Positions 1-64,000 of a stretch of 64,000 bases of DNA are shown in pieces. The stretch is from Planctomycetota bacterium (GTDB taxonomy: Bacteria > Planctomycetota > UBA1135), in NCBI GenBank assembly GCA_021776795.1, contig JAJFFC010000017.1:1-64000 (forward strand), written 5' to 3'. Every line of letters starts with the position of its first letter. Within the stretch, counting starts at the first letter, position 1. Under the pieces are notes generated by a model. It saw only the letters and a program-made list of their open reading frames with translations. It searched no databases and had not been told where the DNA came from. The position numbers and the translations under genes are program-made.

Positions 1-139
1 TGGAAGGGGTGAATGAGGTAGATTGGGTCATGTGGTGTACCTTGGCCCGCAAGGGGCGTTGATGAATGTGGTAGTTGGTCAACACCAAGGCTACACTGCA
101 CTTGCTCACAATTCACGAAACACAACATTTGACAATAAC

Positions 140-1018
140 TCAATACTGGTACGAAACAACATCAAAATCCTCTTCGACTCCGAACCAAAAGTCTTTGTTG
201 TAAGGCTGTTCAACAGTGCCATCAATAACGACGAGGGCATCATCAAACCCTAAAATCACTACTTCTCCTGCTCCGGCCCTAACGGCACCAAGAAAAAGGT
301 CCGTAGTAGTAGGATTGCCTGTGTTGAAATTGAAGTTAAGGCCATGGAATCTAGCTATCAAGCCATACTCATTTGATCCCATGAGCGGAGGATCTGATTG
401 GTACACAAGTTGAAAATTAAAGCCGGTACTTGGCCAAGGAGAGGACCTTTCTTGAAGTGCAGTGTCAATATTGGTCCCCCAATGGCCCCAGACTTCTCGT
501 CGAGGCTGGGGCTGTCCCCCCAAAAGCTCCTCAAATTGAAGATATGCTTGTGTTTCAGCGGCGATTTCTGAAATTCCAGTGCCCGTGGTATTTCCATTTG
601 TGGTTAGGACAAGAGGAGTCCCAACAGAAACGACCGCGTAGTAGGCCGTGACATTCGAGGGTTCGGGGACGGTCACAACGAATAGACCATCATCGTCGGC
701 AAGTTGAGTGAGCGATGGCGAGCCATTTGGTACTTTCCAGTATTCCGCGGCACTAGAGTTTGCAAGTTCAAGCCGAATATTGCGTGAACTGTTTCCGCTA
801 ACCTCGCCCAAGAGTTCTGCGGTGGACAAATTGACCATCGGAGCTGTTGTAGTAACGTCACGGTACACACGATAGGAAAGGCCGTTAGTCAGATCGGCCT
901 CCTCCCAGGTCACAAAAGTTTGGCCAGATTCATGGTGTACAGCAATGTTAGTAGGTTGCTGAGCAGGGCACGGCAAGGCAAGGGCCAATATCAAAATGTG
1001 GGCAATTACGGTCTTCAT
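140..1018 (-). CDS. Secreted fibronectin-III-like hypothetical protein
   Basis: 292 residues starting with a clear signal peptide (Lys3, hydrophobic residues 4-16, then a PCPAQQ cleavage-like region). Residues about 24-130 have the beta-rich VTWEE...YRVYRD...YYAVVSV pattern of a fibronectin type III fold; the rest is beta-rich without a recognised domain. It is probably exported to the periplasm or cell surface. The gene stands alone, and its DNA is visibly more AT-rich than the rest of the window, so recent acquisition is possible. No catalytic motif is seen and no function is proposed. Confidence 0.7.
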   Translation of the reverse strand: MKTVIAHILILALALPCPAQQPTNIAVHHESGQTFVTWEEADLTNGLSYRVYRDVTTTAPMVNLSTAELLGEVSGNSSRNIRLELANSSAAEYWKVPNGSPSLTQLADDDGLFVVTVPEPSNVTAYYAVVSVGTPLVLTTNGNTTGTGISEIAAETQAYLQFEELLGGQPQPRREVWGHWGTNIDTALQERSSPWPSTGFNFQLVYQSDPPLMGSNEYGLIARFHGLNFNFNTGNPTTTDLFLGAVRAGAGEVVILGFDDALVVIDGTVEQPYNKDFWFGVEEDFDVVSYQY

Positions 1019-1352
1019 GGATGCAATTATTGGTTAATAGGGAGTCCTATTTCATTCCCCGATTGGAATGGAGAGTTAACGGTTGAGCGAACAGCTCTAC
1101 ATTACTCGCTGGCTGTCCGTTGCGTACAATAGATCCGGGTTATTAATGATCAAATCCATCTCCACCAAAGATCGCAATCACTTTTTGCCTTATTATTGAA
1201 CAGAGCAACTCCTTCCATTTAGGCAGAGGGAATCCCCAGTTCACAAATTTGTCGATTGGACTTCCCCCATCGCCAAAGATTTACTGTTGATAAAATACAT
1301 TATCAATAGTAGAGCGTGGTCGCAGCAAGCGGTTGCACTGGCAAAATCAGGA
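1019..1352. other. Intergenic AT-rich stretch
   Basis: About 330 bases between two leftward genes with no convincing reading frame. It holds the inverted repeat at 1283-1310 and presumably the promoter of the secreted protein at its left end. Nothing else is recognisable. Confidence 0.6.
1283..1310. repeat. 11-bp inverted repeat downstream of DRE-TIM gene
   Basis: Arms at 1283-1293 (ACTGTTGATAA) and 1300-1310 (TTATCAATAGT) are complementary at 10 of 11 positions, the exception being a G-T pair, with a 6-base AATACA spacer. The stem is AT-rich and no T run follows it in the leftward direction, so it is a poor intrinsic terminator; an operator or a structured 3-prime end are alternatives. Confidence 0.45.
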
Positions 1353-2600
1353 TTATTGAGGAGCGTCGATCTCGGCCAATACGCCGGCGGCGTTTAGCAC
1401 TTCCTCTTCCGTCAGCAGGCGCGGCGAGCGTTTGGCGACGTCGAGGACTGCGGCGATGCGCTCTTCGGTGGCGTCGTGGCCGCGCTGTTCGAGGAACCAA
1501 ATCACGTTGGATTTGCCGCTCATGGGGCCGACCGAGATGGATTGCTCCATGCCGAACTCATGCGCCGGAACGCCGGAGTAGACCAGGTCAGAGAGCCAGC
1601 GGTCGCCGGTTTTGAGTGCTTTGATCACCGCAGCGGCATGCACGCCGGTGGCGGTTTCGAAGGCGTCTTCGCCGAACACCGGGTATTCGCGCCGCACTGG
1701 GCGGCCGACGGCTTCACTCGCGAGTTGGACATACTCGGCGAGCTTGTGCAGATCGCGGTCGACCCAGCCCAAGAGCTTGAGGTTGACCAGGAGCAAATCC
1801 ATCTCGGTGTTGCCTGCGCGTTCGCCGATGCCGAGCGCGGTGGCGTGTGCGCGTTCGGCGCCTGCAGCGAGGGCCGAAAGGGTGTTGATTAGGCCCAAAC
1901 CGCGGTCGCGGTGGCCGTGCCAATCCAAGCCAACCCCGGTGACGCCACGTTCGTCGAGGAAGTTTTTAATCCAGTGGAAGATGTTGCGCACCGCATAAGG
2001 GATGACCCCGCCAACGGTATCGCAGATGCACAAACGATCGGCGCCTTCGTCAATCGCGGCGCCATTGAGTGCAGACAGAATTTCGGGCGTCGAGCGCACC
2101 GTATCTTCCGTCACGAACATCAGCGGCAGATCATTGGCCTTGGCGAATCGCACCGCGTCGCGCACCATCTTGACCATGCGCTCGAGATCCCAGTTTTCGG
2201 CGTAAGCGCGAATCGGGCTACTGCCAATGAAAGCGCAAACCTCAATCGGCTCGCCGACTTCTTGCACCATATCGACAATCGGTTCGATGTCGCTGACCAT
2301 GGTGCGGCAAGCCACATTGGGCTTAATGTTCAAGCTGCGCATTTCCTTGGCCAGGGCCAAAATGTGCGTGCGGGCATTGACGCCGGCGCCGGGCAGGCCG
2401 ATGTCCGCGGTGTCGATGCCCAGTTCATCCATGAGGTGGATGAGCTGGATCTTCTTTTCCAGCGGCGGGTCACTGACACTTGGGCACTGCAAGCCATCGC
2501 GCAGCGTTTCGTCATCGAGCATGACCTTGCCGGCGGGCGGGGGCTCGTGGTGTGGGCCGACGCCGGCCCAGTCGTAAATCAGTTCGTCGCGGTTGACCAT
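1353..2600 (-). CDS. DRE-TIM metallolyase, 2-isopropylmalate synthase/homocitrate synthase-like
   Basis: 415 residues of the pyruvate-carboxyltransferase (HMGL-like) TIM-barrel family, which condenses or cleaves acyl-CoA and 2-oxo acids using a divalent metal. The N-terminal signature ETLRDGLQ lies at residues 31-38 (Arg34/Asp35 are the usual catalytic Arg and metal Asp), and the metal-binding HGHRD motif near residue 228 is followed by the GIGERAGNTEMD loop typical of isopropylmalate/homocitrate/citramalate synthases. At 415 residues it is shorter than LeuA (about 510) and lacks an evident C-terminal leucine-regulatory domain, so the precise substrate is open. No other leucine genes are adjacent. 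The start is the ATG at 2600. Confidence 0.85.
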   Translation of the reverse strand: MVNRDELIYDWAGVGPHHEPPPAGKVMLDDETLRDGLQCPSVSDPPLEKKIQLIHLMDELGIDTADIGLPGAGVNARTHILALAKEMRSLNIKPNVACRTMVSDIEPIVDMVQEVGEPIEVCAFIGSSPIRAYAENWDLERMVKMVRDAVRFAKANDLPLMFVTEDTVRSTPEILSALNGAAIDEGADRLCICDTVGGVIPYAVRNIFHWIKNFLDERGVTGVGLDWHGHRDRGLGLINTLSALAAGAERAHATALGIGERAGNTEMDLLLVNLKLLGWVDRDLHKLAEYVQLASEAVGRPVRREYPVFGEDAFETATGVHAAAVIKALKTGDRWLSDLVYSGVPAHEFGMEQSISVGPMSGKSNVIWFLEQRGHDATEERIAAVLDVAKRSPRLLTEEEVLNAAGVLAEIDAPQ

Positions 2601-2659
2601 GCCTACCTATTCTCGCACAATGCTGGCTAACGTCTAGGCATTGTTAGGCTGCAGATCAG

Positions 2660-3022
2660 ATGATTCGCGGCGTCCACACTCTTCTCTACTCTTCCGAGCC
2701 CGATGCCTTGCGCGCCTTCCTGCGTGACAAGCTTGCGTTTACAACTCATGACATCGGCCATGGCTGGTTGATTTTCGACATGCCCGAGGCGGACATGGGA
2801 GTGCATCCGGCGGGAACGCCTGAGGAGCCGTCCGAGCCAGCTGGTACCCACCAGATTTCGTTTTATTGCGATGACATCGAGAAAACCATCGCAGAACTGG
2901 CGGCGAAGGGCGTTGCGGTCAACGGCCCTGCCGAAAATCAGGGCTGGGGTTTGGTGACATCTTTGGATATGCCTGGCGGAGTCACCGCCATGCTGTATCA
3001 ACCGATGTACAAGAAAGGCTAG
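2660..3022 (+). CDS. VOC (glyoxalase/bleomycin-resistance fold) protein
   Basis: 120 residues with the beta-alpha-beta-beta-beta VOC module twice: MIRGVHTLLY...FLRDKLAF at the N-terminus and QISFYCDDIEKTIAEL...GVAV from residue 69, ending in the GGVTAMLYQP strand. Members are metal-dependent lyases, dioxygenases or binding proteins; the substrate cannot be told from sequence. A TAGGCT hexamer ends 9 bases before the ATG. The 3-prime end overlaps the end of the convergent thioredoxin/TPR gene by 4 bases. Confidence 0.8.
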   Translation: MIRGVHTLLYSSEPDALRAFLRDKLAFTTHDIGHGWLIFDMPEADMGVHPAGTPEEPSEPAGTHQISFYCDDIEKTIAELAAKGVAVNGPAENQGWGLVTSLDMPGGVTAMLYQPMYKKG

Positions 3023-5145
3023 CGCTGATCTTGCGGGCGCTCGAAGGCGGGCAGTTCGAGCAAGGCCGCATCGAGTTCACCCAGGGCGTCGAGGGCGTCT
3101 TGGATTTGCTGCGCGCGCTCTTGGTCACCAGCCCCAATGAGGGCGGCCAAAATCTTGCGTGCGGTTCCGACCGGCGAAACATTGAGGCCATCGAGCACGG
3201 CCGCAGCTTCTGGCTGACGACGGAAGGACTCCAGAATTAAGTCGGTGGCTTCGGCCAAACGCCCGGATTCATTGGCCAAGCGGGCGCGACCCGCCAGCGC
3301 AATCACTTCATAAGTCAACGAGCTCGCGATGGTGCGATTGTCTTGTTGCTTTTGCGCCTCGAAGTGGGCTAAGCAGCGCTGGTAGGCGGCATCGGCATCA
3401 CTGAGGCGATTTTGTTTGCGCAATTGTTCCGCTGTGAACAACGAAGCTTGGGCGGCATACCAACGCAAGTGCGGGGGTGCGTCGCTTTCGGTGAGCCAGG
3501 CGTCGTAAGTGCTTTCGATCCCTTCAATGCCTTGTTCGGCCAGCAACAACAAGCGGAAGCGCTCGTGCAGGACCCAAGAATCGGGGAAGCTTTCCATGCC
3601 CTGGTGCAGCACACGACTGGCCGTCGGCACCGCGCGAATGCGCACGAGGAAGTCGTATTGGCGGGCAATCTCGGCCTCGGAGGTCATCGGGTGCTTGGCC
3701 AACACCGCATAGGCGGATTGGATTTCGCCCAACCATTCGGGTGGCCAGGTGCGCTTTTCATCGGCAGCTTCACGAATCGCTTGGCGGCGGCCGTCGGCAA
3801 AGAGGGAAAGCAGTGCGTAGGCATTCCAACTGCTCTCGCCTGGTGGCAGCAAAGCCACTGCTTGCTCGGCAAAGGCCATGGCCTGCTCGCGCTCGCCAAG
3901 ATAGTTGCTGGCAATGGCGACGACCGCGGGGGCGAGCCAATGCTCTGAGCCGGCGGCAATCTCCTGCTGCGCCTGTTCACGCGCGATGCGGAACATTTCT
4001 TCTGCGACTTTGCGCACGCGCGGCGATCCTTGCTGCAGCGCCGCTAAGTTTTCCTCGCTGACGGCTTCGGCGAGAAGTTCTGCCGCCTCACTAACCACTT
4101 TACTCTCTTGACCCTGAGCCAGGCCCTCGGTCCAGGCATCGAGGTCGAGCAATTCCGAGCGACTACTCAAACCGCGGTGAATGATGGCCAAACGTTTGGC
4201 GCTCGGCACCTGTTCACTCAAGCGATCGAGCGCGGCCAACAGTTGTGCACGGCGCTCAGGCATTAACGGACCACGCAGAAGGTCATCAATCAAGCCAACC
4301 GCCTTGTCCTGATCCGAAGCGGCCAGCAAATTCAAGGCCTCGCTACTCAGTTCACTGTCGAAACCGTAAGCCGCTTCGCGCAGTAGATCAACCGGCGCCT
4401 TGGCGCCCAAATCAATCGCCGCGGCCAATAACTCCTGTTTGCGTTGACGGTCACCACCAGTCCATTCCTGTTCCATACGCTCGCGGTCGGCGGCATCCGG
4501 GCTGGCCATGAGCTCAGCCAAGGTGCGGTCACCCTTCGGCGGATCTTCCGGTTGAATCTCGCGATTCACAATCCCTTCACGCACGGTGGTGACAATCGAA
4601 TCGATGTCTAGCGCATAGAAGATGTCATAGCTTTCGCTGCCATCGAGCTCGACCATGATGTGGCGCGGCGCCACGCGGGTGTCGTCGAGATACTTGCCAA
4701 ACACTTGCGGCTCCATCCACAAATGCTCGCCGCAAGTCACGGTGCCAAAACGCGGGCACTCAATGCGCTTGCCTTCGGCGTCGTAATCGCGCGCGTTATG
4801 GCGATAGGTAGAAGCAATCACGCACACATAATCCGAGAACAATTCGGCAATGTCCGGCTGGCGGTAGCGAATGCCGGCCCAGTGTTCACTCGCGATTTCT
4901 CCATCCATGTTCACGCAAACCAAGATGGCTTTCTTGGTTTGCTGAGACAAGGCAACCGCATCTTCCCAGGTGCGTTGCCATGGAATATCACATGGCTTGG
5001 ACCAATCCTCTTCGGTGGGCGCGAACCACATTTGTTCGCGGGTCACGCCATCGGGTGCGGTGCCACTGGTTTGCGCCCAAAGCGGGGCCGCAGAACCTGC
5101 CACAAAAGCCATCAATAAGAACTGGAGGTGCGCTTGTCGCCACAT
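3019..5145 (-). CDS. Secreted thioredoxin-fold plus TPR-repeat protein
   Basis: 708 residues. A signal peptide (about 1-24, ending APLWAQ) is followed by a thioredoxin-like domain at about 45-190: the WEDAVALSQQTKKAILVCVN segment resembles thioredoxin-like co-factors but has no CxxC redox pair. The rest is helical, with Ala/Leu/Glu-rich TPR-like repeats from about residue 210 to the end (for example EREQAMAFAEQAVALLPPG and LSDADAAYQRCLAHFE). It is likely a periplasmic scaffold. It is transcribed divergently from the MoxR/Bat operon, from which 41 bases separate the starts; a TAGCCT box ends 6 bases upstream of its ATG. A link to the Bat proteins is inferred from location only. Confidence 0.75.
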   Translation of the reverse strand: MWRQAHLQFLLMAFVAGSAAPLWAQTSGTAPDGVTREQMWFAPTEEDWSKPCDIPWQRTWEDAVALSQQTKKAILVCVNMDGEIASEHWAGIRYRQPDIAELFSDYVCVIASTYRHNARDYDAEGKRIECPRFGTVTCGEHLWMEPQVFGKYLDDTRVAPRHIMVELDGSESYDIFYALDIDSIVTTVREGIVNREIQPEDPPKGDRTLAELMASPDAADRERMEQEWTGGDRQRKQELLAAAIDLGAKAPVDLLREAAYGFDSELSSEALNLLAASDQDKAVGLIDDLLRGPLMPERRAQLLAALDRLSEQVPSAKRLAIIHRGLSSRSELLDLDAWTEGLAQGQESKVVSEAAELLAEAVSEENLAALQQGSPRVRKVAEEMFRIAREQAQQEIAAGSEHWLAPAVVAIASNYLGEREQAMAFAEQAVALLPPGESSWNAYALLSLFADGRRQAIREAADEKRTWPPEWLGEIQSAYAVLAKHPMTSEAEIARQYDFLVRIRAVPTASRVLHQGMESFPDSWVLHERFRLLLLAEQGIEGIESTYDAWLTESDAPPHLRWYAAQASLFTAEQLRKQNRLSDADAAYQRCLAHFEAQKQQDNRTIASSLTYEVIALAGRARLANESGRLAEATDLILESFRRQPEAAAVLDGLNVSPVGTARKILAALIGAGDQERAQQIQDALDALGELDAALLELPAFERPQDQR

Positions 5146-5151
5146 GACTCC

Positions 5152-5180
5152 AGGCTACCAGAGCCTCGCGCCGTTATGCT
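5152..5180. promoter_or_regulatory. Divergent -10 boxes, thioredoxin/TPR gene and MoxR operon
   Basis: On the minus strand TAGCCT (5152-5157) lies 6 bases before the ATG at 5145. On the plus strand TATGCT (5175-5180) lies 6 bases before the GTG at 5187. Both fit a -10 element with transcription starting at or next to the start codon, which implies leaderless transcripts. No Shine-Dalgarno sequence precedes either start. Confidence 0.5.
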
Positions 5181-5186
5181 TCTGCG

Positions 5187-6176
5187 GTGGAAGCTGTGGA
5201 CCCATTGACCGCTCGTATCGAGGCTGAAGGCGCCTTTCTCCGCGACTTGCGCCGGGAAATGGAGCGGGTCATCGTCGGCCAGGAAGGGTTGATCGACTCC
5301 CTGCTCATGGCCCTTTTGGCCGACGGCCACCTATTGCTCGAGGGCCTTCCCGGTTTGGCGAAGTCTTTGGCGGTCGAAAGCATGGCGCGCGCCATCGGCG
5401 GCAGCTTCCGACGGATTCAGTTCACGCCAGATTTGCTGCCTTCTGATTTGCTGGGCACCCATGTCTACCACCCGGAAAGTGGGGCATGGACCGTGCGCGA
5501 GGGCCCGGTGTTCAGCAACTTTTTACTGGCCGATGAAATCAACCGCGCGCCGGCGAAGGTGCAGTCGGCTTTGCTGGAAGCCATGCAGGAACGCCAAGTT
5601 AGTTTGGCCGGCGATACCCGCGCCTTGCCGTCGCCCTTTTTGGTGCTCGCCACGCAGAATCCGATCGAGCTCGAAGGCACCTACAGTCTGCCTGAAGCCC
5701 AAGTCGACCGCTTCATGCTCAAAGTGTTAGTGGCTCACCCCACGCGCGAAGAAGAGGCAGAAATCATGCAGCGCATGGCCACTCATCGCGGCGCACCGAA
5801 GCCGCAAGTGGTGGCTTCTCCGGAGCAAATTCTGCAAGCACGCAACTTGATGGATGAAATCTTGTTGGCGCCCGCCGCGCGTCAGTACATCTTGGACTTG
5901 GTTTTTGCCACGCGCGAACCCGCAGCAGCCGAGCTTGCCGAGTTAGAGCCCTTACTTCTTTATGGAGCCTCACCACGCGCCACCCTGGCCCTGGCGCAAG
6001 CCTCTCGCGCTCATGCTTTCTTGCGTGGCCGAGCCTACGTAACCCCGCAAGACATCAAGCAAGTCGCGCCGGCGGTGCTGCGCCACCGTTTGGTCCCGAC
6101 TTATGAAGCCGAAGCGGAAGGCATTTCGGTCGAGGACATGGTGCAGCGAATCTTGCACACGGTTCCCGTGCCCTAG
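5187..6176 (+). CDS. MoxR-family AAA+ ATPase
   Basis: 329 residues. Walker A GLPGLAKS is at residues 53-60, Walker B ADEIN at about 115-119 (Asp116, Glu117), and the sensor-1 region ATQNPIE and arginine-finger region EAQVDRFM follow, as in MoxR ATPases. These act as chaperone-like partners of von Willebrand A (VWA) proteins in assembling or activating envelope or metal-containing complexes. The start is a GTG preceded by a -10-like box and no Shine-Dalgarno. It is the first gene of a seven-gene operon (5187-11462) with DUF58, DUF4381-like, BatA, BatB, TPR and BatD proteins, the standard Bat arrangement. Confidence 0.93.
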   Translation: MEAVDPLTARIEAEGAFLRDLRREMERVIVGQEGLIDSLLMALLADGHLLLEGLPGLAKSLAVESMARAIGGSFRRIQFTPDLLPSDLLGTHVYHPESGAWTVREGPVFSNFLLADEINRAPAKVQSALLEAMQERQVSLAGDTRALPSPFLVLATQNPIELEGTYSLPEAQVDRFMLKVLVAHPTREEEAEIMQRMATHRGAPKPQVVASPEQILQARNLMDEILLAPAARQYILDLVFATREPAAAELAELEPLLLYGASPRATLALAQASRAHAFLRGRAYVTPQDIKQVAPAVLRHRLVPTYEAEAEGISVEDMVQRILHTVPVP

Positions 6177-6184
6177 ACAGGCCC

Positions 6185-7099
6185 ATGCCGAAAGCGAAAC
6201 GCGCCGCGGAGCTGCAGGAACTCCTGCGTGAGGTGCGGCGCATTCGTGTACAGAGTTCGCGCTTGGTGCAAGGCGCTCTTGCTGGCAGTTATCGCTCGGT
6301 GTTTCGCGGTACCGGCATCGAGTTTGAAGAGGTGCGCGAGTATGTTGAGGGCGACGACCCCCGCAGCGTGGATTGGAATGTCACCGCGCGCATGGGCCGG
6401 CCTTTCATCAAGAAGTATGTCGATGAACGCCAGCGCAACTTGGCCTTTTTGCTCGACCTGTCGCCGCGGCTAGACGCCACCTTTGGCGCTTGGACGCCGC
6501 GACAAATGGCCGCGCGCATTGGCGCTTGTCTCATGTTGGCGGCAGCCGAACACGACGACCGCGTTTCCTTTTTGGGCTACGACCAACAGGTGCGGCGCTT
6601 CGAGCCGCCACGCAAAGGCATGAGTCACGTCATGCGCATCATTCGCGACATGTTGGAGTTGCCCGCGGGTACGCAAGAAAGCCAACCAGCCTCCGCGTTG
6701 GAGTATGCGACCAAGCATTTGCCGTGGCACAGCACGGTATTCCTGCTTTCTGACTTTTTGCACGACGGCTGGCAACCCGCGCTGCAAGATTGCGCGCGCA
6801 AACATGAAGTCGTGGCGGTGCGCATATTGGCTCCCGAACTGGAGCGCTTGCCACAAGGCTTGTGGCGCTTCCGAGAAGCGGAAGGGGGTGGGCGCAGGCT
6901 GGTCGATGGCAACGACGCAAAGGTGAGACGGGAATACCAACAACGTGTGGCACATTGGGATGCCGCGTGCAAACAAATGTTGCAGCGTGCGGGAGTGGCG
7001 CGCATGGATGTTCCGCTGCCCAGGGTTGCCGATCCCGATGCCGTCGCCCGGCCCATTCTGCGTTTCTTCCAACGCCATGGAGCTCGAGGTCCGCGGTGA
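6185..7099 (+). CDS. DUF58 domain protein of the MoxR/Bat operon
   Basis: 304 residues. The DUF58 signature runs through residues about 43-85: FRGTGIEFEEVREY, then GDDPRSVDWNVTARMG and the KKYVDERQ segment, followed by a VWA-like fold with FLLDLSPRLD and FLLSDFL strands. DUF58 proteins accompany MoxR ATPases almost universally; their biochemical role is unknown. It starts 8 bases after moxR ends, and its TGA overlaps the GTG of the next gene (GTGA), indicating translational coupling. Confidence 0.9.
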   Translation: MPKAKRAAELQELLREVRRIRVQSSRLVQGALAGSYRSVFRGTGIEFEEVREYVEGDDPRSVDWNVTARMGRPFIKKYVDERQRNLAFLLDLSPRLDATFGAWTPRQMAARIGACLMLAAAEHDDRVSFLGYDQQVRRFEPPRKGMSHVMRIIRDMLELPAGTQESQPASALEYATKHLPWHSTVFLLSDFLHDGWQPALQDCARKHEVVAVRILAPELERLPQGLWRFREAEGGGRRLVDGNDAKVRREYQQRVAHWDAACKQMLQRAGVARMDVPLPRVADPDAVARPILRFFQRHGARGPR

Positions 7100-7581
7100 G
7101 GCAACAACCCTTCTTGCCCAGTGACGTTCAAGAGCTAGAGCAGGACGCTTTGCTGTGGACTCTTCTGTTGGCCTTCTTGTTCTTGGCGGCGCGGGCGTGG
7201 CACTCTTGGTGGCATCCTCGGCATTTGGCCAAGCGACGCGCTCGAGAAATGGCGCGGCAAGAGGAAGCACTTTGCGCAAGCTCTTTGCTCGAGGCCTGCA
7301 AGGCGTTGCGCAAGAGCTTGGCCAAACTTTCTGCCCAGCAACGCCAGGAAGCCGAGCGTTATTCGTGGCTTCTGCGCGAATGCCTGGGGCGGCGTTTGGG
7401 GAAAGAGTGTCACAGCCTAGATGAACAAGAGCTGTTGGCTTTGGCGACGGAATCTAAACCGCAACAGCAAGCTGTTCGCTTTGTGGTTTTGGTGTTATAT
7501 GCCGAACAGGTACAGCCGCTAGACAAATGGTCGCAGGCCATGGATTGGCTGGAGCAACTGGCGCAGGAGGTCGAGGCGTGA
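7096..7581 (+). CDS. Small membrane protein, DUF4381-like
   Basis: 161 residues from the GTG at 7096, chosen because it overlaps the DUF58 stop (GTGA) and makes the protein begin just before a single transmembrane helix (about residues 17-35, ALLWTLLLAFLFLAAR). A charged helical cytoplasmic part follows. Position, size and topology match DUF4381 proteins that sit between DUF58 and the VWA proteins in Bat operons; sequence similarity alone would not settle it. A longer frame upstream is open but lies within the DUF58 gene. Confidence 0.7.
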   Translation: MRQQPFLPSDVQELEQDALLWTLLLAFLFLAARAWHSWWHPRHLAKRRAREMARQEEALCASSLLEACKALRKSLAKLSAQQRQEAERYSWLLRECLGRRLGKECHSLDEQELLALATESKPQQQAVRFVVLVLYAEQVQPLDKWSQAMDWLEQLAQEVEA

Positions 7582-8555
7582 ATCTACCTTGGCTAGGAGA
7601 GGAGTGGCACTGGCAAAACCCTGCGTTGTTGTGGCTCGCTTTGCTGGTGCCGGTGGCGTTGCTGGTGCGCTTGGTGCGTCGGCCAACGGCCAAGGCCTTT
7701 GCTCCTTATCCTTTTGTGCCGCATTTGCCGCGAAGCCTGCGCCAACAAAGCCGCTTCCTGCCACTGCTCTTGGAAAGCCTTGGCGTATTGCTTTTGGTCG
7801 CGGCAATCGCGCGACCGCAGCAGCGACAAAGAGTGCTGCAAGAGAAGGAGGGCATCGAGGTGTTGCTGTGCTTGGATCAATCTTCATCGATGGCCGCCAC
7901 CGATTTAGATCCACAGCAAGAACTCACGCGGCTGGAGATTGCCAAGCAAGCGGCAGCGCAATTTGTCGAAGGGCGCGGCCAAGATCGCCTGGGCTTATTC
8001 GCCTTTGCACGAGATGCGCGCTTACTTTGCCCGCTCACCTTGGACCATCCGAGTTTGCTGCAGTTGCTGGCCGAGTTAGAAACGGTTCCCGTAGGCCGCG
8101 AAGACGATGCCACCGGCATTGGTACTGCGCTTGCGAGTGCGGGGGTTTCCCTGCGCGATCGCGAAGCCACTTCCCGCTTAATCATCTTGCTTACCGACGG
8201 CGAAGAAACCGTCGCGACCTCGCCTGGTGGTTTGGCGATTCAACCCCAAGAAGCAGCCACGCTTTGTCGTGATTGGGGCGTGCGCATCCACACCATCAGC
8301 ACCGGCCCCGATGCTCTTGCCGGGCGCGCAAGTTTGCAGGGTGTCGCGCAAATCGCTGGCGGCCAAGCCTTTGCCGCGCAAGATGCGCAAGCACTCACCG
8401 AAGTCTATCACGCCATCGATGAGTTGGAACGTTCGCGCTTCACCCGGCTTCCTTGGCAAGACGTCGACCGCTATCGCCTATTCTTACTTGCTGGCTTGGG
8501 GTTTTGGACTGTGGGTTTGCTGAGCCGCAAGCTGTGGTGGGAGGCCCGTTCATGA
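7578..8555 (+). CDS. BatA-like von Willebrand factor A membrane protein
   Basis: 325 residues from the GTG at 7578, preceded by an AGGAGG Shine-Dalgarno and overlapping the previous stop. Two N-terminal membrane helices (ALLWLALLVPVALLV and ESLGVLLLVAAIA) precede a VWA domain beginning at about residue 93; its MIDAS metal site DxSxS is intact (Asp100, Ser102, Ser104), and the second MIDAS strand LLTDGEE is present. A C-terminal helix is at about 300-320. BatA/BatB form a membrane complex driven by MoxR. Overlaps the next gene by 4 bases. Confidence 0.9.
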   Translation: MNLPWLGEEWHWQNPALLWLALLVPVALLVRLVRRPTAKAFAPYPFVPHLPRSLRQQSRFLPLLLESLGVLLLVAAIARPQQRQRVLQEKEGIEVLLCLDQSSSMAATDLDPQQELTRLEIAKQAAAQFVEGRGQDRLGLFAFARDARLLCPLTLDHPSLLQLLAELETVPVGREDDATGIGTALASAGVSLRDREATSRLIILLTDGEETVATSPGGLAIQPQEAATLCRDWGVRIHTISTGPDALAGRASLQGVAQIAGGQAFAAQDAQALTEVYHAIDELERSRFTRLPWQDVDRYRLFLLAGLGFWTVGLLSRKLWWEARS

Positions 8556-9385
8556 CCCGGCTGAACATTCTTTTCTTCGCCGTCGCAATTGTTGCTCTAC
8601 TTGGTCCTCGCTGGGGTGCTGCGGAAGAAGATGTGCGCGCCAAAGGCGTCGACATCTTGATTGCGTTAGATGTGTCTCGCTCGATGTTGGCGCGCGACGT
8701 CCGCCCCGATCGCTTAGAGCGTGCGAAGGAAGAGCTGCGCAAGCTGGTGACGCACCTTGGTCAAGACCGCTTGGCATTGTTGGTTTTCGCTGGAGAAGCC
8801 AAACGAAGCGCGCCTTTGACCGCCGATCACCAGAGCTTTCTTTCCTTCCTTGAAGAGGCCACGCCAGATTCGGTGCGACAAGGGGGAACCAACTTCGCCG
8901 CGGCCTTGCAACAAGCGCGCGCATTGTTGGCGCATGCTGAAAGCGAGGCCAAGACCGTGCTGCTGATGAGCGATGGCGAAGATCGCGGCGCCAAGGCGCA
9001 AGAGCAGGTAGCCCTTTGCGCTGCCGAGGGCATCGTGCTCCATAGTTTGGCCATTGGCACAGAAGCGGGCGGAAAAATCACACGGCAAGATGAGCAAGGG
9101 CAAGAATACTTCTTGCGCGATGGCGGCGGCGAAGAGGTGGTGAGTCAGTTGCAGCCCGAAAGCCTGCAAGCCATGGCTTTTGCCACCGGAGGGTCGGCGC
9201 TTCGTATCGGCGAGGAAGACTTGCTGATCGAGTGGTACGAACGACGCCTGCTGCCGATGGCGCAAGAGCGCAGTGCCAAGAAGGAAAGCACGCAGGCCGC
9301 CAACCGCTTCCAAGTTCCTTTGGCATTGGCCATTCTCTTCGCCGGTCTAGTGCTCGCGGGGTTCGGCCGCAGGAGGGGAACATGA
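8552..9385 (+). CDS. BatB-like von Willebrand factor A membrane protein
   Basis: 277 residues from the ATG at 8552 (ATGA overlap with batA). An N-terminal hydrophobic segment (FFAVAIVALLG) leads into the VWA domain with MIDAS motif DVSRS and the BatB signature DVSRSMLARDVRPDRLERAK. The strand VLLMSDGED and GGTNFAAAL segment complete the metal site. A C-terminal transmembrane helix (PLALAILFAGLVLAG) is present. The second helix usually found at the N-terminus is not evident, so the topology may be simplified compared with BatA. Confidence 0.9.
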   Translation: MTRLNILFFAVAIVALLGPRWGAAEEDVRAKGVDILIALDVSRSMLARDVRPDRLERAKEELRKLVTHLGQDRLALLVFAGEAKRSAPLTADHQSFLSFLEEATPDSVRQGGTNFAAALQQARALLAHAESEAKTVLLMSDGEDRGAKAQEQVALCAAEGIVLHSLAIGTEAGGKITRQDEQGQEYFLRDGGGEEVVSQLQPESLQAMAFATGGSALRIGEEDLLIEWYERRLLPMAQERSAKKESTQAANRFQVPLALAILFAGLVLAGFGRRRGT

Positions 9386-10074
9386 ACCAAGCGAACTCTT
9401 CCCAACCGACTGCGCCGTGGTGGCTGGCATGGCTTCCGTTAAGCGCCGCCGTGCTCTGCGGGTGGTGGTTATGGCGCGCACCCTATGGAAGTACCCAAGC
9501 TGGCGTCGAAGCCTATCTTGCTGGTGATGCCTCCACCGCTGTGGAGCATTTCCAAGAAGCCTTAGCCACCCAGAAAAGTCCAACTGCCTGGAAGAACTTG
9601 GCCCTTGCTGCCCTGGCCCAGGAAGATTGGGAGCAGGTCGACGCCGCCCTCGCTGGCCTGGTCGCTTCGGGAACGAGCGCAGACTTGGCCTGGCGCGATT
9701 TCCTTCTCGGCAACGCGGCCTGGCGCCAAAGTGAGCGCGCGGAGGCCGAAGCCAATGGCCCCATCCCGCCGGCTGGTGCTTTGGAGCGCGCCATTGCGCT
9801 CACCGAGAGCGCGCGCGAAGCTTGGTTGGCCGCCGAGGAGGGCGGTGAGCCCTGGAAAGAGGCAGCCGCCAATGTTGCTTTGGCCGACGAACGTATAGCC
9901 TATCTTCAGGGGATGGCCGCCCTGGACCCCGAAGGTCCGGAGTCGCAAAAGCTACCGCCACCACCTCCACCAGTGGAGCCGGAACGAGAAGACGAAATGA
10001 TGCAGCAGTTGGAGCGCATGAAGAAGCAACAAGTGCCCGAACAAGCACCACCGACCGAGGTGTTGGACTGGTGA
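9382..10074 (+). CDS. BatC-like TPR membrane protein
   Basis: 230 residues from the ATG at 9382, directly after an AGGAGGGG Shine-Dalgarno and overlapping batB by 4 bases. A transmembrane helix (about 14-30) is followed by TPR repeats (GVEAYLAGDASTAVEHFQEAL, AWKNLALAALAQEDW) and a proline-rich, charged tail. BatC proteins supply TPR repeats in Bat operons and probably scaffold the complex in the periplasm. Confidence 0.8.
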   Translation: MNQANSSQPTAPWWLAWLPLSAAVLCGWWLWRAPYGSTQAGVEAYLAGDASTAVEHFQEALATQKSPTAWKNLALAALAQEDWEQVDAALAGLVASGTSADLAWRDFLLGNAAWRQSERAEAEANGPIPPAGALERAIALTESAREAWLAAEEGGEPWKEAAANVALADERIAYLQGMAALDPEGPESQKLPPPPPPVEPEREDEMMQQLERMKKQQVPEQAPPTEVLDW

Positions 10075-11462
10075 TTGCCAACCTCTGCTTGGCCTTGCTG
10101 TCCTTCAGCCCAATCCAGGCCGAAGCCATTCCGGAGCCGCCGGTTTCGGTGTCGATGGAAGTTCGGCGCCCTGGCAATCCAGTCCTCTTGCCGTCGGGGA
10201 GTGAAGTCTTCGCCGGCGAAATGCTGCAAGTCGACATTCACCTCGCGGTGGAGCGCAACTTTCTTCAGGATCACCTCATCCCGACTTGGCGTTTGCCTTT
10301 AGATGTGCCGATGGAGTTGCGCACGCCATGGTTAGACGGCGCCTTGGGCAGTGATTGGAGAGAAGAATCCAGCACAGGCTCGGTGTCGATTGTCCTCGAC
10401 CGCGAAGTGAATCGCGTGCAAGAAATCCTGGGTACGAGTGACGAGAACCAGCACTACGGTTTGCGCCGTTGGATTCTGGTTCCAGAGACGGAAGGGGAGT
10501 TCACCCTGTCCCCGGCTTCGGCGCATTTCACTTGGGCCAGCGATTTTGCCGACGACATGGTGCGCGGCCTTGTCCCGGTGGACCGTCAGCAATCGGTGAT
10601 TGCGAGCGAAGCATGGACCGGTTTGGGGCAAGCCTTGCCGCCTGCTCCGGAAGAGTTTTCCGGGGTCATCGGTAACGTGCGTTGGAGCGTACAAACCACG
10701 GCGCCCAAGGACGCGCAATGGGTGTGGCACATGGAAGTGCACGGAAGCGCTTGGCCACAGGCAAGCCTATTGCCTGAGTTTCCGTCGCCTAAAGACTTGC
10801 GCCTACAAGGAGTACGCGGGGAAGAACTGGTCGATGGTTACCGCGCCACCATGGAGTTCCAAATCGAAGAAGGCTTTGAAGCCGTGCGTGATTGGACTTG
10901 GACAGTTTTCTCTCCCGGGAGTCCTGGTAAGTATCTGAAGTGGCGCATGCCGGACATCGGTCTTGGCGCCGCGAGTCACGCAGCAGTTCTGGCGAAGGCG
11001 CCATCGTCGAATGGTTCGGCCAACGCGGCAAAGGCGCCATCCACTGCGGCGGGGAAGCAGGAAAGGGGCGCCGAGGATTGGATTGCCTGGGCAGTGCTGT
11101 TGCTGACCCTGACCGCGGTGGGCGTCGTGGCGTGGCGCTGGCGGCGGCCGCCCGTGGCGGAAGAGGAGCCAGTGCCGAGTGCCCAGCCTCGCTCTGCCCA
11201 GACACGCCCCGCTCCGCCCCGCCCTGCCGCGGCGGACCTACTCGACGATCTCGCCAACCAGCTCGGCTGCCATCGCGCGGATCTCTACGAGCCAGATCTG
11301 CAGGAACGCTTAGCCCAACAGTCTTGGCCTCAGGAGTTGACCCAGAATTTGCTGACTGCCGTCGAAGCCCACGCCGCCCATCACTTCCAAGGCAAGGGCA
11401 CCGGCATTGCGCCAGAAACCGAGGTGGCATTGCGTCGCCAGCTGGCTCAAGAGCTTTCCTAA
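10071..11462 (+). CDS. BatD-like periplasmic/membrane protein
   Basis: 463 residues from a GTG overlapping the TPR gene stop (GTGA). A signal sequence (residues 1-18) precedes beta-rich Ig-like regions (VSVSMEVRRPGNPVLLPSGSEV...GEMLQVDIHL is shown in part), as in BatD 'oxygen tolerance' proteins, and a C-terminal membrane helix (WIAWAVLLLTLTAVGVVAW, about residues 337-355) is followed by a cytoplasmic tail of about 100 residues. It is the last gene of the operon; the convergent orphan gene ends 4 bases away. Confidence 0.78.
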   Translation: MIANLCLALLSFSPIQAEAIPEPPVSVSMEVRRPGNPVLLPSGSEVFAGEMLQVDIHLAVERNFLQDHLIPTWRLPLDVPMELRTPWLDGALGSDWREESSTGSVSIVLDREVNRVQEILGTSDENQHYGLRRWILVPETEGEFTLSPASAHFTWASDFADDMVRGLVPVDRQQSVIASEAWTGLGQALPPAPEEFSGVIGNVRWSVQTTAPKDAQWVWHMEVHGSAWPQASLLPEFPSPKDLRLQGVRGEELVDGYRATMEFQIEEGFEAVRDWTWTVFSPGSPGKYLKWRMPDIGLGAASHAAVLAKAPSSNGSANAAKAPSTAAGKQERGAEDWIAWAVLLLTLTAVGVVAWRWRRPPVAEEEPVPSAQPRSAQTRPAPPRPAAADLLDDLANQLGCHRADLYEPDLQERLAQQSWPQELTQNLLTAVEAHAAHHFQGKGTGIAPETEVALRRQLAQELS

Positions 11463-11466
11463 TTCC

Positions 11467-12546
11467 CTAGTCGTCGAGAAACTCTTCGAGTTCCTGCGGA
11501 GCGAAGTGCAGCTGCCCAACGCCAGCCAAGGCGCGGTCCACCACCCAATCGGCAAGCGAAAGCGGCGTGCCCATGAGCTTTTGGTTCTCTTCTCCTTCGG
11601 TCACGACAATCCCTTCGCGGCGCAACAAGCTATTCGGCTGCAGCAAACGGCGTTGATGGAACAGGTGATCGCGTTGACCGGCGGCTAAGCGCAAGCAATC
11701 CATCGGCGGCATCATGAACTCGCCATCTAAGATTTCCGCGAACAGCAAGTGCGACACAATCAACAAGTGGTCGGCGCCCAAACGATATTCGCGCGCCAGG
11801 GCCACCAGGCCAAAGTCTCGCGATTCGGGAGTGCGGCGCAAGCGCCGGCGCAACATGACGTAACGACGGTGCGCGCGCTCCCGTAACTTCTGCAGACGCG
11901 GCGACAAACGTGAGGTGGTGAGGTCGACCTCGAACAAGGCTTCGGCTCGGCGCTGACAAGCGCGGCGCCAAGAGAACATGGACCAAAGATAATCTTCCTC
12001 GGTGGCAAAGGGCTGTGCGGCAAGAGCTTCGCGCTCTTCGCTTTGGTCGTCGGTGTCATCTGCGCTCAAGGACTCTTCTCCCGTCCCATTCAAAGGCAAG
12101 AACAACTCCAAGGCTTCACGACTACAAGTAAAGAGAGTGTCGAGCGGATCAAAGCTTTCGCTGTCGCGGCAAGTCTCGACCCAATCTCCGAGACGCAACA
12201 CACCAGAACGCGTGAGCATTTGCATGGCCTCGGTGCGCGGCACGCCGGCGCGAGTCAGCAAACCAATCAACTCATCGCCGCTAATGCCTTCCCGGGCCAA
12301 AGTGATACGGCGGTGAAATAACAAAGCTAGGGCCAGTAACTCTGGGCCACGCAAGACCGCACCACGTGGATCGGCTTGGACTCCGGGAAGTGTCGGCAGC
12401 ACGCTTTCCTGCGCTGTGGCCGCCTGGGCCAAGGTGCGTTCACTGAGCTCGTGCGAAGGCACACCACCACGGGACACATGATCCTGCAGTGCGCGCAGCT
12501 GGTCGCAAACATCGAGAAGGCCATCAAGGGGAGAGGTGCTTTCCAA
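11467..12546 (-). CDS. Helical protein of unknown function, 359 aa
   Basis: Not recognised. The protein is predominantly helical and Arg/Leu/Glu-rich, soluble, with an acidic stretch near residues 155-170 (ADDTDDQSEEREAL). The C-terminal part (HLLFAEILDGEF through SLLRREGIVV) resembles the helical regions that precede the ATPase core in some AAA+ proteins, but no Walker motif is present. The start is a TTG at 12546. Coordinates 12547-12591 separate it from the next leftward gene, with which it may be co-transcribed. Confidence 0.6.
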   Translation of the reverse strand: MESTSPLDGLLDVCDQLRALQDHVSRGGVPSHELSERTLAQAATAQESVLPTLPGVQADPRGAVLRGPELLALALLFHRRITLAREGISGDELIGLLTRAGVPRTEAMQMLTRSGVLRLGDWVETCRDSESFDPLDTLFTCSREALELFLPLNGTGEESLSADDTDDQSEEREALAAQPFATEEDYLWSMFSWRRACQRRAEALFEVDLTTSRLSPRLQKLRERAHRRYVMLRRRLRRTPESRDFGLVALAREYRLGADHLLIVSHLLFAEILDGEFMMPPMDCLRLAAGQRDHLFHQRRLLQPNSLLRREGIVVTEGEENQKLMGTPLSLADWVVDRALAGVGQLHFAPQELEEFLDD

Positions 12547-12591
12547 ATCGGAGGTCCTACCTACGATGATGGCAGACTCCTGCCGCTCGTG

Positions 12592-12903
12592 CTACCCGTC
12601 CTCGCCAATCTTTGCTTCCCATTGGCGTAAAGATTTCACCACATCTTCGCCATAAACCGGCACGACCCAACGCCGATGCTTGGCAAAAGGCTTGCCCGGA
12701 TTAAATCCGAGCTGGCGCAACAGCCCCTCGACGATGGTGACTTCGTCTAAGTCACGCAACACAAAGCGCACCTCCCAGCCCTTACGGTAGGAACGATGGC
12801 CCTCTTCTAGGCGCTCCGCTTTAGGCTCCCGCGTATAGGCATTGCGTCGGTAAAAACGCGCCAAGCGTCTTTGCAGACTGGCTTTGCTGCGGGAGAGCAC
12901 CAT
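12592..12903 (-). CDS. Small basic protein of unknown function, 103 aa
   Basis: Not recognised. It is Arg/Lys-rich, with an N-terminal helix (SKASLQRRLARFYRRNAY), a middle segment WEVRFVLRDLDEVTIVEGLLRQLGF shown here only in outline, and a RRWVVPVYG strand, suggesting a small alpha/beta fold that may bind nucleic acid. The ATG at 12903 lies 7 bases from a TATCAT -10-like box shared with the divergent mgtE promoter, which supports expression. Confidence 0.6.
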   Translation of the reverse strand: MVLSRSKASLQRRLARFYRRNAYTREPKAERLEEGHRSYRKGWEVRFVLRDLDEVTIVEGLLRQLGFNPGKPFAKHRRWVVPVYGEDVVKSLRQWEAKIGEDG

Positions 12904-12909
12904 GCCGCC

Positions 12910-12916
12910 TATGATA
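12910..12916. promoter_or_regulatory. Symmetric bidirectional -10 element (TATGATA)
   Basis: TATGAT (12910-12915, plus) and TATCAT (12911-12916, minus) overlap as the near-palindrome TATGATA. The plus box is 7 bases before the ATG at 12923 and the minus box 7 bases before the ATG at 12903, so the arrangement is exactly symmetric around 12913. It would drive two divergent leaderless messages from one -10 region. Confidence 0.5.
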
Positions 12917-12922
12917 GTGGCT

Positions 12923-14314
12923 ATGGCCCGCGCCCGTCGCCGCGAAAAACGCCACCAGGTGTTTGAGGCATTGCAAGCTCACTTGCTGTTGCCGGTGGGT
13001 AGCGCTTACGAACCTGCGTCAGTGCACCATGCTGCCGACATCGCCGATGTCATGTGGCTCGACCTCGAGCCCGAATCCGCGCATCGCCTGTTTCGGGAGA
13101 TGCCGATCGAATCGGCGGCCGAAGTCCTGGCCGAAGCCGAAGAGAAGCTCCAAGCCATCTTGCTCAGCGAAATGGAGCCGGAGCAAATCGGTTCGCTCTT
13201 GAATGAGCTTTCCGCAGACGACGCCACCGATATTCTCGAGCACTTGCCCGAACAACAACGGCTAGAGGCCATGTGCTTCATCAAGCCCGAAGATGCGGCA
13301 GACATTCGTCACCTTTCGGAGTACCCGCCGCACAGTGCTGGTGGTCTGATGACCACCGAGTTCCTCACCGCAGAGCCGGAAGAGAATGTCGGTGACATCC
13401 TGAAGCGCATCAAACGCGACGAAGGCATGGCGGAATCGATTCACGTGATTTTCGTGATTGATGACCTTGGCCGTTTGAAGGGTGTGATCTCGACTCGCGA
13501 ATTGCTCGAAGCGAGCATTCACGATTCGGTGGTGGAGATCATGATTCCCGACGTGATTTCGGCCAAGGTCGATGAAGATAAAGAAGACGTCGCCCACCGC
13601 CTGTTGCACTACAACCTATCCATGATTCCGGTGCTCGACCCGCGCGGCATCATTGTCGGTATTGTCACCGCCGATGACGCGCTCGAAGTCATGGAAGACG
13701 AAGGTTCCGAAGATGCGCTGCTCTTGGCTGGTGCTTCGGCGGCGTCGGAAGCAGGCGAGCCTTTGCTGACCAAGGTAGGTCACCGTGCCCCGATGTTGCT
13801 CATGCCCACCATTGCTGGCTTGGCAATTTCAAGCGTGATTGCGGCCTTCGGTTTGCCCGATGCCAATAGCCCCACTGTGACCGAATCCTCAGCGGTCATC
13901 AGTTTGATCGTGAGTTATGTACCACTGGCTTTGGGTATTGCCGGTACAGTCGGCATGCAGACCTCGGCCGTGTTGGTGCGTGGTTTTGCAGTTGGACAAA
14001 TCGTCCACGGCCGACGCATGGGCGTATTTATGGGTGAAGTCAAAGTGGGCATGTTGCTTGGTTTGCTAAGCGCTCTGGTCGCAGGCCCGGCCATGGCCCT
14101 ATTCACCGGCGATCTCGCCGTCGGCCTTAGCATGGGTTTGGCCCTCATGCTCGCCGCAGGATGGACCGCAATCACGGCAAGTAGCATTGCCATGGGCTCT
14201 GACGCCGTCGGCCTCGACCCTGCGCTGGTTTCTGGCCCGGTCATGATGGCCATCAGCGATTTATCCGGCACGGCGCTGTTTTTGGGTATCGCAAGTCTCA
14301 TCTTGCTTCCTTAA
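12923..14314 (+). CDS. mgtE: Magnesium transporter MgtE
   Basis: 463 residues from the ATG at 12923, preferred over in-frame starts further upstream because those overlap the -10 box and the divergent gene. Domain order is that of MgtE: N-terminal helical superhelix (about 15-130, with repeated AADI/ADDATDIL units), two CBS motifs (about 140-265), a connecting helix and five membrane helices (about 295-460). Conserved motifs AGTVGMQTSAVLVRGFA and GLDPALVSGPVM are present, the latter containing the pore-lining Asp of the family. It mediates magnesium-gated Mg2+ influx across the inner membrane. Confidence 0.93.
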   Translation: MARARRREKRHQVFEALQAHLLLPVGSAYEPASVHHAADIADVMWLDLEPESAHRLFREMPIESAAEVLAEAEEKLQAILLSEMEPEQIGSLLNELSADDATDILEHLPEQQRLEAMCFIKPEDAADIRHLSEYPPHSAGGLMTTEFLTAEPEENVGDILKRIKRDEGMAESIHVIFVIDDLGRLKGVISTRELLEASIHDSVVEIMIPDVISAKVDEDKEDVAHRLLHYNLSMIPVLDPRGIIVGIVTADDALEVMEDEGSEDALLLAGASAASEAGEPLLTKVGHRAPMLLMPTIAGLAISSVIAAFGLPDANSPTVTESSAVISLIVSYVPLALGIAGTVGMQTSAVLVRGFAVGQIVHGRRMGVFMGEVKVGMLLGLLSALVAGPAMALFTGDLAVGLSMGLALMLAAGWTAITASSIAMGSDAVGLDPALVSGPVMMAISDLSGTALFLGIASLILLP

Positions 14315-14347
14315 GCTGCATAGGGTGCCATCGCTCCCCCCGATGCC

Positions 14348-15466
14348 GTGACTCGCCGCCGCCGCAATTCTCTGCTTCTGCTAAGCCTTGGGCTAGCTGT
14401 TTGCTTGGCCGTGTATTGGGCTTTCCGCCCTTACCGCGTGGTTGGCGAATCGATGGAACCGAGTTTGGTCGTAGGTGATTGGTTGCGCATTCGGCGCGAG
14501 CTGCCCGAGCGTGATGAACTCGTCATCTTTCACGAACCGGATAGTGGCAAGCTTGGCGTAAAGCGCGTGGTCGGCATGCCTGGTGATCGCGTGCAACTTC
14601 TTGGCGGTGATGTCCTGCTCGACGGCAAGGTCTACCAACGCCCGCTGCACTCGGTGACCGATCTTGTGCCCTTGCTCGATGAAGTTGGCGCCGCCGCCGC
14701 CGATCGCATGCACTTCGAGGGCGACGCCATGGAAGTCACTGCAGAAGGATGGTCGCTCAATGGAAACGGCCGCGCCTTTTTATCCACGCCTCCGAACGGT
14801 GGTTATCTCTTGCGCGGAGATTTGCGCAGCGCGGTGGAACCGGCCAGCGATTTGGGCATTGAGGTCGAGTACCAGCTCAACTCGGCGGATTCTTCCTTGG
14901 AGTTGATTCTGCGCAAAGGGCAATCGACTTTCACCGCATCTTTGGTTGGCGGCGGCCACGAACTCATGGTCTATCGCCAAGATGGCGCGGGCACCGAACA
15001 AGAGTTGCTGCTGCAGCGCGAGCTCATGCATGAAGAGGGCGCACCAGACATCGCCGTGCACCGCAACGGCACCGCCTTCTTCACCATTGCCAACCAGGGC
15101 CTAACCGTAGTGCTCAACGGCGAGGTCTTTCTCGATCACCTGCCCTTCGATCCGGTCAAACCGATCAGCCTGACCGAAGTCCCTGCCGACTTCCCGCAAG
15201 TCGAACACGCTGGCATCGGCGGCCGTGGCATGGTCGAGATCGGGCGCATTCGTCTCGGCCGCGATGTTCTGCGCCAAAGCGGCGGAACCTTCGCCACCGG
15301 CATGGGGTTACAGCTCGCGGACGGCCAGTACTTTCTTCTTGGTGATCACCCTGCAGCCAGCCGCGACTCTCGCCATTATGGAGCCGTGTCCGACGACCTC
15401 ATCGTCGGCACAGTCGCCGCTCGTTGGTGGCCCACGGGCTGGACTTTGCGTGGATGGGCCGAGTGA
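14348..15466 (+). CDS. lepB: Signal peptidase I with large inserted domain
   Basis: 372 residues from a GTG. One membrane helix (8-26) precedes the S26 catalytic region: nucleophile Ser35 in GESMEPSL and general-base Lys72 in GVKRVVGMPGD. The C-terminal signature LLGDHPAASRDSRHYG (about 330-345) is also intact. Between these, residues about 100-315 form an inserted beta-rich, lectin-like/LamG-like region absent from the 200-320-residue family norm in this form. The enzyme should remove signal peptides at the outer face of the inner membrane. It overlaps the ECF sigma gene by 4 bases (GTGA). Confidence 0.85.
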   Translation: MTRRRRNSLLLLSLGLAVCLAVYWAFRPYRVVGESMEPSLVVGDWLRIRRELPERDELVIFHEPDSGKLGVKRVVGMPGDRVQLLGGDVLLDGKVYQRPLHSVTDLVPLLDEVGAAAADRMHFEGDAMEVTAEGWSLNGNGRAFLSTPPNGGYLLRGDLRSAVEPASDLGIEVEYQLNSADSSLELILRKGQSTFTASLVGGGHELMVYRQDGAGTEQELLLQRELMHEEGAPDIAVHRNGTAFFTIANQGLTVVLNGEVFLDHLPFDPVKPISLTEVPADFPQVEHAGIGGRGMVEIGRIRLGRDVLRQSGGTFATGMGLQLADGQYFLLGDHPAASRDSRHYGAVSDDLIVGTVAARWWPTGWTLRGWAE

Positions 15467-16062
15467 CTGAGGCGGCCGAACCTCCGGAGCAAGACCTTGG
15501 CGTTCAGCTGATGTTGGAGCTGCAACGGGGCCGTGAAGAGGCCTTTGCCGAGTTGGTCGAGGAGTACCAGTCAGCCGCCTTCAGCATGTTGCGACGAGTT
15601 TTGGGGCCGCACCAGCCGATTGAGGACCTCGCCCAAGAGGCCTTTTTACGGGTTTGGCGCAACCGAGAGGGCTATCAACCACGAGGCCGGTTCACGACCT
15701 TTCTCTACCGCATTACCTACAATCTGGCGCTGAACCAGCTGCGAGGAAACAAGAGAAAGCCCTTGTCTTCTATGCCGCAGACCGCCGATGGGGCGGTTTT
15801 GGAGCCAGAAGACCTGGATGGTGCCGCTCCGGAGGCCGTGGCCGACGGCAGCAATTGGGCCGACATCATTGAGAGAGCTTTGGGCCAACTTCCGGAGAAC
15901 CAACGCGCCGCGCTGGTGTTTCAACATTACGACGGTCTTAGCCTGGCTGAGGTCGCGCAGGTGCTCGGCACCAGCGAGAAGGCCGTCAAATCTCTCCTCC
16001 ACCGTGCCCGCACTCGCCTGCGGGAGCTCCTCCAGCCTTATCATGAGGCCGAAAATGACTGA
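15463..16062 (+). CDS. ECF-type RNA polymerase sigma factor
   Basis: 199 residues from the GTG overlapping the lepB stop. Region 2 is visible at about 25-90 (AFAELVEEYQ, DLAQEAFLRVWRN, FTTFLYRITYNLALNQLR) and region 4 at about 140-190 (LPENQRAALVFQHYDGLSLAEVAQVLGTS). It should direct RNA polymerase to a small regulon. It overlaps the next gene, a probable membrane anti-sigma factor, by 8 bases. Confidence 0.9.
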   Translation: MTEAAEPPEQDLGVQLMLELQRGREEAFAELVEEYQSAAFSMLRRVLGPHQPIEDLAQEAFLRVWRNREGYQPRGRFTTFLYRITYNLALNQLRGNKRKPLSSMPQTADGAVLEPEDLDGAAPEAVADGSNWADIIERALGQLPENQRAALVFQHYDGLSLAEVAQVLGTSEKAVKSLLHRARTRLRELLQPYHEAEND

Positions 16063-16453
16063 ATGGCTCGACGACGTACTCGATCAGCACCCCGGCGCCC
16101 CCGTCCCTGAGGGTTTTGCCGAGCGGGTGGTGGATGCCGTCGCCGAGGAGCAGGCACCGCCGAAAGCGCGTGGCCACTTGTTGCGTTTGGCTTCCTTCGC
16201 CGCAGCTGCTGCGCTGTTACTCGCAGTCGGATTCTGGATGGGCCATGGCGCCGATCCCATGCGCACGCCAACCAACGGAAATGTCGGCGGCGAAACTGCA
16301 GAGCTCGATGTCACCGAGCTCTACAACCATCGTGAACTGCTCGAAGACTTCGAGCTTCTGTCCGATGCCGAACTGGAACTCGTCTTCCAAGATGAGTCAG
16401 CGGGCACCTTCATGCTCGATGTCCCACTCGAGGACGCCAGCGAAGAGGATTAA
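16055..16453 (+). CDS. Small single-pass membrane protein, probable anti-sigma factor
   Basis: 132 residues from the ATG at 16055, inside the end of the sigma gene. A cytoplasmic N-terminus (PEGFAERVVDAVAEEQ) is followed by one transmembrane helix (about 47-64, ASFAAAAALLLAVGFWMG) and an acidic periplasmic part. The arrangement and size fit membrane anti-sigma factors encoded directly after ECF genes; there is no zinc-binding HxxxCxxC. The role is inferred from context. Confidence 0.65.
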   Translation: MTEWLDDVLDQHPGAPVPEGFAERVVDAVAEEQAPPKARGHLLRLASFAAAAALLLAVGFWMGHGADPMRTPTNGNVGGETAELDVTELYNHRELLEDFELLSDAELELVFQDESAGTFMLDVPLEDASEED

Positions 16454-16455
16454 AC

Positions 16456-17376
16456 ATGTTGCTCCTCGCCACTTGCTTGCTTCACTGTGCTCTGCTTCCT
16501 CAACAGGAACAGCCGCCAGTAATGAGTGAGTCGAAAGAGGTGGTGCAGCAACAAGAAGCCACTCCGCGGGCCGAGGCGGCACCGGCCGACCCCAAGAAAT
16601 GGTGGGACGAGCAAACGCCTGAACAACGCGAAAAAATGCGCAAGCGCATGGAGGCTTACCGCAACATGCCCGCTGAGGCGCGCGCGGAAATGGAGCGTCG
16701 CCGGGATTTAGTGAAGCAAGAGCGCAAGCTGATCCTGAAAAATCTCAGCGAAGAAGAGCGTGCCGCTTACGACGCCTTAGGCAAGCGCGAGCAACGGCGT
16801 TTTCTCGACGAGCGATTGCGCGCTCGCATGGAAGCCCAAGGCGAAGAGTTGCGCACGCGCTTTCCTGGCGCTGAAGAGTTGGGCCACAATCCAGACTTGC
16901 ACGAGCGCTTTCGCGAGTCGCGCCGCTTCTTAACCAAGGAACGCGGAGAGCAGATTCGTCTAGAGATCCAAAAGGCCGTCGATGACGGTTGGCTTGGGGA
17001 ACGAACAGCCACTTGGCTAGCCAATGCTGGCGTGGAAGAATCCATGGCGGTGCTCGGTGAGATTCGCAAATGGCAGTTCATGGAACAGGCCACTGAAAAC
17101 GGTTTATGGGAAGGCTCCGGCATTGATGAACAACAGCGCCTGAACTTGCTGAGCCTCCCGGCTCCCGAGTTCTTCCGCGAAGTCGGTAGCGCCATGGGTT
17201 GGCGCCACGGCAAAGGCGGCCGCCACCACAAAGGCGAAGGTCGTCCACCGCGCGACGGTGAAGGCCGTCCACCGCACCCACCTGGTGGCCCCGATGGCGA
17301 GCGTCGCCCAGGCCGAGGTCGCGGTCCGCGCCCAGATGGACCGCCACCGGAAGGCGGTCGCGACGGCCGGCACTAA
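16456..17376 (+). CDS. Periplasmic DUF3106-like protein with Pro/Gly/His-rich tail
   Basis: 306 residues with an N-terminal hydrophobic signal segment (LLLATCLLHCALL). Residues about 48-130 are a charged helical region with WWDEQTPEQREKMRKRMEAY-type repeats of the DUF3106 kind. The last 60 residues are rich in Gly, Pro, His and Arg (GKGGRHHKGEGRPP) encoded by degenerate DNA repeats. It starts 2 bases after the anti-sigma candidate, so it may be the sensory or target partner of the sigma/anti-sigma pair; metal binding by the His-rich tail is possible but untested. Confidence 0.65.
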   Translation: MLLLATCLLHCALLPQQEQPPVMSESKEVVQQQEATPRAEAAPADPKKWWDEQTPEQREKMRKRMEAYRNMPAEARAEMERRRDLVKQERKLILKNLSEEERAAYDALGKREQRRFLDERLRARMEAQGEELRTRFPGAEELGHNPDLHERFRESRRFLTKERGEQIRLEIQKAVDDGWLGERTATWLANAGVEESMAVLGEIRKWQFMEQATENGLWEGSGIDEQQRLNLLSLPAPEFFREVGSAMGWRHGKGGRHHKGEGRPPRDGEGRPPHPPGGPDGERRPGRGRGPRPDGPPPEGGRDGRH

Positions 17377-17464
17377 GGGCGGGTCTAGGGCATCGCAAAG
17401 GCTCTTGTGGCGTTTGTGCGCAAGGCGAAACAACATCTAGTGGTTGTGTTTGCCGGGAATTTTG

Positions 17465-17513
17465 CGCTTCCGCAGTATCTTTTGTTCAAACAGGAAAACC
17501 TCCTGCGGAAGCG
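17465..17513. repeat. 11-bp perfect inverted repeat upstream of PilZ-methyltransferase gene
   Basis: CGCTTCCGCAG (17465-17475) and CTGCGGAAGCG (17503-17513) are perfectly complementary with a 27-base loop. It lies in the 218-base leader region of the next gene. A GCCGATGG box (17514-17521) directly follows, similar to the -10-like box found elsewhere in the window, but without the matching upstream box. It could be an mRNA hairpin or an operator. Confidence 0.5.
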
Positions 17514-17594
17514 GCCGATGGAAACAGCCGGTCGCTTTGCCTCTCCCCTCAAAGCCAAAGTGCCGCGCGTGTTCTTCCCGCACGCTCCCTCACC

Positions 17595-19163
17595 ATGACC
17601 GACCGCCAAGATCCGCACGACGCAGAGTCGACCCCTCAGCCAGCACCTGAGGCTCAACCAGAGCGTGAGCCCGAGAATGATGACCATAACGGTGCTGTAC
17701 ACGCCGATCTCGAGGGTGCCGCGCACTACTACCGCTATCGGCCAGAGCGGCTCCAGGTTTCGAGCCTGGAATTTGATTCGTCGTGTCGCTTCCGATTCCG
17801 TGGGAAGGAGTATCGGAACGTGCACGTGGTCGATGTCTCGACCACTGGCTTAGGCCTGATGAGCGAGGAGCCTCTCGCCTTGGAGAACGAGAGCGAAGTC
17901 GAGGACCTACGCTTTGAACACCGCGGCCGCCTGGTTTGGCAAGGCCGCGCCGAGGTCATCTATCCACAAGATGGCAAGCAGCTGCGTTTTGGTGTGCGCT
18001 TTTTGGGCCCGCCGCTCGACATCACTGAGCTGCGCTTCCGCGATGACTTTGTCGAGCAACGCTTGGGCCACGCCCTGGAGCGCCTCGATGATTTCGCCAA
18101 GCAACTGCCCGCCGATTGGCGCGCCAAGGTCATGAACTTGCAGCAGCTTTTGCTCGAAGCCAAGAACATCTTGGATGCGCAGGAGAAGGCAGATCAAACC
18201 GGCAGTTGGAAATTGCCCGCGCGCGCATGGCGTTTGTGTGAAGCTTTGTACGAGCGCTGGGAACCTGAGTTCCGGCGCGTGACCGAAGAGCTCGATGCGC
18301 AAACCGATACCTTCAACGAACGCCAGGTCGAACTGGGATTGTTGTATGCACAGGGCATCATCATGCAAGAGTTCTCCAAGTGCGAAATTCTGTGGCGTGC
18401 CTATCACAAGCCGCAGGGTTACGCCGGCGACTTCCGCATGATGGAGTTGGCGCAGACCGACATTCTCGAAGGCGACACGCTGTACCAACGGTTCTTGCAT
18501 TACATTGCGCAGCACAACTCTCTTGGGCGCACGATTAAGGCACGCGCCGAAGTCGCCTACCGCGCTGCTGCAGAAACCATTCAGCTCGACCGCCCGGTGC
18601 GCATTCTTTCTCTAGCCGCTGGTCCTGCGGTGGAGCTGCGTCGCTTGATTCGGGACACGCCCGAGTTCAAACACAAGGTGGAAATCCTGCTCGTCGACCA
18701 AGACGAAGACGCCCTGCGTTGTGGCTTGCAAGAGTTGAACCGTGTGCGCGGCGAGCGTGGCGACGACGCCCCGATTGAATTCCACTGCCTGCACTTTTCG
18801 CTGCGCCAGATTCTCAAGCCCAAGCCGGGAGGTGAGCGTCGCTTGGTAGAAGAGGTTCTGCAAGGTGTGGACTTGGTCTACTCGATGGGCTTGTTTGATT
18901 ACCTGCTGCAGCCGCTAGCGCAACATACGGTCAAGCGTTTGTACTCCCTGCTCAACCCGGGCGGCCGCTTGTTCATCGGCAACCTGGTGCGCGTGCCGGA
19001 CAGCACCTGGATCATGGAATTCGCCACCGCGTGGCACCTGATCTACCGCACCGAACCCGACATGTTTGGCTTGGTCGACGGCATCCGCGGCACCGCCCCC
19101 GAAGTCGCCGTACAAAAAGATGCCACCGGGAACTGCTTGTTCCTGGATGCGCGTCAGGTTTAG
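17595..19163 (+). CDS. PilZ-domain protein fused to SAM-dependent methyltransferase
   Basis: 522 residues. An acidic, disordered N-terminus (1-40) precedes a PilZ-like barrel (about 45-140) with the DxSxxG motif (Asp80, Ser82, Gly85); the arginine motif is not a standard RxxxR (nearest arginines 47, 49, 52), so c-di-GMP binding is uncertain. A helical segment (about 145-330) contains GYAGDFRMM, a signature of the methyltransferase family annotated as 3-hydroxypalmitate methyl ester (extracellular factor) biosynthesis. Motif I ILSLAAGPAVE lies at about 337 and a Rossmann-type C-terminus follows. It may make or modify a small signalling molecule under second-messenger control; this is inference. 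It stands alone. Confidence 0.75.
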   Translation: MTDRQDPHDAESTPQPAPEAQPEREPENDDHNGAVHADLEGAAHYYRYRPERLQVSSLEFDSSCRFRFRGKEYRNVHVVDVSTTGLGLMSEEPLALENESEVEDLRFEHRGRLVWQGRAEVIYPQDGKQLRFGVRFLGPPLDITELRFRDDFVEQRLGHALERLDDFAKQLPADWRAKVMNLQQLLLEAKNILDAQEKADQTGSWKLPARAWRLCEALYERWEPEFRRVTEELDAQTDTFNERQVELGLLYAQGIIMQEFSKCEILWRAYHKPQGYAGDFRMMELAQTDILEGDTLYQRFLHYIAQHNSLGRTIKARAEVAYRAAAETIQLDRPVRILSLAAGPAVELRRLIRDTPEFKHKVEILLVDQDEDALRCGLQELNRVRGERGDDAPIEFHCLHFSLRQILKPKPGGERRLVEEVLQGVDLVYSMGLFDYLLQPLAQHTVKRLYSLLNPGGRLFIGNLVRVPDSTWIMEFATAWHLIYRTEPDMFGLVDGIRGTAPEVAVQKDATGNCLFLDARQV

Positions 19164-19302
19164 CCCTAGCCCATCTTTGCCCTAACCAGAGCTAGCCTCT
19201 GGCATGGGCTGCTGTTGCGATGTAATCAATCACAAAACGAGATTTATGATAGGCTGATTCAAGGATGTTCTGACATCCATTTAGAATCAAACCCTCACTC
19301 AG

Positions 19303-19951
19303 ATGGAATTTTATCTAGAAACCATTCCCTGGCTCAAAGAACTTGAGGGTAAGACGGATTCTATTGTTCAGGAATGGCGCAGCCTGCCACCAGAGTTCAT
19401 GTTGCCCTGGCCTCAGCCAAATCGTGATTTTATGCATGTCATCATGCTGGCATGTCACGGTAGGTTTTCTCCGGTAGAGGAGTTGTGTCCGACCATTATG
19501 GGTATCGCTCGTAGGGTGCCAAACCTACGCTCATTACTGATTCAAACGATTGACCCCGGTTCGCATTTGACGCCCCATCGCGGTGCCACGGCGGGAATCT
19601 GCCGAGTCCACCTTGGCCCTGATGTGCAGGAGGGTAATTGGATCAAAGTGAATGGCAAGAAAACCTACTTTAAAACGGGGGAATGTTTTTGCTTTCGATG
19701 ACCTGCAATTGCACGAGGTCAAAAACGAAGGTGATCATCCCCGAACCAATCTGATTATTGATTGCTGGGCACCATGGAGTGTTCCAGGAGATCGCCTTCT
19801 TCGGATGAAGCATCGGCTGGCCCATAGATTCGGCGTCAAGCGTTCGGATATGGTGGCTTTCTTCCCTACGGTTCTTGAGCAAGTGAAGGAGTTCCGGGAA
19901 CAGAACCCTGGCGGGTTTGATGAACTTGCTGCTCAGGTAAAAGGGTCTTAG
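19303..19951 (+). pseudogene. Frameshifted aspartyl/asparaginyl beta-hydroxylase-like gene
   Basis: The first part (19303-19701) reads 132 residues, with HLTPHRGATAG and RVHLGP matching the first iron-ligand and 2-oxoglutarate region of Asp/Asn beta-hydroxylase (LpxO-like) proteins. It then runs into a stop just after YFKTGE. Removing one G from the run of five at 19677-19681 restores the frame: TGNVFAFDDLQLHEVKN, giving the second iron-ligand His, then R-x-N-L-I-I-D-C-W and a C-terminal helix to the stop at 19949-19951. The intact protein would be about 215 residues. A sequencing error, a true mutation or programmed shifting are all possible. Confidence 0.75.
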
Positions 19952-20001
19952 GCAGCGGCGTCTTCGGGGGTATCTTCGCCCCATAGCGGAGGAGCGCCTT
20001 G
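19948..20001 (-). pseudogene. Possible remnant of the C-terminus of a kinase-like gene
   Basis: Read leftward, this segment encodes GAPPLWGEDTPEDAAA followed by a TAA. The intact hybrid kinase ending at 21773 finishes VAPPPGGEEASKDAAA and stop, with 9 of 16 residues identical and matching DNA. No further homology is seen upstream of it. It suggests the hydroxylase and FG-GAP genes lie between a duplicated gene end, but the match is short. Confidence 0.35.
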
Positions 20002-20045
20002 AACATTTTTGGTCCTTAGCCTGATTTCCTGGCTATCATGTCTAT

Positions 20046-21704
20046 GTGATTGAAATCATTCTTTCTCTATCCCTCTCAGCGCAAGGCGGGGGGCACTACC
20101 CAATTCTCCATGAGTATCTTGGCTCCAATGGAGTTGGACTGGGAAGGTCCGTTGCCAAGCTTGACGATTTTGACGGCGACGGAATTTCTGAATTTGCAAT
20201 TGGCGTGCCCGGGGAGGACGCCCCTGGGTATCACTCGAATCCAGGTGCAGTTTATGTTTATTCTGGCGACACCTTTGCTCCGCGTTACATTCTTTATGCC
20301 ACTAACAGTGGGCAACGCTTTGGCCATGATGTTGCGCCCGCTGGAGACCTAGATGGCGATGGCGTTGGTGACATTTTGGTTGGCACGGAAGGCACCAACG
20401 GGCTTTCCGCACTTGCTTTCTCTGGCATCGATGGTTCTCTTCTCTATCAAATAACTGATGGGACGACGTCGGAACACTTTGGCACGACCGTTTCTGCATT
20501 AGATGACGTGAACCATGATGGGTACGATGATTTCCTCGTTGCCGCTCCCGGCGATGGGCCTGGTGGTGGTGCCATAGGAACAGTTTCTCTTTATTCAGGG
20601 AAAACAGGTACGCTTATTTATCGCGTCGCTGGTCGGACCGATTTTGATTGGTTCGGAATAGCTATGTCAGCTATAGAAGACCAAGATGGAGATGGCGTGA
20701 AAGACTTCCTCGTTGGCGCACCCAGTTCTGATCCTTGGCCACAGGGTGGGCCAGTGAAGACGGGTGAGATTTGCGGGTTTTCTGGCGCAACGGGGAATCC
20801 GTTGTTCCGACTGCTGGGGCCAAGCAGGCGCGGATACTTTGGAGGATCCATTTCCACCGCAGGAGACTTGAATGGCGATGGCATCAGCGATCTTGCGATT
20901 GGCGCTCCTGGTTGGTACGGAACGGTTGTTGGCGAAGTCTTCCTTTACTCAGGTTTAGACCATTCCTTATTGGGGCGAATCCCAGGAACGGAACAAGGTG
21001 ATTACTTTGGCTGGACCGTGGTCATCACTCCGGACCTCAATCAAGATGGAAGAATGGATTTGCTGGTTGGCCAAATTTCTTCGAATCCTGATGGAATGAC
21101 ATCGGCAGGCTCTGTGCACCTTTATTCAGGTGCGTCTCAGGACCTCATCCAAACCTGGGACGGCCCAAGTGCCGAGGCAAGGTTGGGGAATGACATTGCC
21201 ATGATCGGAGATGTCACCGGAAATGGCGTAGAAGAATGGCTTTGTGGGGCATTTGGGATTCGTGTTGGGGGATCTAATAACGGCGGAGCCTTCATTTACT
21301 CCTTTGACGCTCTCCTTCACGCCGACGCTTCAGAAATCTCTGGCTCGTCTGGTGGAGTCATGACCTTGGAATTGGATTTTCCACCTGAGGAGGCAAATCA
21401 GCAGTACCAAATATTGATATCCACTCTTGGTCCAGGCGTCACTGAATTGCCTGGGGCCGAGATTCCCTTAGATGCGGACGATGTGTTTTGGCGGACCATC
21501 CGCGGCGTACATCCACCGGCGCTCAATGGTGGCATTGGCATGTTGGATGCTCAGGGGGACGCCATCGCGACATTTACTGTCCCGACAAATTCTCCTTCGG
21601 CGGTATGGCATACCTCACGTTGGTTTTCCGCAATCACGATTGATCGCAGCGCCCAATCGGTGAGAATGGTATCTGTCCCTTTGCCTCTGGCGATTACGCC
21701 CTAG
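20046..21704 (+). CDS. Secreted FG-GAP beta-propeller protein
   Basis: 552 residues from a GTG, with a short hydrophobic leader (IIEILSLSLSA-like, residues 2-12). Six or seven FG-GAP/integrin-alpha-type blades repeat the pattern DxDGDGxxDxxxGxP (LDDFDGDGISEFAIGVPG, AGDLDGDGVGDILVG, AGDLNGDGISDLAIGAPG, each given partly), with calcium-binding Asp clusters. The C-terminal 120 residues form a beta-sandwich-like module (LGPGVTELPGAEIPLD) of a type familiar from marine Planctomycetota propeller proteins. It is probably extracellular or surface-bound, for adhesion or carbohydrate binding. The DNA is more AT-rich than its surroundings. Confidence 0.82.
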   Translation: MIEIILSLSLSAQGGGHYPILHEYLGSNGVGLGRSVAKLDDFDGDGISEFAIGVPGEDAPGYHSNPGAVYVYSGDTFAPRYILYATNSGQRFGHDVAPAGDLDGDGVGDILVGTEGTNGLSALAFSGIDGSLLYQITDGTTSEHFGTTVSALDDVNHDGYDDFLVAAPGDGPGGGAIGTVSLYSGKTGTLIYRVAGRTDFDWFGIAMSAIEDQDGDGVKDFLVGAPSSDPWPQGGPVKTGEICGFSGATGNPLFRLLGPSRRGYFGGSISTAGDLNGDGISDLAIGAPGWYGTVVGEVFLYSGLDHSLLGRIPGTEQGDYFGWTVVITPDLNQDGRMDLLVGQISSNPDGMTSAGSVHLYSGASQDLIQTWDGPSAEARLGNDIAMIGDVTGNGVEEWLCGAFGIRVGGSNNGGAFIYSFDALLHADASEISGSSGGVMTLELDFPPEEANQQYQILISTLGPGVTELPGAEIPLDADDVFWRTIRGVHPPALNGGIGMLDAQGDAIATFTVPTNSPSAVWHTSRWFSAITIDRSAQSVRMVSVPLPLAITP

Positions 21705-21772
21705 AAAGGGGCGTCGCCTTCTTCGAAATCTTACAAGACCGTGAGGTCAACCGAAGCGAGGATTGCGTCGGA

Positions 21773-24442
21773 CTAAGCCGCGGCGTCTTTGGAGGCTTCT
21801 TCACCCCCGGGGGGAGGAGCGACGGCTTCGCCCTCCTCGCTTGAGTCGTCATCCTTCTTGCGCAGCGGCAAGGTGATGGTGAAGGCTGCGCCGCCTTCGG
21901 CGGGATCAAAGTCGACGTCGATCTTGCCGCCGTGTGCGGTCACGATGTTGCGCACGATGGATAAGCCCAGTCCGGTGCCGTTGGCTTTGCCTGCGGTGGC
22001 AAAGGGCTGGAATAGTTTCTTCGCCGCTTCGTCGGGGATACCGGGGCCATCATCGGCAATGCGGATGACGGCATGCTCGTCTTCAATGCGCGTGCTTAAC
22101 CAGATATTGCCGCTGGTGCGCTCATCGACATTGGCGATGGCATCGCGAGAGTTGTTGACTAGGTTTTCGATCACGCGAGCGATACGGTCGCGGTCCATCG
22201 GCAGGGACACGCTGACGTCGCCATCAAAGCTGCGGTGATACTCGATTTGCATCGAGGCTAATGCAGGTTGAATATCCTCGCTGAGTTCGTCGAGGAAGTC
22301 GTGCACCACGGTCGGGCGTAGGTCCAAGGTGACGTTGTTGCCGCGCACAAACTCGAGCAACTCCTGAATCATATTGTTGATGCGCTTGACCGTGCTTTCG
22401 ACCTTGGTCAGGTCATCGTCCATGGAATCTAGGCTGCCGGCCATTTCGGCCATCATGCGCAAGAGTTCAATGCGATTGAAGATGGCGGTCAGAGGTCCGC
22501 GCATATCGTGCGCAATGGTGCCGGTCATTTGGCCCACAGCAATCAAGCGCGAATCGCGTTCATCCAAGGTTCGCTCGACAGCACGCGCCCGCAGTTGTGC
22601 TTCAATCCGCGCTTCAATCTCGACCATCTTGAATGGCTTGTTGACATAGTCGACTGCGCCCAATGCCAAGCCTTTCACGACAGCTTCCGAACCAGTCTTT
22701 GCCGTCAGCATGATGATCGGCGTCTTGTCGAAGCTCTTATCTTTACGCAACTCGCCGACCATTTCGAAACCATCCATAATCGGCATTTGCACATCGGACA
22801 CAATCATGTCCGGGCGCACGCGGCGAGCAGTTTCCAAACCAACTTGTCCGTTCTCGGCCGTGGCGACGCGATAGCGGCGCGCCAAAGACTGCGAGATGAA
22901 GGCGCGCATATCGGGGTTGTCTTCGACCACCAAGAGCAACGGCGCATCTTTGTCCGCCGTGTGCATGGTGCCGGTTTGCTCCAAGCCAGGCGTAGCGAGA
23001 TCGGCAAACTTGGTGGCATCGCTGTTGGCACGCGCGACGGTTTGCACTTCCTTCTTCTCGGTGTCTGGATTCTGCGCGGCGGAACCTTCCCAGTTGGAGT
23101 GTTCCAAAGTCGGAATCTCGACGCGGAAGGTGGTGCCTTCGCCAAAGACCGACGACACGGTCATTTGGCCGCCATGCAGACCGACCAGCTCCTTGGAAAG
23201 AGCCAAGCCGAGGCCGGTACCTTGAATCTTGCCGGTCTTGCCGCCATCGACTTGGTGGAAGCGCTCGAAGACCTTGGCCTGTTGGTCATCCGGAATACCG
23301 CAACCGGTATCTTCCACTTCGAACCAGATGACTTTGTCATCGTGGCCAGAGCGAATGGTGACGCGGCCGCCATCCGGCGTGAACTTCATCGCGTTACTCA
23401 GCAGGTTCGCCGCGGCGGTTTCGATTTGTTCAGGATCAATCGCCGTTTCCGGGAGATCGTCGAAACCAATGCCTTCTAGATTAATCTGGCGTTGCTGCGC
23501 ATAAGGTGTCGCGCCGGTTACCAATTGATTCAGCACATTGCCGACATGGCCTAACTCGCGGTTACATTCCTGGCGACCCGCCTCGAGCTTGCTGAAGTTC
23601 AAGATCATATTGACCTGACGCAACAAGCGGTGCGCGTTGGCGTTCATCGCCTGCAGCAGAGGAGCGGGGTCGCCGCCTTCGCCGCGCATCAAATTCTCGA
23701 GCGGGCCGAGAATCAGCATCAAGGGTGTGCGTAGTTCGTGACTGACATTCGCAAAGAAACCAGTCTTCGCTTTATCGAGTTCCTTTAGACTCTCGTTTGC
23801 CACTTCCAGCTGCATGCGCATACGCAGACCATTGCGGCGCGAGGCTTCGATCGCACCAGAGGCCCAAACGGTGAGCACACTGGTTCCCATCAGGAAGCTG
23901 ATCGGCAAGATGGAGTCTTTGAGTGTGGGAGCGACATCTGGTCGAATCTCCACATTCCAGTTCGCCGCGACATAGGTCGCCATGATGGCCCCACAGTACC
24001 CGGCGGTGCGCTTCATTCCCCAGGGGAAGAACAGGCCGACCAGGAACATCGCCAGCATAGTGCCGATGTAATAATCGCTTTGGAATCCGCCCAGCTGGGT
24101 GGTCATCCAAATCATGCTCGCGGCGCCGATGAACATGATCACCTGCGAGAGGCCACGGATGTGCCTCTTGCCAAAGGCGGTGCGCGAGAGCGGAATCGTC
24201 GCCAGCGGGCAAATCGAAGCAATCAGGCGGACCTGAAGAAACTTCCACCAATCCTCGCCTGCCGCGACCACATCGAGCAGGACGAAGCCAATGTATAAGA
24301 AAACTCCTACTAATAGGCCAAGGCGCAGGCGCTCCAGCAGGAGCTCCTTGCCTTCTTGCTCGAACATCTGCTCAAATTCGGGGCTATCTGCCACCAAATC
24401 TGGTTCAGCTGTCTTCGCGGGTGTGTCTTCGTCCGTGGCCAT
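21773..24442 (-). CDS. Membrane hybrid histidine kinase with two kinase cores and a receiver
   Basis: 889 residues from the ATG at 24442; an in-frame TTG at 24466 would add 8. About six membrane helices (residues about 35-205) precede HisKA with FFANVSHELRTP, HATPase with DTGCGIP and GTGLGLAL, a receiver domain (VVEDNPDMRAF, phosphoacceptor Asp in IVSDVQMPIMDG, Lys in VNKPF), and a second HisKA-like segment (IAHDMRGPL) with its own HATPase (DDGPGIP, GTGLGLSI). The acidic Ala-rich tail ends DAAA. It faces a divergent single-domain response regulator; both have sigma-28-like promoter boxes. Signal unknown. Confidence 0.9.
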   Translation of the reverse strand: MATDEDTPAKTAEPDLVADSPEFEQMFEQEGKELLLERLRLGLLVGVFLYIGFVLLDVVAAGEDWWKFLQVRLIASICPLATIPLSRTAFGKRHIRGLSQVIMFIGAASMIWMTTQLGGFQSDYYIGTMLAMFLVGLFFPWGMKRTAGYCGAIMATYVAANWNVEIRPDVAPTLKDSILPISFLMGTSVLTVWASGAIEASRRNGLRMRMQLEVANESLKELDKAKTGFFANVSHELRTPLMLILGPLENLMRGEGGDPAPLLQAMNANAHRLLRQVNMILNFSKLEAGRQECNRELGHVGNVLNQLVTGATPYAQQRQINLEGIGFDDLPETAIDPEQIETAAANLLSNAMKFTPDGGRVTIRSGHDDKVIWFEVEDTGCGIPDDQQAKVFERFHQVDGGKTGKIQGTGLGLALSKELVGLHGGQMTVSSVFGEGTTFRVEIPTLEHSNWEGSAAQNPDTEKKEVQTVARANSDATKFADLATPGLEQTGTMHTADKDAPLLLVVEDNPDMRAFISQSLARRYRVATAENGQVGLETARRVRPDMIVSDVQMPIMDGFEMVGELRKDKSFDKTPIIMLTAKTGSEAVVKGLALGAVDYVNKPFKMVEIEARIEAQLRARAVERTLDERDSRLIAVGQMTGTIAHDMRGPLTAIFNRIELLRMMAEMAGSLDSMDDDLTKVESTVKRINNMIQELLEFVRGNNVTLDLRPTVVHDFLDELSEDIQPALASMQIEYHRSFDGDVSVSLPMDRDRIARVIENLVNNSRDAIANVDERTSGNIWLSTRIEDEHAVIRIADDGPGIPDEAAKKLFQPFATAGKANGTGLGLSIVRNIVTAHGGKIDVDFDPAEGGAAFTITLPLRKKDDDSSEEGEAVAPPPGGEEASKDAAA

Positions 24443-24485
24443 GGAGGAATCGAGAGCAGCCTGCAATCCAGGCGGCCTCGTAGTC

Positions 24486-24514
24486 CTATCGGCTTTCTCG
24501 CGCCTCTCCCTATA
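24486..24514 (-). promoter_or_regulatory. Sigma-28-like promoter of the hybrid kinase
   Basis: On the minus strand TATAGG (24509-24514), 15 bases, then GCCGATAG (24486-24493). The spacing is identical to that at the pilin genes. The downstream box ends 43 bases before the ATG at 24442. Confidence 0.5.
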
Positions 24515-24536
24515 GGGCCTGAAAGCCGGAGAAAAC

Positions 24537-24564
24537 TACAGCGGATGCCGGGAGGTGCCGATAA
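24537..24564 (+). promoter_or_regulatory. Sigma-28-like promoter of the response regulator
   Basis: TACAGC (24537-24542), 14 bases, then GCCGATAA (24557-24564), ending 9 bases before the ATG at 24574. GCCGATAA is the exact -10 consensus of the flagellar/sigma-28 class; the leader would be at most a few bases. Confidence 0.55.
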
Positions 24565-24573
24565 AGACGTGTC

Positions 24574-24945
24574 ATGGGCAAAATTCTGATCGCAGACGAT
24601 GATTCCGAGATCCGCGTCACCCTGCAGAAACTACTGCAGATGGTGGGGCATGAGGTCCAACTCGCCAAAGATGGCTTAGAAGCCTGTCGCATCCTCGACG
24701 CTGGCGCCTTCGATTTGATGGTGACAGATATCGTGATGCCGAACCAGGAAGGCCTCGAAAGCATCATGCAGGCGAAGCAAAAGCACCCCAGCTTGCACCT
24801 CATCGCCATGTCTGGTGGCGGTAAGGATCGAACAGAGAACTATCTGCGGATGGCGAAGACCTTTGGTGCCGATGCCATCTTTATGAAGCCGTTCTCGCCG
24901 CGCGAGATGCTGGACAAGGTCAACGAGCTACTCGACCCGACTTAA
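24574..24945 (+). CDS. Single-domain CheY-like response regulator
   Basis: 123 residues, only a receiver domain. The acidic pocket is DDD (residues 8-10), the phosphoacceptor Asp lies in LMVTDIVMP (about Asp52), Ser in IAMSGG and Lys in FMKPF. Without an output domain it probably acts by protein-protein contact or in a phosphorelay with the divergent hybrid kinase. The 3-prime end overlaps the convergent PAQR gene by 4 bases. Confidence 0.93.
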   Translation: MGKILIADDDSEIRVTLQKLLQMVGHEVQLAKDGLEACRILDAGAFDLMVTDIVMPNQEGLESIMQAKQKHPSLHLIAMSGGGKDRTENYLRMAKTFGADAIFMKPFSPREMLDKVNELLDPT

Positions 24946-25583
24946 ATCGCGGTCGGCAACACGTATTGGTAAATCGCCAGAAAGTGCAGCGCACTTCCGG
25001 CGAGCACAAAGAGGTGCCAAATCGCGTGGAAGAATTTGACCTTGGTATCGAAGATAAAGAATGCGATACCTAGCGTGTAGGCCGCACCACCGGCGACCAC
25101 CAGGGAGAGCCCCTCTGCGGCAAGATTGCTGCTCAGGGGCTCCCATCCAATTACGGCCATCCAACCCATGCCGAGGTAGAGCAGATTGGACACGATGGGG
25201 TAGCGTCCGGTGAAGAAGACTTTGAAGGCGATGCCAGCAACGGCCAGTGACCACGCAGCAATCAAAAAGCCATGGCTCCATGGCGCGGGCAGTGTGACCA
25301 AAGCAAAAGGCGTATAGCTACCGGCAATCAATAAGAAGATGCAGGCATGGTCGACGAACTGCATCCAAGATTTGTGCTTGGGGTGTTCGACAAAGTGATA
25401 AATCGCCGAAGCGCCGTACAGCAGGACCAAAGAGAGTCCGAACAATAAGGCTCCGAGTAGCGCACCCTGATCGCCACTGTGGAGGGCTTTGCTGACCAAG
25501 AATGGCGCGGCAATCACACTGCCGGCGAGGCCGACGGCGTGAGTGGCGGTATTCGCCCATTCTTCGTGACGATGTTGGTTCAG
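24942..25583 (-). CDS. PAQR/hemolysin III family membrane protein, CTG start
   Basis: 213 residues if started at the CTG at 25583. That start overlaps the ftcD stop (CTGA), follows a GGAGAG Shine-Dalgarno by 6 bases, and restores the conserved family N-terminus (HEEWANTATHAVGLAG) that a GTG start at 25517 would lose. Seven membrane helices are evident, with the family motifs SAIYHF, the SWMQFVDHACIF segment and the C-terminal AIWHLFVLAGSALHF, which hold the conserved metal-binding His residues. Substrate unclear; relatives include YqfA and adiponectin-receptor-like hydrolases. Co-transcribed with ftcD and the transaldolase gene. Confidence 0.82.
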   Translation of the reverse strand: MNQHRHEEWANTATHAVGLAGSVIAAPFLVSKALHSGDQGALLGALLFGLSLVLLYGASAIYHFVEHPKHKSWMQFVDHACIFLLIAGSYTPFALVTLPAPWSHGFLIAAWSLAVAGIAFKVFFTGRYPIVSNLLYLGMGWMAVIGWEPLSSNLAAEGLSLVVAGGAAYTLGIAFFIFDTKVKFFHAIWHLFVLAGSALHFLAIYQYVLPTAI

Positions 25584-27268
25584 CTAAGGCTCTCCTCGAC
25601 GAGCGCGCGGATCTTGGCCTCGCGCTCTTCGGCGGCAGTGGCGATTGTGGCTGCCTGTTGGATATAGCTCTCTTTAGCGGTTTGGTCACTCAAGTCGCCG
25701 ACGTTGATGCGCACGTTGAATCCGGCGCCGAGCACGGCGGTGCGGGCGCACAAGGCGCCTACGGCGGCATCGGAAAGCGAGGCCTTCATGCCATCTTTGG
25801 CCATGGCCTCGGCGACCTCCATGCTTTCCAGCGCGACCTCCATGATGCGCAGAGGCACTTGGATGGCGCCATGAACGGCGGCCTGCACGGCCTCTTCTTT
25901 GGCGGCCTTTTCGGCATCGCTGCCGTCGGGCAAACGCCAGGCGTTCATGATGGCGGTGAAGGCATCGGTGTCGCGGTCGATGAGTTGCAGCAACTCGTCG
26001 TGGCATGCCTTGCCCTTCTCGGCCCAGTCGGAAAATTCTTCCCAGCGGTGATCCCAACCACGCTTATGTGCACTGAGGTTTGCGACCATGGTTCCCAAAG
26101 CGGCACCCAGGGCGCCGACATTGGCCGACACCGAACCACCACCAGGGGCAGGGCTTTCGCTGGCGGTTTCTTCGACGAAACTGCGCACACTGAGATCAAC
26201 TAAGCGCTTGCGCGAATCTTGCGCGGCGAGCACGTACTCAATGATTTTCTCTTCCGGCTTGAAGGGATAGAGTTCATCTAAGCCCAGGGACTTGACCGCG
26301 ATCTTGATCAACTCGGCATCGGAAACGCCGGTCGAGCGTTGCTGCAAGCGCAGGTAATGACGACCCGCGTCGAGCATGGCGCGCAGCGGAATCAGGCCGA
26401 CGAGCTCCGAGCCCGTCACGCGAATGCCGCGCGCAGCGGAAGCGCGCACCACCTCATCGAAGGCAGTGTGCACCGGCGTCATGCCGATGTCATTGAGGTT
26501 CATGGAAACCTGGCAAACGCCAAACTCTTCAATGAACCAACCGATGCCTTTCACTGCCTTGAGGGTTCCGGGCTCCCAGACCGGGTTGCCTTCGGAGTCC
26601 TTCACGATCTCGCCGGTGAGTGGATCTGGCGCCCGCTTGACGCGCCCTTTCTCACGCACATCGAAAGCAATCGCGTTGGCGCGACGCGTGCTCGTAGTAT
26701 TGAGGTTGATGTTGTAGGCGACCAAGAAATCGCGTGCGCTGACGGCAGTGGCGCCAGTTTGCGCCTGGAAAGTGCTAGGGCCGAAGTCTGGCTTCCAACG
26801 CGCATCTTGCAAACGCGCTTCTAAGCCTTCGTATTCGCCGGCGCGAACCACGGCCAAGTTGCGGCGCTCTTCGATCAACGCAGCATGCTCATAGCAGTAA
26901 ATGGTGAGGCCAACTTCCTCGGCCAAGCGCGCGGCCAAAGTGCGCGCATACTCCACGGTTTCCTCCATGGTCACACCAGCGATGGGAACCAAGGGGCAAA
27001 CATCCATGGCGCCAAAGCGCGGGTGTTCCCCTGAGTGCTGGCGCATGTCAATCAACTCGGCAGCGACTTTGGCGCCAGCCAACGCGGCATCTAAAACCGC
27101 TTCGGGTTCACCGGCAATCGTCACCACCGTGCGATTGGTCGCCGCGCCCGGGTCGACGTCGAGAACACTCACGCCCTCAATGGCTTCCATCGCGGCACAA
27201 ATCCGGTCGATGACCGCCCGATCCCTGCCTTCACTGAAGTTAGGGACACATTCGATGATGCGGTTCAT
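25580..27268 (-). CDS. ftcD: Bifunctional glutamate formiminotransferase / formiminotetrahydrofolate cyclodeaminase
   Basis: 562 residues. Residues 1-330 are the formiminotransferase part (MNRIIECVPNFSEG, HSGEHPRFGAMD with the catalytic His region, LNDIGMTPVH). Residues about 355-560 are the cyclodeaminase (SVRSFVEETASESPAPGGGSVSA in part, then helical bundle). The fusion, known from animals and some bacteria, transfers the formimino group of formiminoglutamate to tetrahydrofolate and releases ammonia, feeding one-carbon metabolism from histidine breakdown. It starts 5 bases after the transaldolase gene ends. No other histidine-utilisation genes are in the window. Confidence 0.92.
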   Translation of the reverse strand: MNRIIECVPNFSEGRDRAVIDRICAAMEAIEGVSVLDVDPGAATNRTVVTIAGEPEAVLDAALAGAKVAAELIDMRQHSGEHPRFGAMDVCPLVPIAGVTMEETVEYARTLAARLAEEVGLTIYCYEHAALIEERRNLAVVRAGEYEGLEARLQDARWKPDFGPSTFQAQTGATAVSARDFLVAYNINLNTTSTRRANAIAFDVREKGRVKRAPDPLTGEIVKDSEGNPVWEPGTLKAVKGIGWFIEEFGVCQVSMNLNDIGMTPVHTAFDEVVRASAARGIRVTGSELVGLIPLRAMLDAGRHYLRLQQRSTGVSDAELIKIAVKSLGLDELYPFKPEEKIIEYVLAAQDSRKRLVDLSVRSFVEETASESPAPGGGSVSANVGALGAALGTMVANLSAHKRGWDHRWEEFSDWAEKGKACHDELLQLIDRDTDAFTAIMNAWRLPDGSDAEKAAKEEAVQAAVHGAIQVPLRIMEVALESMEVAEAMAKDGMKASLSDAAVGALCARTAVLGAGFNVRINVGDLSDQTAKESYIQQAATIATAAEEREAKIRALVEESLS

Positions 27269-27273
27269 GTTGC

Positions 27274-28524
27274 TTAGCTCAGTTGGCTACGAATGCGCGC
27301 GTCCAAGGCCGCTTGGTCGGCGGCGAAGGCGTAAAGGCCGGCGAGGGTGAACAGGCCATCGAGGCCGCAACGGCCCGAAGCAATGTCTGCAATCCAGCGC
27401 TCGCGCACGGGGGCTTTGCCATCGGCTTTAATCGCAGCGATTTCTTCTTCGCTAAGGCGTGGGAACAAGCCACCAACACCACCGTCATGCAAGGCGTTCT
27501 CAATCTTCTCTGGCGTAAGTTCCGCCAATGGAAGTTGCGCCAGTGGATCTACGGCAGCGCGGAAGGAATCGCTCAACTCCCAAAGGTCGTTCATGCCTTC
27601 GAGTTTGAGGGCGACCTCTTCACCCCATTGTGGTTGATAGTCTTCGCCAGTGCAGTCTTTAACAGCGCGCGGAGCGGCATCGAGATAGGCCTGGGCCACC
27701 GCAACGGGCATGGTGTAGACATCGAGACCGGCAAGCGTTTCGACTTGATCGCCACCGCGCATACTCGCAGCAATTTGCGCCGTGGGTACACCCAAACGAT
27801 CACGCAGTTCGCGCAGCCCAGCTTGCGATGCCATGGTCGCGCGTTCGCCAACCCAGCGGCCGTCGCACAATTTGTTTCCGGCAGCGTAAGCATTGAGGCG
27901 GCCAAGGAAGACGTTGACCCAGTGCGTGCGCGCGGTGCTGGCGATCAAGTAGTTTTGGCGCGCGGAGAAACCCAAAGTGAAGTTCACTGGGATGCCCTCT
28001 TCTTCTAGGTGGCGCGCGGCAACCAAACCCGAAGGAGTGAGTGGCACTTTGACAATGAAGTCCGGGCACAAGGCGGCGTAACGTCGGCCATATGAAATAG
28101 AACGCTCGACATCGTGGGCCAAGTCGGTGTGCAGTTCGACCGAAACGCGTGCGCCAAAGCGTTGCACCAAACGCAAGCCGTGGCGGGCGTTCAGGGCGAA
28201 GGCAATTTCCAACACCAAGTCTTGCTCGCTGATGCCAGGCTGATCGGCTTGCACCGCGGCGGCTGCAGCAGGAATCCAACTGTCGTAGAGACCCTTTTGA
28301 ATCTCGTTATTCAGCAGCGAGTTGTTGGTGGTCAGCGCCTGGAAGGAAGGGTTCCACAAGCGCGCAGCCTGATCCATGTCGCCGGTGTCCAGCCACAAGG
28401 TTGTGCCGGTGGCCTCGACCTGTTCCCACAAAGGGTTGGCCAAGCCGGGAAGGGGAGTCTCGGCAATCCCGTCGAGAATGACCTGCTCGAGGCGGGATGA
28501 GGAAAGGGAGGGTGCATCGCTCAT
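27274..28524 (-). CDS. Transaldolase family protein
   Basis: 416 residues from the ATG at 28524; an open extension upstream runs into the divergent selU promoter. Schiff-base Lys lies in PDFIVKVPLT, followed by GIPVNFTLGFSARQ, and the N-terminal LWLDTGDMDQAARLW, LTTNNSLLNNEI match the family (D-T-x-D and T-x-N-P-x-L-type motifs). Its length exceeds the classical 320-residue enzyme, with an extra C-terminal helical part, as in the longer TalB/Tal-type subfamilies. It should interconvert sugar phosphates in the pentose phosphate pathway. First gene of the leftward operon with ftcD and the PAQR gene. Confidence 0.87.
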   Translation of the reverse strand: MSDAPSLSSSRLEQVILDGIAETPLPGLANPLWEQVEATGTTLWLDTGDMDQAARLWNPSFQALTTNNSLLNNEIQKGLYDSWIPAAAAAVQADQPGISEQDLVLEIAFALNARHGLRLVQRFGARVSVELHTDLAHDVERSISYGRRYAALCPDFIVKVPLTPSGLVAARHLEEEGIPVNFTLGFSARQNYLIASTARTHWVNVFLGRLNAYAAGNKLCDGRWVGERATMASQAGLRELRDRLGVPTAQIAASMRGGDQVETLAGLDVYTMPVAVAQAYLDAAPRAVKDCTGEDYQPQWGEEVALKLEGMNDLWELSDSFRAAVDPLAQLPLAELTPEKIENALHDGGVGGLFPRLSEEEIAAIKADGKAPVRERWIADIASGRCGLDGLFTLAGLYAFAADQAALDARIRSQLS

Positions 28525-28533
28525 ACGCGGCAC

Positions 28534-28543
28534 AGGATACGAT
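28534..28543. promoter_or_regulatory. Overlapping divergent -10 boxes, transaldolase and selU
   Basis: TATCCT on the minus strand (28534-28539) is 9 bases from the ATG at 28524; TACGAT on the plus strand (28538-28543) is 11 bases from the ATG at 28555. The two boxes overlap by two bases, implying closely coupled divergent transcription with very short leaders. Confidence 0.4.
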
Positions 28544-28554
28544 TTGCACCGGAG

Positions 28555-29715
28555 ATGCGCCTGCCCTGCCTTGCCGCCGCCGACCTCGGCGAACACCCAG
28601 AACTACGCTGGGTGGATTTGCGTAGTCCGGCCGAGTTCGCCAAGGACCATGCCCCCGGCGCAATCAACCTGCCGCTGTTCGATGACGAGCAGCGTGCGAT
28701 TGTCGGCACTCTCTATCACAAGGCGTCGCCAGACGCCGCCTACACGCGAGGCTTGGCTCTGGTCGAGGAGCGCCTGCCGCAGCTCTTGGAGCATTTGGCC
28801 GGGGCGCCGGTGGCGGAGGAGCGGTGGCGCCCACAGTTTGAGGCACTTGCTGCTGAGCTGCGCGAGGGCCAAGAGGCGGTTACGCTGGAGCCCACCGCCG
28901 CACAGGGCAACGACAAGGCTATTCTCTTGTATTGCTGGCGCGGAGGCATGCGCAGCCGCTCGATGTCCGCCCTGCTTCAGCGTTTGGAAATCCCGGCGGT
29001 CTTATTAGAAGGGGGCTACAAGGGATACCGCGGACAGGTTTTGTCCCGTTTGGAATGCCTGAAGGAGCATTTCGAGGAGCGTGGCCAAACCCTCATGATG
29101 CTGCGCGGTCCGACTGGCGTGGGCAAGACCGCAATCCTGGCCGAACTTGAAGTCCGTGAACCCGGATCCACCCTTTGCCTGGAGAGTCTGGCGCAACATC
29201 GTTCGAGCATTCTCGGCGCCGTCGGCCGTGAGCCGGTCAGCCAGCCGAGTTTTGAGAGTCGCCTCGTGGCCCGGCTCGACCAGTTGAGGCCCGGACCGAT
29301 CTTTGTGGAGGGGGAAAGTCGCAAGGTGGGCGACGTCATCCTGCCCGAGGCTTTGTTCCAAGCCATGGACCAAGGGTGGCAGTTTCAGCTCACAGCTCAA
29401 GAGGGGACTCGAGTGCGCAATTTGATGGAGGATTATCTCGCCACTCCACACGCCGTAGAGGAAATCGCCGCGCGTCTGCCCTTCCTCGAGAAGCGTCTTG
29501 GTGCCAGTTGGACCGGTCGCCTCGGTGAGTGGCTGGCCGAGGGTCGCGCTGCCGAGGTCACCGCGGTTCTGCTCGAACGCTATTACGACCCACTATATGC
29601 CCACAGTGACCAGCGCCGGACCTGGACCGACACTTTAGCGGTAGAACAGGCCGACCTTCTGGACCAACTTCTTTCTTGGCGCGACCGCCTCAGCGCCACC
29701 CCTAGGAACGGGTAG
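28555..29715 (+). CDS. selU: tRNA 2-selenouridine synthase (SelU/MnmH)
   Basis: 386 residues. An N-terminal rhodanese domain (about 1-150) carries the active-site Cys in LLYCWRGGMRSRSM. A P-loop domain follows with GPTGVGKT (about residues 182-189) and the family motif VEGESRKVGDVILP. The enzyme converts 2-thiouridine to 2-selenouridine at tRNA wobble positions, using selenophosphate and passing through a geranylated intermediate, so a SelD elsewhere in the genome is expected. Its stop codon overlaps the -10-like box of purF. Confidence 0.92.
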   Translation: MRLPCLAAADLGEHPELRWVDLRSPAEFAKDHAPGAINLPLFDDEQRAIVGTLYHKASPDAAYTRGLALVEERLPQLLEHLAGAPVAEERWRPQFEALAAELREGQEAVTLEPTAAQGNDKAILLYCWRGGMRSRSMSALLQRLEIPAVLLEGGYKGYRGQVLSRLECLKEHFEERGQTLMMLRGPTGVGKTAILAELEVREPGSTLCLESLAQHRSSILGAVGREPVSQPSFESRLVARLDQLRPGPIFVEGESRKVGDVILPEALFQAMDQGWQFQLTAQEGTRVRNLMEDYLATPHAVEEIAARLPFLEKRLGASWTGRLGEWLAEGRAAEVTAVLLERYYDPLYAHSDQRRTWTDTLAVEQADLLDQLLSWRDRLSATPRNG

Positions 29716-29718
29716 AAT
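29713..29718 (+). promoter_or_regulatory. -10 box of purF, leaderless-type
   Basis: TAGAAT overlaps the selU stop codon and ends 8 bases before the purF ATG at 29727, so transcription would begin at or within a base or two of the start codon. Confidence 0.4.
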
Positions 29719-29726
29719 ATGGGCTC

Positions 29727-31184
29727 ATGTGCGGCTTCCTTGGCATCGCAGGTCTCCCTGGGCGCGACGTGGCGCCGGAGCTTTACGAAGGGCTAATTGC
29801 CCTTCAACACCGTGGCCAAGATGCCGCGGGCATCCTAAGCTTCGACGGCATGTTCCATTTGCGTAAGCAAAATGGAATGGTGCGCGACATCTTCCGTTCG
29901 CGCGACATGCTGCGACTGAAGGGCGACTTGGCCATTGGTCATGTGCGTTACCCGACCGTAGGACTCGGTGCGGAAGAAGATGCACAACCCTTTTACATCA
30001 ACTACCCCTTTGGTATCGGGATGGCCCACAACGGCAACCTGACCAACTGGGTGGATCTCAAGGCCAATCAGTTTCCGCAAGACAACATCTGCTTAGAATC
30101 GTCTTGCGATGTCGAAGCGATCCTTTATGCCTTTGCCCAAGGCATGCAGCGCACGCTTGGCAGCGACCCGATGTTGGAGCGCATTCAAGCCGCCGTCGCC
30201 GCGGCCTTCAAGCGTGCGAAAGGGGCGTACTCCGTTTGCGGTGTGTTGTCCGAAGGTGTCATGTTCGGTTTCCGCGATCCTTCCGGAATCAAGCCTTGCA
30301 TTGTCGGCCGCCGCGTAACCGAAGAAGGCACAGAATGGGCGATTGCTTCCGAATCGGTCGCTTTCGACGTCCTTGGCTTTGAACGCTATCGCGACTTACG
30401 CAACGGCGAGGCGATGGTCGTCAGCCCTGGCGACGAAGAGCCAAAGTTCGTGCAGGTGGTCGAGCATAAGCACACGCCATGCATCTTTGAGTTGGTGTAC
30501 TTTGCGCGTCCGGACTCCTTCCTCGACGAAGTCAGTGTGTACAAGAGTCGTCGCCGCTTCGGCGAATCCTTGGCCGAGCAGTGGTTGGCCAATGGTTCCC
30601 CGACTCCCGATGTAATCATTCCGATTCCCGATTCCGCTCGTGAAGCCGCATTGTGTATGGCGCAAACCATGGACCTGCCCTATCGCGAAGGCTTCACCAA
30701 GAATCGTTATGTCGGCCGCACCTTCATCATGCCGAGTCAAGAAGAGCGCCAAAGCTCGATTCGCCGCAAGTTGAACCCAATCCCTTTGGAGTTCGAAGGC
30801 AAAGACGTGCTATTGGTCGACGACTCCGTGGTGCGTGGCAATACTTCGCGCAAAATCATCGAAGTTGCCCGTCGCGCGGGCGCACGCAAGGTTTACTTTG
30901 CCTCAACCTCCCCGCCGCTCATCGCGCCTTGCCCTTATGGCATCGACATGGCGACCGAGAATGACTTCGTTGCTCGCGGCCGCTCGATTGATGAAGTGCG
31001 TGAAGAGATTGGCGCCGATTACCTCGAGTACCTGGATCTAGAACGGATGATTCAGGGCGGCAAAGCCGGCAACGAGAAGATTCAGGAGTTCTGCTCGGGC
31101 TGCTTCACTGGTTGCTACCCAACCGAAGATGCCGCGGAGCATTTGGAAGCCCTTTCCGCCGAAAGAGCCGCAGCGCGTACTTAA
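29727..31184 (+). CDS. purF: Amidophosphoribosyltransferase
   Basis: 485 residues. Cys2 (MCGFLGIAG) is the N-terminal nucleophile of the glutaminase domain; no propeptide precedes it. The phosphoribosyltransferase half contains the PRPP motif VLLVDDSVVRGNTS. The C-terminal FCSGCFTGCYPT holds a CxxC pair matching the iron-sulfur-ligand cysteines of the Bacillus-type enzyme. It catalyses the first step of purine synthesis, from PRPP and glutamine to phosphoribosylamine. No other pur genes are adjacent. Confidence 0.96.
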   Translation: MCGFLGIAGLPGRDVAPELYEGLIALQHRGQDAAGILSFDGMFHLRKQNGMVRDIFRSRDMLRLKGDLAIGHVRYPTVGLGAEEDAQPFYINYPFGIGMAHNGNLTNWVDLKANQFPQDNICLESSCDVEAILYAFAQGMQRTLGSDPMLERIQAAVAAAFKRAKGAYSVCGVLSEGVMFGFRDPSGIKPCIVGRRVTEEGTEWAIASESVAFDVLGFERYRDLRNGEAMVVSPGDEEPKFVQVVEHKHTPCIFELVYFARPDSFLDEVSVYKSRRRFGESLAEQWLANGSPTPDVIIPIPDSAREAALCMAQTMDLPYREGFTKNRYVGRTFIMPSQEERQSSIRRKLNPIPLEFEGKDVLLVDDSVVRGNTSRKIIEVARRAGARKVYFASTSPPLIAPCPYGIDMATENDFVARGRSIDEVREEIGADYLEYLDLERMIQGGKAGNEKIQEFCSGCFTGCYPTEDAAEHLEALSAERAAART

Positions 31185-31210
31185 AGCGCCAATGTCATGA
31201 TGGCCGATAA
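31182..31210 (+). promoter_or_regulatory. Sigma-28-like promoter, pilin 1
   Basis: TAAAGC (31182-31187), 15 bases, GCCGATAA (31203-31210), 29 bases before the pilin ATG. The upstream box overlaps the purF stop. It is the best match of the eight related sites in the window; relative to enterobacterial sigma-28 sites the spacing from TAAA is two bases longer. Confidence 0.6.
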
Positions 31211-31239
31211 ATTGGTCCCGTACCTACGGGGTTACCATC

Positions 31240-31653
31240 ATGAATACCCTCAGAAACAACAACAAGACCGGCTTTTCGCTGGTGGAATTGACCATTGTGG
31301 TCGTCATCTTGGGAGTGCTTGCCACATTTGCAGTGCCCCGCTTCATGTCTTCGGTTGAGCGCACCAAAGCCGCCGAAGCCTTCTCCTACCTGAGCCAGGT
31401 GGAGAGTGCTCAAGCTCGCTACAACGCAGAGCACGGCCGCTACGCCACACGCACGACCGATGTTGACATTGACATCGATCGGCCTGAGCTCTTCAGCGTT
31501 GCTGGCCCGTACAGCTCCAACTGGGAAACCAAGTGGGAGGTGAAGCTCACCCGTCAGGGCGCTTCTTCTGGCTATGGCCGCTATACCGTAATCTTCGACC
31601 AGGACGGCTTCAACAGCCGCAAGTCGACCATCTCGGCCGACTTGGCTCCTTAA
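31240..31653 (+). CDS. Major pilin/pseudopilin paralogue 1
   Basis: 137 residues. An 11-residue basic leader ends in Gly before F-S-L-V-E (Phe+1, Glu+5), the class III prepilin signal, followed by the hydrophobic helix TIVVVILGVLATFAVP. The globular part is short, with a C-terminal loop FDQDGFNSRKS that could bind calcium as in GspG. It is one of four tandem copies (31240-33448) with nearly identical N-termini and C-terminal ends. No Shine-Dalgarno precedes the ATG. A prepilin peptidase is not encoded in this window. Confidence 0.92.
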   Translation: MNTLRNNNKTGFSLVELTIVVVILGVLATFAVPRFMSSVERTKAAEAFSYLSQVESAQARYNAEHGRYATRTTDVDIDIDRPELFSVAGPYSSNWETKWEVKLTRQGASSGYGRYTVIFDQDGFNSRKSTISADLAP

Positions 31654-31689
31654 GTTCGGACCGCCCGCTAGGGCGATTTGAAACCGATC

Positions 31690-31720
31690 ACGGCCTGCAA
31701 CATCATCCGTTGCAGGCCGT
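31690..31720 (+). terminator. Strong hairpin after pilin 1
   Basis: A perfect 12-bp stem (31690-31701 with 31709-31720) and 7-base loop lie 37 bases after the pilin 1 stop. Only a broken T tract (CTTCGTTTCG) follows, so it could be a leaky terminator or an mRNA-stabilising structure. Confidence 0.6.
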
Positions 31721-31751
31721 ACTTCGTTTCGTAAAAAATCCCAGAGAGGGC

Positions 31752-31780
31752 TAAAGCCCAAAAAGCACACTAACCGAAAC
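31752..31780 (+). promoter_or_regulatory. Sigma-28-like promoter, pilin 2
   Basis: TAAAGC (31752-31757), 15 bases, ACCGAAAC (31773-31780), giving a leader of about 85 bases before the ATG at 31870. The upstream box is identical to that of pilin 1; the downstream box deviates at two positions. Confidence 0.5.
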
Positions 31781-31869
31781 AACTGTACAGCCGAGCCTGG
31801 CTTCTCCCCACATGGAGGAGGAATCGAACAGAGCTCAAAGGCATCTCCCAAACCGATTCACAACCCACC

Positions 31870-32289
31870 ATGAAACTGAACGTTAACTCCAAAAAGGCTG
31901 GCTTCTCGCTGGTCGAACTGACCATCGTGGTCGTCATTCTCGGCGTCCTAGCGACCTTCGCAGTACCTCGTTTTATGAGCTCTGTTGAGAAGACGAAAGC
32001 TTCTGAAGCTTTCTCCTACATGGCTCAAATCGAGAGTGCCCAGGCTCGCTACAACGCTGAGAACGGCCGCTATGCCAACCGCACCCGCGACTTGGATATT
32101 GAGCTCAATAGTCCTGAGTTTTTCTCCATCAGCGGCCCATACAGCTCTAACTGGGAAACCAAGTGGGAAATGAAGTTGACTCGCAATGGTGCCTCCTCTG
32201 GTTTCGGCCGCTACACCGTAGTCTTTGACCAGGATGGCTTCAACAGCCGTAAGAGCTCGATCTCTCGCGATCTCACTCCTGCTCTCTAA
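31870..32289 (+). CDS. Major pilin/pseudopilin paralogue 2
   Basis: 139 residues. The prepilin leader MKLNVNSKKAG is followed by FSLVE and the conserved helix. Compared with copy 1, residues up to about 65 and the C-terminal KLTRNGASSGFGRYTVVFDQ region are nearly unchanged, while the middle (about 66-97: NRTRDLDIELNSPEFFSIS) differs. It has its own promoter and terminator and can be expressed alone. Confidence 0.92.
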   Translation: MKLNVNSKKAGFSLVELTIVVVILGVLATFAVPRFMSSVEKTKASEAFSYMAQIESAQARYNAENGRYANRTRDLDIELNSPEFFSISGPYSSNWETKWEMKLTRNGASSGFGRYTVVFDQDGFNSRKSSISRDLTPAL

Positions 32290-32309
32290 GACCTAGCCCA
32301 AGGTCCTCC

Positions 32310-32346
32310 AAGCGCCGCAACTTTCGGGTTGCGGCGCTTCTTTTTT
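32310..32346 (+). terminator. Intrinsic terminator after pilin 2
   Basis: A perfect 12-bp GC-rich stem (32310-32321 with 32328-32339), 6-base loop, then a T6 run at 32341-32346, 20 bases after the stop of pilin 2. Confidence 0.88.
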
Positions 32347-32355
32347 GATTTGACT

Positions 32356-32384
32356 TTAAGCCGAAAGTCTCGAAGCACCGATAG
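32356..32384 (+). promoter_or_regulatory. Sigma-28-like promoter, pilin 3
   Basis: TTAAGC (32356-32361), 15 bases, ACCGATAG (32377-32384). It begins 10 bases after the preceding terminator, as expected for an independent unit. A second GC-rich hairpin lies at about 32398-32421 in the leader. Confidence 0.52.
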
Positions 32385-32455
32385 GAGGTGCTAACGCCGG
32401 AAGCCCTGGTTCAGGGCTTCCGATTTGCGTTTAACTCAAACCCATCTCCCCTCAG

Positions 32456-32875
32456 ATGAAATTGAACCTTACCCAAAAGAAGGCCGGCTTCTCGCTGGTC
32501 GAGTTGACCATTGTGGTTGTCATTCTTGGCGTCCTGGCAACGTTTGCTGTACCGCGCTTCATGAGCTCGGTGGAAAAGACAAAAGCTTCGGAAGCCTTTT
32601 CTTACATGACCCAAGTGGAGAGCGCCCAAGCTCGTTACAACGCAGAACATGGCAAGTACGCCAATCGTCTGCGTAAGTTGGACATCGATATTGATCGCCC
32701 CGAGTTCTTCTCGGTCGGTCGCTTCACCAGTCCCAGTTGGCAAACCAAATGGGAAATGAAGTTGACGCGTAATGGTGCCTCTTCTGGTTATGGACGCTAC
32801 ACCGTAGTGTTCGATCAGGATGGCTTCAACACGCGCAAAAGTACGGTTCCGCGCGAACTTGCCCCTGCTCTGTAG
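32456..32875 (+). CDS. Major pilin/pseudopilin paralogue 3
   Basis: 139 residues with leader MKLNLTQKKAG, FSLVE at +1 to +5 and the same hydrophobic helix. The variable middle reads NRLRKLDIDIDRPEFFSVG, and the C-terminus keeps KLTRNGASSGYGRYTVVFDQ. The bases just before the ATG (CCCATCTCCCCTCAG) are nearly the same as in copy 4 and contain no Shine-Dalgarno. Confidence 0.92.
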   Translation: MKLNLTQKKAGFSLVELTIVVVILGVLATFAVPRFMSSVEKTKASEAFSYMTQVESAQARYNAEHGKYANRLRKLDIDIDRPEFFSVGRFTSPSWQTKWEMKLTRNGASSGYGRYTVVFDQDGFNTRKSTVPRELAPAL

Positions 32876-32923
32876 CAGGAGTTCTTCCGCTTCGCTGTCT
32901 AAACAGATAATTTTCGAATTGCC

Positions 32924-32952
32924 TCTAGTGGCAGCGAATTAGAGACCGATAG
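32924..32952 (+). promoter_or_regulatory. Sigma-28-like promoter, pilin 4
   Basis: ACCGATAG (32945-32952) is preceded at the same 15-base distance by TCTAGT (32924-32929), a weaker match to TAAAGC. The leader to the ATG at 33029 is about 70 bases. Confidence 0.42.
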
Positions 32953-33028
32953 AAACCTAACCGCGCGGATGGCCGCCTTCGAAAGAGGTCTAACCTAAGC
33001 GCATACCCATAACCCATCTACCCCTCAG

Positions 33029-33448
33029 ATGAAAGCAAACGTAAACAAAAAGCAGGCTGGCTTCTCGCTAGTCGAACTCACCATCGTCGTTGTCATTCTT
33101 GGCGTGTTGGCCACCTTCGCGGTGCCTCGCTTCATGAGCTCTGTTGAGCGCACAAAGGCTTCGGAATCCTTCTCTTACCTGGCACAAGTGGAAAGCGCCC
33201 AGGCTCGTTACAACGCGGAAAAAGGCATCTACGCCACCTCCGTTTCGGACCTCGACATCTCCATTCCTGCCCCTGAGTTCTTCACTCCTTCCTCGCCAAC
33301 CAGCTCCGACTGGGAGACCAAGTGGGAAATGAAGCTCACCCGTAACGGCGCCTCCTCCGGCTACGGTCGCTACACCGTGGTGTTCGACCAGGACGGTTTC
33401 AACCGCAGCGCGAGCTCCATCCCGGATGCTCTCGCACCGAACAACTAG
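33029..33448 (+). CDS. Major pilin/pseudopilin paralogue 4
   Basis: 139 residues with leader MKANVNKKQAG and FSLVE. It is the most divergent of the four in the middle (TSVSDLDISIPAPEFFTPSS) while N- and C-terminal blocks are conserved. It is followed by a terminator, separating the pilin array from the assembly genes. Confidence 0.92.
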   Translation: MKANVNKKQAGFSLVELTIVVVILGVLATFAVPRFMSSVERTKASESFSYLAQVESAQARYNAEKGIYATSVSDLDISIPAPEFFTPSSPTSSDWETKWEMKLTRNGASSGYGRYTVVFDQDGFNRSASSIPDALAPNN

Positions 33449-33471
33449 GGAGTTCTCTTACAGGACGGTTG

Positions 33472-33510
33472 GGTCGTGATCCGCGAGGGTCACGGCCTTT
33501 CCTTCGTTTT
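33472..33510 (+). terminator. Terminator-like hairpin after pilin 4
   Basis: An 11-bp stem (33472-33482 with 33487-33497, including G-U pairs) is closed by a GCGA tetraloop of the stable GNRA type and followed by TTTCCTTCGTTTT. Confidence 0.65.
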
Positions 33511-33515
33511 GGGGC

Positions 33516-33544
33516 TACAGCTTGGCAAAGGGCTTAGCCGATGT
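33516..33544 (+). promoter_or_regulatory. Sigma-28-like promoter of the secretion/pilus assembly genes
   Basis: TACAGC (33516-33521), 15 bases, GCCGATGT (33537-33544), just after the terminator and 53 bases before the ATG at 33598. The box pair matches those before the pilins. Confidence 0.52.
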
Positions 33545-33597
33545 AGAGGTGGGGAAGTCTCTTTCCCATCCGTCGGGAGTGCACGCCCGATCTCACC

Positions 33598-35085
33598 ATG
33601 CTGAATTTCGAAAAGGCCGACTCTAAGAACAAAGTCACCGGCGTCCTGCTATGTCGGGACCGCGTGGCCATTTTGACTGGAGGCAAAGGTAGTGATGCCG
33701 TCAAGGCATTGCACGGTGCCGGGCCGGTGTTCGCGGAGAGTGAACTAGAAGGTCTTCTCAAGAGCGCGATTGAAGATGGGCGCATGGGAGAACAAGTCGT
33801 GGTGGGGGTAGACCCCTTGCTCGAGTTCTTCTCTACGCAACGCACCATCGCCATTGCTGGTGACCACGCTCCAGACAGCCTGATTGATGAGCTGCGCAAC
33901 AAATACGGCGGTCGCCTGATTGCCGAAACCGTTCGCACCGCCCTCTCTCCCAAAACGCACCAGACGGCAATCGCCGTTCCCAAGGGCGAGCTCCAAGAAA
34001 GTAGCGCGGCCTTTGCGGACTACGATAGCGGCAAAGTGCGATTCATCAGCACGTCACATGCCCTTTACGCGTTGGCCTTGGAGCAAGACCCGATGCCCAA
34101 GAAATGGTCGTCAGAGATTCGCGTGTTCTTAGGCCAGCGTGAAGGCTTGGTCATGTTTGCCGTGGATGGCACATTGGTCGCGCGGCAGATCTTCGAATAC
34201 AGCGGGCAGGCCCAGGGGCCCATCGTTGCGGCGGTCAACGGCATGGTGGCCGCGGTGCAAGAGGGCCTTGGCCTGGGACAGCCCGACGGCATCTTGTTCC
34301 ACGTCGGCAAAGATCACGCCGACATTGCCAAGGTGTGTTCCGAAGTCACCAGCATCGACGCTGGTGTTCGTACTCATATTCCGTACGAGCAATCCACCCT
34401 CTGTTTGGCGCTTGCCTTTGATGGTTTCCGCCGTCGCCGCCAGGGCGTGGACTTCTTTACTCATGTGGATAACACTTCTAGCGCTGAAGTGGTCGATGGC
34501 AAAGCAAAGTTTCCGGTGCGGCAAATGCTTGGCCTGAGTGCAGTCATTTTGGGTATGGGTGGTTACTTGTGGCAAGCCGGTTCTGCCCTAGCGAATGAAG
34601 CGGACAATCTATTTGCCGATGCCCAAGCCGCTCTAGATTTCTACGACGGCGATTCCTTCGCCATGGAAGAGGGCTTAGACAACCTGTACAAAACCGTCAG
34701 TGTGGCGGAAGGCTTCTTGATGGAGCGAGTGTACTGGTCGGACATCATCAAAGAACTGCCTCGCATCTTGCCGTCGACGATGTCGGTAGTGCGGATTGAT
34801 GGCCGCTACGAATTCAAGGTTCCCGAGGAGCCAAAAGAAGGCGAAGAAGGGGATGTCGCTGCGCCCATGGTGTTCGATGAGTCCTCTCGCTATTTCGAGC
34901 TCAACTTGAAGGTGCCGATTGCCAGTGAAAGCAGCAAGGTGCCGGAGGTAGCTGAGTTGATTAAGGCCCTTGGAGAGAACGAACTCTTTAAGCGCCATTT
35001 CCGCAAGATCCCTAACCCGGAATTGAGCAAGTTAGAAATGGATGGCGGCTGGCAAGCCAACATCGCCATTCGTCTCACGCCATAA
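33598..35085 (+). CDS. GspL-like (PilM-PilN-like) assembly platform protein
   Basis: 495 residues. A cytoplasmic domain (about 1-300) of alternating strands and helices is followed by one membrane helix (about 308-325, LGLSAVILGMGGYLW), then a coiled-coil and a periplasmic alpha/beta domain. This is the layout of GspL, which equals PilM plus PilN in type IV pili, and it fits the gene order (next genes are M/PilO-like and C/PilP-like). Sequence identity to actin-like GspL/PilM is weak by eye, so the call rests on topology and position. Confidence 0.65.
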   Translation: MLNFEKADSKNKVTGVLLCRDRVAILTGGKGSDAVKALHGAGPVFAESELEGLLKSAIEDGRMGEQVVVGVDPLLEFFSTQRTIAIAGDHAPDSLIDELRNKYGGRLIAETVRTALSPKTHQTAIAVPKGELQESSAAFADYDSGKVRFISTSHALYALALEQDPMPKKWSSEIRVFLGQREGLVMFAVDGTLVARQIFEYSGQAQGPIVAAVNGMVAAVQEGLGLGQPDGILFHVGKDHADIAKVCSEVTSIDAGVRTHIPYEQSTLCLALAFDGFRRRRQGVDFFTHVDNTSSAEVVDGKAKFPVRQMLGLSAVILGMGGYLWQAGSALANEADNLFADAQAALDFYDGDSFAMEEGLDNLYKTVSVAEGFLMERVYWSDIIKELPRILPSTMSVVRIDGRYEFKVPEEPKEGEEGDVAAPMVFDESSRYFELNLKVPIASESSKVPEVAELIKALGENELFKRHFRKIPNPELSKLEMDGGWQANIAIRLTP

Positions 35086-35089
35086 CAGC

Positions 35090-35674
35090 ATGGGTGTCAA
35101 AGAAGATGTCATTGAGCTGAAGAAGAAGCTCTCCGGTCTGCAAGAAGATCCGGAGAAGTTTCGTGCAGCCATTGCCGCACTTCTTTTGGTCGTGGGCATG
35201 CTCGTCATTAAGATTCCACTGACGGCGCGGATCAATGCAAAGCAAACGGCATTGCGGGAAGCACAGCATCTCGCCGAGGTCGCGGACCAAGTGATGGTCC
35301 TGCGCGACCAAGCGGCGTTGGTAGAGGAGCGCCTTCGCGCACCAGGCGGGCTTAGCGATTGGGGCGTTTATATCGAAGGCTTGGTCAACGACTCTGGTGC
35401 GGACCTTTCGCGCCAAGAAGGTGGCAATGTCGACGGCATTTACTCCTTCAAGAAGATCAGCATTGGCCTCACCATCACCGGCACTTACCGTGAGATTTGG
35501 GCCTTCATCGATGCGGTGGAGAGCGGTCCACGATTGGCGCGCTTGGAGAACATCGACTTGTCGGTGAGTGAAGGCACGCTCACTCTGCGCTGCATGCTGC
35601 TTGGCTTGTGTGACCCGAGCATGGGCGGCGACGGGCCTATGGATGACGAAATGGAGGGCGAGCCGGATGCTTGA
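35090..35674 (+). CDS. GspM/PilO-like inner-membrane protein
   Basis: 194 residues from the ATG at 35090, 4 bases after the previous stop. A short cytoplasmic part, one membrane helix (about 25-42), a coiled coil (NAKQTALREAQHLAEVADQV) and a ferredoxin-like periplasmic domain containing the PilO-type segment LTITGTYREIWAFIDAVES. It should dimerise with the GspL-like protein in the assembly platform. The stop is overlapped by the next start. Confidence 0.78.
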   Translation: MGVKEDVIELKKKLSGLQEDPEKFRAAIAALLLVVGMLVIKIPLTARINAKQTALREAQHLAEVADQVMVLRDQAALVEERLRAPGGLSDWGVYIEGLVNDSGADLSRQEGGNVDGIYSFKKISIGLTITGTYREIWAFIDAVESGPRLARLENIDLSVSEGTLTLRCMLLGLCDPSMGGDGPMDDEMEGEPDA

Positions 35675-36272
35675 TAAGGTCCGCCGCAATGCCTTCCTGA
35701 TTGCTGCAGGTTTCTTCTTGTGGCAGGGCTGGTCCGCCGCCCAAGCCCAAGCCCCTGAAGAGGAGGTGCAGCAGGCGCGTGAACTGCCGTCCTTGCGGGC
35801 GGATTACTTACGTGGGCCAGACAGCCCGGCAAGCACTTTCGAGGCACCAGCCGGCGAGGGAGCAGGGGAGGCCAATGCTGGAGATCCGGAAACCCCGGGG
35901 GAAGCCTTGGCGACTTCCGTGCTCGGCGACCCTTTCCGCGTCCTGAAGAGCAACCTCGCCAAGCAAGAGGCCATCATGGCTGAGCTGAACGGAGAACAAG
36001 CCGAGGCGCTTGTTAACAACCCGGATGCCGCAGTTGCCGCAGCCTCCCAGGGCATTTTACAGCTTCAGAGCACCCTGAAGCCGCCCAGAGGCGAAGCCAC
36101 GGCCATAATCAACGGCCAAATCCTCAGTGTGGGAGAAATCCTGCAGGGCTTTGATGACGACCAACCCCCGCTTCTGGTCGAAATCAGTGGCACCAAGGCG
36201 GTTCTGCGCTACCAAGAGCAATTAATCACCCTGGATGTGGCCGGTACCGCTTCGGTCGCCGTGGACAGATAG
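35667..36272 (+). CDS. GspC/PilP-like periplasmic protein
   Basis: 201 residues from the ATG at 35667, overlapping the previous gene by 8 bases. A signal or anchor sequence (residues 1-28) precedes a low-complexity Ala/Glu/Pro linker and a C-terminal beta domain (about 125-201: GEATAIINGQILSVGEIL, LLVEISGTKAVLRYQEQLITL in part) like the homology region of GspC/PilP that docks on the secretin. It was identified largely by position. Confidence 0.6.
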   Translation: MLDKVRRNAFLIAAGFFLWQGWSAAQAQAPEEEVQQARELPSLRADYLRGPDSPASTFEAPAGEGAGEANAGDPETPGEALATSVLGDPFRVLKSNLAKQEAIMAELNGEQAEALVNNPDAAVAAASQGILQLQSTLKPPRGEATAIINGQILSVGEILQGFDDDQPPLLVEISGTKAVLRYQEQLITLDVAGTASVAVDR

Positions 36273-36279
36273 CCGATAG
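36251..36279 (+). promoter_or_regulatory. Possible internal sigma-28-like promoter of gspE
   Basis: GCCGATAG (36272-36279) lies 26 bases before the gspE ATG and overlaps the end of the GspC-like gene. The box at the expected distance (TTCGGT, 36251-36256) matches poorly, so only the -10-like half is convincing. Confidence 0.35.
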
Positions 36280-36305
36280 AGGGAGGGGAATTCCCTCTTC
36301 TCGAC

Positions 36306-38105
36306 ATGGCCAATTCGTCCACAACTCGCTTTCCGCTCATCCTGCGCCTCCTGCTGGATAAGAGTGACCTCACCCAAGAGGCGGTGGATGCCGTCAACCT
36401 TCCCGTGGGGGAATGGCCAACGCCAGTGGAGGCTTTCCTGGTCGAAAAAGGCCTGGCCGATGACCGCCTGGTTGCCCGCCGCCTGAGCGAATACCTCGGT
36501 AGTGAATGGCTCGATCTCGACCCCGATATGCCCACCCGTGTAATCAAGGGAAGCCCGGGAGGGGAGTCTTCGATTTTGGGTGAGATTATTGACCTTCTTG
36601 GCTCAGCCGAAGAAGCCGTGGCGCGGATTCCAGAAAGCGTATTCCGTGGTCGCAAGGTAGTTCCAGTCAATGTCGATGGCGGAAACCTTCATGTCATTTG
36701 CATGGATCCCATGGACTTCAGTGCGATTGAAGAGATTCGCATGTTGTCGGGCATGTCGGTGGTTTCGCATGTGGGCACGCAGCGTTTGTTTAAGAAGCTC
36801 ACTCTGGACGCCTTCAGCGGTCGCGACAAGTTGGGCGAAGTCATCGCGACATCTTCAAATGCGAGCGATAAGAAAGGCGGTAAGGAGAAGAAAGCCAAGA
36901 GCACGATTGACGTCGATGTCGCCCAGGCATTGCCCGGCGGGCGCGACAGTCAAGTTCTGCGCTTGGTGAATACGATTCTTCTGCAAGCGATTGAAGAAGG
37001 CGCAAGTGATATCCACTTGGAACCTTATGAGGCTTCGGTGCGTGTTCGTTACCGCGTCGACGGGAAGTTGCGCGAAGTCACGCCGCCACCCTTTAACGTG
37101 TTTCCGCAAGTGGTTTCGCGTCTGAAGATTCTGGCCAAGATGGACATCGCGGAAAAGCGCAAGCCACAAGACGGTGCAATTGCGATGAAGAATGGAGAGC
37201 ACCGCGTCGACCTTCGTGTGTCCACGGTGCCCTGCGTTTACGGCGAAAAGGTGGTGATGCGTGTTCTGGAAAAAAACGGCATCCCGAACAAAATGGAATC
37301 GCTTGGATTTAGTGAAAAACAAGCGATTGACTTTCTTGACTCAGCCAACTCGCACCACGGCTTGATGTTTGTCACCGGACCAACCGGATCAGGTAAGTCG
37401 ACCACTCTGTACTGCGCGTTGAATCTCGTCAATACGCCAGACAAGAACATTGCGACGGTGGAAGACCCGGTGGAATACAAGATGACGGGCATGAACCAGG
37501 TGCAAGTCAATCCTGCTGCAGGCTTGGACTTCGCCAACTCGCTGCGTGCGTTCCTCCGTCAAGATCCCGACGTCATCATGGTGGGTGAGGTCCGTGACAC
37601 CGAAACGGCTGGCATCTGCATGCGCGCCGCATTAACGGGGCACCTGGTCTTGTCCACTTTGCACACCAATAGCGCGCTTCAAGTGGTCACTCGTTTGACC
37701 GACATGGGCGTGGAACCCTTCCTGCTTGGACCCGCTTTGCGTTTGCTCGAGGCGCAGCGCCTGGTGCGTCGCCTTTGCTCCGAGTGCAAGGAACCAGTCG
37801 AGCTTCCGGAGCAAGTTGCAGTGCGCCATGGCTTGGAGCCAGGAATTACGGTGTACCGCCCCAACAATGACAGCGGTTGCATGACCTGCAAGGGGCTTGG
37901 CTACAAAGGCCGTCTTGGAATTTATGAGGTGGTGCGCATGGATGAAGACCTCATCAACATGATTAGCGCGGCCACTCCGCAGAGTGAGTTAGAGAAATAC
38001 GTGCTGGACCGCGGAACGGACTTGCTGCCACAGAGTGGACGCAAGCGCGTGATTGAAGGTTTGACCAGCATGGAAGAAGTGAGTGACTACATCCGCGTAG
38101 ACTAA
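36306..38105 (+). CDS. gspE: Type II secretion / type IV pilus assembly ATPase
   Basis: 599 residues of the GspE/PilB family. An N-terminal MshEN-like part (1-170) is followed by the N2E domain (ASDIHLEPYEASVRVRYRVDG in part) and the RecA-like core: Walker A GPTGSGKST (358-366), Asp box VEDPVEY, Walker B-type MVGEVRDTET and the His box LSTLHTN. The C-terminal zinc site has CSEC and CMTC pairs. It powers pilin or pseudopilin polymerisation at the inner membrane. No retraction ATPase (PilT) is adjacent. Confidence 0.96.
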   Translation: MANSSTTRFPLILRLLLDKSDLTQEAVDAVNLPVGEWPTPVEAFLVEKGLADDRLVARRLSEYLGSEWLDLDPDMPTRVIKGSPGGESSILGEIIDLLGSAEEAVARIPESVFRGRKVVPVNVDGGNLHVICMDPMDFSAIEEIRMLSGMSVVSHVGTQRLFKKLTLDAFSGRDKLGEVIATSSNASDKKGGKEKKAKSTIDVDVAQALPGGRDSQVLRLVNTILLQAIEEGASDIHLEPYEASVRVRYRVDGKLREVTPPPFNVFPQVVSRLKILAKMDIAEKRKPQDGAIAMKNGEHRVDLRVSTVPCVYGEKVVMRVLEKNGIPNKMESLGFSEKQAIDFLDSANSHHGLMFVTGPTGSGKSTTLYCALNLVNTPDKNIATVEDPVEYKMTGMNQVQVNPAAGLDFANSLRAFLRQDPDVIMVGEVRDTETAGICMRAALTGHLVLSTLHTNSALQVVTRLTDMGVEPFLLGPALRLLEAQRLVRRLCSECKEPVELPEQVAVRHGLEPGITVYRPNNDSGCMTCKGLGYKGRLGIYEVVRMDEDLINMISAATPQSELEKYVLDRGTDLLPQSGRKRVIEGLTSMEEVSDYIRVD

Positions 38106-38107
38106 GC

Positions 38108-39202
38108 ATGAGTGACACAGACCACAGCCTGCGCGGGCCATTCAAACCGCGCGTTGCCAGCAAGAAGCATGACAAGTGCAAGCTTCCCGATGTCCTTGCT
38201 TTCTTCCGCCAGCTGAACACGCTGTTCAGTGCCGGTACTCCTCTGTACGAGTCGATTTTGATCTCGGCCGATCAAACCGAATCGAAGGGGCTGGAACAGG
38301 TCATCAATGAAGTGGCGCGGGCGATTAGCTCTGGCTCCACATTGTCCGAAGCCTTTGGCGAACACCCCAAAGTGTTCAAAGAGGAGTGGTGTCAAATCAT
38401 TCGTGGCGGTGAGATCTCCGGTAACCTCGGCGAAACCTTGGTCAACCTGTCTAAGCAAATCGACGAAGTGCAAAAGTTTCGTAGCAAGGTCATTGGCTCA
38501 TTGTTCTACCCAGGCATGATTTTCTTGGTGTCGGTGGTTGCCGTGACCGTCATGCTGGTCTTGGTGGTGCCGACCTTCCAGCAAATGTTCAAGGACTTCG
38601 GCAAGGAGTTGCCTGGGCCGACGCAGACTCTGATTGGCATTTCGGAATACCTTCGCGAAAGTGGCTTCAAGATCTTGATGTTCGTTAGTGGCGGTTACTT
38701 CATCTTCCGGCGTTGGATTAAGACCTCGACCGGCCGCATCGCCTGGACGCGCTTCCTGATGTCGATTCCCATCATTGGCGATCTCATGGTGCAGTCCGCC
38801 ATGCAGCGCTTTGCGCTCAACGTATCCACGCTCCTTGGTGCAGGCGTTCCGATGCTCGAATCGATTGATGCCATGAAAGGCATCTACAACTACAACCCGA
38901 TTTACCAACGCTCGATGAAACAAGTCGCGCAGTTTGTCGGCCGGGGTGGCAACCTTTCCGACGGCATGGAATCCACGGGCATCTTTACTGTCTTTATGGT
39001 CAACATGTCTCGCATTGGTGAGCAGTCCGGAACTTTGCCGGAAGTGCTGCAAGAGCTTGCCGATTTCTATCGCACCAAAGTCGAAGTGTTTGCTGGTCGT
39101 ATTGCCAGTCAAATCGAAACGATTTTGATCATCGTCATGAGCATCGTGGTTGCCTCGGTGCTGATCTCGCTCTATCTCCCCCTGTTTGAGATGTCCGCAT
39201 GA
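38108..39202 (+). CDS. gspF: Type II secretion / type IV pilus inner-membrane platform protein
   Basis: 364 residues with two GspF repeats: FFRQLNTLFSAGTPLYESI at the N-terminus and MQRFALNVSTLLGAGVPMLE in the second half, each followed by a helical domain and membrane helices (about 135-160, 185-205, 335-360). This protein anchors the assembly ATPase and receives pilin subunits. It starts 2 bases after gspE and overlaps the secretin start by 4 bases. Confidence 0.95.
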   Translation: MSDTDHSLRGPFKPRVASKKHDKCKLPDVLAFFRQLNTLFSAGTPLYESILISADQTESKGLEQVINEVARAISSGSTLSEAFGEHPKVFKEEWCQIIRGGEISGNLGETLVNLSKQIDEVQKFRSKVIGSLFYPGMIFLVSVVAVTVMLVLVVPTFQQMFKDFGKELPGPTQTLIGISEYLRESGFKILMFVSGGYFIFRRWIKTSTGRIAWTRFLMSIPIIGDLMVQSAMQRFALNVSTLLGAGVPMLESIDAMKGIYNYNPIYQRSMKQVAQFVGRGGNLSDGMESTGIFTVFMVNMSRIGEQSGTLPEVLQELADFYRTKVEVFAGRIASQIETILIIVMSIVVASVLISLYLPLFEMSA

Positions 39203-40881
39203 GTTCTCTCCTTAAACTGTGCTTGGCTTCCTTGCTCTGCCTGGTGGCGATTTCGTCAACAGCGCAGGGTCAAGACCTGTCCGAGCTCCTTAACGCACCC
39301 TTAGAGGGCGCGGCCGCAAATGGCCAAGACCCCAGCACGCCAACAGCCAGTGGTGAAGGCTTCAGCAGGAACCAAGAAGGGGGCCTGGAGTTTCACGCTC
39401 GCAACCTGGACATTCATGAAGTGTTTCAGCAGCTGCGCACTCTGACTCGCACCAACATCGTGGTCGATGCCAGTGTCACAGCTACTTTCAGCGGCGACCT
39501 TTACGATTTATCCATCGACGAAGCGGTCGAGATGATTTGTTTGTCGACCGGACTGAGCTCCACCCGCAAAGGCAACTACCTCTTTATTGAAGAGACGCAA
39601 ATGTTGACTCGAGTGTTTGTGTTGCATCACAGCCGTGCAGAAGACATCAAGGAGCTCATCGAAAGTATGTTAGGCGAGGGCGAGAAAGTCACCGCCTCGG
39701 CAGCCTCCGAAGTTGGCATTGAAAGCGATGACACTGGCTCTGGCGGAGACGCCTACGCGAGCTCCGACGTCGTCTTTGTGCGTGCCATGCCAGAGAGCAT
39801 GGCGGAAATCGAACTCATGATTGATGAGGTCGACACCGCGCCGAAGCAGGTCATGATTGAAGCGACCATCCTCACCGCGGACATGATCTACAACAAGCAA
39901 CTCGGCGTCGACATCTCTGCGCTGCAGAGCTTGAACTTCAACGACGTCAACGCCAGTTCAAATGGTTTCTCGCTGAACTACGGCGATCTCACCGCAGATC
40001 AAATGTCGAACTCGGTGCATACCTTGGGCACCGATTTCGCCGGCGATGTCGCGGATGGTGGGCTCAACTTTGGTTTCTTTCGCGGTAGCGTTGCCGGCTT
40101 CGTACGCGCACTCCAGGAAGTCACCAACGCTCAGGTGCTGGCGCAGCCCAAGGTCATGGCGCTGAACAAGCAAAAGGGCGAAGTCCTTCTCGGACGCCGT
40201 GATGGCTATCTGACCACCACCGTGACCGAGACCGGCACCACCCAGCAGGTGGAGTATCTCGAAACTGGTACCCGTCTCTTGTTCCGCCCCTTCATCGGCG
40301 AGAACGGTCTCATCCGCCTGGAAGTTCACCCTGAGGACTCCGAGGGTGGCTTGAACTCCCTGGGACTTCCCTTCGAAACCACTGCCGAACTCACCACCAA
40401 CATCCTGGTGAAATCCGGCCAAACCGTCCTCATTGGCGGCTTGTACCGCGAAAAAGACCGCACGGTCGAGAAAGGCGTGCCGGGCGCCAAAGATGTTCCG
40501 TTTTTTGGCAATCTTTTTGGTTCAGACGAGGACACCATCAACCGAGAAGAGGTGTTAGTTCTCTTGACCCCGACCCTAATTGATGCCGATACCTATGGAG
40601 AGGAGTTTGCATCGACAGATCCCGTCGCCGTCGGCGAGGGGGCAGATGGACGCAGCGCCCTTCTAGGAAACATGTACCTACGAACCGCCAAAGCCCTTGC
40701 CCTTGAGGGAAGCTACGGAAGCGCAATGATTCTGTTGCAGGATTCCGGCAAGGCCGACGACGACGACGCGGAAGCTCGTGGCGTCCGTGAGCGCGTACAG
40801 AAGGGCCTGGTCCCGCCATCCAGCGGCGCCACGGTCGATCAACGCATTCTCGATGACCTGCTCCAAGGAACGGGTCCCTAA
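39199..40881 (+). CDS. gspD: Outer-membrane secretin
   Basis: 560 residues with a signal peptide (1-24). An N0/STN-like domain (about 57-130, FHARNLDIHEVFQQL) and an N1-type domain (about 135-215) precede the secretin barrel: VLAQPKVMALNKQKGEVLLG, the RLLFRPFIGENGLIRLEV strand, and the VKSGQTVLIGGL...DVPFFGNLF...VLLTPTLI signature (each partial). A C-terminal helical tail of about 75 residues follows the barrel. It forms the outer-membrane channel of the machine. Confidence 0.95.
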   Translation: MSSLLKLCLASLLCLVAISSTAQGQDLSELLNAPLEGAAANGQDPSTPTASGEGFSRNQEGGLEFHARNLDIHEVFQQLRTLTRTNIVVDASVTATFSGDLYDLSIDEAVEMICLSTGLSSTRKGNYLFIEETQMLTRVFVLHHSRAEDIKELIESMLGEGEKVTASAASEVGIESDDTGSGGDAYASSDVVFVRAMPESMAEIELMIDEVDTAPKQVMIEATILTADMIYNKQLGVDISALQSLNFNDVNASSNGFSLNYGDLTADQMSNSVHTLGTDFAGDVADGGLNFGFFRGSVAGFVRALQEVTNAQVLAQPKVMALNKQKGEVLLGRRDGYLTTTVTETGTTQQVEYLETGTRLLFRPFIGENGLIRLEVHPEDSEGGLNSLGLPFETTAELTTNILVKSGQTVLIGGLYREKDRTVEKGVPGAKDVPFFGNLFGSDEDTINREEVLVLLTPTLIDADTYGEEFASTDPVAVGEGADGRSALLGNMYLRTAKALALEGSYGSAMILLQDSGKADDDDAEARGVRERVQKGLVPPSSGATVDQRILDDLLQGTGP

Positions 40882-40889
40882 ACCACCCG

Positions 40890-41990
40890 ATGAAGTCTTG
40901 GCTCCCACTCTTGACCCTCATGCTGCTGCCCATGGCAACGGCATGTTCGAGTGCGGAATCTTCTGATTTCAGCGGCCCGGTCAGTGGTGCCTACGGAGAG
41001 CAGCGAGACCGCACCTTCCTAGCTCAAGCCCGTCGCAAGCTGGCGGCGGGAGACACTCGCGGCGCGCGCGCCGATTTGGCGCAGCTGTCGTCGGAAGCCC
41101 GTGCAGCACCTCTGCACCTATTGCTTGCCGAAGCGGCCTTACGTGACGGCGACCCCTACACCGCCCAGGAAGAAGTTGCCGCCGCTGCGAATCTCGATCC
41201 CGACAACGCGCAAATCGACATGCTGCGCGGCATGATTGCTGAGTCCACGGGCAATTGGGTCGACGCGAGTCGCGCTTACGAGTTGGCTTCTTCGAAAGAT
41301 CCAAACCAAACTGAATCGGTGCTCGCCAATGTTCGCGTGTTGCACGCCATGGGCGATGCCGTCCGCGCCGCAGCCTACCTGGAGCGCCAGCTCGGCATGC
41401 ACCCGCGGTCCTTCGATCTGCAACTCGCTGCAGGCCGCACCTATATGGCTTTGGAAAGTTGGCAAGATGCCGTTGGTAGTTTGTCTTCGGCTTTGGATCT
41501 GCGTCCACAAGAAGACGTCGTGCGCTTGGATTTAGTGCTCGCTCTGTCTCTTGGCGGTTCCCACAAGGAAGCTCTAGATCGTTCCGGCGATTTACGACCT
41601 GAGGACATGAGTGCCACGGTGCAGTTGGCGCTTGGTCGTTCCGCCTTGCTCACAGGAGAAAGCTCGAGGGCAATCACCCTGCTCAGCAGTTATGTGCATG
41701 TTGCAGACCAAGACAGCGACGCGCAAATGGATCTGGCGCGGGCGTACTACTTGAACCAGGACATGGACCTTGCGCTTGCCGCACTGGGGCGTGTGCTGAA
41801 GGCATCGCCACAGAACCCGGCCGCCTTTACCTTGCTCGGCCATGTTCGGCTGAAATCCGGCCAGAAAGACTTGGCACGTGCGGCCTATGAGCGCGCGATT
41901 TACGCAGGCGGCGATGCCCTGACCCTGACCCGTTTGATGGAAGCCATCGACCGCGGCCAGTTTGATGAACAGGAGATTGGCGAACGATGA
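40890..41990 (+). CDS. TPR-repeat lipoprotein of the pilus/secretion operon
   Basis: 366 residues. The leader ends in a lipobox (MATAC, Cys19-20 region, then SSAESS), followed by about eight TPR repeats (ARRKLAAGDTRGARADLAQL, ASRAYELASSKDPNQTESVL). It matches PilF/PilW-type pilotins that help secretin assembly, although it has more repeats. Its stop overlaps the next start (ATGA). Confidence 0.82.
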   Translation: MKSWLPLLTLMLLPMATACSSAESSDFSGPVSGAYGEQRDRTFLAQARRKLAAGDTRGARADLAQLSSEARAAPLHLLLAEAALRDGDPYTAQEEVAAAANLDPDNAQIDMLRGMIAESTGNWVDASRAYELASSKDPNQTESVLANVRVLHAMGDAVRAAAYLERQLGMHPRSFDLQLAAGRTYMALESWQDAVGSLSSALDLRPQEDVVRLDLVLALSLGGSHKEALDRSGDLRPEDMSATVQLALGRSALLTGESSRAITLLSSYVHVADQDSDAQMDLARAYYLNQDMDLALAALGRVLKASPQNPAAFTLLGHVRLKSGQKDLARAAYERAIYAGGDALTLTRLMEAIDRGQFDEQEIGER

Positions 41991-42400
41991 AGTGCGCACG
42001 AGCAGGCTTCACGATGCTCGAGTTGATGGTCGTGGTGGTCATCATGGGCGTTCTAGCCACGATGGCCATTCCCAAGGCTGGAAAGACGGTGGAGAACACC
42101 CGCGTCGATCAGGCTGCGGCTGAGTTACATAGCATTTGGGGCGCACAGCGCCGCTATCGCATGCAGCACCAGGACTTTGCCCCTAATCTCAAAACGCTGG
42201 TCGATGGCGGCTACGTGCAAAAGGTCCTTTTGGAGAAGAAGGAACCCTTTCGATTTGCGCTACAAGCCACGCGCAGTGGTGGTTTACGCATGACCTCAAC
42301 CCGTACGGGAGCTGGTTGGAGCGGGGAGCTCGTACTCGACGAAATGGGAGAGCTCAAAGGAAGCGTGCGCAACGGAGGCGGCGATGAAGTTAAGCCATAG
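41987..42400 (+). CDS. Minor pseudopilin 1 (GspH/G-like)
   Basis: 137 residues with a short leader MKCARAG, then FTMLE (+1 to +5) and the helix LMVVVVIMGVLATMA. The globular part is small and includes a central HSIWGAQRRYRMQH helix. It is the first of four overlapping minor-pseudopilin genes, which probably form the tip or priming complex. Confidence 0.9.
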   Translation: MKCARAGFTMLELMVVVVIMGVLATMAIPKAGKTVENTRVDQAAAELHSIWGAQRRYRMQHQDFAPNLKTLVDGGYVQKVLLEKKEPFRFALQATRSGGLRMTSTRTGAGWSGELVLDEMGELKGSVRNGGGDEVKP

Positions 42401-42767
42401 ATTTCCCGCCAACTCTCGCTTGCAGAAAGGCTTTACCATGATTGAAGTCATGGTCGCTGTGGTCCTTCTCAACCTATTAGTGGTTGGCATCGTCAAGCTC
42501 TTTATTGGGCAGAACGCCATGGTCGAGGATCTCGAAGGTTGGGCCGAAGGGGAGCCAGTGCTCTACATTGCGCAAGACGCCAACCCGGTGGCGCGGCAGC
42601 TGGGGATTCCAGCGCAGCTCACGCCCACGCGACCACCCCTACTTCCCAAAAGTGTGAGCCCTACGCCCTACCTGTTGGAAGTCCAGAACTTGCAGCGCAT
42701 GCCCGAAGCCGACGCCCTCATCGTGGTGGTGAAGCAAACCGAGAACGAGGCCTACGATGAAGAGTAA
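42384..42767 (+). CDS. Minor pseudopilin 2 (GspI/PilV-like)
   Basis: 127 residues, starting inside the end of the previous gene. A 16-residue leader ending QKG precedes FTMIE and the helix VMVAVVLLNLLVVGIVKLF, the I/V-type pattern. The globular domain is short and proline-rich. Confidence 0.87.
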   Translation: MKLSHRFPANSRLQKGFTMIEVMVAVVLLNLLVVGIVKLFIGQNAMVEDLEGWAEGEPVLYIAQDANPVARQLGIPAQLTPTRPPLLPKSVSPTPYLLEVQNLQRMPEADALIVVVKQTENEAYDEE

Positions 42768-43248
42768 GTTTCGTTCTTCCCGCAAAGTATCCGGACATAC
42801 CCTGGTCGAAATGATGGTCGCAGTCACTGTACTCACCATTTTTATGGGTATGGTGGCAAAGGCCCAGCAGCCATTCACTCTCATGGTGTATGACCTGCAA
42901 GATCGCGCTAGAGCCAGCAGTGAACTCCACCTTGCCGTAGATTGGCTGACCCGTGATCTCGGCGCAGCGGAAACCCTCACTCGCGAGGGTTCGAGCCGCT
43001 TGTTGATTCGGCGCGAAGCGGCCGCTGCGATTGCTGATGGCGTGCGCGGCGCTGACCTCGGCCTTCGCTACTCCTTGGAAGACGGCATGTTGGTGCGCGA
43101 AGATCTCAATCGCAAGCAAGAGTTTGTGGTCGCCGCTCACCTCGTCGCTTTTGGTGTGGCACGCACGGGAAGTGAACTTAAAATCGGCATCATCGATGGT
43201 CGCGAACCCGAACAGCACCAAGTTACCCTGGTTTGGAGAGACCGATGA
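42757..43248 (+). CDS. Minor pseudopilin 3 (GspJ/PilW-like)
   Basis: 163 residues overlapping the previous gene by 11 bases. Leader ending VSG precedes HTLVE, with Glu at +5, then the helix MMVAVTVLTIFMGMVAKA. The domain LAVDWLTRDLGAAETLT is typical of J/W-type minor pilins. Confidence 0.87.
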   Translation: MKSKFRSSRKVSGHTLVEMMVAVTVLTIFMGMVAKAQQPFTLMVYDLQDRARASSELHLAVDWLTRDLGAAETLTREGSSRLLIRREAAAAIADGVRGADLGLRYSLEDGMLVREDLNRKQEFVVAAHLVAFGVARTGSELKIGIIDGREPEQHQVTLVWRDR

Positions 43249-43631
43249 AGCCGTCGAGCCCGAAGCAAAACAGCCAGCAGGCTGGACAAGCTCTATTGTT
43301 GGTGATGATCATCTCCACCTTCATCATGGGAATCTGGGCGGTGTCGTTTCGAATGACTCGCGACGCCATCGACACCGAAGCTTTCCATAATGACCGCAGT
43401 TTCTATGAAAACCGGATTGTGAAGGCTGCGAGTCATGCTGGAAACCTGCTGGAGCAAGACCAGCCCGGAACTTCGCGCTACCGCTTTGTCTACGCCGGTC
43501 GAGATTCGCGCGGCGCCTTCCGCACTTTAGTGGAGATTCGCCGCCAGGGCGGTGACCGATTTGAGATTCGCGCTCAGGCCGTCGAAGGCACGGTTGGCCG
43601 GGGGTTACCCGAGAATCCAACAAGCTTCTAA
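43245..43631 (+). CDS. Minor pseudopilin 4 (GspK/PilX-like, short)
   Basis: 128 residues from the ATG at 43245 (ATGA overlap). The leader ends QQAG before QALLLVMIISTFIM; position +5 is Leu instead of Glu, as in GspK/PilX-type tip subunits. At 128 residues it is much shorter than GspK (about 320) and closer to PilX. It ends the secretion/pilus gene cluster. Confidence 0.8.
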   Translation: MKPSSPKQNSQQAGQALLLVMIISTFIMGIWAVSFRMTRDAIDTEAFHNDRSFYENRIVKAASHAGNLLEQDQPGTSRYRFVYAGRDSRGAFRTLVEIRRQGGDRFEIRAQAVEGTVGRGLPENPTSF

Positions 43632-43697
43632 GGAAAGGGCTGTCACGTTAGGATGCTCGTGCCGAAGCCGCAGTGGCACCTCGCCACTTGCTAAGCC

Positions 43698-44555
43698 ATG
43701 AGCGCACCCAAATCTGCCTTTTCCGCCTTGAGCGGTACCCCTGCGCCAAGCCAGGAACATGGCCCAATCCCGCATTTTGTTGCGGAATCCTCGGCGTACC
43801 GAGTGCGCTTTGCCCAGGGCGCGCAGGACCTCCAGGCGATTTGCCGCTTGCGTTACGAAGTGTTCAACCTTGAGCTGGGCGAAGGCTTGGAAGAAGCGCG
43901 GCAAAATGGCATCGATCTCGATGACTTTGACCACCAGTGTCAACACTTGATGGTAGAGACCATTCCCGCATTCGGGGAAGATGTTGAGGTGGTGGGAACT
44001 TACCGGCTGCAAACGGCGGAGAGCGCCATGACCGGTTGCGGTTTTTATTCCGCAGGCGAGTTTCAGTTACAAACCTTGCCCGATGAGCTTCTCAATCACG
44101 CAATTGAACTTGGCCGTGCCTGTGTGCGCGCGGATCACCGCAATCGCCGAGTCTTGTTTTTGCTGTGGCGAGGACTCGCCGGTTATGTGCTGTGGCACCG
44201 CAAGCGTTGGTTCTTTGGTTGCAACTCATTGAACTGTGAATCCGAGTTAGAAGGTTGGCGCATGACTCAGTACCTGAAAGAGCATGACCACCTCCACCCT
44301 GAGTTGTATGTCGAGCCACAGCCGGGGTATCTTTGTGCGGCGAGCGCACCTTTTCAGACATCGCCCACGGCTCATTCTCCCGCCGCACTTCCGTTGGAAA
44401 TCCCGCCCCTGTTTGGGATTTACCTGCGCTATGGCGCAAAGATTTGCAGTCCTCCCGCGCACGACCGTTTGTTTCACACCATCGACTTCTTCACCGTGGT
44501 CGACCTCGATCAAATGGACGAACGAACCTTCAACAATTTCGCCGCTGACCGATGA
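43698..44555 (+). CDS. olsB: Ornithine lipid N-acyltransferase (OlsB-like)
   Basis: 285 residues of the GNAT-related family that transfers a 3-hydroxyacyl group from acyl carrier protein to ornithine, making lyso-ornithine lipid. Family motifs seen: ICRLRYEVFNLELGEG, DDFDHQCQHLMVE, VVGTYRLQT, GFYSAGEFQL, AIELGRACV and FLLWRGLAGYV. A TAGGAT box at 43648-43653 lies 44 bases upstream. It overlaps the olsA-like gene by 4 bases, the classical OlsB-OlsA pair for phosphate-free membrane lipids. Confidence 0.85.
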   Translation: MSAPKSAFSALSGTPAPSQEHGPIPHFVAESSAYRVRFAQGAQDLQAICRLRYEVFNLELGEGLEEARQNGIDLDDFDHQCQHLMVETIPAFGEDVEVVGTYRLQTAESAMTGCGFYSAGEFQLQTLPDELLNHAIELGRACVRADHRNRRVLFLLWRGLAGYVLWHRKRWFFGCNSLNCESELEGWRMTQYLKEHDHLHPELYVEPQPGYLCAASAPFQTSPTAHSPAALPLEIPPLFGIYLRYGAKICSPPAHDRLFHTIDFFTVVDLDQMDERTFNNFAADR

Positions 44556-45376
44556 AGCGTTTTATCGCAGCCATTCGAATTGCATTGCGCCTGGTATTCC
44601 TGGCCGTAGCCTTGCTGTTGTTGGTTTTGTCGTGGTTGCTTCCCTTATTGATTAGGCCTTTTTCGGCGCGTGCGGCCTCGGCACTACGCGTGCATCAATT
44701 GGGCGTATGGGCGCGCGCCAGCCTGGCCATCATGGGCATTCGCGTGACTCAAGAGGGCCCCTCTCCCCAGGCGCCATTCTTGTTAGTGAGTAATCATCTC
44801 AGCTATCTCGACATCATGGTGTTGTGGAGCCGCGTCGACGCTTACTTTTTGGCGAAGTCTGAACTCGGTTCTTGGTTCCTGTTGGGGCCTCTGATCCGCG
44901 CCGCGGGCACCTTGTTTATTAATCGCAATCGCCGCGCCGGTGTGGTCCCCGCGATTGCTGCAGTGAAAGACAAGTTAGCGCTTGGCAACGGAGTCATCTT
45001 CTTCCCGGAGGGTACCTCTAGTTCAGGTGGAAGCTTGTTGCCTTTTAAGTCAAGCCTGTTCGCGGTGGCCGCGGATACGGATCTTCCCGTTCATGTCACA
45101 TGCTTGCATTACGCCACGACTGCGCCGGACCATCCCGTGGAATTAGAAGTCGCGTGGTGGGGAGACATGGCCTTCGGTGGGCATTTCCTGAATCTTTTGA
45201 GAGTTCCGCGAGTGAATGTTCGCGTGCGCTTCGCCGCGGAGCCGGTACGCCATGGCGACCGCAAACAGTTGGCGGCGGAAACGCAGAAATGCATGGAAGA
45301 GTTGTTTGAGCCCATGCACGACTACAGCCGGGTTGAGCCACAGCAAGAGGGTTCCCTGCCTTTGGCGCCGACCTAA
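44552..45376 (+). CDS. olsA: 1-acyl-glycerol-phosphate acyltransferase family (OlsA-like)
   Basis: 274 residues with an N-terminal membrane helix (about 10-33). Acyltransferase motifs: NHLSYLD (H-x4-D box, here HLSYLD), GTLFINRNRR, FPEGTSSSGGSLLPFKSSLF and the VTCLHY strand. It should add the second, ester-linked acyl chain to lyso-ornithine lipid. Its coupling to olsB supports this over phosphatidic-acid synthesis. Confidence 0.85.
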   Translation: MKRFIAAIRIALRLVFLAVALLLLVLSWLLPLLIRPFSARAASALRVHQLGVWARASLAIMGIRVTQEGPSPQAPFLLVSNHLSYLDIMVLWSRVDAYFLAKSELGSWFLLGPLIRAAGTLFINRNRRAGVVPAIAAVKDKLALGNGVIFFPEGTSSSGGSLLPFKSSLFAVAADTDLPVHVTCLHYATTAPDHPVELEVAWWGDMAFGGHFLNLLRVPRVNVRVRFAAEPVRHGDRKQLAAETQKCMEELFEPMHDYSRVEPQQEGSLPLAPT

Positions 45377-45381
45377 GAGGC

Positions 45382-47910
45382 ATGAAGCGCCACCTGTTGC
45401 TGCTATATTTGGCGCTGCTCGTGTGTAGCAACGTCGTGCGCTTTCTAAACGACGACCCCCCGCCACTGCAGGCAGGCGAGCAGGAATTTGTCACCCAGGA
45501 AGGCCGGCGTGTGGTGTATCGCTTGCGCGAATCCAAGACTCCAGGGGCCACCACCGTTTTGCTGCTACACGGCAGCCCTGGCAATCTGCAGGATTTTGAT
45601 TCTCTGGCCGACGCCCTCCCTCAGAGGTTTCAGGTCCTGGTTCCTGACCTCCCGGGTTTCGGCGCTTCTTGGGCGCGATTAGATGACTACAGCACGGCCG
45701 CTCATGCCGAGGATGTGCTGCAACTTTTAGAGCACCTCGAAATCGACCAGGTGCAAGTGGTTGGCTTTTCGATGGGCGGAGGGGTGGCTCTAGAAATGGC
45801 ACACCGCGAAGCGCAGACCATTGCTTCTTTGAGCATGGTGGGGGCGATTGGCGTGCAGGAGTTGGAGCTCTTTGGCAGTTATGGGCTGAACCATGCGGTA
45901 CATGGTGGTCAGTTGGCATTGATCCAGGCCGGGACATGGTTGTTACCTCACTTTGGCAAGCTCGACCGCTTTCCGCTCAACCTAGCCTATGCGCGTAACT
46001 TTTTTGATACCGATCAGCGCCCTTACCGCGAGTACCTGCAAGAGTTCACAGCGCCGTCGATGGTGGTGCATGGCCGCGAAGATTTTTTAGTTCCGCCTGA
46101 AGTGGCAACCGAGCATCATCGCCTGCTTCCGCAAAGTGAATTGCATTGGATCGATGGGAGCCATTTTTTACTGTGGACCCAACCCCAAGAGGTCGCGCAA
46201 CTCCTGAGTGATTTCTTTGCTCGTGTGCAGCAGGGAGAAGCGCTCACTCGCGCCGATGCTCCAGCAAGTGCTCATGCGCGCGCGGCGGAGGCCTTTGACC
46301 CCAGTTCGGTCCCACCCTTCACCGGGCCGGCGCTGTTGGTGGCCATGCTCCTTTTGGCCTTGGCGACCCTGGTAAGCGAAGACCTTGCCTGCATCGCGAC
46401 TGGTCTATTAGTGGCTCAAGGTCGCATTGCCTTGTTCCCCGGCGCGATGGCTTGTTTTCTCGGCATCTTCATCGGCGACATGCTGCTGTTTTTGGCCGGC
46501 CGAAAATTTGGGCGCGCAGCGATTGCGCGCCGGCCCTTCCGCTGGATGATTACGCCGGGCGCGGTGGAGCGAGCTTCCTTGTGGTTCCGTCGCCGCGGGC
46601 CATGGGTGATTTTTATCTCGCGCTTTATGCCTGGCCTGCGCCTGCCGACCTACTTTGCCGCTGGTGTTCTACGCACGCGGGTGCTGTGGTTTGCCTTCTA
46701 CTTCGCCCTAGCCGGTTTGCTGTGGACGCCGATTCTGGTTTACCTCTCCAGCCGTCTCGGCCACAGCATGGAAGACCTTCTGGACCAAGCCAATCGCTTT
46801 GGCCCACTTGGCATCATCGCAGTCTTGGTGTTCTTTGGCGCCGTGTGGAAACTGCTTTTGCCGCTCGCCACCTGGCGCGGACGACGAGACCTCGTCGGGC
46901 GTTGGCGTCGCGCCCGCCATTGGGAGTACTGGCCGAGGTGGCGTGTTTATGGCCCGCTCATTCCCTTCCTGTGGCGACAGGCGCGAAAGTCCGGCGGCTG
47001 GCGCGTGGTGACTGCAGCCAACCCTGGCATCGAAGGTGGCGGCTTGGCGGGGGAGTCCAAGACCAAACTCCTGAAGGCTCTAGACGGTCCGGAAATCGCC
47101 ACTTTCTGTGCGCTTTCCGAGGGCGGCAAAGAGCGCTGGCCGCAGATCGCCGCGTGGATGAAAGCGCGAGCCATGGATTTTCCTGTGGTGTTGAAGCCCG
47201 ATGCCGGCGACCGCGGCTTCGGTGTGGCCATCGTGCATCACGAGCAAGAAGCCCAAGCCTGGTTAGAAGAACACACTCGTCCGGCGATGGCCCAGGAGTA
47301 TATTTCCGGCCTGGAGTTTGGCGTGAGTTGGCAGCGTGATCCGCTCGACACCTCTGCACAGGCCGGCCACATTCCGTCGCTTGCACGCAAAGAGTTTCCG
47401 GCGGTCGTGGGCGATGGCAAGCACGACCTGGAACACCTAATCCTGGCGCATCCTCGACATGTGGCCCAGGCCGCGCCTTTGCTCGAAGCCAATGCCGCTC
47501 GCTCCTTTGAAGTTCCCGCAGAAGGCGAGCTTGTCGCCCTGAGCCAACTCGGCACGCACAGTCGTGGGACAGCTTTTTTCGATGCCCAGGAGTACATCAC
47601 CCCCGAACTGGAACGAGCGATTCGCCGCATCGGTTGCCGCCTCGAGGGCTTTTATCTCGGCCGCTTTGACCTCCGGGTTCCCTCGCTCAAGGATTTAGAA
47701 GCGGGGCGCAACCTCAAGATCATCGAGCTCAATGGTCTGACTGGGGAACCGGCGCATATGTACGACCCCAAATACAGTGTGCGCGAGGCGCGCCGATGCC
47801 TGCGCGAGCTGTGGGCGCAGGCATTTCGGATTGGCGCGGGGCAACATGGCGCCGGCGCACCCTTGCCGACTTGGCGGGAACTTTGGCACTGGTTCCAACG
47901 CTCCAGGTGA
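45382..47910 (+). CDS. Three-domain fusion: alpha/beta-hydrolase, DedA/VTT membrane domain, ATP-grasp
   Basis: 842 residues. After an N-terminal helix (4-21), residues about 40-285 are an alpha/beta-hydrolase: oxyanion loop LLLHGSPGN, nucleophile Ser130 in GFSMGG, acid Asp234 in HGREDFLVPP, His261 in GSHFLLW. Residues about 315-500 are a DedA/VTT domain: Glu333-Asp334, GIFIGDMLLFLAGRKFG and the FISRFMPGLRLPTYFAAG motif with Arg414. Residues about 540-820 are an ATP-grasp ligase: VVLKPDAGDRGFG (Lys605), QEYISGLEFG, IIELNGLTGE. It follows olsA by 5 bases, suggesting an activity on lipid or lipid-linked amino acid. The start is preceded by an AGAGG Shine-Dalgarno. Confidence 0.88.
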   Translation: MKRHLLLLYLALLVCSNVVRFLNDDPPPLQAGEQEFVTQEGRRVVYRLRESKTPGATTVLLLHGSPGNLQDFDSLADALPQRFQVLVPDLPGFGASWARLDDYSTAAHAEDVLQLLEHLEIDQVQVVGFSMGGGVALEMAHREAQTIASLSMVGAIGVQELELFGSYGLNHAVHGGQLALIQAGTWLLPHFGKLDRFPLNLAYARNFFDTDQRPYREYLQEFTAPSMVVHGREDFLVPPEVATEHHRLLPQSELHWIDGSHFLLWTQPQEVAQLLSDFFARVQQGEALTRADAPASAHARAAEAFDPSSVPPFTGPALLVAMLLLALATLVSEDLACIATGLLVAQGRIALFPGAMACFLGIFIGDMLLFLAGRKFGRAAIARRPFRWMITPGAVERASLWFRRRGPWVIFISRFMPGLRLPTYFAAGVLRTRVLWFAFYFALAGLLWTPILVYLSSRLGHSMEDLLDQANRFGPLGIIAVLVFFGAVWKLLLPLATWRGRRDLVGRWRRARHWEYWPRWRVYGPLIPFLWRQARKSGGWRVVTAANPGIEGGGLAGESKTKLLKALDGPEIATFCALSEGGKERWPQIAAWMKARAMDFPVVLKPDAGDRGFGVAIVHHEQEAQAWLEEHTRPAMAQEYISGLEFGVSWQRDPLDTSAQAGHIPSLARKEFPAVVGDGKHDLEHLILAHPRHVAQAAPLLEANAARSFEVPAEGELVALSQLGTHSRGTAFFDAQEYITPELERAIRRIGCRLEGFYLGRFDLRVPSLKDLEAGRNLKIIELNGLTGEPAHMYDPKYSVREARRCLRELWAQAFRIGAGQHGAGAPLPTWRELWHWFQRSR

Positions 47911-47913
47911 CGT

Positions 47914-47919
47914 TATTCT
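47914..47919 (+). promoter_or_regulatory. -10 box before the ArsC-like gene
   Basis: TATTCT ends 6 bases before the ATG at 47926 in the 15-base gap after the fusion gene, as at other leaderless-type starts. The gene may thus have its own promoter besides read-through. Confidence 0.35.
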
Positions 47920-47925
47920 TAGCGC

Positions 47926-48285
47926 ATGAGTTTGCGCGTCTGGTTCAACCCGAATTGTTCAAAGTGCCGAAACCTCAAAGCTTTGTTAGAGGAGCGAGGC
48001 ATCGAGGCGGAGTACCGTCACTACATGGACCAGGGGCCCAGCTTGCAAGAGCTCGAAGGCTTGGTGCAGAAATTGACCGCGGCGGGCACTCCCGCCGACC
48101 AAGTTCTACCATTACTGTTGCGCAGTAAAGACCCTGCTCAAGATGGCTTCAATCTTGCCGACCAGGCGTCGTGTTTGGCCACCATTGTGGCGGATCCAGC
48201 GCAGCTACAGCGCCCGATTGTCGAGAGCGAGCAAGGCGCGGTGGTTGCCCGACCGCCTGAGTTAGTCCACGATTTTTTGGGTTAG
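47926..48285 (+). CDS. ArsC/Spx-family thioredoxin-fold protein
   Basis: 119 residues. NPNCSKCRNLKALLEERGI gives an active-site Cys11 and a second Cys14, and the C-terminus has the family pattern QRPIVES...VVARPPELV. Arsenate reductases of this family use glutaredoxin; others are regulators or thiol oxidoreductases. No ars genes are adjacent, so arsenate reduction is not established. Its last 4 bases overlap the convergent aspartoacylase gene. Confidence 0.82.
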   Translation: MSLRVWFNPNCSKCRNLKALLEERGIEAEYRHYMDQGPSLQELEGLVQKLTAAGTPADQVLPLLLRSKDPAQDGFNLADQASCLATIVADPAQLQRPIVESEQGAVVARPPELVHDFLG

Positions 48286-49466
48286 AGCTCGAAGCGATCT
48301 GGACCTTCGAGGTCGAAGCGGCGACGACGCACAATCATGTGTTGGTCATAGATGCGCCGCTTGCGCAAGCCCAGCAGGTGGAATAGCTCTACCGTGCCCC
48401 AGCGCGCCACTTTGCGATTGACGCGTAGTGCATTGGGGTCTCCAGGAACCTTGTTCACGCCAGGAAGCCAATGGGCAAAGCGCACGAGATTCATGCGCCG
48501 CATCCAGCGCGAAACGGCAAGCCATATCGGGTGAATGTCGAGAGCGAGAAAAAACCCGTCGTCGCCAAGGCCTTGATATAGCGGCAACAAAATACGCGAC
48601 CGATAGTTAGCCGCAATCTCGCCGTTGCGGTCATCGGCAACGACTTCGCCGGACTTTAGCGGTCGGAAGTTGCGGTAGCCAGGGCGCATTTGAAAACCAT
48701 GCTCTGCGACAATGGCGTGTCGATAACGAATGCCAAGCCAATGCGGAAGATTGTGGCGGCTTTCTTTCAAGAGTGCTTTGGCGCGCGCCACTTCGGGCAA
48801 GGATTTCTCGCGCAAACAACCAGCGCCAATCAGGGCGCGCCAGATTGCGGCTTCATGGTGATCGATAGCTTCTTCGCTGTCATGTTGCCCACCCTCAAAT
48901 CCGAGTGTGACCAAACCATGTTGATTGAGGAACTCAAGGAGCGCGCCATCGATCTGTTCTTCCAGGCCAAGAATGATGGGCACAGGGAAGGCGCGGGCGA
49001 AGCGACGGTTGCGAATGGTATCGCCGATGCAAGCAAAGGGTTCGCCGTCGGCTGAGCTCGTGTGCAGGTCGACAAAGAATGCGCCCTGCTTGGCGTCGTG
49101 AAGAAGTTCGCGCAGCAGGAAAAGGATTTCCTTTTGCTCGCGCGTTTCGGCGCGCCCGTCTTCGAGTGTGTCGAGCTCGGCCATGCGCTCGGGCATCCAA
49201 GCGCGATTAAGATCGACGTCGAGAAAGCGCTCTTTGGTCTTCAGTGCGCGCAGATTTCCACTGATGCCAACAAGTCTTCCGCGAAACACCGGGCGCTCGC
49301 GCTCCAGTACCGTGAAAACCCGTTCGAGCGCAGCAATACCTGCGGGTTCGTTGCCATGAATGCCGCCCATAACCAGCACCAATGCACCAGGCTCAGCGCC
49401 CTGGAAATCTCCGAGAGTGCGCGGCAGGTGGCTCGTTGCCGAGGCTGTAGCGGAAGGGGCAGTCAT
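48282..49466 (-). CDS. Succinylglutamate desuccinylase/aspartoacylase family zinc hydrolase
   Basis: 394 residues. Zinc site: GGIHGNEPAG (HxxE) and FFVDLHTSS (second His); substrate-binding VDLNRAW lies between them. The C-terminal 90 residues (from about DIHPIWLAVSRW) are extra relative to the usual 320-residue enzymes. Members cleave N-acyl amino acids. It is downstream of the GCS2-CBS gene on the same strand with a 32-base gap, so the two likely form an operon. Confidence 0.83.
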   Translation of the reverse strand: MTAPSATASATSHLPRTLGDFQGAEPGALVLVMGGIHGNEPAGIAALERVFTVLERERPVFRGRLVGISGNLRALKTKERFLDVDLNRAWMPERMAELDTLEDGRAETREQKEILFLLRELLHDAKQGAFFVDLHTSSADGEPFACIGDTIRNRRFARAFPVPIILGLEEQIDGALLEFLNQHGLVTLGFEGGQHDSEEAIDHHEAAIWRALIGAGCLREKSLPEVARAKALLKESRHNLPHWLGIRYRHAIVAEHGFQMRPGYRNFRPLKSGEVVADDRNGEIAANYRSRILLPLYQGLGDDGFFLALDIHPIWLAVSRWMRRMNLVRFAHWLPGVNKVPGDPNALRVNRKVARWGTVELFHLLGLRKRRIYDQHMIVRRRRFDLEGPDRFEL

Positions 49467-49498
49467 GAAAGCAGCTCAGGCGACGGCGACCACTCTAT

Positions 49499-51430
49499 TT
49501 ATCGTGATTCGCTGGGATCTTCCTTGAGCTTTTGCTCCAGAAGTCGGGCAGCAATTCCCATCAGGCTGTCCTCCGTGACTAGGCCGACCAAGCGGCGGTC
49601 GCCGTCGACGACCGGCAGACAGGATATCTTCTCGCGCCGCATTAGGGCGATGGCATCTAGGGTGCGCGTGTCCTGGCTTACGCAGATGGGTTCCCGGTCC
49701 ATGACATCGCTTACCGGCAGTGCGTTGTCGCCGGCGTCACGGTGGAAGGCAAAGCGCATCAGGGCGCGGTGGGTCAGCAGGCCAACGAGATGATTGGCCT
49801 CGTCTTCGACCGGAATATGGCGCAAATGCCACCAGTCCATCATGTTCGCCGCAAGTTCGACCAGCTCGGTTTCGCGTACGGTAAACAAGTCGGTATTCAT
49901 GAGCGAAGACACGCGCTCATATTGATCGCGCCAGCTAATCGATACATCGCAGGTTTCTGCGAGGGGCCAATCGGCTAATGGCGTTTCCGTTTCTTGATTG
50001 CGAATGGTGCAGTTCACCAAGGCCGTCACCGTTTCCGCAACCGAACTATTCTTGCGCATTTGTGCGGCGGAGAACAGCATCCAACGTGCTCCAGTGCGCT
50101 CTTTCTTGAGGCGATCACGAATCACGTCGAGCAGGCGATGACTATCGGCTTCGTCGACGCCACTGGCATCGAGTCCGCGTTGCGCAATCGGCAGCAAGTG
50201 GTCCAGCAGCAGTTGATGCACCGGATAACTGCGGCCATCGATCCAAAGCATTTGTGCATCCATGCCCAGGCGTGCAGCGGCAAGAAGATTGTTCTTGGCT
50301 TCGTCGAAATCCATCAACTCGCGTGGGTCACCAATCTCGATGGCAGCCCCCTGCATGAGCCCAATCCACAACGCGGCATTCGCCACTTCATCAATCACGG
50401 TAGGGCCGGACGGCAACAAGCGATTCTCGATGCGCAAATGGGCTTTGCCATCGGAGATGCCATAACATGCCCGGTTCCAACGGTAGACGGTGCCGGTGTG
50501 CAGACGCAGGGCATCGAGCTTTGGTGCGCGCCCGGATTCCAGGGCTTCAAAGGGGTCTTCATAAGACTCGGCGCCAATCAAGGTGCGGAAGCGGCCGATG
50601 TCTTCGCGGTAGAGCTCGAGCACCGAGTCTTTCACCCAGGAAGTGCCAAAGCTCACTCGTGGTTGTAGCTCACGTCGAGGAGTGGAGTCTCCGCGGGTGT
50701 CTACCGATTGTTGGAAAAGCGCCAAGCGCGTTTCACGCCATAGCCGTTTCGAAAACAGTACTGGCGAGTTGACGGCGCAAGCCATAACCGGCCCACTCAC
50801 TAACTGCGCCAAATTGTAGTATTTTGGAAACCGATCGGCGGGAACTTGAAGATGCACCTGATAAGAGGTGTTGCAAGCTTCGAGCATAATGTTGTCATGC
50901 GTGAGTTGCAGATCATCGATGCCCTTGATGCGCAACCGGAACGGACCACCGCGCAGCCGAGCGAGGGCATCGTTCAGCGCAAAGTAGCGCGGGTTCGGGG
51001 TCATGTTGTCGAGCGAGAGGTCTTCCGGCTCGAGCGTCGGCAGGATACCGACCATGACCACATCGCCGCCGAGCTGACGCGCGGCTGCCCTGGCTTTGTG
51101 CAGGAGCGCTAAGTTCTGCCGCTCTAGCGCGGCGAAGCAATCCCCACGCAAATCCAGTGGGTCGAGGTTGAACTCTAGGTTGAACTGGGCGAGCTCCGGG
51201 GTGAAGTGATCATCCTGCAGAATCTCGAGCATGCGTCCGCCGAGATTGGCTGGGCGCATGCCGCGGTCGACCAAGAACATTTCCTGTTCGGCGCCAATGC
51301 GCTGGCGGTCAGTCTCGAGAAGACCCTGCTTCTCCATATGCTCGAGTGCCTGCACATCGCGCAGGAGAGCGCGCGAAAAAAGGCGCAGCTGCTCTTCGTC
51401 TCGATAGGAGGTTACGTTGAAATCACCCAT
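49499..51430 (-). CDS. Glutamate-cysteine-ligase-like (GCS2) domain fused to CBS pair
   Basis: 643 residues from the ATG at 51430; a longer open frame upstream would overlap the promoter and the divergent marR gene. Residues about 25-470 are a GCS2-type amidoligase (IGAEQEMFLVD with acidic metal ligands, LEFNLDPLDLRG, HDNIMLEACNTSYQVHLQV in part). Residues about 510-640 are two CBS motifs (HIPVEDEANHLVGLLTHRAL, ISCLPVVDGDRRLVGLVTEDS in part), which usually bind adenine nucleotides. It should form an amide bond with glutamate or a similar amino acid, probably under nucleotide control. Confidence 0.85.
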   Translation of the reverse strand: MGDFNVTSYRDEEQLRLFSRALLRDVQALEHMEKQGLLETDRQRIGAEQEMFLVDRGMRPANLGGRMLEILQDDHFTPELAQFNLEFNLDPLDLRGDCFAALERQNLALLHKARAAARQLGGDVVMVGILPTLEPEDLSLDNMTPNPRYFALNDALARLRGGPFRLRIKGIDDLQLTHDNIMLEACNTSYQVHLQVPADRFPKYYNLAQLVSGPVMACAVNSPVLFSKRLWRETRLALFQQSVDTRGDSTPRRELQPRVSFGTSWVKDSVLELYREDIGRFRTLIGAESYEDPFEALESGRAPKLDALRLHTGTVYRWNRACYGISDGKAHLRIENRLLPSGPTVIDEVANAALWIGLMQGAAIEIGDPRELMDFDEAKNNLLAAARLGMDAQMLWIDGRSYPVHQLLLDHLLPIAQRGLDASGVDEADSHRLLDVIRDRLKKERTGARWMLFSAAQMRKNSSVAETVTALVNCTIRNQETETPLADWPLAETCDVSISWRDQYERVSSLMNTDLFTVRETELVELAANMMDWWHLRHIPVEDEANHLVGLLTHRALMRFAFHRDAGDNALPVSDVMDREPICVSQDTRTLDAIALMRREKISCLPVVDGDRRLVGLVTEDSLMGIAARLLEQKLKEDPSESR

Positions 51431-51437
51431 TGGCATT

Positions 51438-51443
51438 ATCCTA
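51438..51443 (-). promoter_or_regulatory. -10 box of the GCS2-CBS gene
   Basis: TAGGAT on the minus strand ends 7 bases before the ATG at 51430, predicting transcription from the A of the start codon. No Shine-Dalgarno is present. Confidence 0.45.
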
Positions 51444-51509
51444 GCGAGGCGCGGCAATTGAACTTCCGTAAACGCAGTAAATGGTCTCACGGACAAGCTG
51501 GCAAAGCCG

Positions 51510-51515
51510 TATACT
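51510..51515 (+). promoter_or_regulatory. -10 box of the marR-like gene
   Basis: TATACT lies 9 bases before the ATG at 51525, in the 94-base divergent region shared with the GCS2-CBS gene, so a MarR-type repressor could control both. Confidence 0.4.
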
Positions 51516-51524
51516 TTGCCTTCT

Positions 51525-51962
51525 ATGGTCAAACAAATCCCCGATTCCGCATCGCGTGCAGCGCACATCAGATTGTTGGAGGCCCACGAAGTTATCGATA
51601 GTGAGTTCCAGACCCTGTTCCGCGACCACGGCATTACCGGAACGGTGTTCAATGCCATGCGCGCGCTCATCCAGGGCCCGGCCGAAGGCATGCGTATCCG
51701 CGACGTCGGCTGCCATTTGATCAAACGCGTCCCAGACATCACCCGCCTCATGGACCGCATGCAGCGCGACGGCTACGTCACCCGAGTCACCAATAGGGCC
51801 GACCGCCGGTCGGTTCTGGTGCGCCTCACGGCCAAGGGCAAGCGCAAGTGCGAATCGCTTTATCCGAGCATGACCAAGCTCCATCGCGAGCAGTTCTCCC
51901 ACATGTCCGAGCGCGAGCTGAAGCAACTCGAGAAGCTTTTAGCCAAGGCCATGGCTCGTTAG
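51525..51962 (+). CDS. MarR-family transcriptional regulator
   Basis: 145 residues. Winged-helix DNA-binding region at about 50-105: MRIRDVGCHLIKRVPDITRLMDRM as recognition helix region (partial) and the wing GYVTRVTNRADRRSVLVRLTAKG with the conserved DRR(S)V turn. Flanking helices form the dimer interface. Target and ligand are unknown; the divergent GCS2-CBS gene and the following membrane protein gene are the nearest candidates. Confidence 0.9.
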   Translation: MVKQIPDSASRAAHIRLLEAHEVIDSEFQTLFRDHGITGTVFNAMRALIQGPAEGMRIRDVGCHLIKRVPDITRLMDRMQRDGYVTRVTNRADRRSVLVRLTAKGKRKCESLYPSMTKLHREQFSHMSERELKQLEKLLAKAMAR

Positions 51963-51966
51963 AACG

Positions 51967-52506
51967 GTGGCCCCTGACAACCCTAAGGGCCGCAATTCCC
52001 TACCTCGGCATGCCCGGCAATGGCACCGCTGGGCGGCCATTGCCGTGGCCCTGCCTTTCCTTGTCGTGATTGTGACGGGGCTACTTCTCCAGCTCAAAAA
52101 AGACGTGGCTTGGGTTCAGCCGCCCACCCAACTCGGCGCCGAGGAAACTCCCACCCTGCCCTACGACCAGCTGCTCGAGGTGGTTCGTGGCATTCCCGAA
52201 GCGGAAGTCACGAGTTGGGAGCAGGTGGACCGACTGGATGTGCGTCCAGGCAAGGGCATGGTCAAGGTGCGCTGCGTCAATGGAATCGAGGTCCAGGTTG
52301 ACAACCACAGTGGCGAGGTCCTGCAGGTTGCCGTGCGGCGCTCCGATTGGCTCGAATCTCTGCACGACGGAAGCTGGTTTCACGACCGCGCCAAGCTGTG
52401 GATTTTCCTTCCCGCTGGGGTGCTCGTTCTTGGCCTGTGGCTCACCGGGGTGTACTTGTGGTGGCTGCCGATTGGTGTGCGCCGTCGCAAACGCAAAGGT
52501 AGCTAG
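51967..52506 (+). CDS. PepSY-type membrane protein
   Basis: 179 residues from a GTG 4 bases after marR. Two membrane helices (about 22-42, AIAVALPFLVVIVTGLLL; about 143-165, IFLPAGVLVLGLWLTGVYLWW) enclose a periplasmic PepSY-like domain. The HARQWHRW and SLHDGSWFHDRAKLW motifs with conserved His resemble PepSY-associated TM proteins, some of which take part in siderophore or heme reduction. Confidence 0.75.
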   Translation: MAPDNPKGRNSLPRHARQWHRWAAIAVALPFLVVIVTGLLLQLKKDVAWVQPPTQLGAEETPTLPYDQLLEVVRGIPEAEVTSWEQVDRLDVRPGKGMVKVRCVNGIEVQVDNHSGEVLQVAVRRSDWLESLHDGSWFHDRAKLWIFLPAGVLVLGLWLTGVYLWWLPIGVRRRKRKGS

Positions 52507-52604
52507 GAATCAGGTTTTTGCCCCCGCGCGGTAGCTTCCGTGCTAAGGTCGCGAAGTCCATCAAGGGTATCGATGGACATCCCCCCTGACCCTAGCCCTT
52601 GCCG

Positions 52605-53222
52605 ATGCCCCACGAACCCTCCCCTGAATCCGTATCCGCAAAGGCGGTTGCCCTTGAGCAAGCCTGGCAAGAGGTTCACCTTGCCCACGAGGCCTTCGAA
52701 CAGGCCGAGGTCCGCGAGCGTTCTGTCCGCCTCGGCGAACTCTTCACCGCGCTCAGTCCCGTACTAGAGCAGGCAATTCACCAAGTGGCTTTGCGGCACT
52801 TCCTTTTGCTGCCGCTGGAGATGGCCTTGGCGCGGCTCTTTGCACGCACGATCCGGCGCGGCCAGTTGCCCCAATCTCGTCTGATGTACCAACTGTGGGT
52901 GGAGTCCAGTTTGCTGCAAGCCCTAGCTGACCCGAGTGATGCTCTTGGCTCCACCAATGGAGCCCCAGGCGAGCCCAGTGGGGAGTTGCAGGTGCGCTTT
53001 AACCGTCTGCGCCAGGCCGATCGCGCGCTCCTGTATCTCTATTTGGTGGAGGGATGTAGCGTGCAGGAGGTGGTGCATTTCAGCGGGATTCCACAAACAA
53101 AAGTGGTGGCAGACCTGCGGCGCGTGTGGCGCTTGCTCCAGCGTGGTGGCAGCGTGCCCTTTCCGGAGTCTTGGCACTATCCTGAGTTCGTTCAGGGCGG
53201 CCTAGTGGCCGAAGGCGATTGA
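52605..53222 (+). CDS. Protein with sigma region-4-like C-terminus
   Basis: 205 residues. The N-terminal 100 residues are helical and unrecognised. Residues about 130-185 (LRQADRALLYLYLVEGCSVQE through SGIPQTKVVADLRRVWRLL) fit the region-4 helix-turn-helix of sigma-70-like factors, but no region 2 is evident. It could be a degenerate sigma factor or a regulator. It is followed by a 290-base gap and a sigma factor gene. Confidence 0.55.
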   Translation: MPHEPSPESVSAKAVALEQAWQEVHLAHEAFEQAEVRERSVRLGELFTALSPVLEQAIHQVALRHFLLLPLEMALARLFARTIRRGQLPQSRLMYQLWVESSLLQALADPSDALGSTNGAPGEPSGELQVRFNRLRQADRALLYLYLVEGCSVQEVVHFSGIPQTKVVADLRRVWRLLQRGGSVPFPESWHYPEFVQGGLVAEGD

Positions 53223-53387
53223 GAGCAATTTCGGAAGAAAAACGGTGTTCTAAAGCTTTTTTAAGGAAATTTTGAGAATCTGCTCTTGGCTTCATCCTGC
53301 CATGTATTCTTCCCACGTCGGTGGAGTGACCTCAGCCCAAATCGCTGTCAAGGACCTTTCCACCCGTTCTCCACCCCTCTCCCCAAC

Positions 53388-53432
53388 TTATCCACAAAAA
53401 TTCGAGCATTATAATTCACAACGCATATGCGT
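53388..53432 (+). promoter_or_regulatory. TATAAT promoter with DnaA-box-like sequence and palindromic operator
   Basis: TTATCCACA (53388-53396) exactly matches the DnaA-box consensus; TATAAT (53410-53415) is a perfect -10; ACGCATATGCGT (53421-53432) is a perfect 12-bp palindrome just downstream, where a repressor could block transcription. TTATCC could serve as a weak -35 at 16 bases. A second -10-like TAGGAT is at 53490-53495. The region lies upstream of the sigma factor gene at 53513. Confidence 0.45.
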
Positions 53433-53512
53433 CATCCTGGCCAACCGAGCTTGCGAGAGGCATTTCTGCCCGTAACCGGTCCTAGACGTTAGGATAGCCT
53501 TGACGAAGACCC

Positions 53513-54478
53513 ATGACCTTTGCCCCCCTGAAAAGCAGCCAAGTCGAGAGCCTCAGCTCCCGCGTCGCTGACATCGCCAAAGAGGTTGGACACGAGCGCC
53601 TGCTCGAGTTCGCCGGGCGTATGGGGGAGCTCAACATGCGCGAGCGTGACCGCCTCAGCACCGAACTGATGGCCGTCTTCGCCGAGACTCAAAACAACGA
53701 AGCCTTTGCTCTGTTGTTTGAGCTCAACCAAGAGGGTGTGCTGCGCCTGGTGTATCACCACCTTCGCCGCAGCTTCTTCAACGTCGATCCGCAAGACGTG
53801 CTGCAAGAGGTGTTCTTCAACATCTACCGCTACCCGAAGAACTTCGACTCGACCAAGCCGTCGGCCTTCCGCAACTGGACCCACAGCATTGTCCGCAACA
53901 CTGCGTTAAAGCACAGTCGTCGTGCCCAACGCAACCATGTGGTCTCCTTGGCTGGCACCACCGATGTTGGCGGCGACAACGACATGCCGTCGCTCGAGCC
54001 AGAAGACATCAACGGTCGCACCCCGCTCGAAGAAACCCAGGCCCGCGAAGCGCAAGACGAGCTCGTCGGCGCCTGGATGCTCTACTTGCACTTCTACCAA
54101 GAGGCCTATCGCTGCTTGACTCCTCAAGAGAAGCGCGCCCTGTTCTTGGTCGAGGTCGATGGCAAGCCCTATAAAGAGGCAGCAGCAGAACTCGGCGTTC
54201 GCGTCGAGAACCTTAAGATGCGCATCTTCCGTGCACGCCGCAAAATCTTCACGATCATGAAGCGGAAGTTCACCCTCGGCGAAGCGCACATCCTGCGCGC
54301 CGCGGCGCAAGAAGCACAAGCTTCCCGCGCCGACGCCGGCCGGGCGGCACAGACGGTCTCTGACCCTGTGGCCTCCCGGATGCCGGCAGTCGAGAACGAC
54401 CCCATCCACAACGTGGATTCCGCTGGTGGACGTTTCACCAGCCTCAAACCAAAAGCAGATCGGGGGATTTCGTCATGA
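53513..54478 (+). CDS. Sigma-70-family (ECF-like) RNA polymerase sigma factor
   Basis: 321 residues. Region 2 (LLFELNQEGVLRLVYHHLRR through DVLQEVFFNIYRY and FRNWTHSIVRNTALKHSRR) and region 4 (LTPQEKRALFLVEVDGKPYKEAAAELGV) are clear, with an unusual 40-60-residue N-terminal extension and an Ala-rich C-terminal tail of about 70 residues. It overlaps the next gene (zinc finger plus TPR) by 4 bases, the expected sigma/anti-sigma layout. Confidence 0.88.
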   Translation: MTFAPLKSSQVESLSSRVADIAKEVGHERLLEFAGRMGELNMRERDRLSTELMAVFAETQNNEAFALLFELNQEGVLRLVYHHLRRSFFNVDPQDVLQEVFFNIYRYPKNFDSTKPSAFRNWTHSIVRNTALKHSRRAQRNHVVSLAGTTDVGGDNDMPSLEPEDINGRTPLEETQAREAQDELVGAWMLYLHFYQEAYRCLTPQEKRALFLVEVDGKPYKEAAAELGVRVENLKMRIFRARRKIFTIMKRKFTLGEAHILRAAAQEAQASRADAGRAAQTVSDPVASRMPAVENDPIHNVDSAGGRFTSLKPKADRGISS

Positions 54479-55509
54479 GTTTCCACGATGCCCACGCCAA
54501 TCATGCCGCCTACTCAGGCTTCCACGATGCCCTGCGTAAGGTTAATCGTGCGACAGGCTTGGTCTGCTCTGGTTTCCAGCGGGGCCTGAGCGCTCTCCTC
54601 GATGGAGAACTCGCCGAGTCCCACACGCGCAGCACCTTGGCGCACCTCGAAGGTTGCTCCGAGTGTGCAGAATTCTTCCAGGCCGTTCGTCTGCAAGCTC
54701 TTGCTCACCGCGACTTGGCCGTACCTGGATCGCTCGCGCGTCGCTTGCGTCGCCTTCCTGGCAATGACCTTTTCCAAGGCCTCACCGACGCGGAAATCGT
54801 CCGCCGCCTCGCCAGCGTTCTTTATGAACTCGGCAAGGCCTACGCCCTCGTCGCCACCGACGGCGCCTATCTTCTGCGCATCGCGGAAGAGCCGGTTGAG
54901 ATTGATAGCTTCACCGCCACGGAAGCTGCAGAAACCGCCGACCTCGTGGCGCAATCAGGCGCCGCCACCACTCGCTTCAGCGAGCTGATTGGTGACAGTG
55001 CTTCCAACTTGGTCAAGGCTCACGCCATGTTGCAAGAAGCATTGAGCCTCAAGCCGCGTTTTGCCGAAGCGCGACTTTACCTCGGGTTTGTGTTGCAGAA
55101 CCAAGACAAGCCGGAGCAGGCAGCCGCGGCCTACCGCCAGGTTTTCCTGACCACCGACCGCCTCACCAACCGTGCCCATGCCGCAATCCAATTGGGCATG
55201 ATTTACGACAATGCGCATGAGCACCGTAAGGCGCTCCGCATCTACCGCTGGGTAGTGGCCAGCGGATTGGTTGCACGTCAGCCCGAATTCGCTTTTGTCC
55301 TGTACAACATTGCGGTGCAGCACACCATGTTGCGCCAACGGGAACAAGCAGTTCAAGCGCTAAACGTACTCCATACCGAGCACACGCAACTGTGGCCAAC
55401 TGTCGTTGGCTGGTTGCATTCTTCAGCGGACCTTCTCGTCATCTTGGGTGCAGATCACCCCAGCCGAGAGCGTCTCCAGCAAATCGAGCCGGCCTTATTC
55501 GCCGCATAG
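54475..55509 (+). CDS. Anti-sigma-type zinc finger plus TPR protein
   Basis: 344 residues. The N-terminal segment LSALLDGELAESHTRSTLAHLEGCSECAEFF matches the zf-HC2 anti-sigma zinc domain (HxxxCxxC, in part quoted). No membrane helix is evident. The C-terminal half has TPR repeats (AHAMLQEALSLKPRFAEARL, AAYRQVFLTTDR, KALRIYRWVVASG). It probably binds the adjacent sigma factor in the cytoplasm, with the TPR part sensing a partner protein. Confidence 0.75.
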   Translation: MSFHDAHANHAAYSGFHDALRKVNRATGLVCSGFQRGLSALLDGELAESHTRSTLAHLEGCSECAEFFQAVRLQALAHRDLAVPGSLARRLRRLPGNDLFQGLTDAEIVRRLASVLYELGKAYALVATDGAYLLRIAEEPVEIDSFTATEAAETADLVAQSGAATTRFSELIGDSASNLVKAHAMLQEALSLKPRFAEARLYLGFVLQNQDKPEQAAAAYRQVFLTTDRLTNRAHAAIQLGMIYDNAHEHRKALRIYRWVVASGLVARQPEFAFVLYNIAVQHTMLRQREQAVQALNVLHTEHTQLWPTVVGWLHSSADLLVILGADHPSRERLQQIEPALFAA

Positions 55510-55513
55510 GAAC

Positions 55514-56206
55514 ATGAAGACGAACAGCCAACATTCAGCCACCAACGGTCGCAAGCAGGCATCCGCCCTGCTCATGGCGATTCTTGGAGGATTGGCACTT
55601 TTGATGATTGCCCCAATGGGTACCAGCCAGTCCGGTCTCAGTAGTAATGCTGAAGGCGGAACAGAAGGCGGAACAGAAGGTGGCGACAACCCCGTAGTTG
55701 GCAGTTTGCCCTGCGTGGTCGATCCGACCTTGGACTTGAAGTTCTTCCAGGGCGCAAACAACGCCACTGCAGGCTCGCTTGCCCCTGTTTTGGGACTGGT
55801 TGGACCGCAACTTTCCACCGAGGTCGAAACGGCTTCCGGTACGCCCAACGGCCGCGTGAATCGTGGCGGTGGCGCGCACACCATTCTGGGCTTGACCAAT
55901 AGTGGCACCATGGTGGTGGGGCGTGATTACCTTTCGAGTGCTGGCGTCAGCCTTTCGCAATGGATCCCAGATAGCTTCCAAGGCGGAACCGTCACCACGA
56001 CGGGCTCCTTTGGATACTCCAAGGCCATGATTGTGGGCAACCTTGCCCACCTACCCGTTGGCAGCATGGCCGCTTCGCCGGCTGTCGTTGGCGATGTTTG
56101 GTTTACGATTCAGCCTCCGCCTGCACCAGGTGGGCAGGCCTTACCGCCGCTGCGCGTCCACCTTGTCTTCTTCGGCAATTTGGCGACGATCAGCTTCATG
56201 CCCTAG
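55514..56206 (+). CDS. Secreted hypothetical protein
   Basis: 230 residues from the ATG at 55514, 4 bases after the previous stop. A signal peptide or anchor (about 17-38, ALLMAILGGLALLMIAPMG) is followed by a Gly/Glu-rich repeat (EGGTEGGTEGG, from two copies of a 12-base unit) and a beta-rich region. It is the third gene of the sigma operon; not otherwise recognised. Confidence 0.6.
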   Translation: MKTNSQHSATNGRKQASALLMAILGGLALLMIAPMGTSQSGLSSNAEGGTEGGTEGGDNPVVGSLPCVVDPTLDLKFFQGANNATAGSLAPVLGLVGPQLSTEVETASGTPNGRVNRGGGAHTILGLTNSGTMVVGRDYLSSAGVSLSQWIPDSFQGGTVTTTGSFGYSKAMIVGNLAHLPVGSMAASPAVVGDVWFTIQPPPAPGGQALPPLRVHLVFFGNLATISFMP

Positions 56207-56217
56207 GGGCAATCGAA

Positions 56218-57261
56218 ATGGAACCGCGACTTGTGGTTCCCCAGGGTGACCTTGGGGGCATTGCTCCCGAGGTCCTTTTGTTGGCACTGACCAAGGAAAG
56301 CCTGCGGGAACGTTGTCGGCCGGTGATTCTCGGCCATCGCCAAGCTTTGGAGCAGGTCGCGAAGCACATGGGGCTAGATGTCTCCTTGCAGAGCGTGCCC
56401 GATGTCGAAACCGCCTTCGCCATGGGTCCTGAACAGGCTCTTCCGGTATTGGAATTGGAGTCGGCCCAGCCCGCCGAAACCATTGGCCAACCTTCGGCAG
56501 CCTATGGCATGGCCTCGGTCGAAGCCGTGCTGCGTGCTGGCAGCTTAGCCTTGGAGGGACGCATTGACGCCATCGTCACGCCACCGGTACACAAGGAAAG
56601 CATGCACCTCGCGGGTTATCCCTATGAGGGGCAAACGCAAATCTTTGGCGAGACTTGTCGCTCCCGTCGTTACGGCATGTTGGCTTGCGCGGGGGGCCTG
56701 CGGGTATTGGTGGCCACGCGGCATATGTCCTTGCGTCAAGCACTCGACCGCCTTGAGGAGCCGGCTTTCGTCGCCAAGCAAATCCGTCTGGCCCATGAAG
56801 CGGCACGGCAAACCCTGGGAATGGAAGATCCGCGCATCGTGATGGCAGGCCTAAACCCGCACGCGGGAGAGAGCGGCGCCTTCGGCAAAGAGGAGCGTGG
56901 AACTCTGCTCAAGGCAATACGTATGGCCGAGAGCGATTGGGGATACCGCACGACCGGCCCAGCAGTTCCCGATGTCGTGTTCCGGGAAGGCTATGAAGGA
57001 AAATGGGATATCGTGATTGCGCTGTACCACGACCAAGCCTTTATTCCGCTCAAGATGCTGCCGAGGGAAGAATCCTACACCTTGTTTGTTGGCGGTCCGA
57101 TCTTGCGCGTGAGCCCGGTGCATGGCGCTGCCTATGACATCGCCCGCCAAGGTAAAGCCGATGCCACACCATTTCTCTTTGCCATGGAGCAAGCGATTCG
57201 TTTGGCTCAGGTGGCCAAAGAAAATGGGGCCGCTTCCATAGAAGCAGCCCCCAAGGCTTGA
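56218..57261 (+). CDS. pdxA: PdxA-family 4-phosphohydroxy-L-threonine dehydrogenase-like protein
   Basis: 347 residues. The three metal-ligand histidines of PdxA appear in VATRHMSLRQ, GLNPHAGE and YHDQ, and the substrate Lys in PLK is present. However, the usual GHT is EGQT (Gln replaces the substrate-binding His), the TLG-region Asn is replaced, and the N-terminal MGDPAGIGPE reads PQGDLGGIAPE. It may have a related but different substrate than the pyridoxal-phosphate pathway enzyme. The start is the ATG at 56218, 8 bases after an AGGGG Shine-Dalgarno. Confidence 0.78.
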   Translation: MEPRLVVPQGDLGGIAPEVLLLALTKESLRERCRPVILGHRQALEQVAKHMGLDVSLQSVPDVETAFAMGPEQALPVLELESAQPAETIGQPSAAYGMASVEAVLRAGSLALEGRIDAIVTPPVHKESMHLAGYPYEGQTQIFGETCRSRRYGMLACAGGLRVLVATRHMSLRQALDRLEEPAFVAKQIRLAHEAARQTLGMEDPRIVMAGLNPHAGESGAFGKEERGTLLKAIRMAESDWGYRTTGPAVPDVVFREGYEGKWDIVIALYHDQAFIPLKMLPREESYTLFVGGPILRVSPVHGAAYDIARQGKADATPFLFAMEQAIRLAQVAKENGAASIEAAPKA

Positions 57262-57273
57262 ACGAATTCGAGC

Positions 57274-58683
57274 TTACATGCGAGTCAAGTAACGCTTGAC
57301 TTCCCAGGGGTGGACTTCGGCAATGTACTCAGACCACTCTGAGCGCTTGGCATGAACAAACTGCTTGAAGGCATGTTCGCCAAGAGCACTTTTAATCACG
57401 CTGTTCTTCTCGAGGATATCTACGGCTTCGCCCAGGTTGGCCGGAAGGCTCTTGATCTTCAAGCGTGAACGCTCGCGGGCGCTCATGGTGTAGACATTGC
57501 CCGTGACCGGGGCGGGAGGATTGATCTGGTTCTTCACACCATCTAGACCGGCGGCCAACATAACCGCAAAGGCCAGGTAAGGATTGCAAGAAGGATCCGG
57601 CATGCGCAGTTCGCAGCGCGTGCCGATGCCGCGGCGTGCAGGAACGCGGATCAATGGCGAGCGGTTGCGCATCGACCAAGCAAGGTGAGTTGGCGCTTCG
57701 TAGCCAGGCACCAGGCGCTTGTATGAGTTGACCGTCGGGTTGGTGACGGCAGCCAGCGCGCGACCGTGGTGGAGGAGACCACCGACGTACCAACGCATGA
57801 GGTCTGAAACACCGCCATCTTCCGCACCTTCTTTGTAGAAGGCATTGACGCCGTCCTGGAACAAGGACATGTGCACGTGCATTCCGGAGCCGTTCTCACC
57901 AAAGATCGGCTTCGGCATAAAGGTGGCGTGCAGGCCCATATCGCGGGCGACTTTGCGCACGACAAAGCGGAACACCGAAAGCTTGTCTGCGGTTGAGAGT
58001 GCGTCGCCGTATTTAAAGTCAATCTCGTGCTGACCGGCCGCGACCTCGTGGTGGGCCGCCTCGATTTCAAAACCAAGGTTCTCAAGGGCAATCACAATTT
58101 CGCGGCGACACTGCTCGCCGAGGTCGGTGGGGGCGAGGTCAAAGTAACCTGCGCCATCGTGAGTGTGTGTTGTGGCACTACCATCGGCGGCGCGTTGGAA
58201 CAGGAAGAACTCTGCCTCTGGGCCGGCACTCATGGAGTAGCCAAGTTCCGCCGCCTGCGCGATCACGCGCTTCAAGATGCCGCGCGGGCAACCATCGAAG
58301 GCGTTGCCTTCCGGCATGTACACATCGCAAATGATGTGCGCGACCAAGCCGTGATCGGTGTGCGATTGGCCTTCACTAGGCCAAGGGTCGACCCGGTAGG
58401 TGTTGAAGTCCGGCTTCAACAACATGTCCGACTCTTCAATCCGGGTAAAGCCCTCGATCGAAGATCCGTCGAACATGATTTCGCCGTCGAGAGCTTTCTC
58501 GAACTGGCTCGCGGGCACCTCAACGTTTTTGTTGGCGCCAGCAATGTCCGTGAACTGCAAACGCAGGAAGCGAACATGGTGCTTTTTCATGTGCTCGAGA
58601 ATGAACTCGCGGGACATGCTTTCAGAGATTTCGCCGCAGGCTTCGCGGGCGCGTGAGGATTTTTCCATCGTGAGCTTGGACAT
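57274..58683 (-). CDS. glnA: Glutamine synthetase type I
   Basis: 469 residues from the ATG at 58683, chosen because a longer frame would begin in the -10 region TATGCT near 58740. Glutamine synthetase motifs: FDGSSIEGF, GPEAEFF, the NGSGMHVHMS substrate loop, HLAWSMRNRSPLIRVP region, and RLVPGYEAP. At the position of the adenylylation Tyr (NLYDLP in E. coli) it reads IKSLP, with Lys instead of Tyr, so it is probably not controlled by adenylylation. It assimilates ammonia into glutamine. Confidence 0.95.
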   Translation of the reverse strand: MSKLTMEKSSRAREACGEISESMSREFILEHMKKHHVRFLRLQFTDIAGANKNVEVPASQFEKALDGEIMFDGSSIEGFTRIEESDMLLKPDFNTYRVDPWPSEGQSHTDHGLVAHIICDVYMPEGNAFDGCPRGILKRVIAQAAELGYSMSAGPEAEFFLFQRAADGSATTHTHDGAGYFDLAPTDLGEQCRREIVIALENLGFEIEAAHHEVAAGQHEIDFKYGDALSTADKLSVFRFVVRKVARDMGLHATFMPKPIFGENGSGMHVHMSLFQDGVNAFYKEGAEDGGVSDLMRWYVGGLLHHGRALAAVTNPTVNSYKRLVPGYEAPTHLAWSMRNRSPLIRVPARRGIGTRCELRMPDPSCNPYLAFAVMLAAGLDGVKNQINPPAPVTGNVYTMSARERSRLKIKSLPANLGEAVDILEKNSVIKSALGEHAFKQFVHAKRSEWSEYIAEVHPWEVKRYLTRM

Positions 58684-58976
58684 GACGGTTTCCGGGGGAG
58701 ATTGAGCCGGAGTGAAAGCCCCAGCAGAGGCGGATAGCATATCAGCGGAAACTTTTCCGAATTCGAGAAATGCAAAATTTGAAGAAAATGATGGTCAAAA
58801 TTGGAGAATAATCTAGAATTTAGGAAAATCGAGAGCATGAAATACCAAAATCTGCGATATTTGATTCGCGAGCCGTATTTCTCACCATCCTCCTAATAAA
58901 AGGCCTCAGGTTCGCGTGACTAAATCCAGACCAAGGGGTATTCTTTGCCTCAGCCAATGCTCCCAGGCACAGTAAC
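58684..58976. other. AT-rich divergent regulatory region between glnA and hemA
   Basis: About 290 bases with no gene. Two CAAAATT repeats about 20 bases apart (near 58772 and 58796) and a leftward TATGCT -10 near 58744 lie on the glnA side. A rightward promoter for hemA is at 58916-58944. Confidence 0.5.
58916..58944 (+). promoter_or_regulatory. Sigma-70-type promoter of the hem operon
   Basis: GTGACT (58916-58921), exactly 17 bases, TATTCT (58939-58944), with a leader of about 25-30 bases before the hemA ATG at 58977. Confidence 0.5.
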
Positions 58977-60269
58977 ATGGACAGATTCGGCGTCATCGGC
59001 ATTAGCCATCGGAGATCCTCGGTAGAGGAAATCGGCCTATTCGCGAAGGCCCCCAAGAGCCTAGATGGCTTGCGTGAGGCTTTAGGCGTCGATGAGCTCA
59101 TCCGTCTCGCGACTTGTAACCGCGTGGAGCTCTATTACGTCAGCCATCAGGGAGTGGCTGCCGACCGCGTTCTGCGTTCCTTTGCGGCCTATCTGTATCC
59201 AGAATCGGAAGAGATTCAAGAATTGGCCGACGCCTCCGGATATGCGATTTCGGGCGACGCCAGCTTGCGTCACCTCAACAATCTGTTGGCCGGTCTAGAT
59301 TCCCTGGTCTTGGGCGATGAGCAAATCGTCGGTCAATTTCGTCAAGGATTGCAAGACGCGCGCGAAGCCGGGGTATGTGGCCCATGGCTTGGCATGCTCG
59401 GCGATGAAGCCCTCAAGTTCAATCGTCGTTTGCGCAAGCAAATCAATTTTGGCCGCTTGCCAACCTCGGTTCCGGAAGTGGCCGCCGAAATGATGAAGCG
59501 CCGCCTGAAGGGCAGAGGTGGCCGTGTGGTCATGGTCGGTGCCGGAGAAACGATTCAACTATTGGCTTCTCGTGTAAGCAGTTGGAATCAAGTCGAGCTT
59601 CACTTTGTGAATCGCAGCGCGGACAAAGCGGCGGCATTGGCCGCGCGCCACAAGGCAAGTTCCCAATGCCTGCATAGCTTCCGGGAACAGGTGAGGCCAT
59701 TCGACATTTTGGTGGCGGCGACGGCTTCCGAAGAAGCGGTGCTCAGCGCAGAGCATCTAGCGCCGGCAGCTGGCAAGCATCAAAATAGTTTGCTCATCGA
59801 TCTCGGCGTCCCTGCTGATATCGACCCGAGCTGCCATCAGGTTCCTGGCCTAGAACGGCACGACGTCCTTGCGATTGGGCGCGCCGTGGCGCAGCATCAA
59901 GAATCGGCCGAAGCGGTTAAGCGCCAAGTACGACCCTTCCTGCGCGAAGCCAGCCTTTCCTTCCGCGAAAAGATATTCCGCCGCCATCTCACGCCGATTG
60001 CGCAAAGCATGCGAGAAGCCGTGGAAGCGCGTGCCAAGTTAGAGGCAGACCGCTGGGCGGAAACGCGCCTGCAGCACCTCAGCGAAGAAGATCGCGAGTT
60101 GTTTCACGCCTTCGCCCGTCGTCTGGCCGAACAAACCGTGCAGGTTCCCCTAGTTGGCTTGCGCAAAACCTTGCGCGAGTTGCCGATGGGCGAAGTGTTG
60201 ATTGAGCGCATGCGGGAAGCAGGGCGGAATGCGGCAGAACACGACAAGAACCGTCAGCCCAAATCATGA
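58977..60269 (+). CDS. hemA: Glutamyl-tRNA reductase
   Basis: 430 residues. Catalytic Cys47 lies in RLATCNRVELYYV, preceded by GISHRRSSVEEIG. The central Rossmann domain has VVMVGAGET and the C-terminal helical dimerisation domain REKIFRRHLTPIAQSMREAVE (partial). It reduces glutamyl-tRNA to glutamate-1-semialdehyde, the first committed step in the C5 tetrapyrrole pathway. It is the first of five contiguous hem genes and overlaps hemC by 4 bases. Confidence 0.95.
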   Translation: MDRFGVIGISHRRSSVEEIGLFAKAPKSLDGLREALGVDELIRLATCNRVELYYVSHQGVAADRVLRSFAAYLYPESEEIQELADASGYAISGDASLRHLNNLLAGLDSLVLGDEQIVGQFRQGLQDAREAGVCGPWLGMLGDEALKFNRRLRKQINFGRLPTSVPEVAAEMMKRRLKGRGGRVVMVGAGETIQLLASRVSSWNQVELHFVNRSADKAAALAARHKASSQCLHSFREQVRPFDILVAATASEEAVLSAEHLAPAAGKHQNSLLIDLGVPADIDPSCHQVPGLERHDVLAIGRAVAQHQESAEAVKRQVRPFLREASLSFREKIFRRHLTPIAQSMREAVEARAKLEADRWAETRLQHLSEEDRELFHAFARRLAEQTVQVPLVGLRKTLRELPMGEVLIERMREAGRNAAEHDKNRQPKS

Positions 60270-61177
60270 CCAACCCTTTGCGCTTGGCGACACGCGGAAG
60301 CGACCTTGCTACAACGCAATCTTCTTGGGTGGCCCGGGCCGTAGAGGAAGCGAGTGGTCGCGCCAGTGAATTGGTGGTGGTGGAAACCACTGGCGATCGT
60401 AAGCAGGTGGGTGCCTTGGCAGAAGTCGGCAACATCGGCCTGTTTACTAAGGAAGTGCAAGAAGCGGTGTTGGACGGCCGCGCTGACTTTGCCGTCCACA
60501 GCTTGAAAGACTTGCCGGCGGAGCAGACCCCTGGGTTGTGTTGCGCCGCGATTCCTGTGCGCGAAGATGCGCGCGACTATCTATTAATTCGTCGTGAAGC
60601 TCACGCGCCAGATGCCAAGTCTGAATTGCCTATTCGCGCTGGGGGAGTGGTTGGCACTGCCTCTGCGCGTCGCGCGGCCTTTCTCGCCGCCCTCGCCCCA
60701 GACTTGCACAGCAAAGTGTTGCGCGGAAATGTCCCCACGCGAGTGGCGAAACTCCGCGATGGCGATTACGACGCCATTCTCCTCGCCGGCGCCGGATTGC
60801 GTCGCCTGGGATTGGACCTTTCGGACCTAGAAGTTTTGCCCTTGGAGCCAAGTCTCTGGCCCTGTGCTCCCGGCCAAGGCGCATTGGCTTTAGAGTGTCG
60901 CGCCGATGACCGCGCCACTCGGGATTGCTTGGCGCAAATCCATGACCAGGCGACTGCGGTAGCGGTTCACGTCGAACGCACGCTTTTGCGCCGGCTTGGT
61001 GGAGGCTGCGGCTTGCCGCTCGGCGCCTTCCTAGAAGGCTACCAAGACAACGAATACCGCTTTTTCACGGCTTTAGGGCCGGTGGCCGATGGAGACCTTC
61101 TATTGCGCCAAGCCGAAGTCGAATCTGACACCCTCGAGGGACTTGCCGATGAGGCCTTCGAAGCCCTCATGGCCTAA
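60266..61177 (+). CDS. hemC: Porphobilinogen deaminase
   Basis: 303 residues. LRLATRGSDLATTQS at the N-terminus, HSLKDLPAEQTPGL, and the cofactor-binding Cys in RLGGGCGLPLGA are all intact. It polymerises four porphobilinogens to hydroxymethylbilane. Confidence 0.95.
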   Translation: MTNPLRLATRGSDLATTQSSWVARAVEEASGRASELVVVETTGDRKQVGALAEVGNIGLFTKEVQEAVLDGRADFAVHSLKDLPAEQTPGLCCAAIPVREDARDYLLIRREAHAPDAKSELPIRAGGVVGTASARRAAFLAALAPDLHSKVLRGNVPTRVAKLRDGDYDAILLAGAGLRRLGLDLSDLEVLPLEPSLWPCAPGQGALALECRADDRATRDCLAQIHDQATAVAVHVERTLLRRLGGGCGLPLGAFLEGYQDNEYRFFTALGPVADGDLLLRQAEVESDTLEGLADEAFEALMA

Positions 61178-61186
61178 GCTGGAGTC

Positions 61187-61939
61187 ATGACGGCTCAACC
61201 GGGCATCGACAGCAAATTATGGATTGGCCGGGCGGCAAAGGAGGCCGAGCCTTGGCTTCTGGCTTTGCAGGCGGCAGGGATTGCCCGGCTCGGCACCTTG
61301 CCGATGGTGGAGCGCAGGCCCTGTCCGCTCTCGGCGGAACAACGCACGCTTCTGGCTGGTTTAGACCATGACGACGTGCTGTTTCTGACCAGCAGTGGAG
61401 CGGTGGAGCTGTTGTGTGCCGAGCGCAGTTTCCTGCCGGTCTTGGCCCGGTGCCAAGTGGGCGTGGTGGGCCCGGCTACGGCCGCAGCTTTGCAACATGG
61501 CTATGGCAGTGGAGCCGGCCGCGAAGCCGATTTTGTCGCGCACCCTGCCGATGGCGCCCACTTGGCCGAGGCTTTCCTGCGCCTCGACCCTCGCCCGAGC
61601 GGTCGCCTGGTCTTTTTCGGTGCCGCTCATCCGCACCCAGAACTGGGCGAGGTCTTGTCGGCGAACGGACTGACCTTGCAGCGTATTGCTGCCTACCGCG
61701 TCGATGCCGTCCCCGGCGAATCCCCAAGCCCAGGCGAAGCGGTGCTGTTGTTCTCCCCAAGCAGCGCCGAAAGCTTGGCCCAGCGCGTGGATGGTCCAGA
61801 ACATCATCCTGTGTACGCGATTGGCAAAAGCACCGCCGCCGCGGCGAGACAATGTGGGTTCCCGGTGCGCGCGACCCTCGCCGAGCCGACCCCACAAGCC
61901 CTGCTGGATTGCTTAGCCAACCATGACGGAACCTCTTGA
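61187..61939 (+). CDS. hemD: Uroporphyrinogen-III synthase
   Basis: 250 residues. The family is poorly conserved; visible features include LFLTSSGAVELL, VGPATAAAL, LVFFGAAHPHPEL, YRVDAVPGE and FSPSSAESL, and AIGKSTAAAAR. Its place between hemC and hemB supports the call. It overlaps hemB by 17 bases. Confidence 0.85.
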   Translation: MTAQPGIDSKLWIGRAAKEAEPWLLALQAAGIARLGTLPMVERRPCPLSAEQRTLLAGLDHDDVLFLTSSGAVELLCAERSFLPVLARCQVGVVGPATAAALQHGYGSGAGREADFVAHPADGAHLAEAFLRLDPRPSGRLVFFGAAHPHPELGEVLSANGLTLQRIAAYRVDAVPGESPSPGEAVLLFSPSSAESLAQRVDGPEHHPVYAIGKSTAAAARQCGFPVRATLAEPTPQALLDCLANHDGTS

Positions 61940-62912
61940 TTTGCGCCATCGGCCGCGGCGTTTACGGCGCACCCCGGCGTTGCGTTCTTTGGTCGCAGAA
62001 AGCGAGTTGAGTCTGCGCCGTTTGGTGCAAGGCCACTTTGTGCTTCCGGGAGAAAACCGCGAAGAAGCCATCGGCGCAATGCCGGGCATTTCACGCTTCA
62101 GCCCAGACCGCCTGCTGCCGCAAGTGGCCGCTGATTTAGAACGCGGGTTGCGCTCGGTGATGTTGTTCGGCGTTCCTGAACACAAAGACGGCGAGGCTCG
62201 TGGCGCCTTAGACCCCGATGGCGAAGTGCCCCAAGCCGTGCGTCTGTTGAAGCAAGAGTTTGGGCAAGACCTCGTGGTCATGGCCGACGTCTGCCTTTGC
62301 CCCTACACCGATCATGGACATTGCGGTTTTGTCGCCGAGGAAGAGATTGTCAATGACTCCAGCGTGTTGGCGCTTGCGAAAATGTCCCAAGTTTTGGCCG
62401 ATGCCGGCGCTGATGTCCTTTGTCCTAGCGACATGATGGACGGGCGTATCGGTGTGATTCGCCAACACCTCGACCAAGTGGGTCATGAGCAGGCCGGCTT
62501 GTTGGCCTATAGCGCCAAGTATGCGAGCGCCTTTTATGGTCCCTTCCGCGAGGCTGCAGGTTCGGCGCCGTCCTTCGGCGATCGCCGCAGTTACCAGATG
62601 GATTTCCGCAACCGGCGCGAGGCCGAACGCGAAGTGCTGCTCGATCTCGAAGAGGGAGCAGACATGGTCATGGTCAAGCCGGCCTTGGCCTATCTCGACA
62701 TCATTCGTACGGTACAAGACCTTTCGACCGTGCCCGTTGTGGCCTACAACGTCAGTGGCGAGTACAGCATGGTCCAACTGGCGGTGCGTGAAGGCTTGGC
62801 GGAGGAGCGCACGATGGTGCAGGAAGTCCTCGGCAGCATGCATCGCGCCGGCGCCGACATGATCATCACCTACCACGCCAGTCGCGTCGCCCAAAAAGGA
62901 TGGCTTTCATGA
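61923..62912 (+). CDS. hemB: Porphobilinogen synthase (ALA dehydratase)
   Basis: 329 residues. RPRRLRRTPALR at the start, zinc-type Cys cluster DVCLCPYTDHGHCG, DMMDGRIG, first catalytic Lys region AYSAKYASAFYGPFREA (Lys in SAKYAS) and second Schiff-base Lys in DMVMVKPALAYLD. It condenses two 5-aminolevulinates. Its stop overlaps the hemL start (ATGA). Confidence 0.96.
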   Translation: MTEPLDLRHRPRRLRRTPALRSLVAESELSLRRLVQGHFVLPGENREEAIGAMPGISRFSPDRLLPQVAADLERGLRSVMLFGVPEHKDGEARGALDPDGEVPQAVRLLKQEFGQDLVVMADVCLCPYTDHGHCGFVAEEEIVNDSSVLALAKMSQVLADAGADVLCPSDMMDGRIGVIRQHLDQVGHEQAGLLAYSAKYASAFYGPFREAAGSAPSFGDRRSYQMDFRNRREAEREVLLDLEEGADMVMVKPALAYLDIIRTVQDLSTVPVVAYNVSGEYSMVQLAVREGLAEERTMVQEVLGSMHRAGADMIITYHASRVAQKGWLS

Positions 62913-64000
62913 GTAGTTCCCAAGACTTGTTTTCCCGTGCTACCGAGGTCATGCCCGGTGGTGTTTCTTCCCCGGTGCGTGCCTACCGTTCGGTGGGCGG
63001 AACCCCGCCCTTCTTGCTTTCTGGCAAGGGGTGTCGCGTGACTACCGAAGATGGCCGCGAGTATCTCGACTTCATTGGTAGTTGGGGGCCGTTGATTCTG
63101 GGGCATGCCCCCGAGCCGGTGGTCGAGGCCGTGCGTGAAGCCGCTGGCCGTGGCACCAGCTTTGGTGCGCCTTGCTTGGCCGAAACCGAACTGGCCGAAA
63201 CGATTTGCCGGCTGTCGCCGGTTGCCGACAAAGTTCGTTTCGTAAATAGCGGCACCGAAGCCACAATGTCTGCCTTGCGCTTGGCGCGTGCGGCAACCGG
63301 TCGTGATTCCTTCGTCAAGTTTGATGGCTGCTATCACGGTCACGCCGATCCCTTCCTGGTCAAGGCGGGCAGTGGTTTGGCCACCTTTGGCGAAAGCTCT
63401 TCCGCGGGCGTTCCCGAGGCCACCAGTGCCTTGACCGGCGTACTGCCTTTAGACGACGAAGCCGCTCTAAGCGGGTGGTTTGCTGCCCATGGCCAAGAAA
63501 TTGCCGCGGTGTTCGTGGAATCGATTCCGGCAAACTGTGGCTTATTGCCGCAACGGCCAGAGTGGTGGCGGCTATTGCGCGCCCTGACCGAAGAGCACGG
63601 TGCCTTGCTGATTGTCGATGAAGTGATCACCGGTTTCCGTGTGGCCGCCGGCGGTTTTTGTGCACAGGCTGGCATCGACGCTGACCTCGTGACCTATGGC
63701 AAAGTCATCGGCGGGGGACTGCCGGTGGGCGCCTACGGTGGGCGTAAGAAATGGATGGACATGGTCAGTCCCGATGGCGGGGTCTACCAAGCGGGCACCT
63801 TAAGCGGGAACCCCCTAGGAATGGCTGCCGGCCTGGCGACTTTGCGCACCCTCGAGCAAGAAAATGCTTGGCAGCGCCTGGAAGAACTAGGTGCGGCATG
63901 GGAACAGCGCATCTTGCCTTTGTTGCAGATTGAGCAAGAGGCGGGCGCACCGATTGCCTGGCGCCGCGAAGGCTCAATCTTCTGGCTTTGCTTCGACGCT
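62909..64000 (+). CDS. hemL: Glutamate-1-semialdehyde 2,1-aminomutase, partial
   Basis: The first 364 residues are in the window; the gene continues beyond the right edge. Features: FSRATEVMPGGVSSPVRAYR, GTEATMSALRLARA, VKFDGCYHGHADPFLV, LIVDEVITGFR and the PLP Lys in TYGKVIGGGLPVGAYGG. It converts glutamate-1-semialdehyde to 5-aminolevulinate, completing with hemA the C5 route, so hemA-C-D-B-L here covers glutamyl-tRNA to uroporphyrinogen III. Confidence 0.95.
   Translation, partial: MSSSQDLFSRATEVMPGGVSSPVRAYRSVGGTPPFLLSGKGCRVTTEDGREYLDFIGSWGPLILGHAPEPVVEAVREAAGRGTSFGAPCLAETELAETICRLSPVADKVRFVNSGTEATMSALRLARAATGRDSFVKFDGCYHGHADPFLVKAGSGLATFGESSSAGVPEATSALTGVLPLDDEAALSGWFAAHGQEIAAVFVESIPANCGLLPQRPEWWRLLRALTEEHGALLIVDEVITGFRVAAGGFCAQAGIDADLVTYGKVIGGGLPVGAYGGRKKWMDMVSPDGGVYQAGTLSGNPLGMAAGLATLRTLEQENAWQRLEELGAAWEQRILPLLQIEQEAGAPIAWRREGSIFWLCFDA

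Follow-up and report, generated by a model that had tools for sequence, protein, structure and literature searches.

Directly behind olsB- and olsA-like genes, one uninterrupted reading frame encodes a protein in which an alpha/beta-hydrolase, a DedA/VTT membrane domain and an ATP-grasp ligase are fused. The fusion is widespread and not peculiar to the genome in which we found it, and the family is, as far as tested, uncharacterised. We consider it fairly probable that the protein modifies an aminolipid and translocates it, with an ornithine-type lipid as the putative substrate.

The fusion gene and its neighbours

The window is the whole stretch of DNA analysed, 64,000 nucleotides of a planctomycete contig. 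The frame at 45382-47910 (+) translates into 842 aa with the terminal codon as its sole stop, and translation, domain searches and fold searches all agree with the first-pass annotation, which had proposed one 842-residue protein with these three parts. Pfam detects Abhydrolase_1 (7e-31) and VTT (6e-17). The former match together with a Ser-Asp-His triad places the protein in the alpha/beta-hydrolase superfamily, and the latter, at 62.7 bits against a cut-off of 33.9, among the DedA/VTT proteins, where the best NCBIfam models are UptA. The RimK-like ATP-grasp match in Pfam is weak and below the curated cut-off; membership of the ATP-grasp superfamily is given by the fold search (E 4.5e-12) and the invariant K605, E782 and N784. 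The features of the locus are:

43698..44555 (+): olsB-like N-acyltransferase, aminolipid step 1 (Pfam PF13444; best NCBIfam model OlsB)
44552..45376 (+): olsA-like O-acyltransferase, aminolipid step 2 (Pfam PF01553; best NCBIfam model OlsA)
45382..47910 (+): triple-domain fusion of anchor, alpha/beta-hydrolase, DedA/VTT and ATP-grasp (translation, Pfam, alignment, AF2)
45388..45447 (+): hydrophobic N-terminal anchor helix, aa 3-22, predicted N-in (hydrophobicity and charge, AF2)
45478..46239 (+): alpha/beta-hydrolase, aa 33-286, predicted periplasmic (Pfam, alignment, nearest folds)
45769-45771, 46081-46083 and 46162-46164 (+): hydrolase triad codons Ser130, Asp234 and His261 (alignment)
46318..46872 (+): DedA/VTT membrane domain, aa 313-497 (Pfam, hydrophobicity and charge, alignment)
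46381-46383 and 46621-46641 (+): DedA/VTT key residues, D334 and the R414-R420 motif (alignment with relatives and YghB)
46924..47907 (+): ATP-grasp ligase, aa 515-842, predicted cytosolic (model, profile and fold search, alignment)
47194-47196 and 47725-47736 (+): ATP-grasp key residues, Lys605 and ELNG (alignment)
47926..48285 (+): ArsC/Spx-like thioredoxin-fold protein, 15 bases 3' of the fusion (domain searches, relatives' loci)

The olsB and olsA genes overlap by 4 bases, and the olsA stop ends at 45376, leaving, as first described, a gap of 5 bases before the fusion ATG at 45382, with a GAGG ribosome-binding-like stretch. In NCBIfam the OlsB model scores 135 bits (curated cut-off 320) and the OlsA model 143 bits (curated cut-off 300). 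Because both matches are below these cut-offs, we take ornithine as the likely, though not certain, head amino acid of the lipid predicted for this locus.

The ArsC/Spx-like neighbour is kept beside several family members. The window also holds an AstE/aspartoacylase-like amide hydrolase (48282-49466, -) and a GCS2-like carboxylate-amine ligase with two CBS domains (49499-51760, -), whose frame probably starts about 105 codons downstream of the longest-ORF start. Genes of both kinds adjoin the fusion in further family members (L021-L023, L035, L036), and they are perhaps a second amide-forming and amide-cleaving pair. Just upstream of olsB lie secretin-like and pseudopilin-like genes of the type II secretion/type IV pilus kind (39199-43631), with homologues upstream also in L022 and L030. 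The same genome has, on contig C23, a 939-aa frame for a large protein whose ATP-grasp domain is weakly similar.

We counted the key residues in 41 aligned relatives, a few of which lack the hydrolase, so that denominators are smaller there. The annotated hydrolase triad proved near-invariant (S130 36/38, D234 36/38, H261 36/36), and the ATP-grasp lysine and ELNG motif were confirmed, with K605, E782, N784 and G785 each kept in 41/41. Within the DedA/VTT domain E333 (41/41), D334 (40/41), R414 (40/41) and R420 (41/41) are kept. The essential residues of E. coli YghB are Glu39, Asp51, Arg130 and Arg136 (PMC10127716); in our alignment D334 corresponds to Asp51, and R414 and R420 of the R-x-x-P-G-x-R motif to Arg130 and Arg136, which substantiates that motif. 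Glu39, the other essential acid, aligns to a hydrophobic position (~M322) in the fusion family. Thus E333-D334 is a family-specific pair, and its description as the canonical DedA acidic pair stands for D334 and is otherwise rejected. With three of four residues kept, the domain falls outside the four-residue definition of the COG0586 UndP flippase (UptA).

Structure prediction, which the first-pass annotation had proposed as a check, gave AF2 models with a mean pLDDT of 91 and a pTM of 0.67 for the whole protein and a pLDDT of 95 for the ATP-grasp domain. The nearest PDB folds of the ATP-grasp are cyanophycin synthetase 1, GshAB and D-Ala-D-Ala ligases (Ddl), in agreement with the profile search, while those of the hydrolase are esterases and lipases led by ABHD6, with membrane phospholipase A 6i8w in the first five. 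From hydrophobicity and charge distribution (19 K/R vs 38 D/E in the hydrolase segment, 12 K/R vs 1 D/E in the 56-aa VTT loop), the predicted topology has the N-terminus inside and the hydrolase periplasmic, with the ATP-grasp and the long VTT loop cytosolic. Such a layout agrees with the 3 transmembrane and 2 reentrant helices of the DedA core (PMC10127716).

Distribution and linkage to aminolipid genes

Fourteen full-length fusions from the same family or order align end to end at 45-56% identity, and VTT-ATP-grasp proteins without the hydrolase are present in relatives L035, L036, L038 and L039. Scanning named genomes with the ATP-grasp alignment gave at least 571 relatives; the best 80 comprise at least 42 triple fusions, 30 VTT-ATP-grasp proteins and 8 ATP-grasps alone, some of the latter two kinds being cut by contig ends. 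Triple fusions were found in at least seven phyla (Planctomycetota, Acidobacteriota, Verrucomicrobiota, Bacteroidota, Balneolota, Krumholzibacteriota and Calditrichota). The caution that an assembly error or frameshift might have joined separate genes has practically no chance of being right and is ruled out, as the same full-length fusion, open and free of internal stops, recurs in many independent genomes and assemblies.

A quick tree shows the fusion state in clusters, with at least five changes on well-supported branches; a hydrolase gained or lost at least five times is not essential to the core function. In one planctomycete genus with a GH3 gene (L131, L132, L133) we saw a fusion of hydrolase and ATP-grasp, adjoining a radical-SAM protein, in which the segment between the two domains is not identified as VTT, and in L107 a true cyanophycin synthetase (11704-14505, -) lies a few genes from the fusion.

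Wherever flanks were readable in the family and order loci, the fusion or the VTT-ATP-grasp core adjoins olsB/olsA or lies within a few genes of them. OlsB/OlsA-like genes lie within 5 kb in 46 of the best 80 named relatives, many contigs being short. Kangiella, IMCC1989, UBA7415 and an Opitutaceae genome have a stand-alone ATP-grasp immediately adjacent to olsB-olsA, the order in gammaproteobacteria (L098, L109, L122) and Opitutaceae (L118) being ATP-grasp, olsB, olsA; olsB follows it directly in Variovorax (L043), and in Bryobacterales and relatives VTT-ATP-grasp is near an OlsF-type gene. No olsBA was found within ~6 kb of the ATP-grasp in Paracoccus, Azospirillum, Salinivibrio and Komagataeibacter plasmids. 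A separate observation is that some OlsB proteins (L051:3652-5511, L070:2613-5204, L062:10280-12097) carry an N-terminal extension of ~350-600 aa without a family match in NCBIfam.

In a phylum sample of 199 genomes, OlsB or OlsF is present in 15/20 genomes with the ATP-grasp vs 13/179 others (Fisher 3e-11, uncorrected for relatedness), and the ATP-grasp is present in every one of the 11 genomes whose OlsB match is strong (E < 1e-80). Conserved neighbourhood and co-occurrence together tie the ATP-grasp to the aminolipid (OlsBA) pathway. The five genomes with the ATP-grasp and neither OlsB nor OlsF all have a GH3-like gene, four of them being one genus and the five thus about two independent cases; GH3 is found in 64/199 of the sample. 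The GH3 family includes OlsH, which catalyses the first step of the third OL pathway, described in a planctomycete (PMC12493201). The GH3 loci were heterogeneous, with no conserved OlsI-like neighbour and, one weak match excepted, no close hydrolase homologue, and the GH3 gene as an OL marker is suggestive only.

Two further genes form a recurrent cross-phylum set with ATP-grasp and olsBA (L050, L091, L109, L044 and about 30 others). One, in 33 ATP-grasp loci, encodes an NRDE/TANGO2-like protein whose Cys2 is invariant, a trait of Ntn enzymes; the other, in 30, encodes a DinB-like protein that conserves histidines. With a single exception for each, they are on the same strand and no more than two genes away. 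The window locus has neither partner, and a single-sequence search of its own genome, a weak one with an approximate DinB query, found none. Their presence in other lineages suggests further processing of the lipid product there.

Proposed function

We propose that the fusion protein would act downstream of OlsB and OlsA in the same aminolipid pathway, combining synthase, flippase and hydrolase. Its ATP-grasp, facing the cytosol, would phosphorylate a carboxylate and hand it to an amine, yielding an amide; the likeliest course would be activation of the alpha-carboxylate of an ornithine-type lipid and addition of a small amine, either an amino acid or taurine, the latter by the example of cerilipin. 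The DedA/VTT domain would then move the product between leaflets, and the membrane-anchored periplasmic hydrolase might trim or turn over the lipid, at an acyl ester or the head group, as AcvB does with MprF/LpiA products. Amide extension, translocation and trimming are proposed because the anatomy repeats the MprF/LpiA-AcvB arrangement with unrelated parts. The lipid so made, moved and trimmed is probably an undescribed modified form of ornithine-type lipids. Modification and translocation of an amino-acid lipid had been suggested at first sight, and this direction is well supported, as the ATP-grasp clusters with OlsB/OlsA/OlsF even when unfused and has amino-acid-ligase folds, while we infer the substrate, the amine added, the flipping and its direction, and the hydrolase target.

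The ATP-grasp of cyanophycin synthetase, GshB and Ddl activate the carboxylate of the acceptor chain, with a free amino acid as the nucleophile. We prefer the alpha-carboxyl as the site because these nearest ligases phosphorylate the acceptor carboxylate, and amidation of the lipid carboxylate by the ATP-grasp is held tentatively, at somewhat less than an even chance. The same OlsB/OlsA/OlsF linkage would also serve the other polarity, where a free amino acid is activated and joined to the delta-amine of ornithine lipid, giving more positive charge as with MprF; despite this precedent (PMC13197417), it is on the unlikely side, as the nearest folds work the opposite way.

Taurine as the amine is a guess, and an unlikely one, with no evidence singling it out. 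An ornithine-taurine lipid was reportedly described in 1976. Such a lipid, cerilipin, is known from Gluconobacter (PMC4484230). The acetic acid bacterium Komagataeibacter carries the ATP-grasp, with no annotated taurine gene and no recognised olsBA beside it.

Some observations speak against our main reading. Undecaprenyl phosphate is the cargo of COG0586-type DedA domains, of whose four key residues the fusion retains three; several ATP-grasp relatives lack olsBA within ~6 kb; the hydrolase has been gained or lost at least five times; and four of the five GH3-bearing exceptions belong to one genus. One rival has undecaprenyl phosphate as the cargo of the VTT domain, an envelope component with no relation to aminolipids as the target of the ATP-grasp and hydrolase, and shared regulation as the sole reason for the olsBA linkage. 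UptA as the best NCBIfam models and the retained D334, R414 and R420 would agree with this, but the acid equivalent to Glu39 is lost, and the ATP-grasp remains linked to OlsB/OlsA where no VTT is fused to it, and co-occurs with OlsB/OlsF at genome level; we judge it quite unlikely. Highly unlikely is a remodelling or degradative module, with the hydrolase as an OlsI-type acyltransferase or deacylase and the ATP-grasp re-ligating the products. In the planctomycete OlsHI pathway the O-acyltransferase is OlsI, which has an alpha/beta-hydrolase fold (PMC12493201), and the nearest hydrolase folds include the lipid deacylases ABHD6 and 6i8w; against it, the same operon already holds OlsA, the hydrolase is predicted periplasmic, away from acyl-ACP, and the GH3 loci gave only the one weak hydrolase match.

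Aminolipid modification plus translocation thus stays our preferred reading. A wider proposal, which falls just short of an even chance, is a widespread undescribed class of amide-extended aminolipids, made by the ATP-grasp and exported by DedA, whose gene set in many phyla would include the DinB-like and NRDE/TANGO2-like Ntn proteins, as a convergent counterpart of MprF for phosphorus-free lipids. To our knowledge no head-group ligase is known for ornithine-type lipids, and the family offers a testable candidate across many poorly cultured phyla. The substrates of DedA proteins are mostly open; the family links these proteins to a specific lipid pathway, and a single synthase-flippase-hydrolase protein would allow direct assay of DedA lipid specificity.

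Comparison with known systems

The first-pass statement that no described enzyme has this architecture holds for the open-access literature and family libraries searched (subscription journals and InterPro/CDART lying outside this scope), where no such protein was found described. The open-access literature also gave no description of an enzyme for DedA with ATP-grasp, for ornithine lipid with a flippase or for taurine lipid, and ornithine lipid and ATP-grasp appear together only in a review citing an ATP-grasp paper. We found no gene for cerilipin reported in the literature searched (PMC4484230). The OlsBA, OlsF and OlsHI aminolipid pathways share an operon or genome with the fusion or its ATP-grasp, and for these the same literature describes no head-group ligase.

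ABHD6 and membrane phospholipase A (7ots, 6i8w) have a hydrolase fold like that of the fusion and, like it, an N-terminal membrane anchor; the fusion hydrolase differs in being joined to VTT and ATP-grasp. With UptA/YghB the VTT domain shares the reentrant-helix layout and the equivalents of Asp51, Arg130 and Arg136, and it differs in the hydrophobic Glu39 equivalent and the two fused enzymes. The ATP-grasp of cyanophycin synthetase 1 (7wae) is the best fold match and among the best profile matches, with the lysine and E-x-N kept, at 18% identity and a TM-score of 0.57 on the query. Unlike that enzyme the fusion has no Mur-ligase part and is tied to a membrane domain, and by Pfam the domain set of a cyanophycin synthetase (Cyanophycin_syn N-domain, ATP-grasp and Mur ligase) is absent.

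MprF/LpiA holds a cytosolic head-group enzyme and a flippase in one protein, with the periplasmic alpha/beta-hydrolase AcvB/AtvA encoded alongside (PMC13197417), an arrangement which the fusion resembles in its predicted cytosolic head-group enzyme, membrane flippase and periplasmic hydrolase. MprF uses aminoacyl-tRNA and an unrelated flippase domain and its lipid is PG, whereas the fusion has ATP-grasp and DedA with the hydrolase also fused, and an ornithine-type aminolipid is predicted for it. Families of the MprF flippase and synthase domains are absent among the Pfam matches and the NCBIfam matches listed, which places the protein outside MprF. On our analysis the fusion is best read as a non-homologous counterpart of MprF plus AcvB, rather than as an MprF member.
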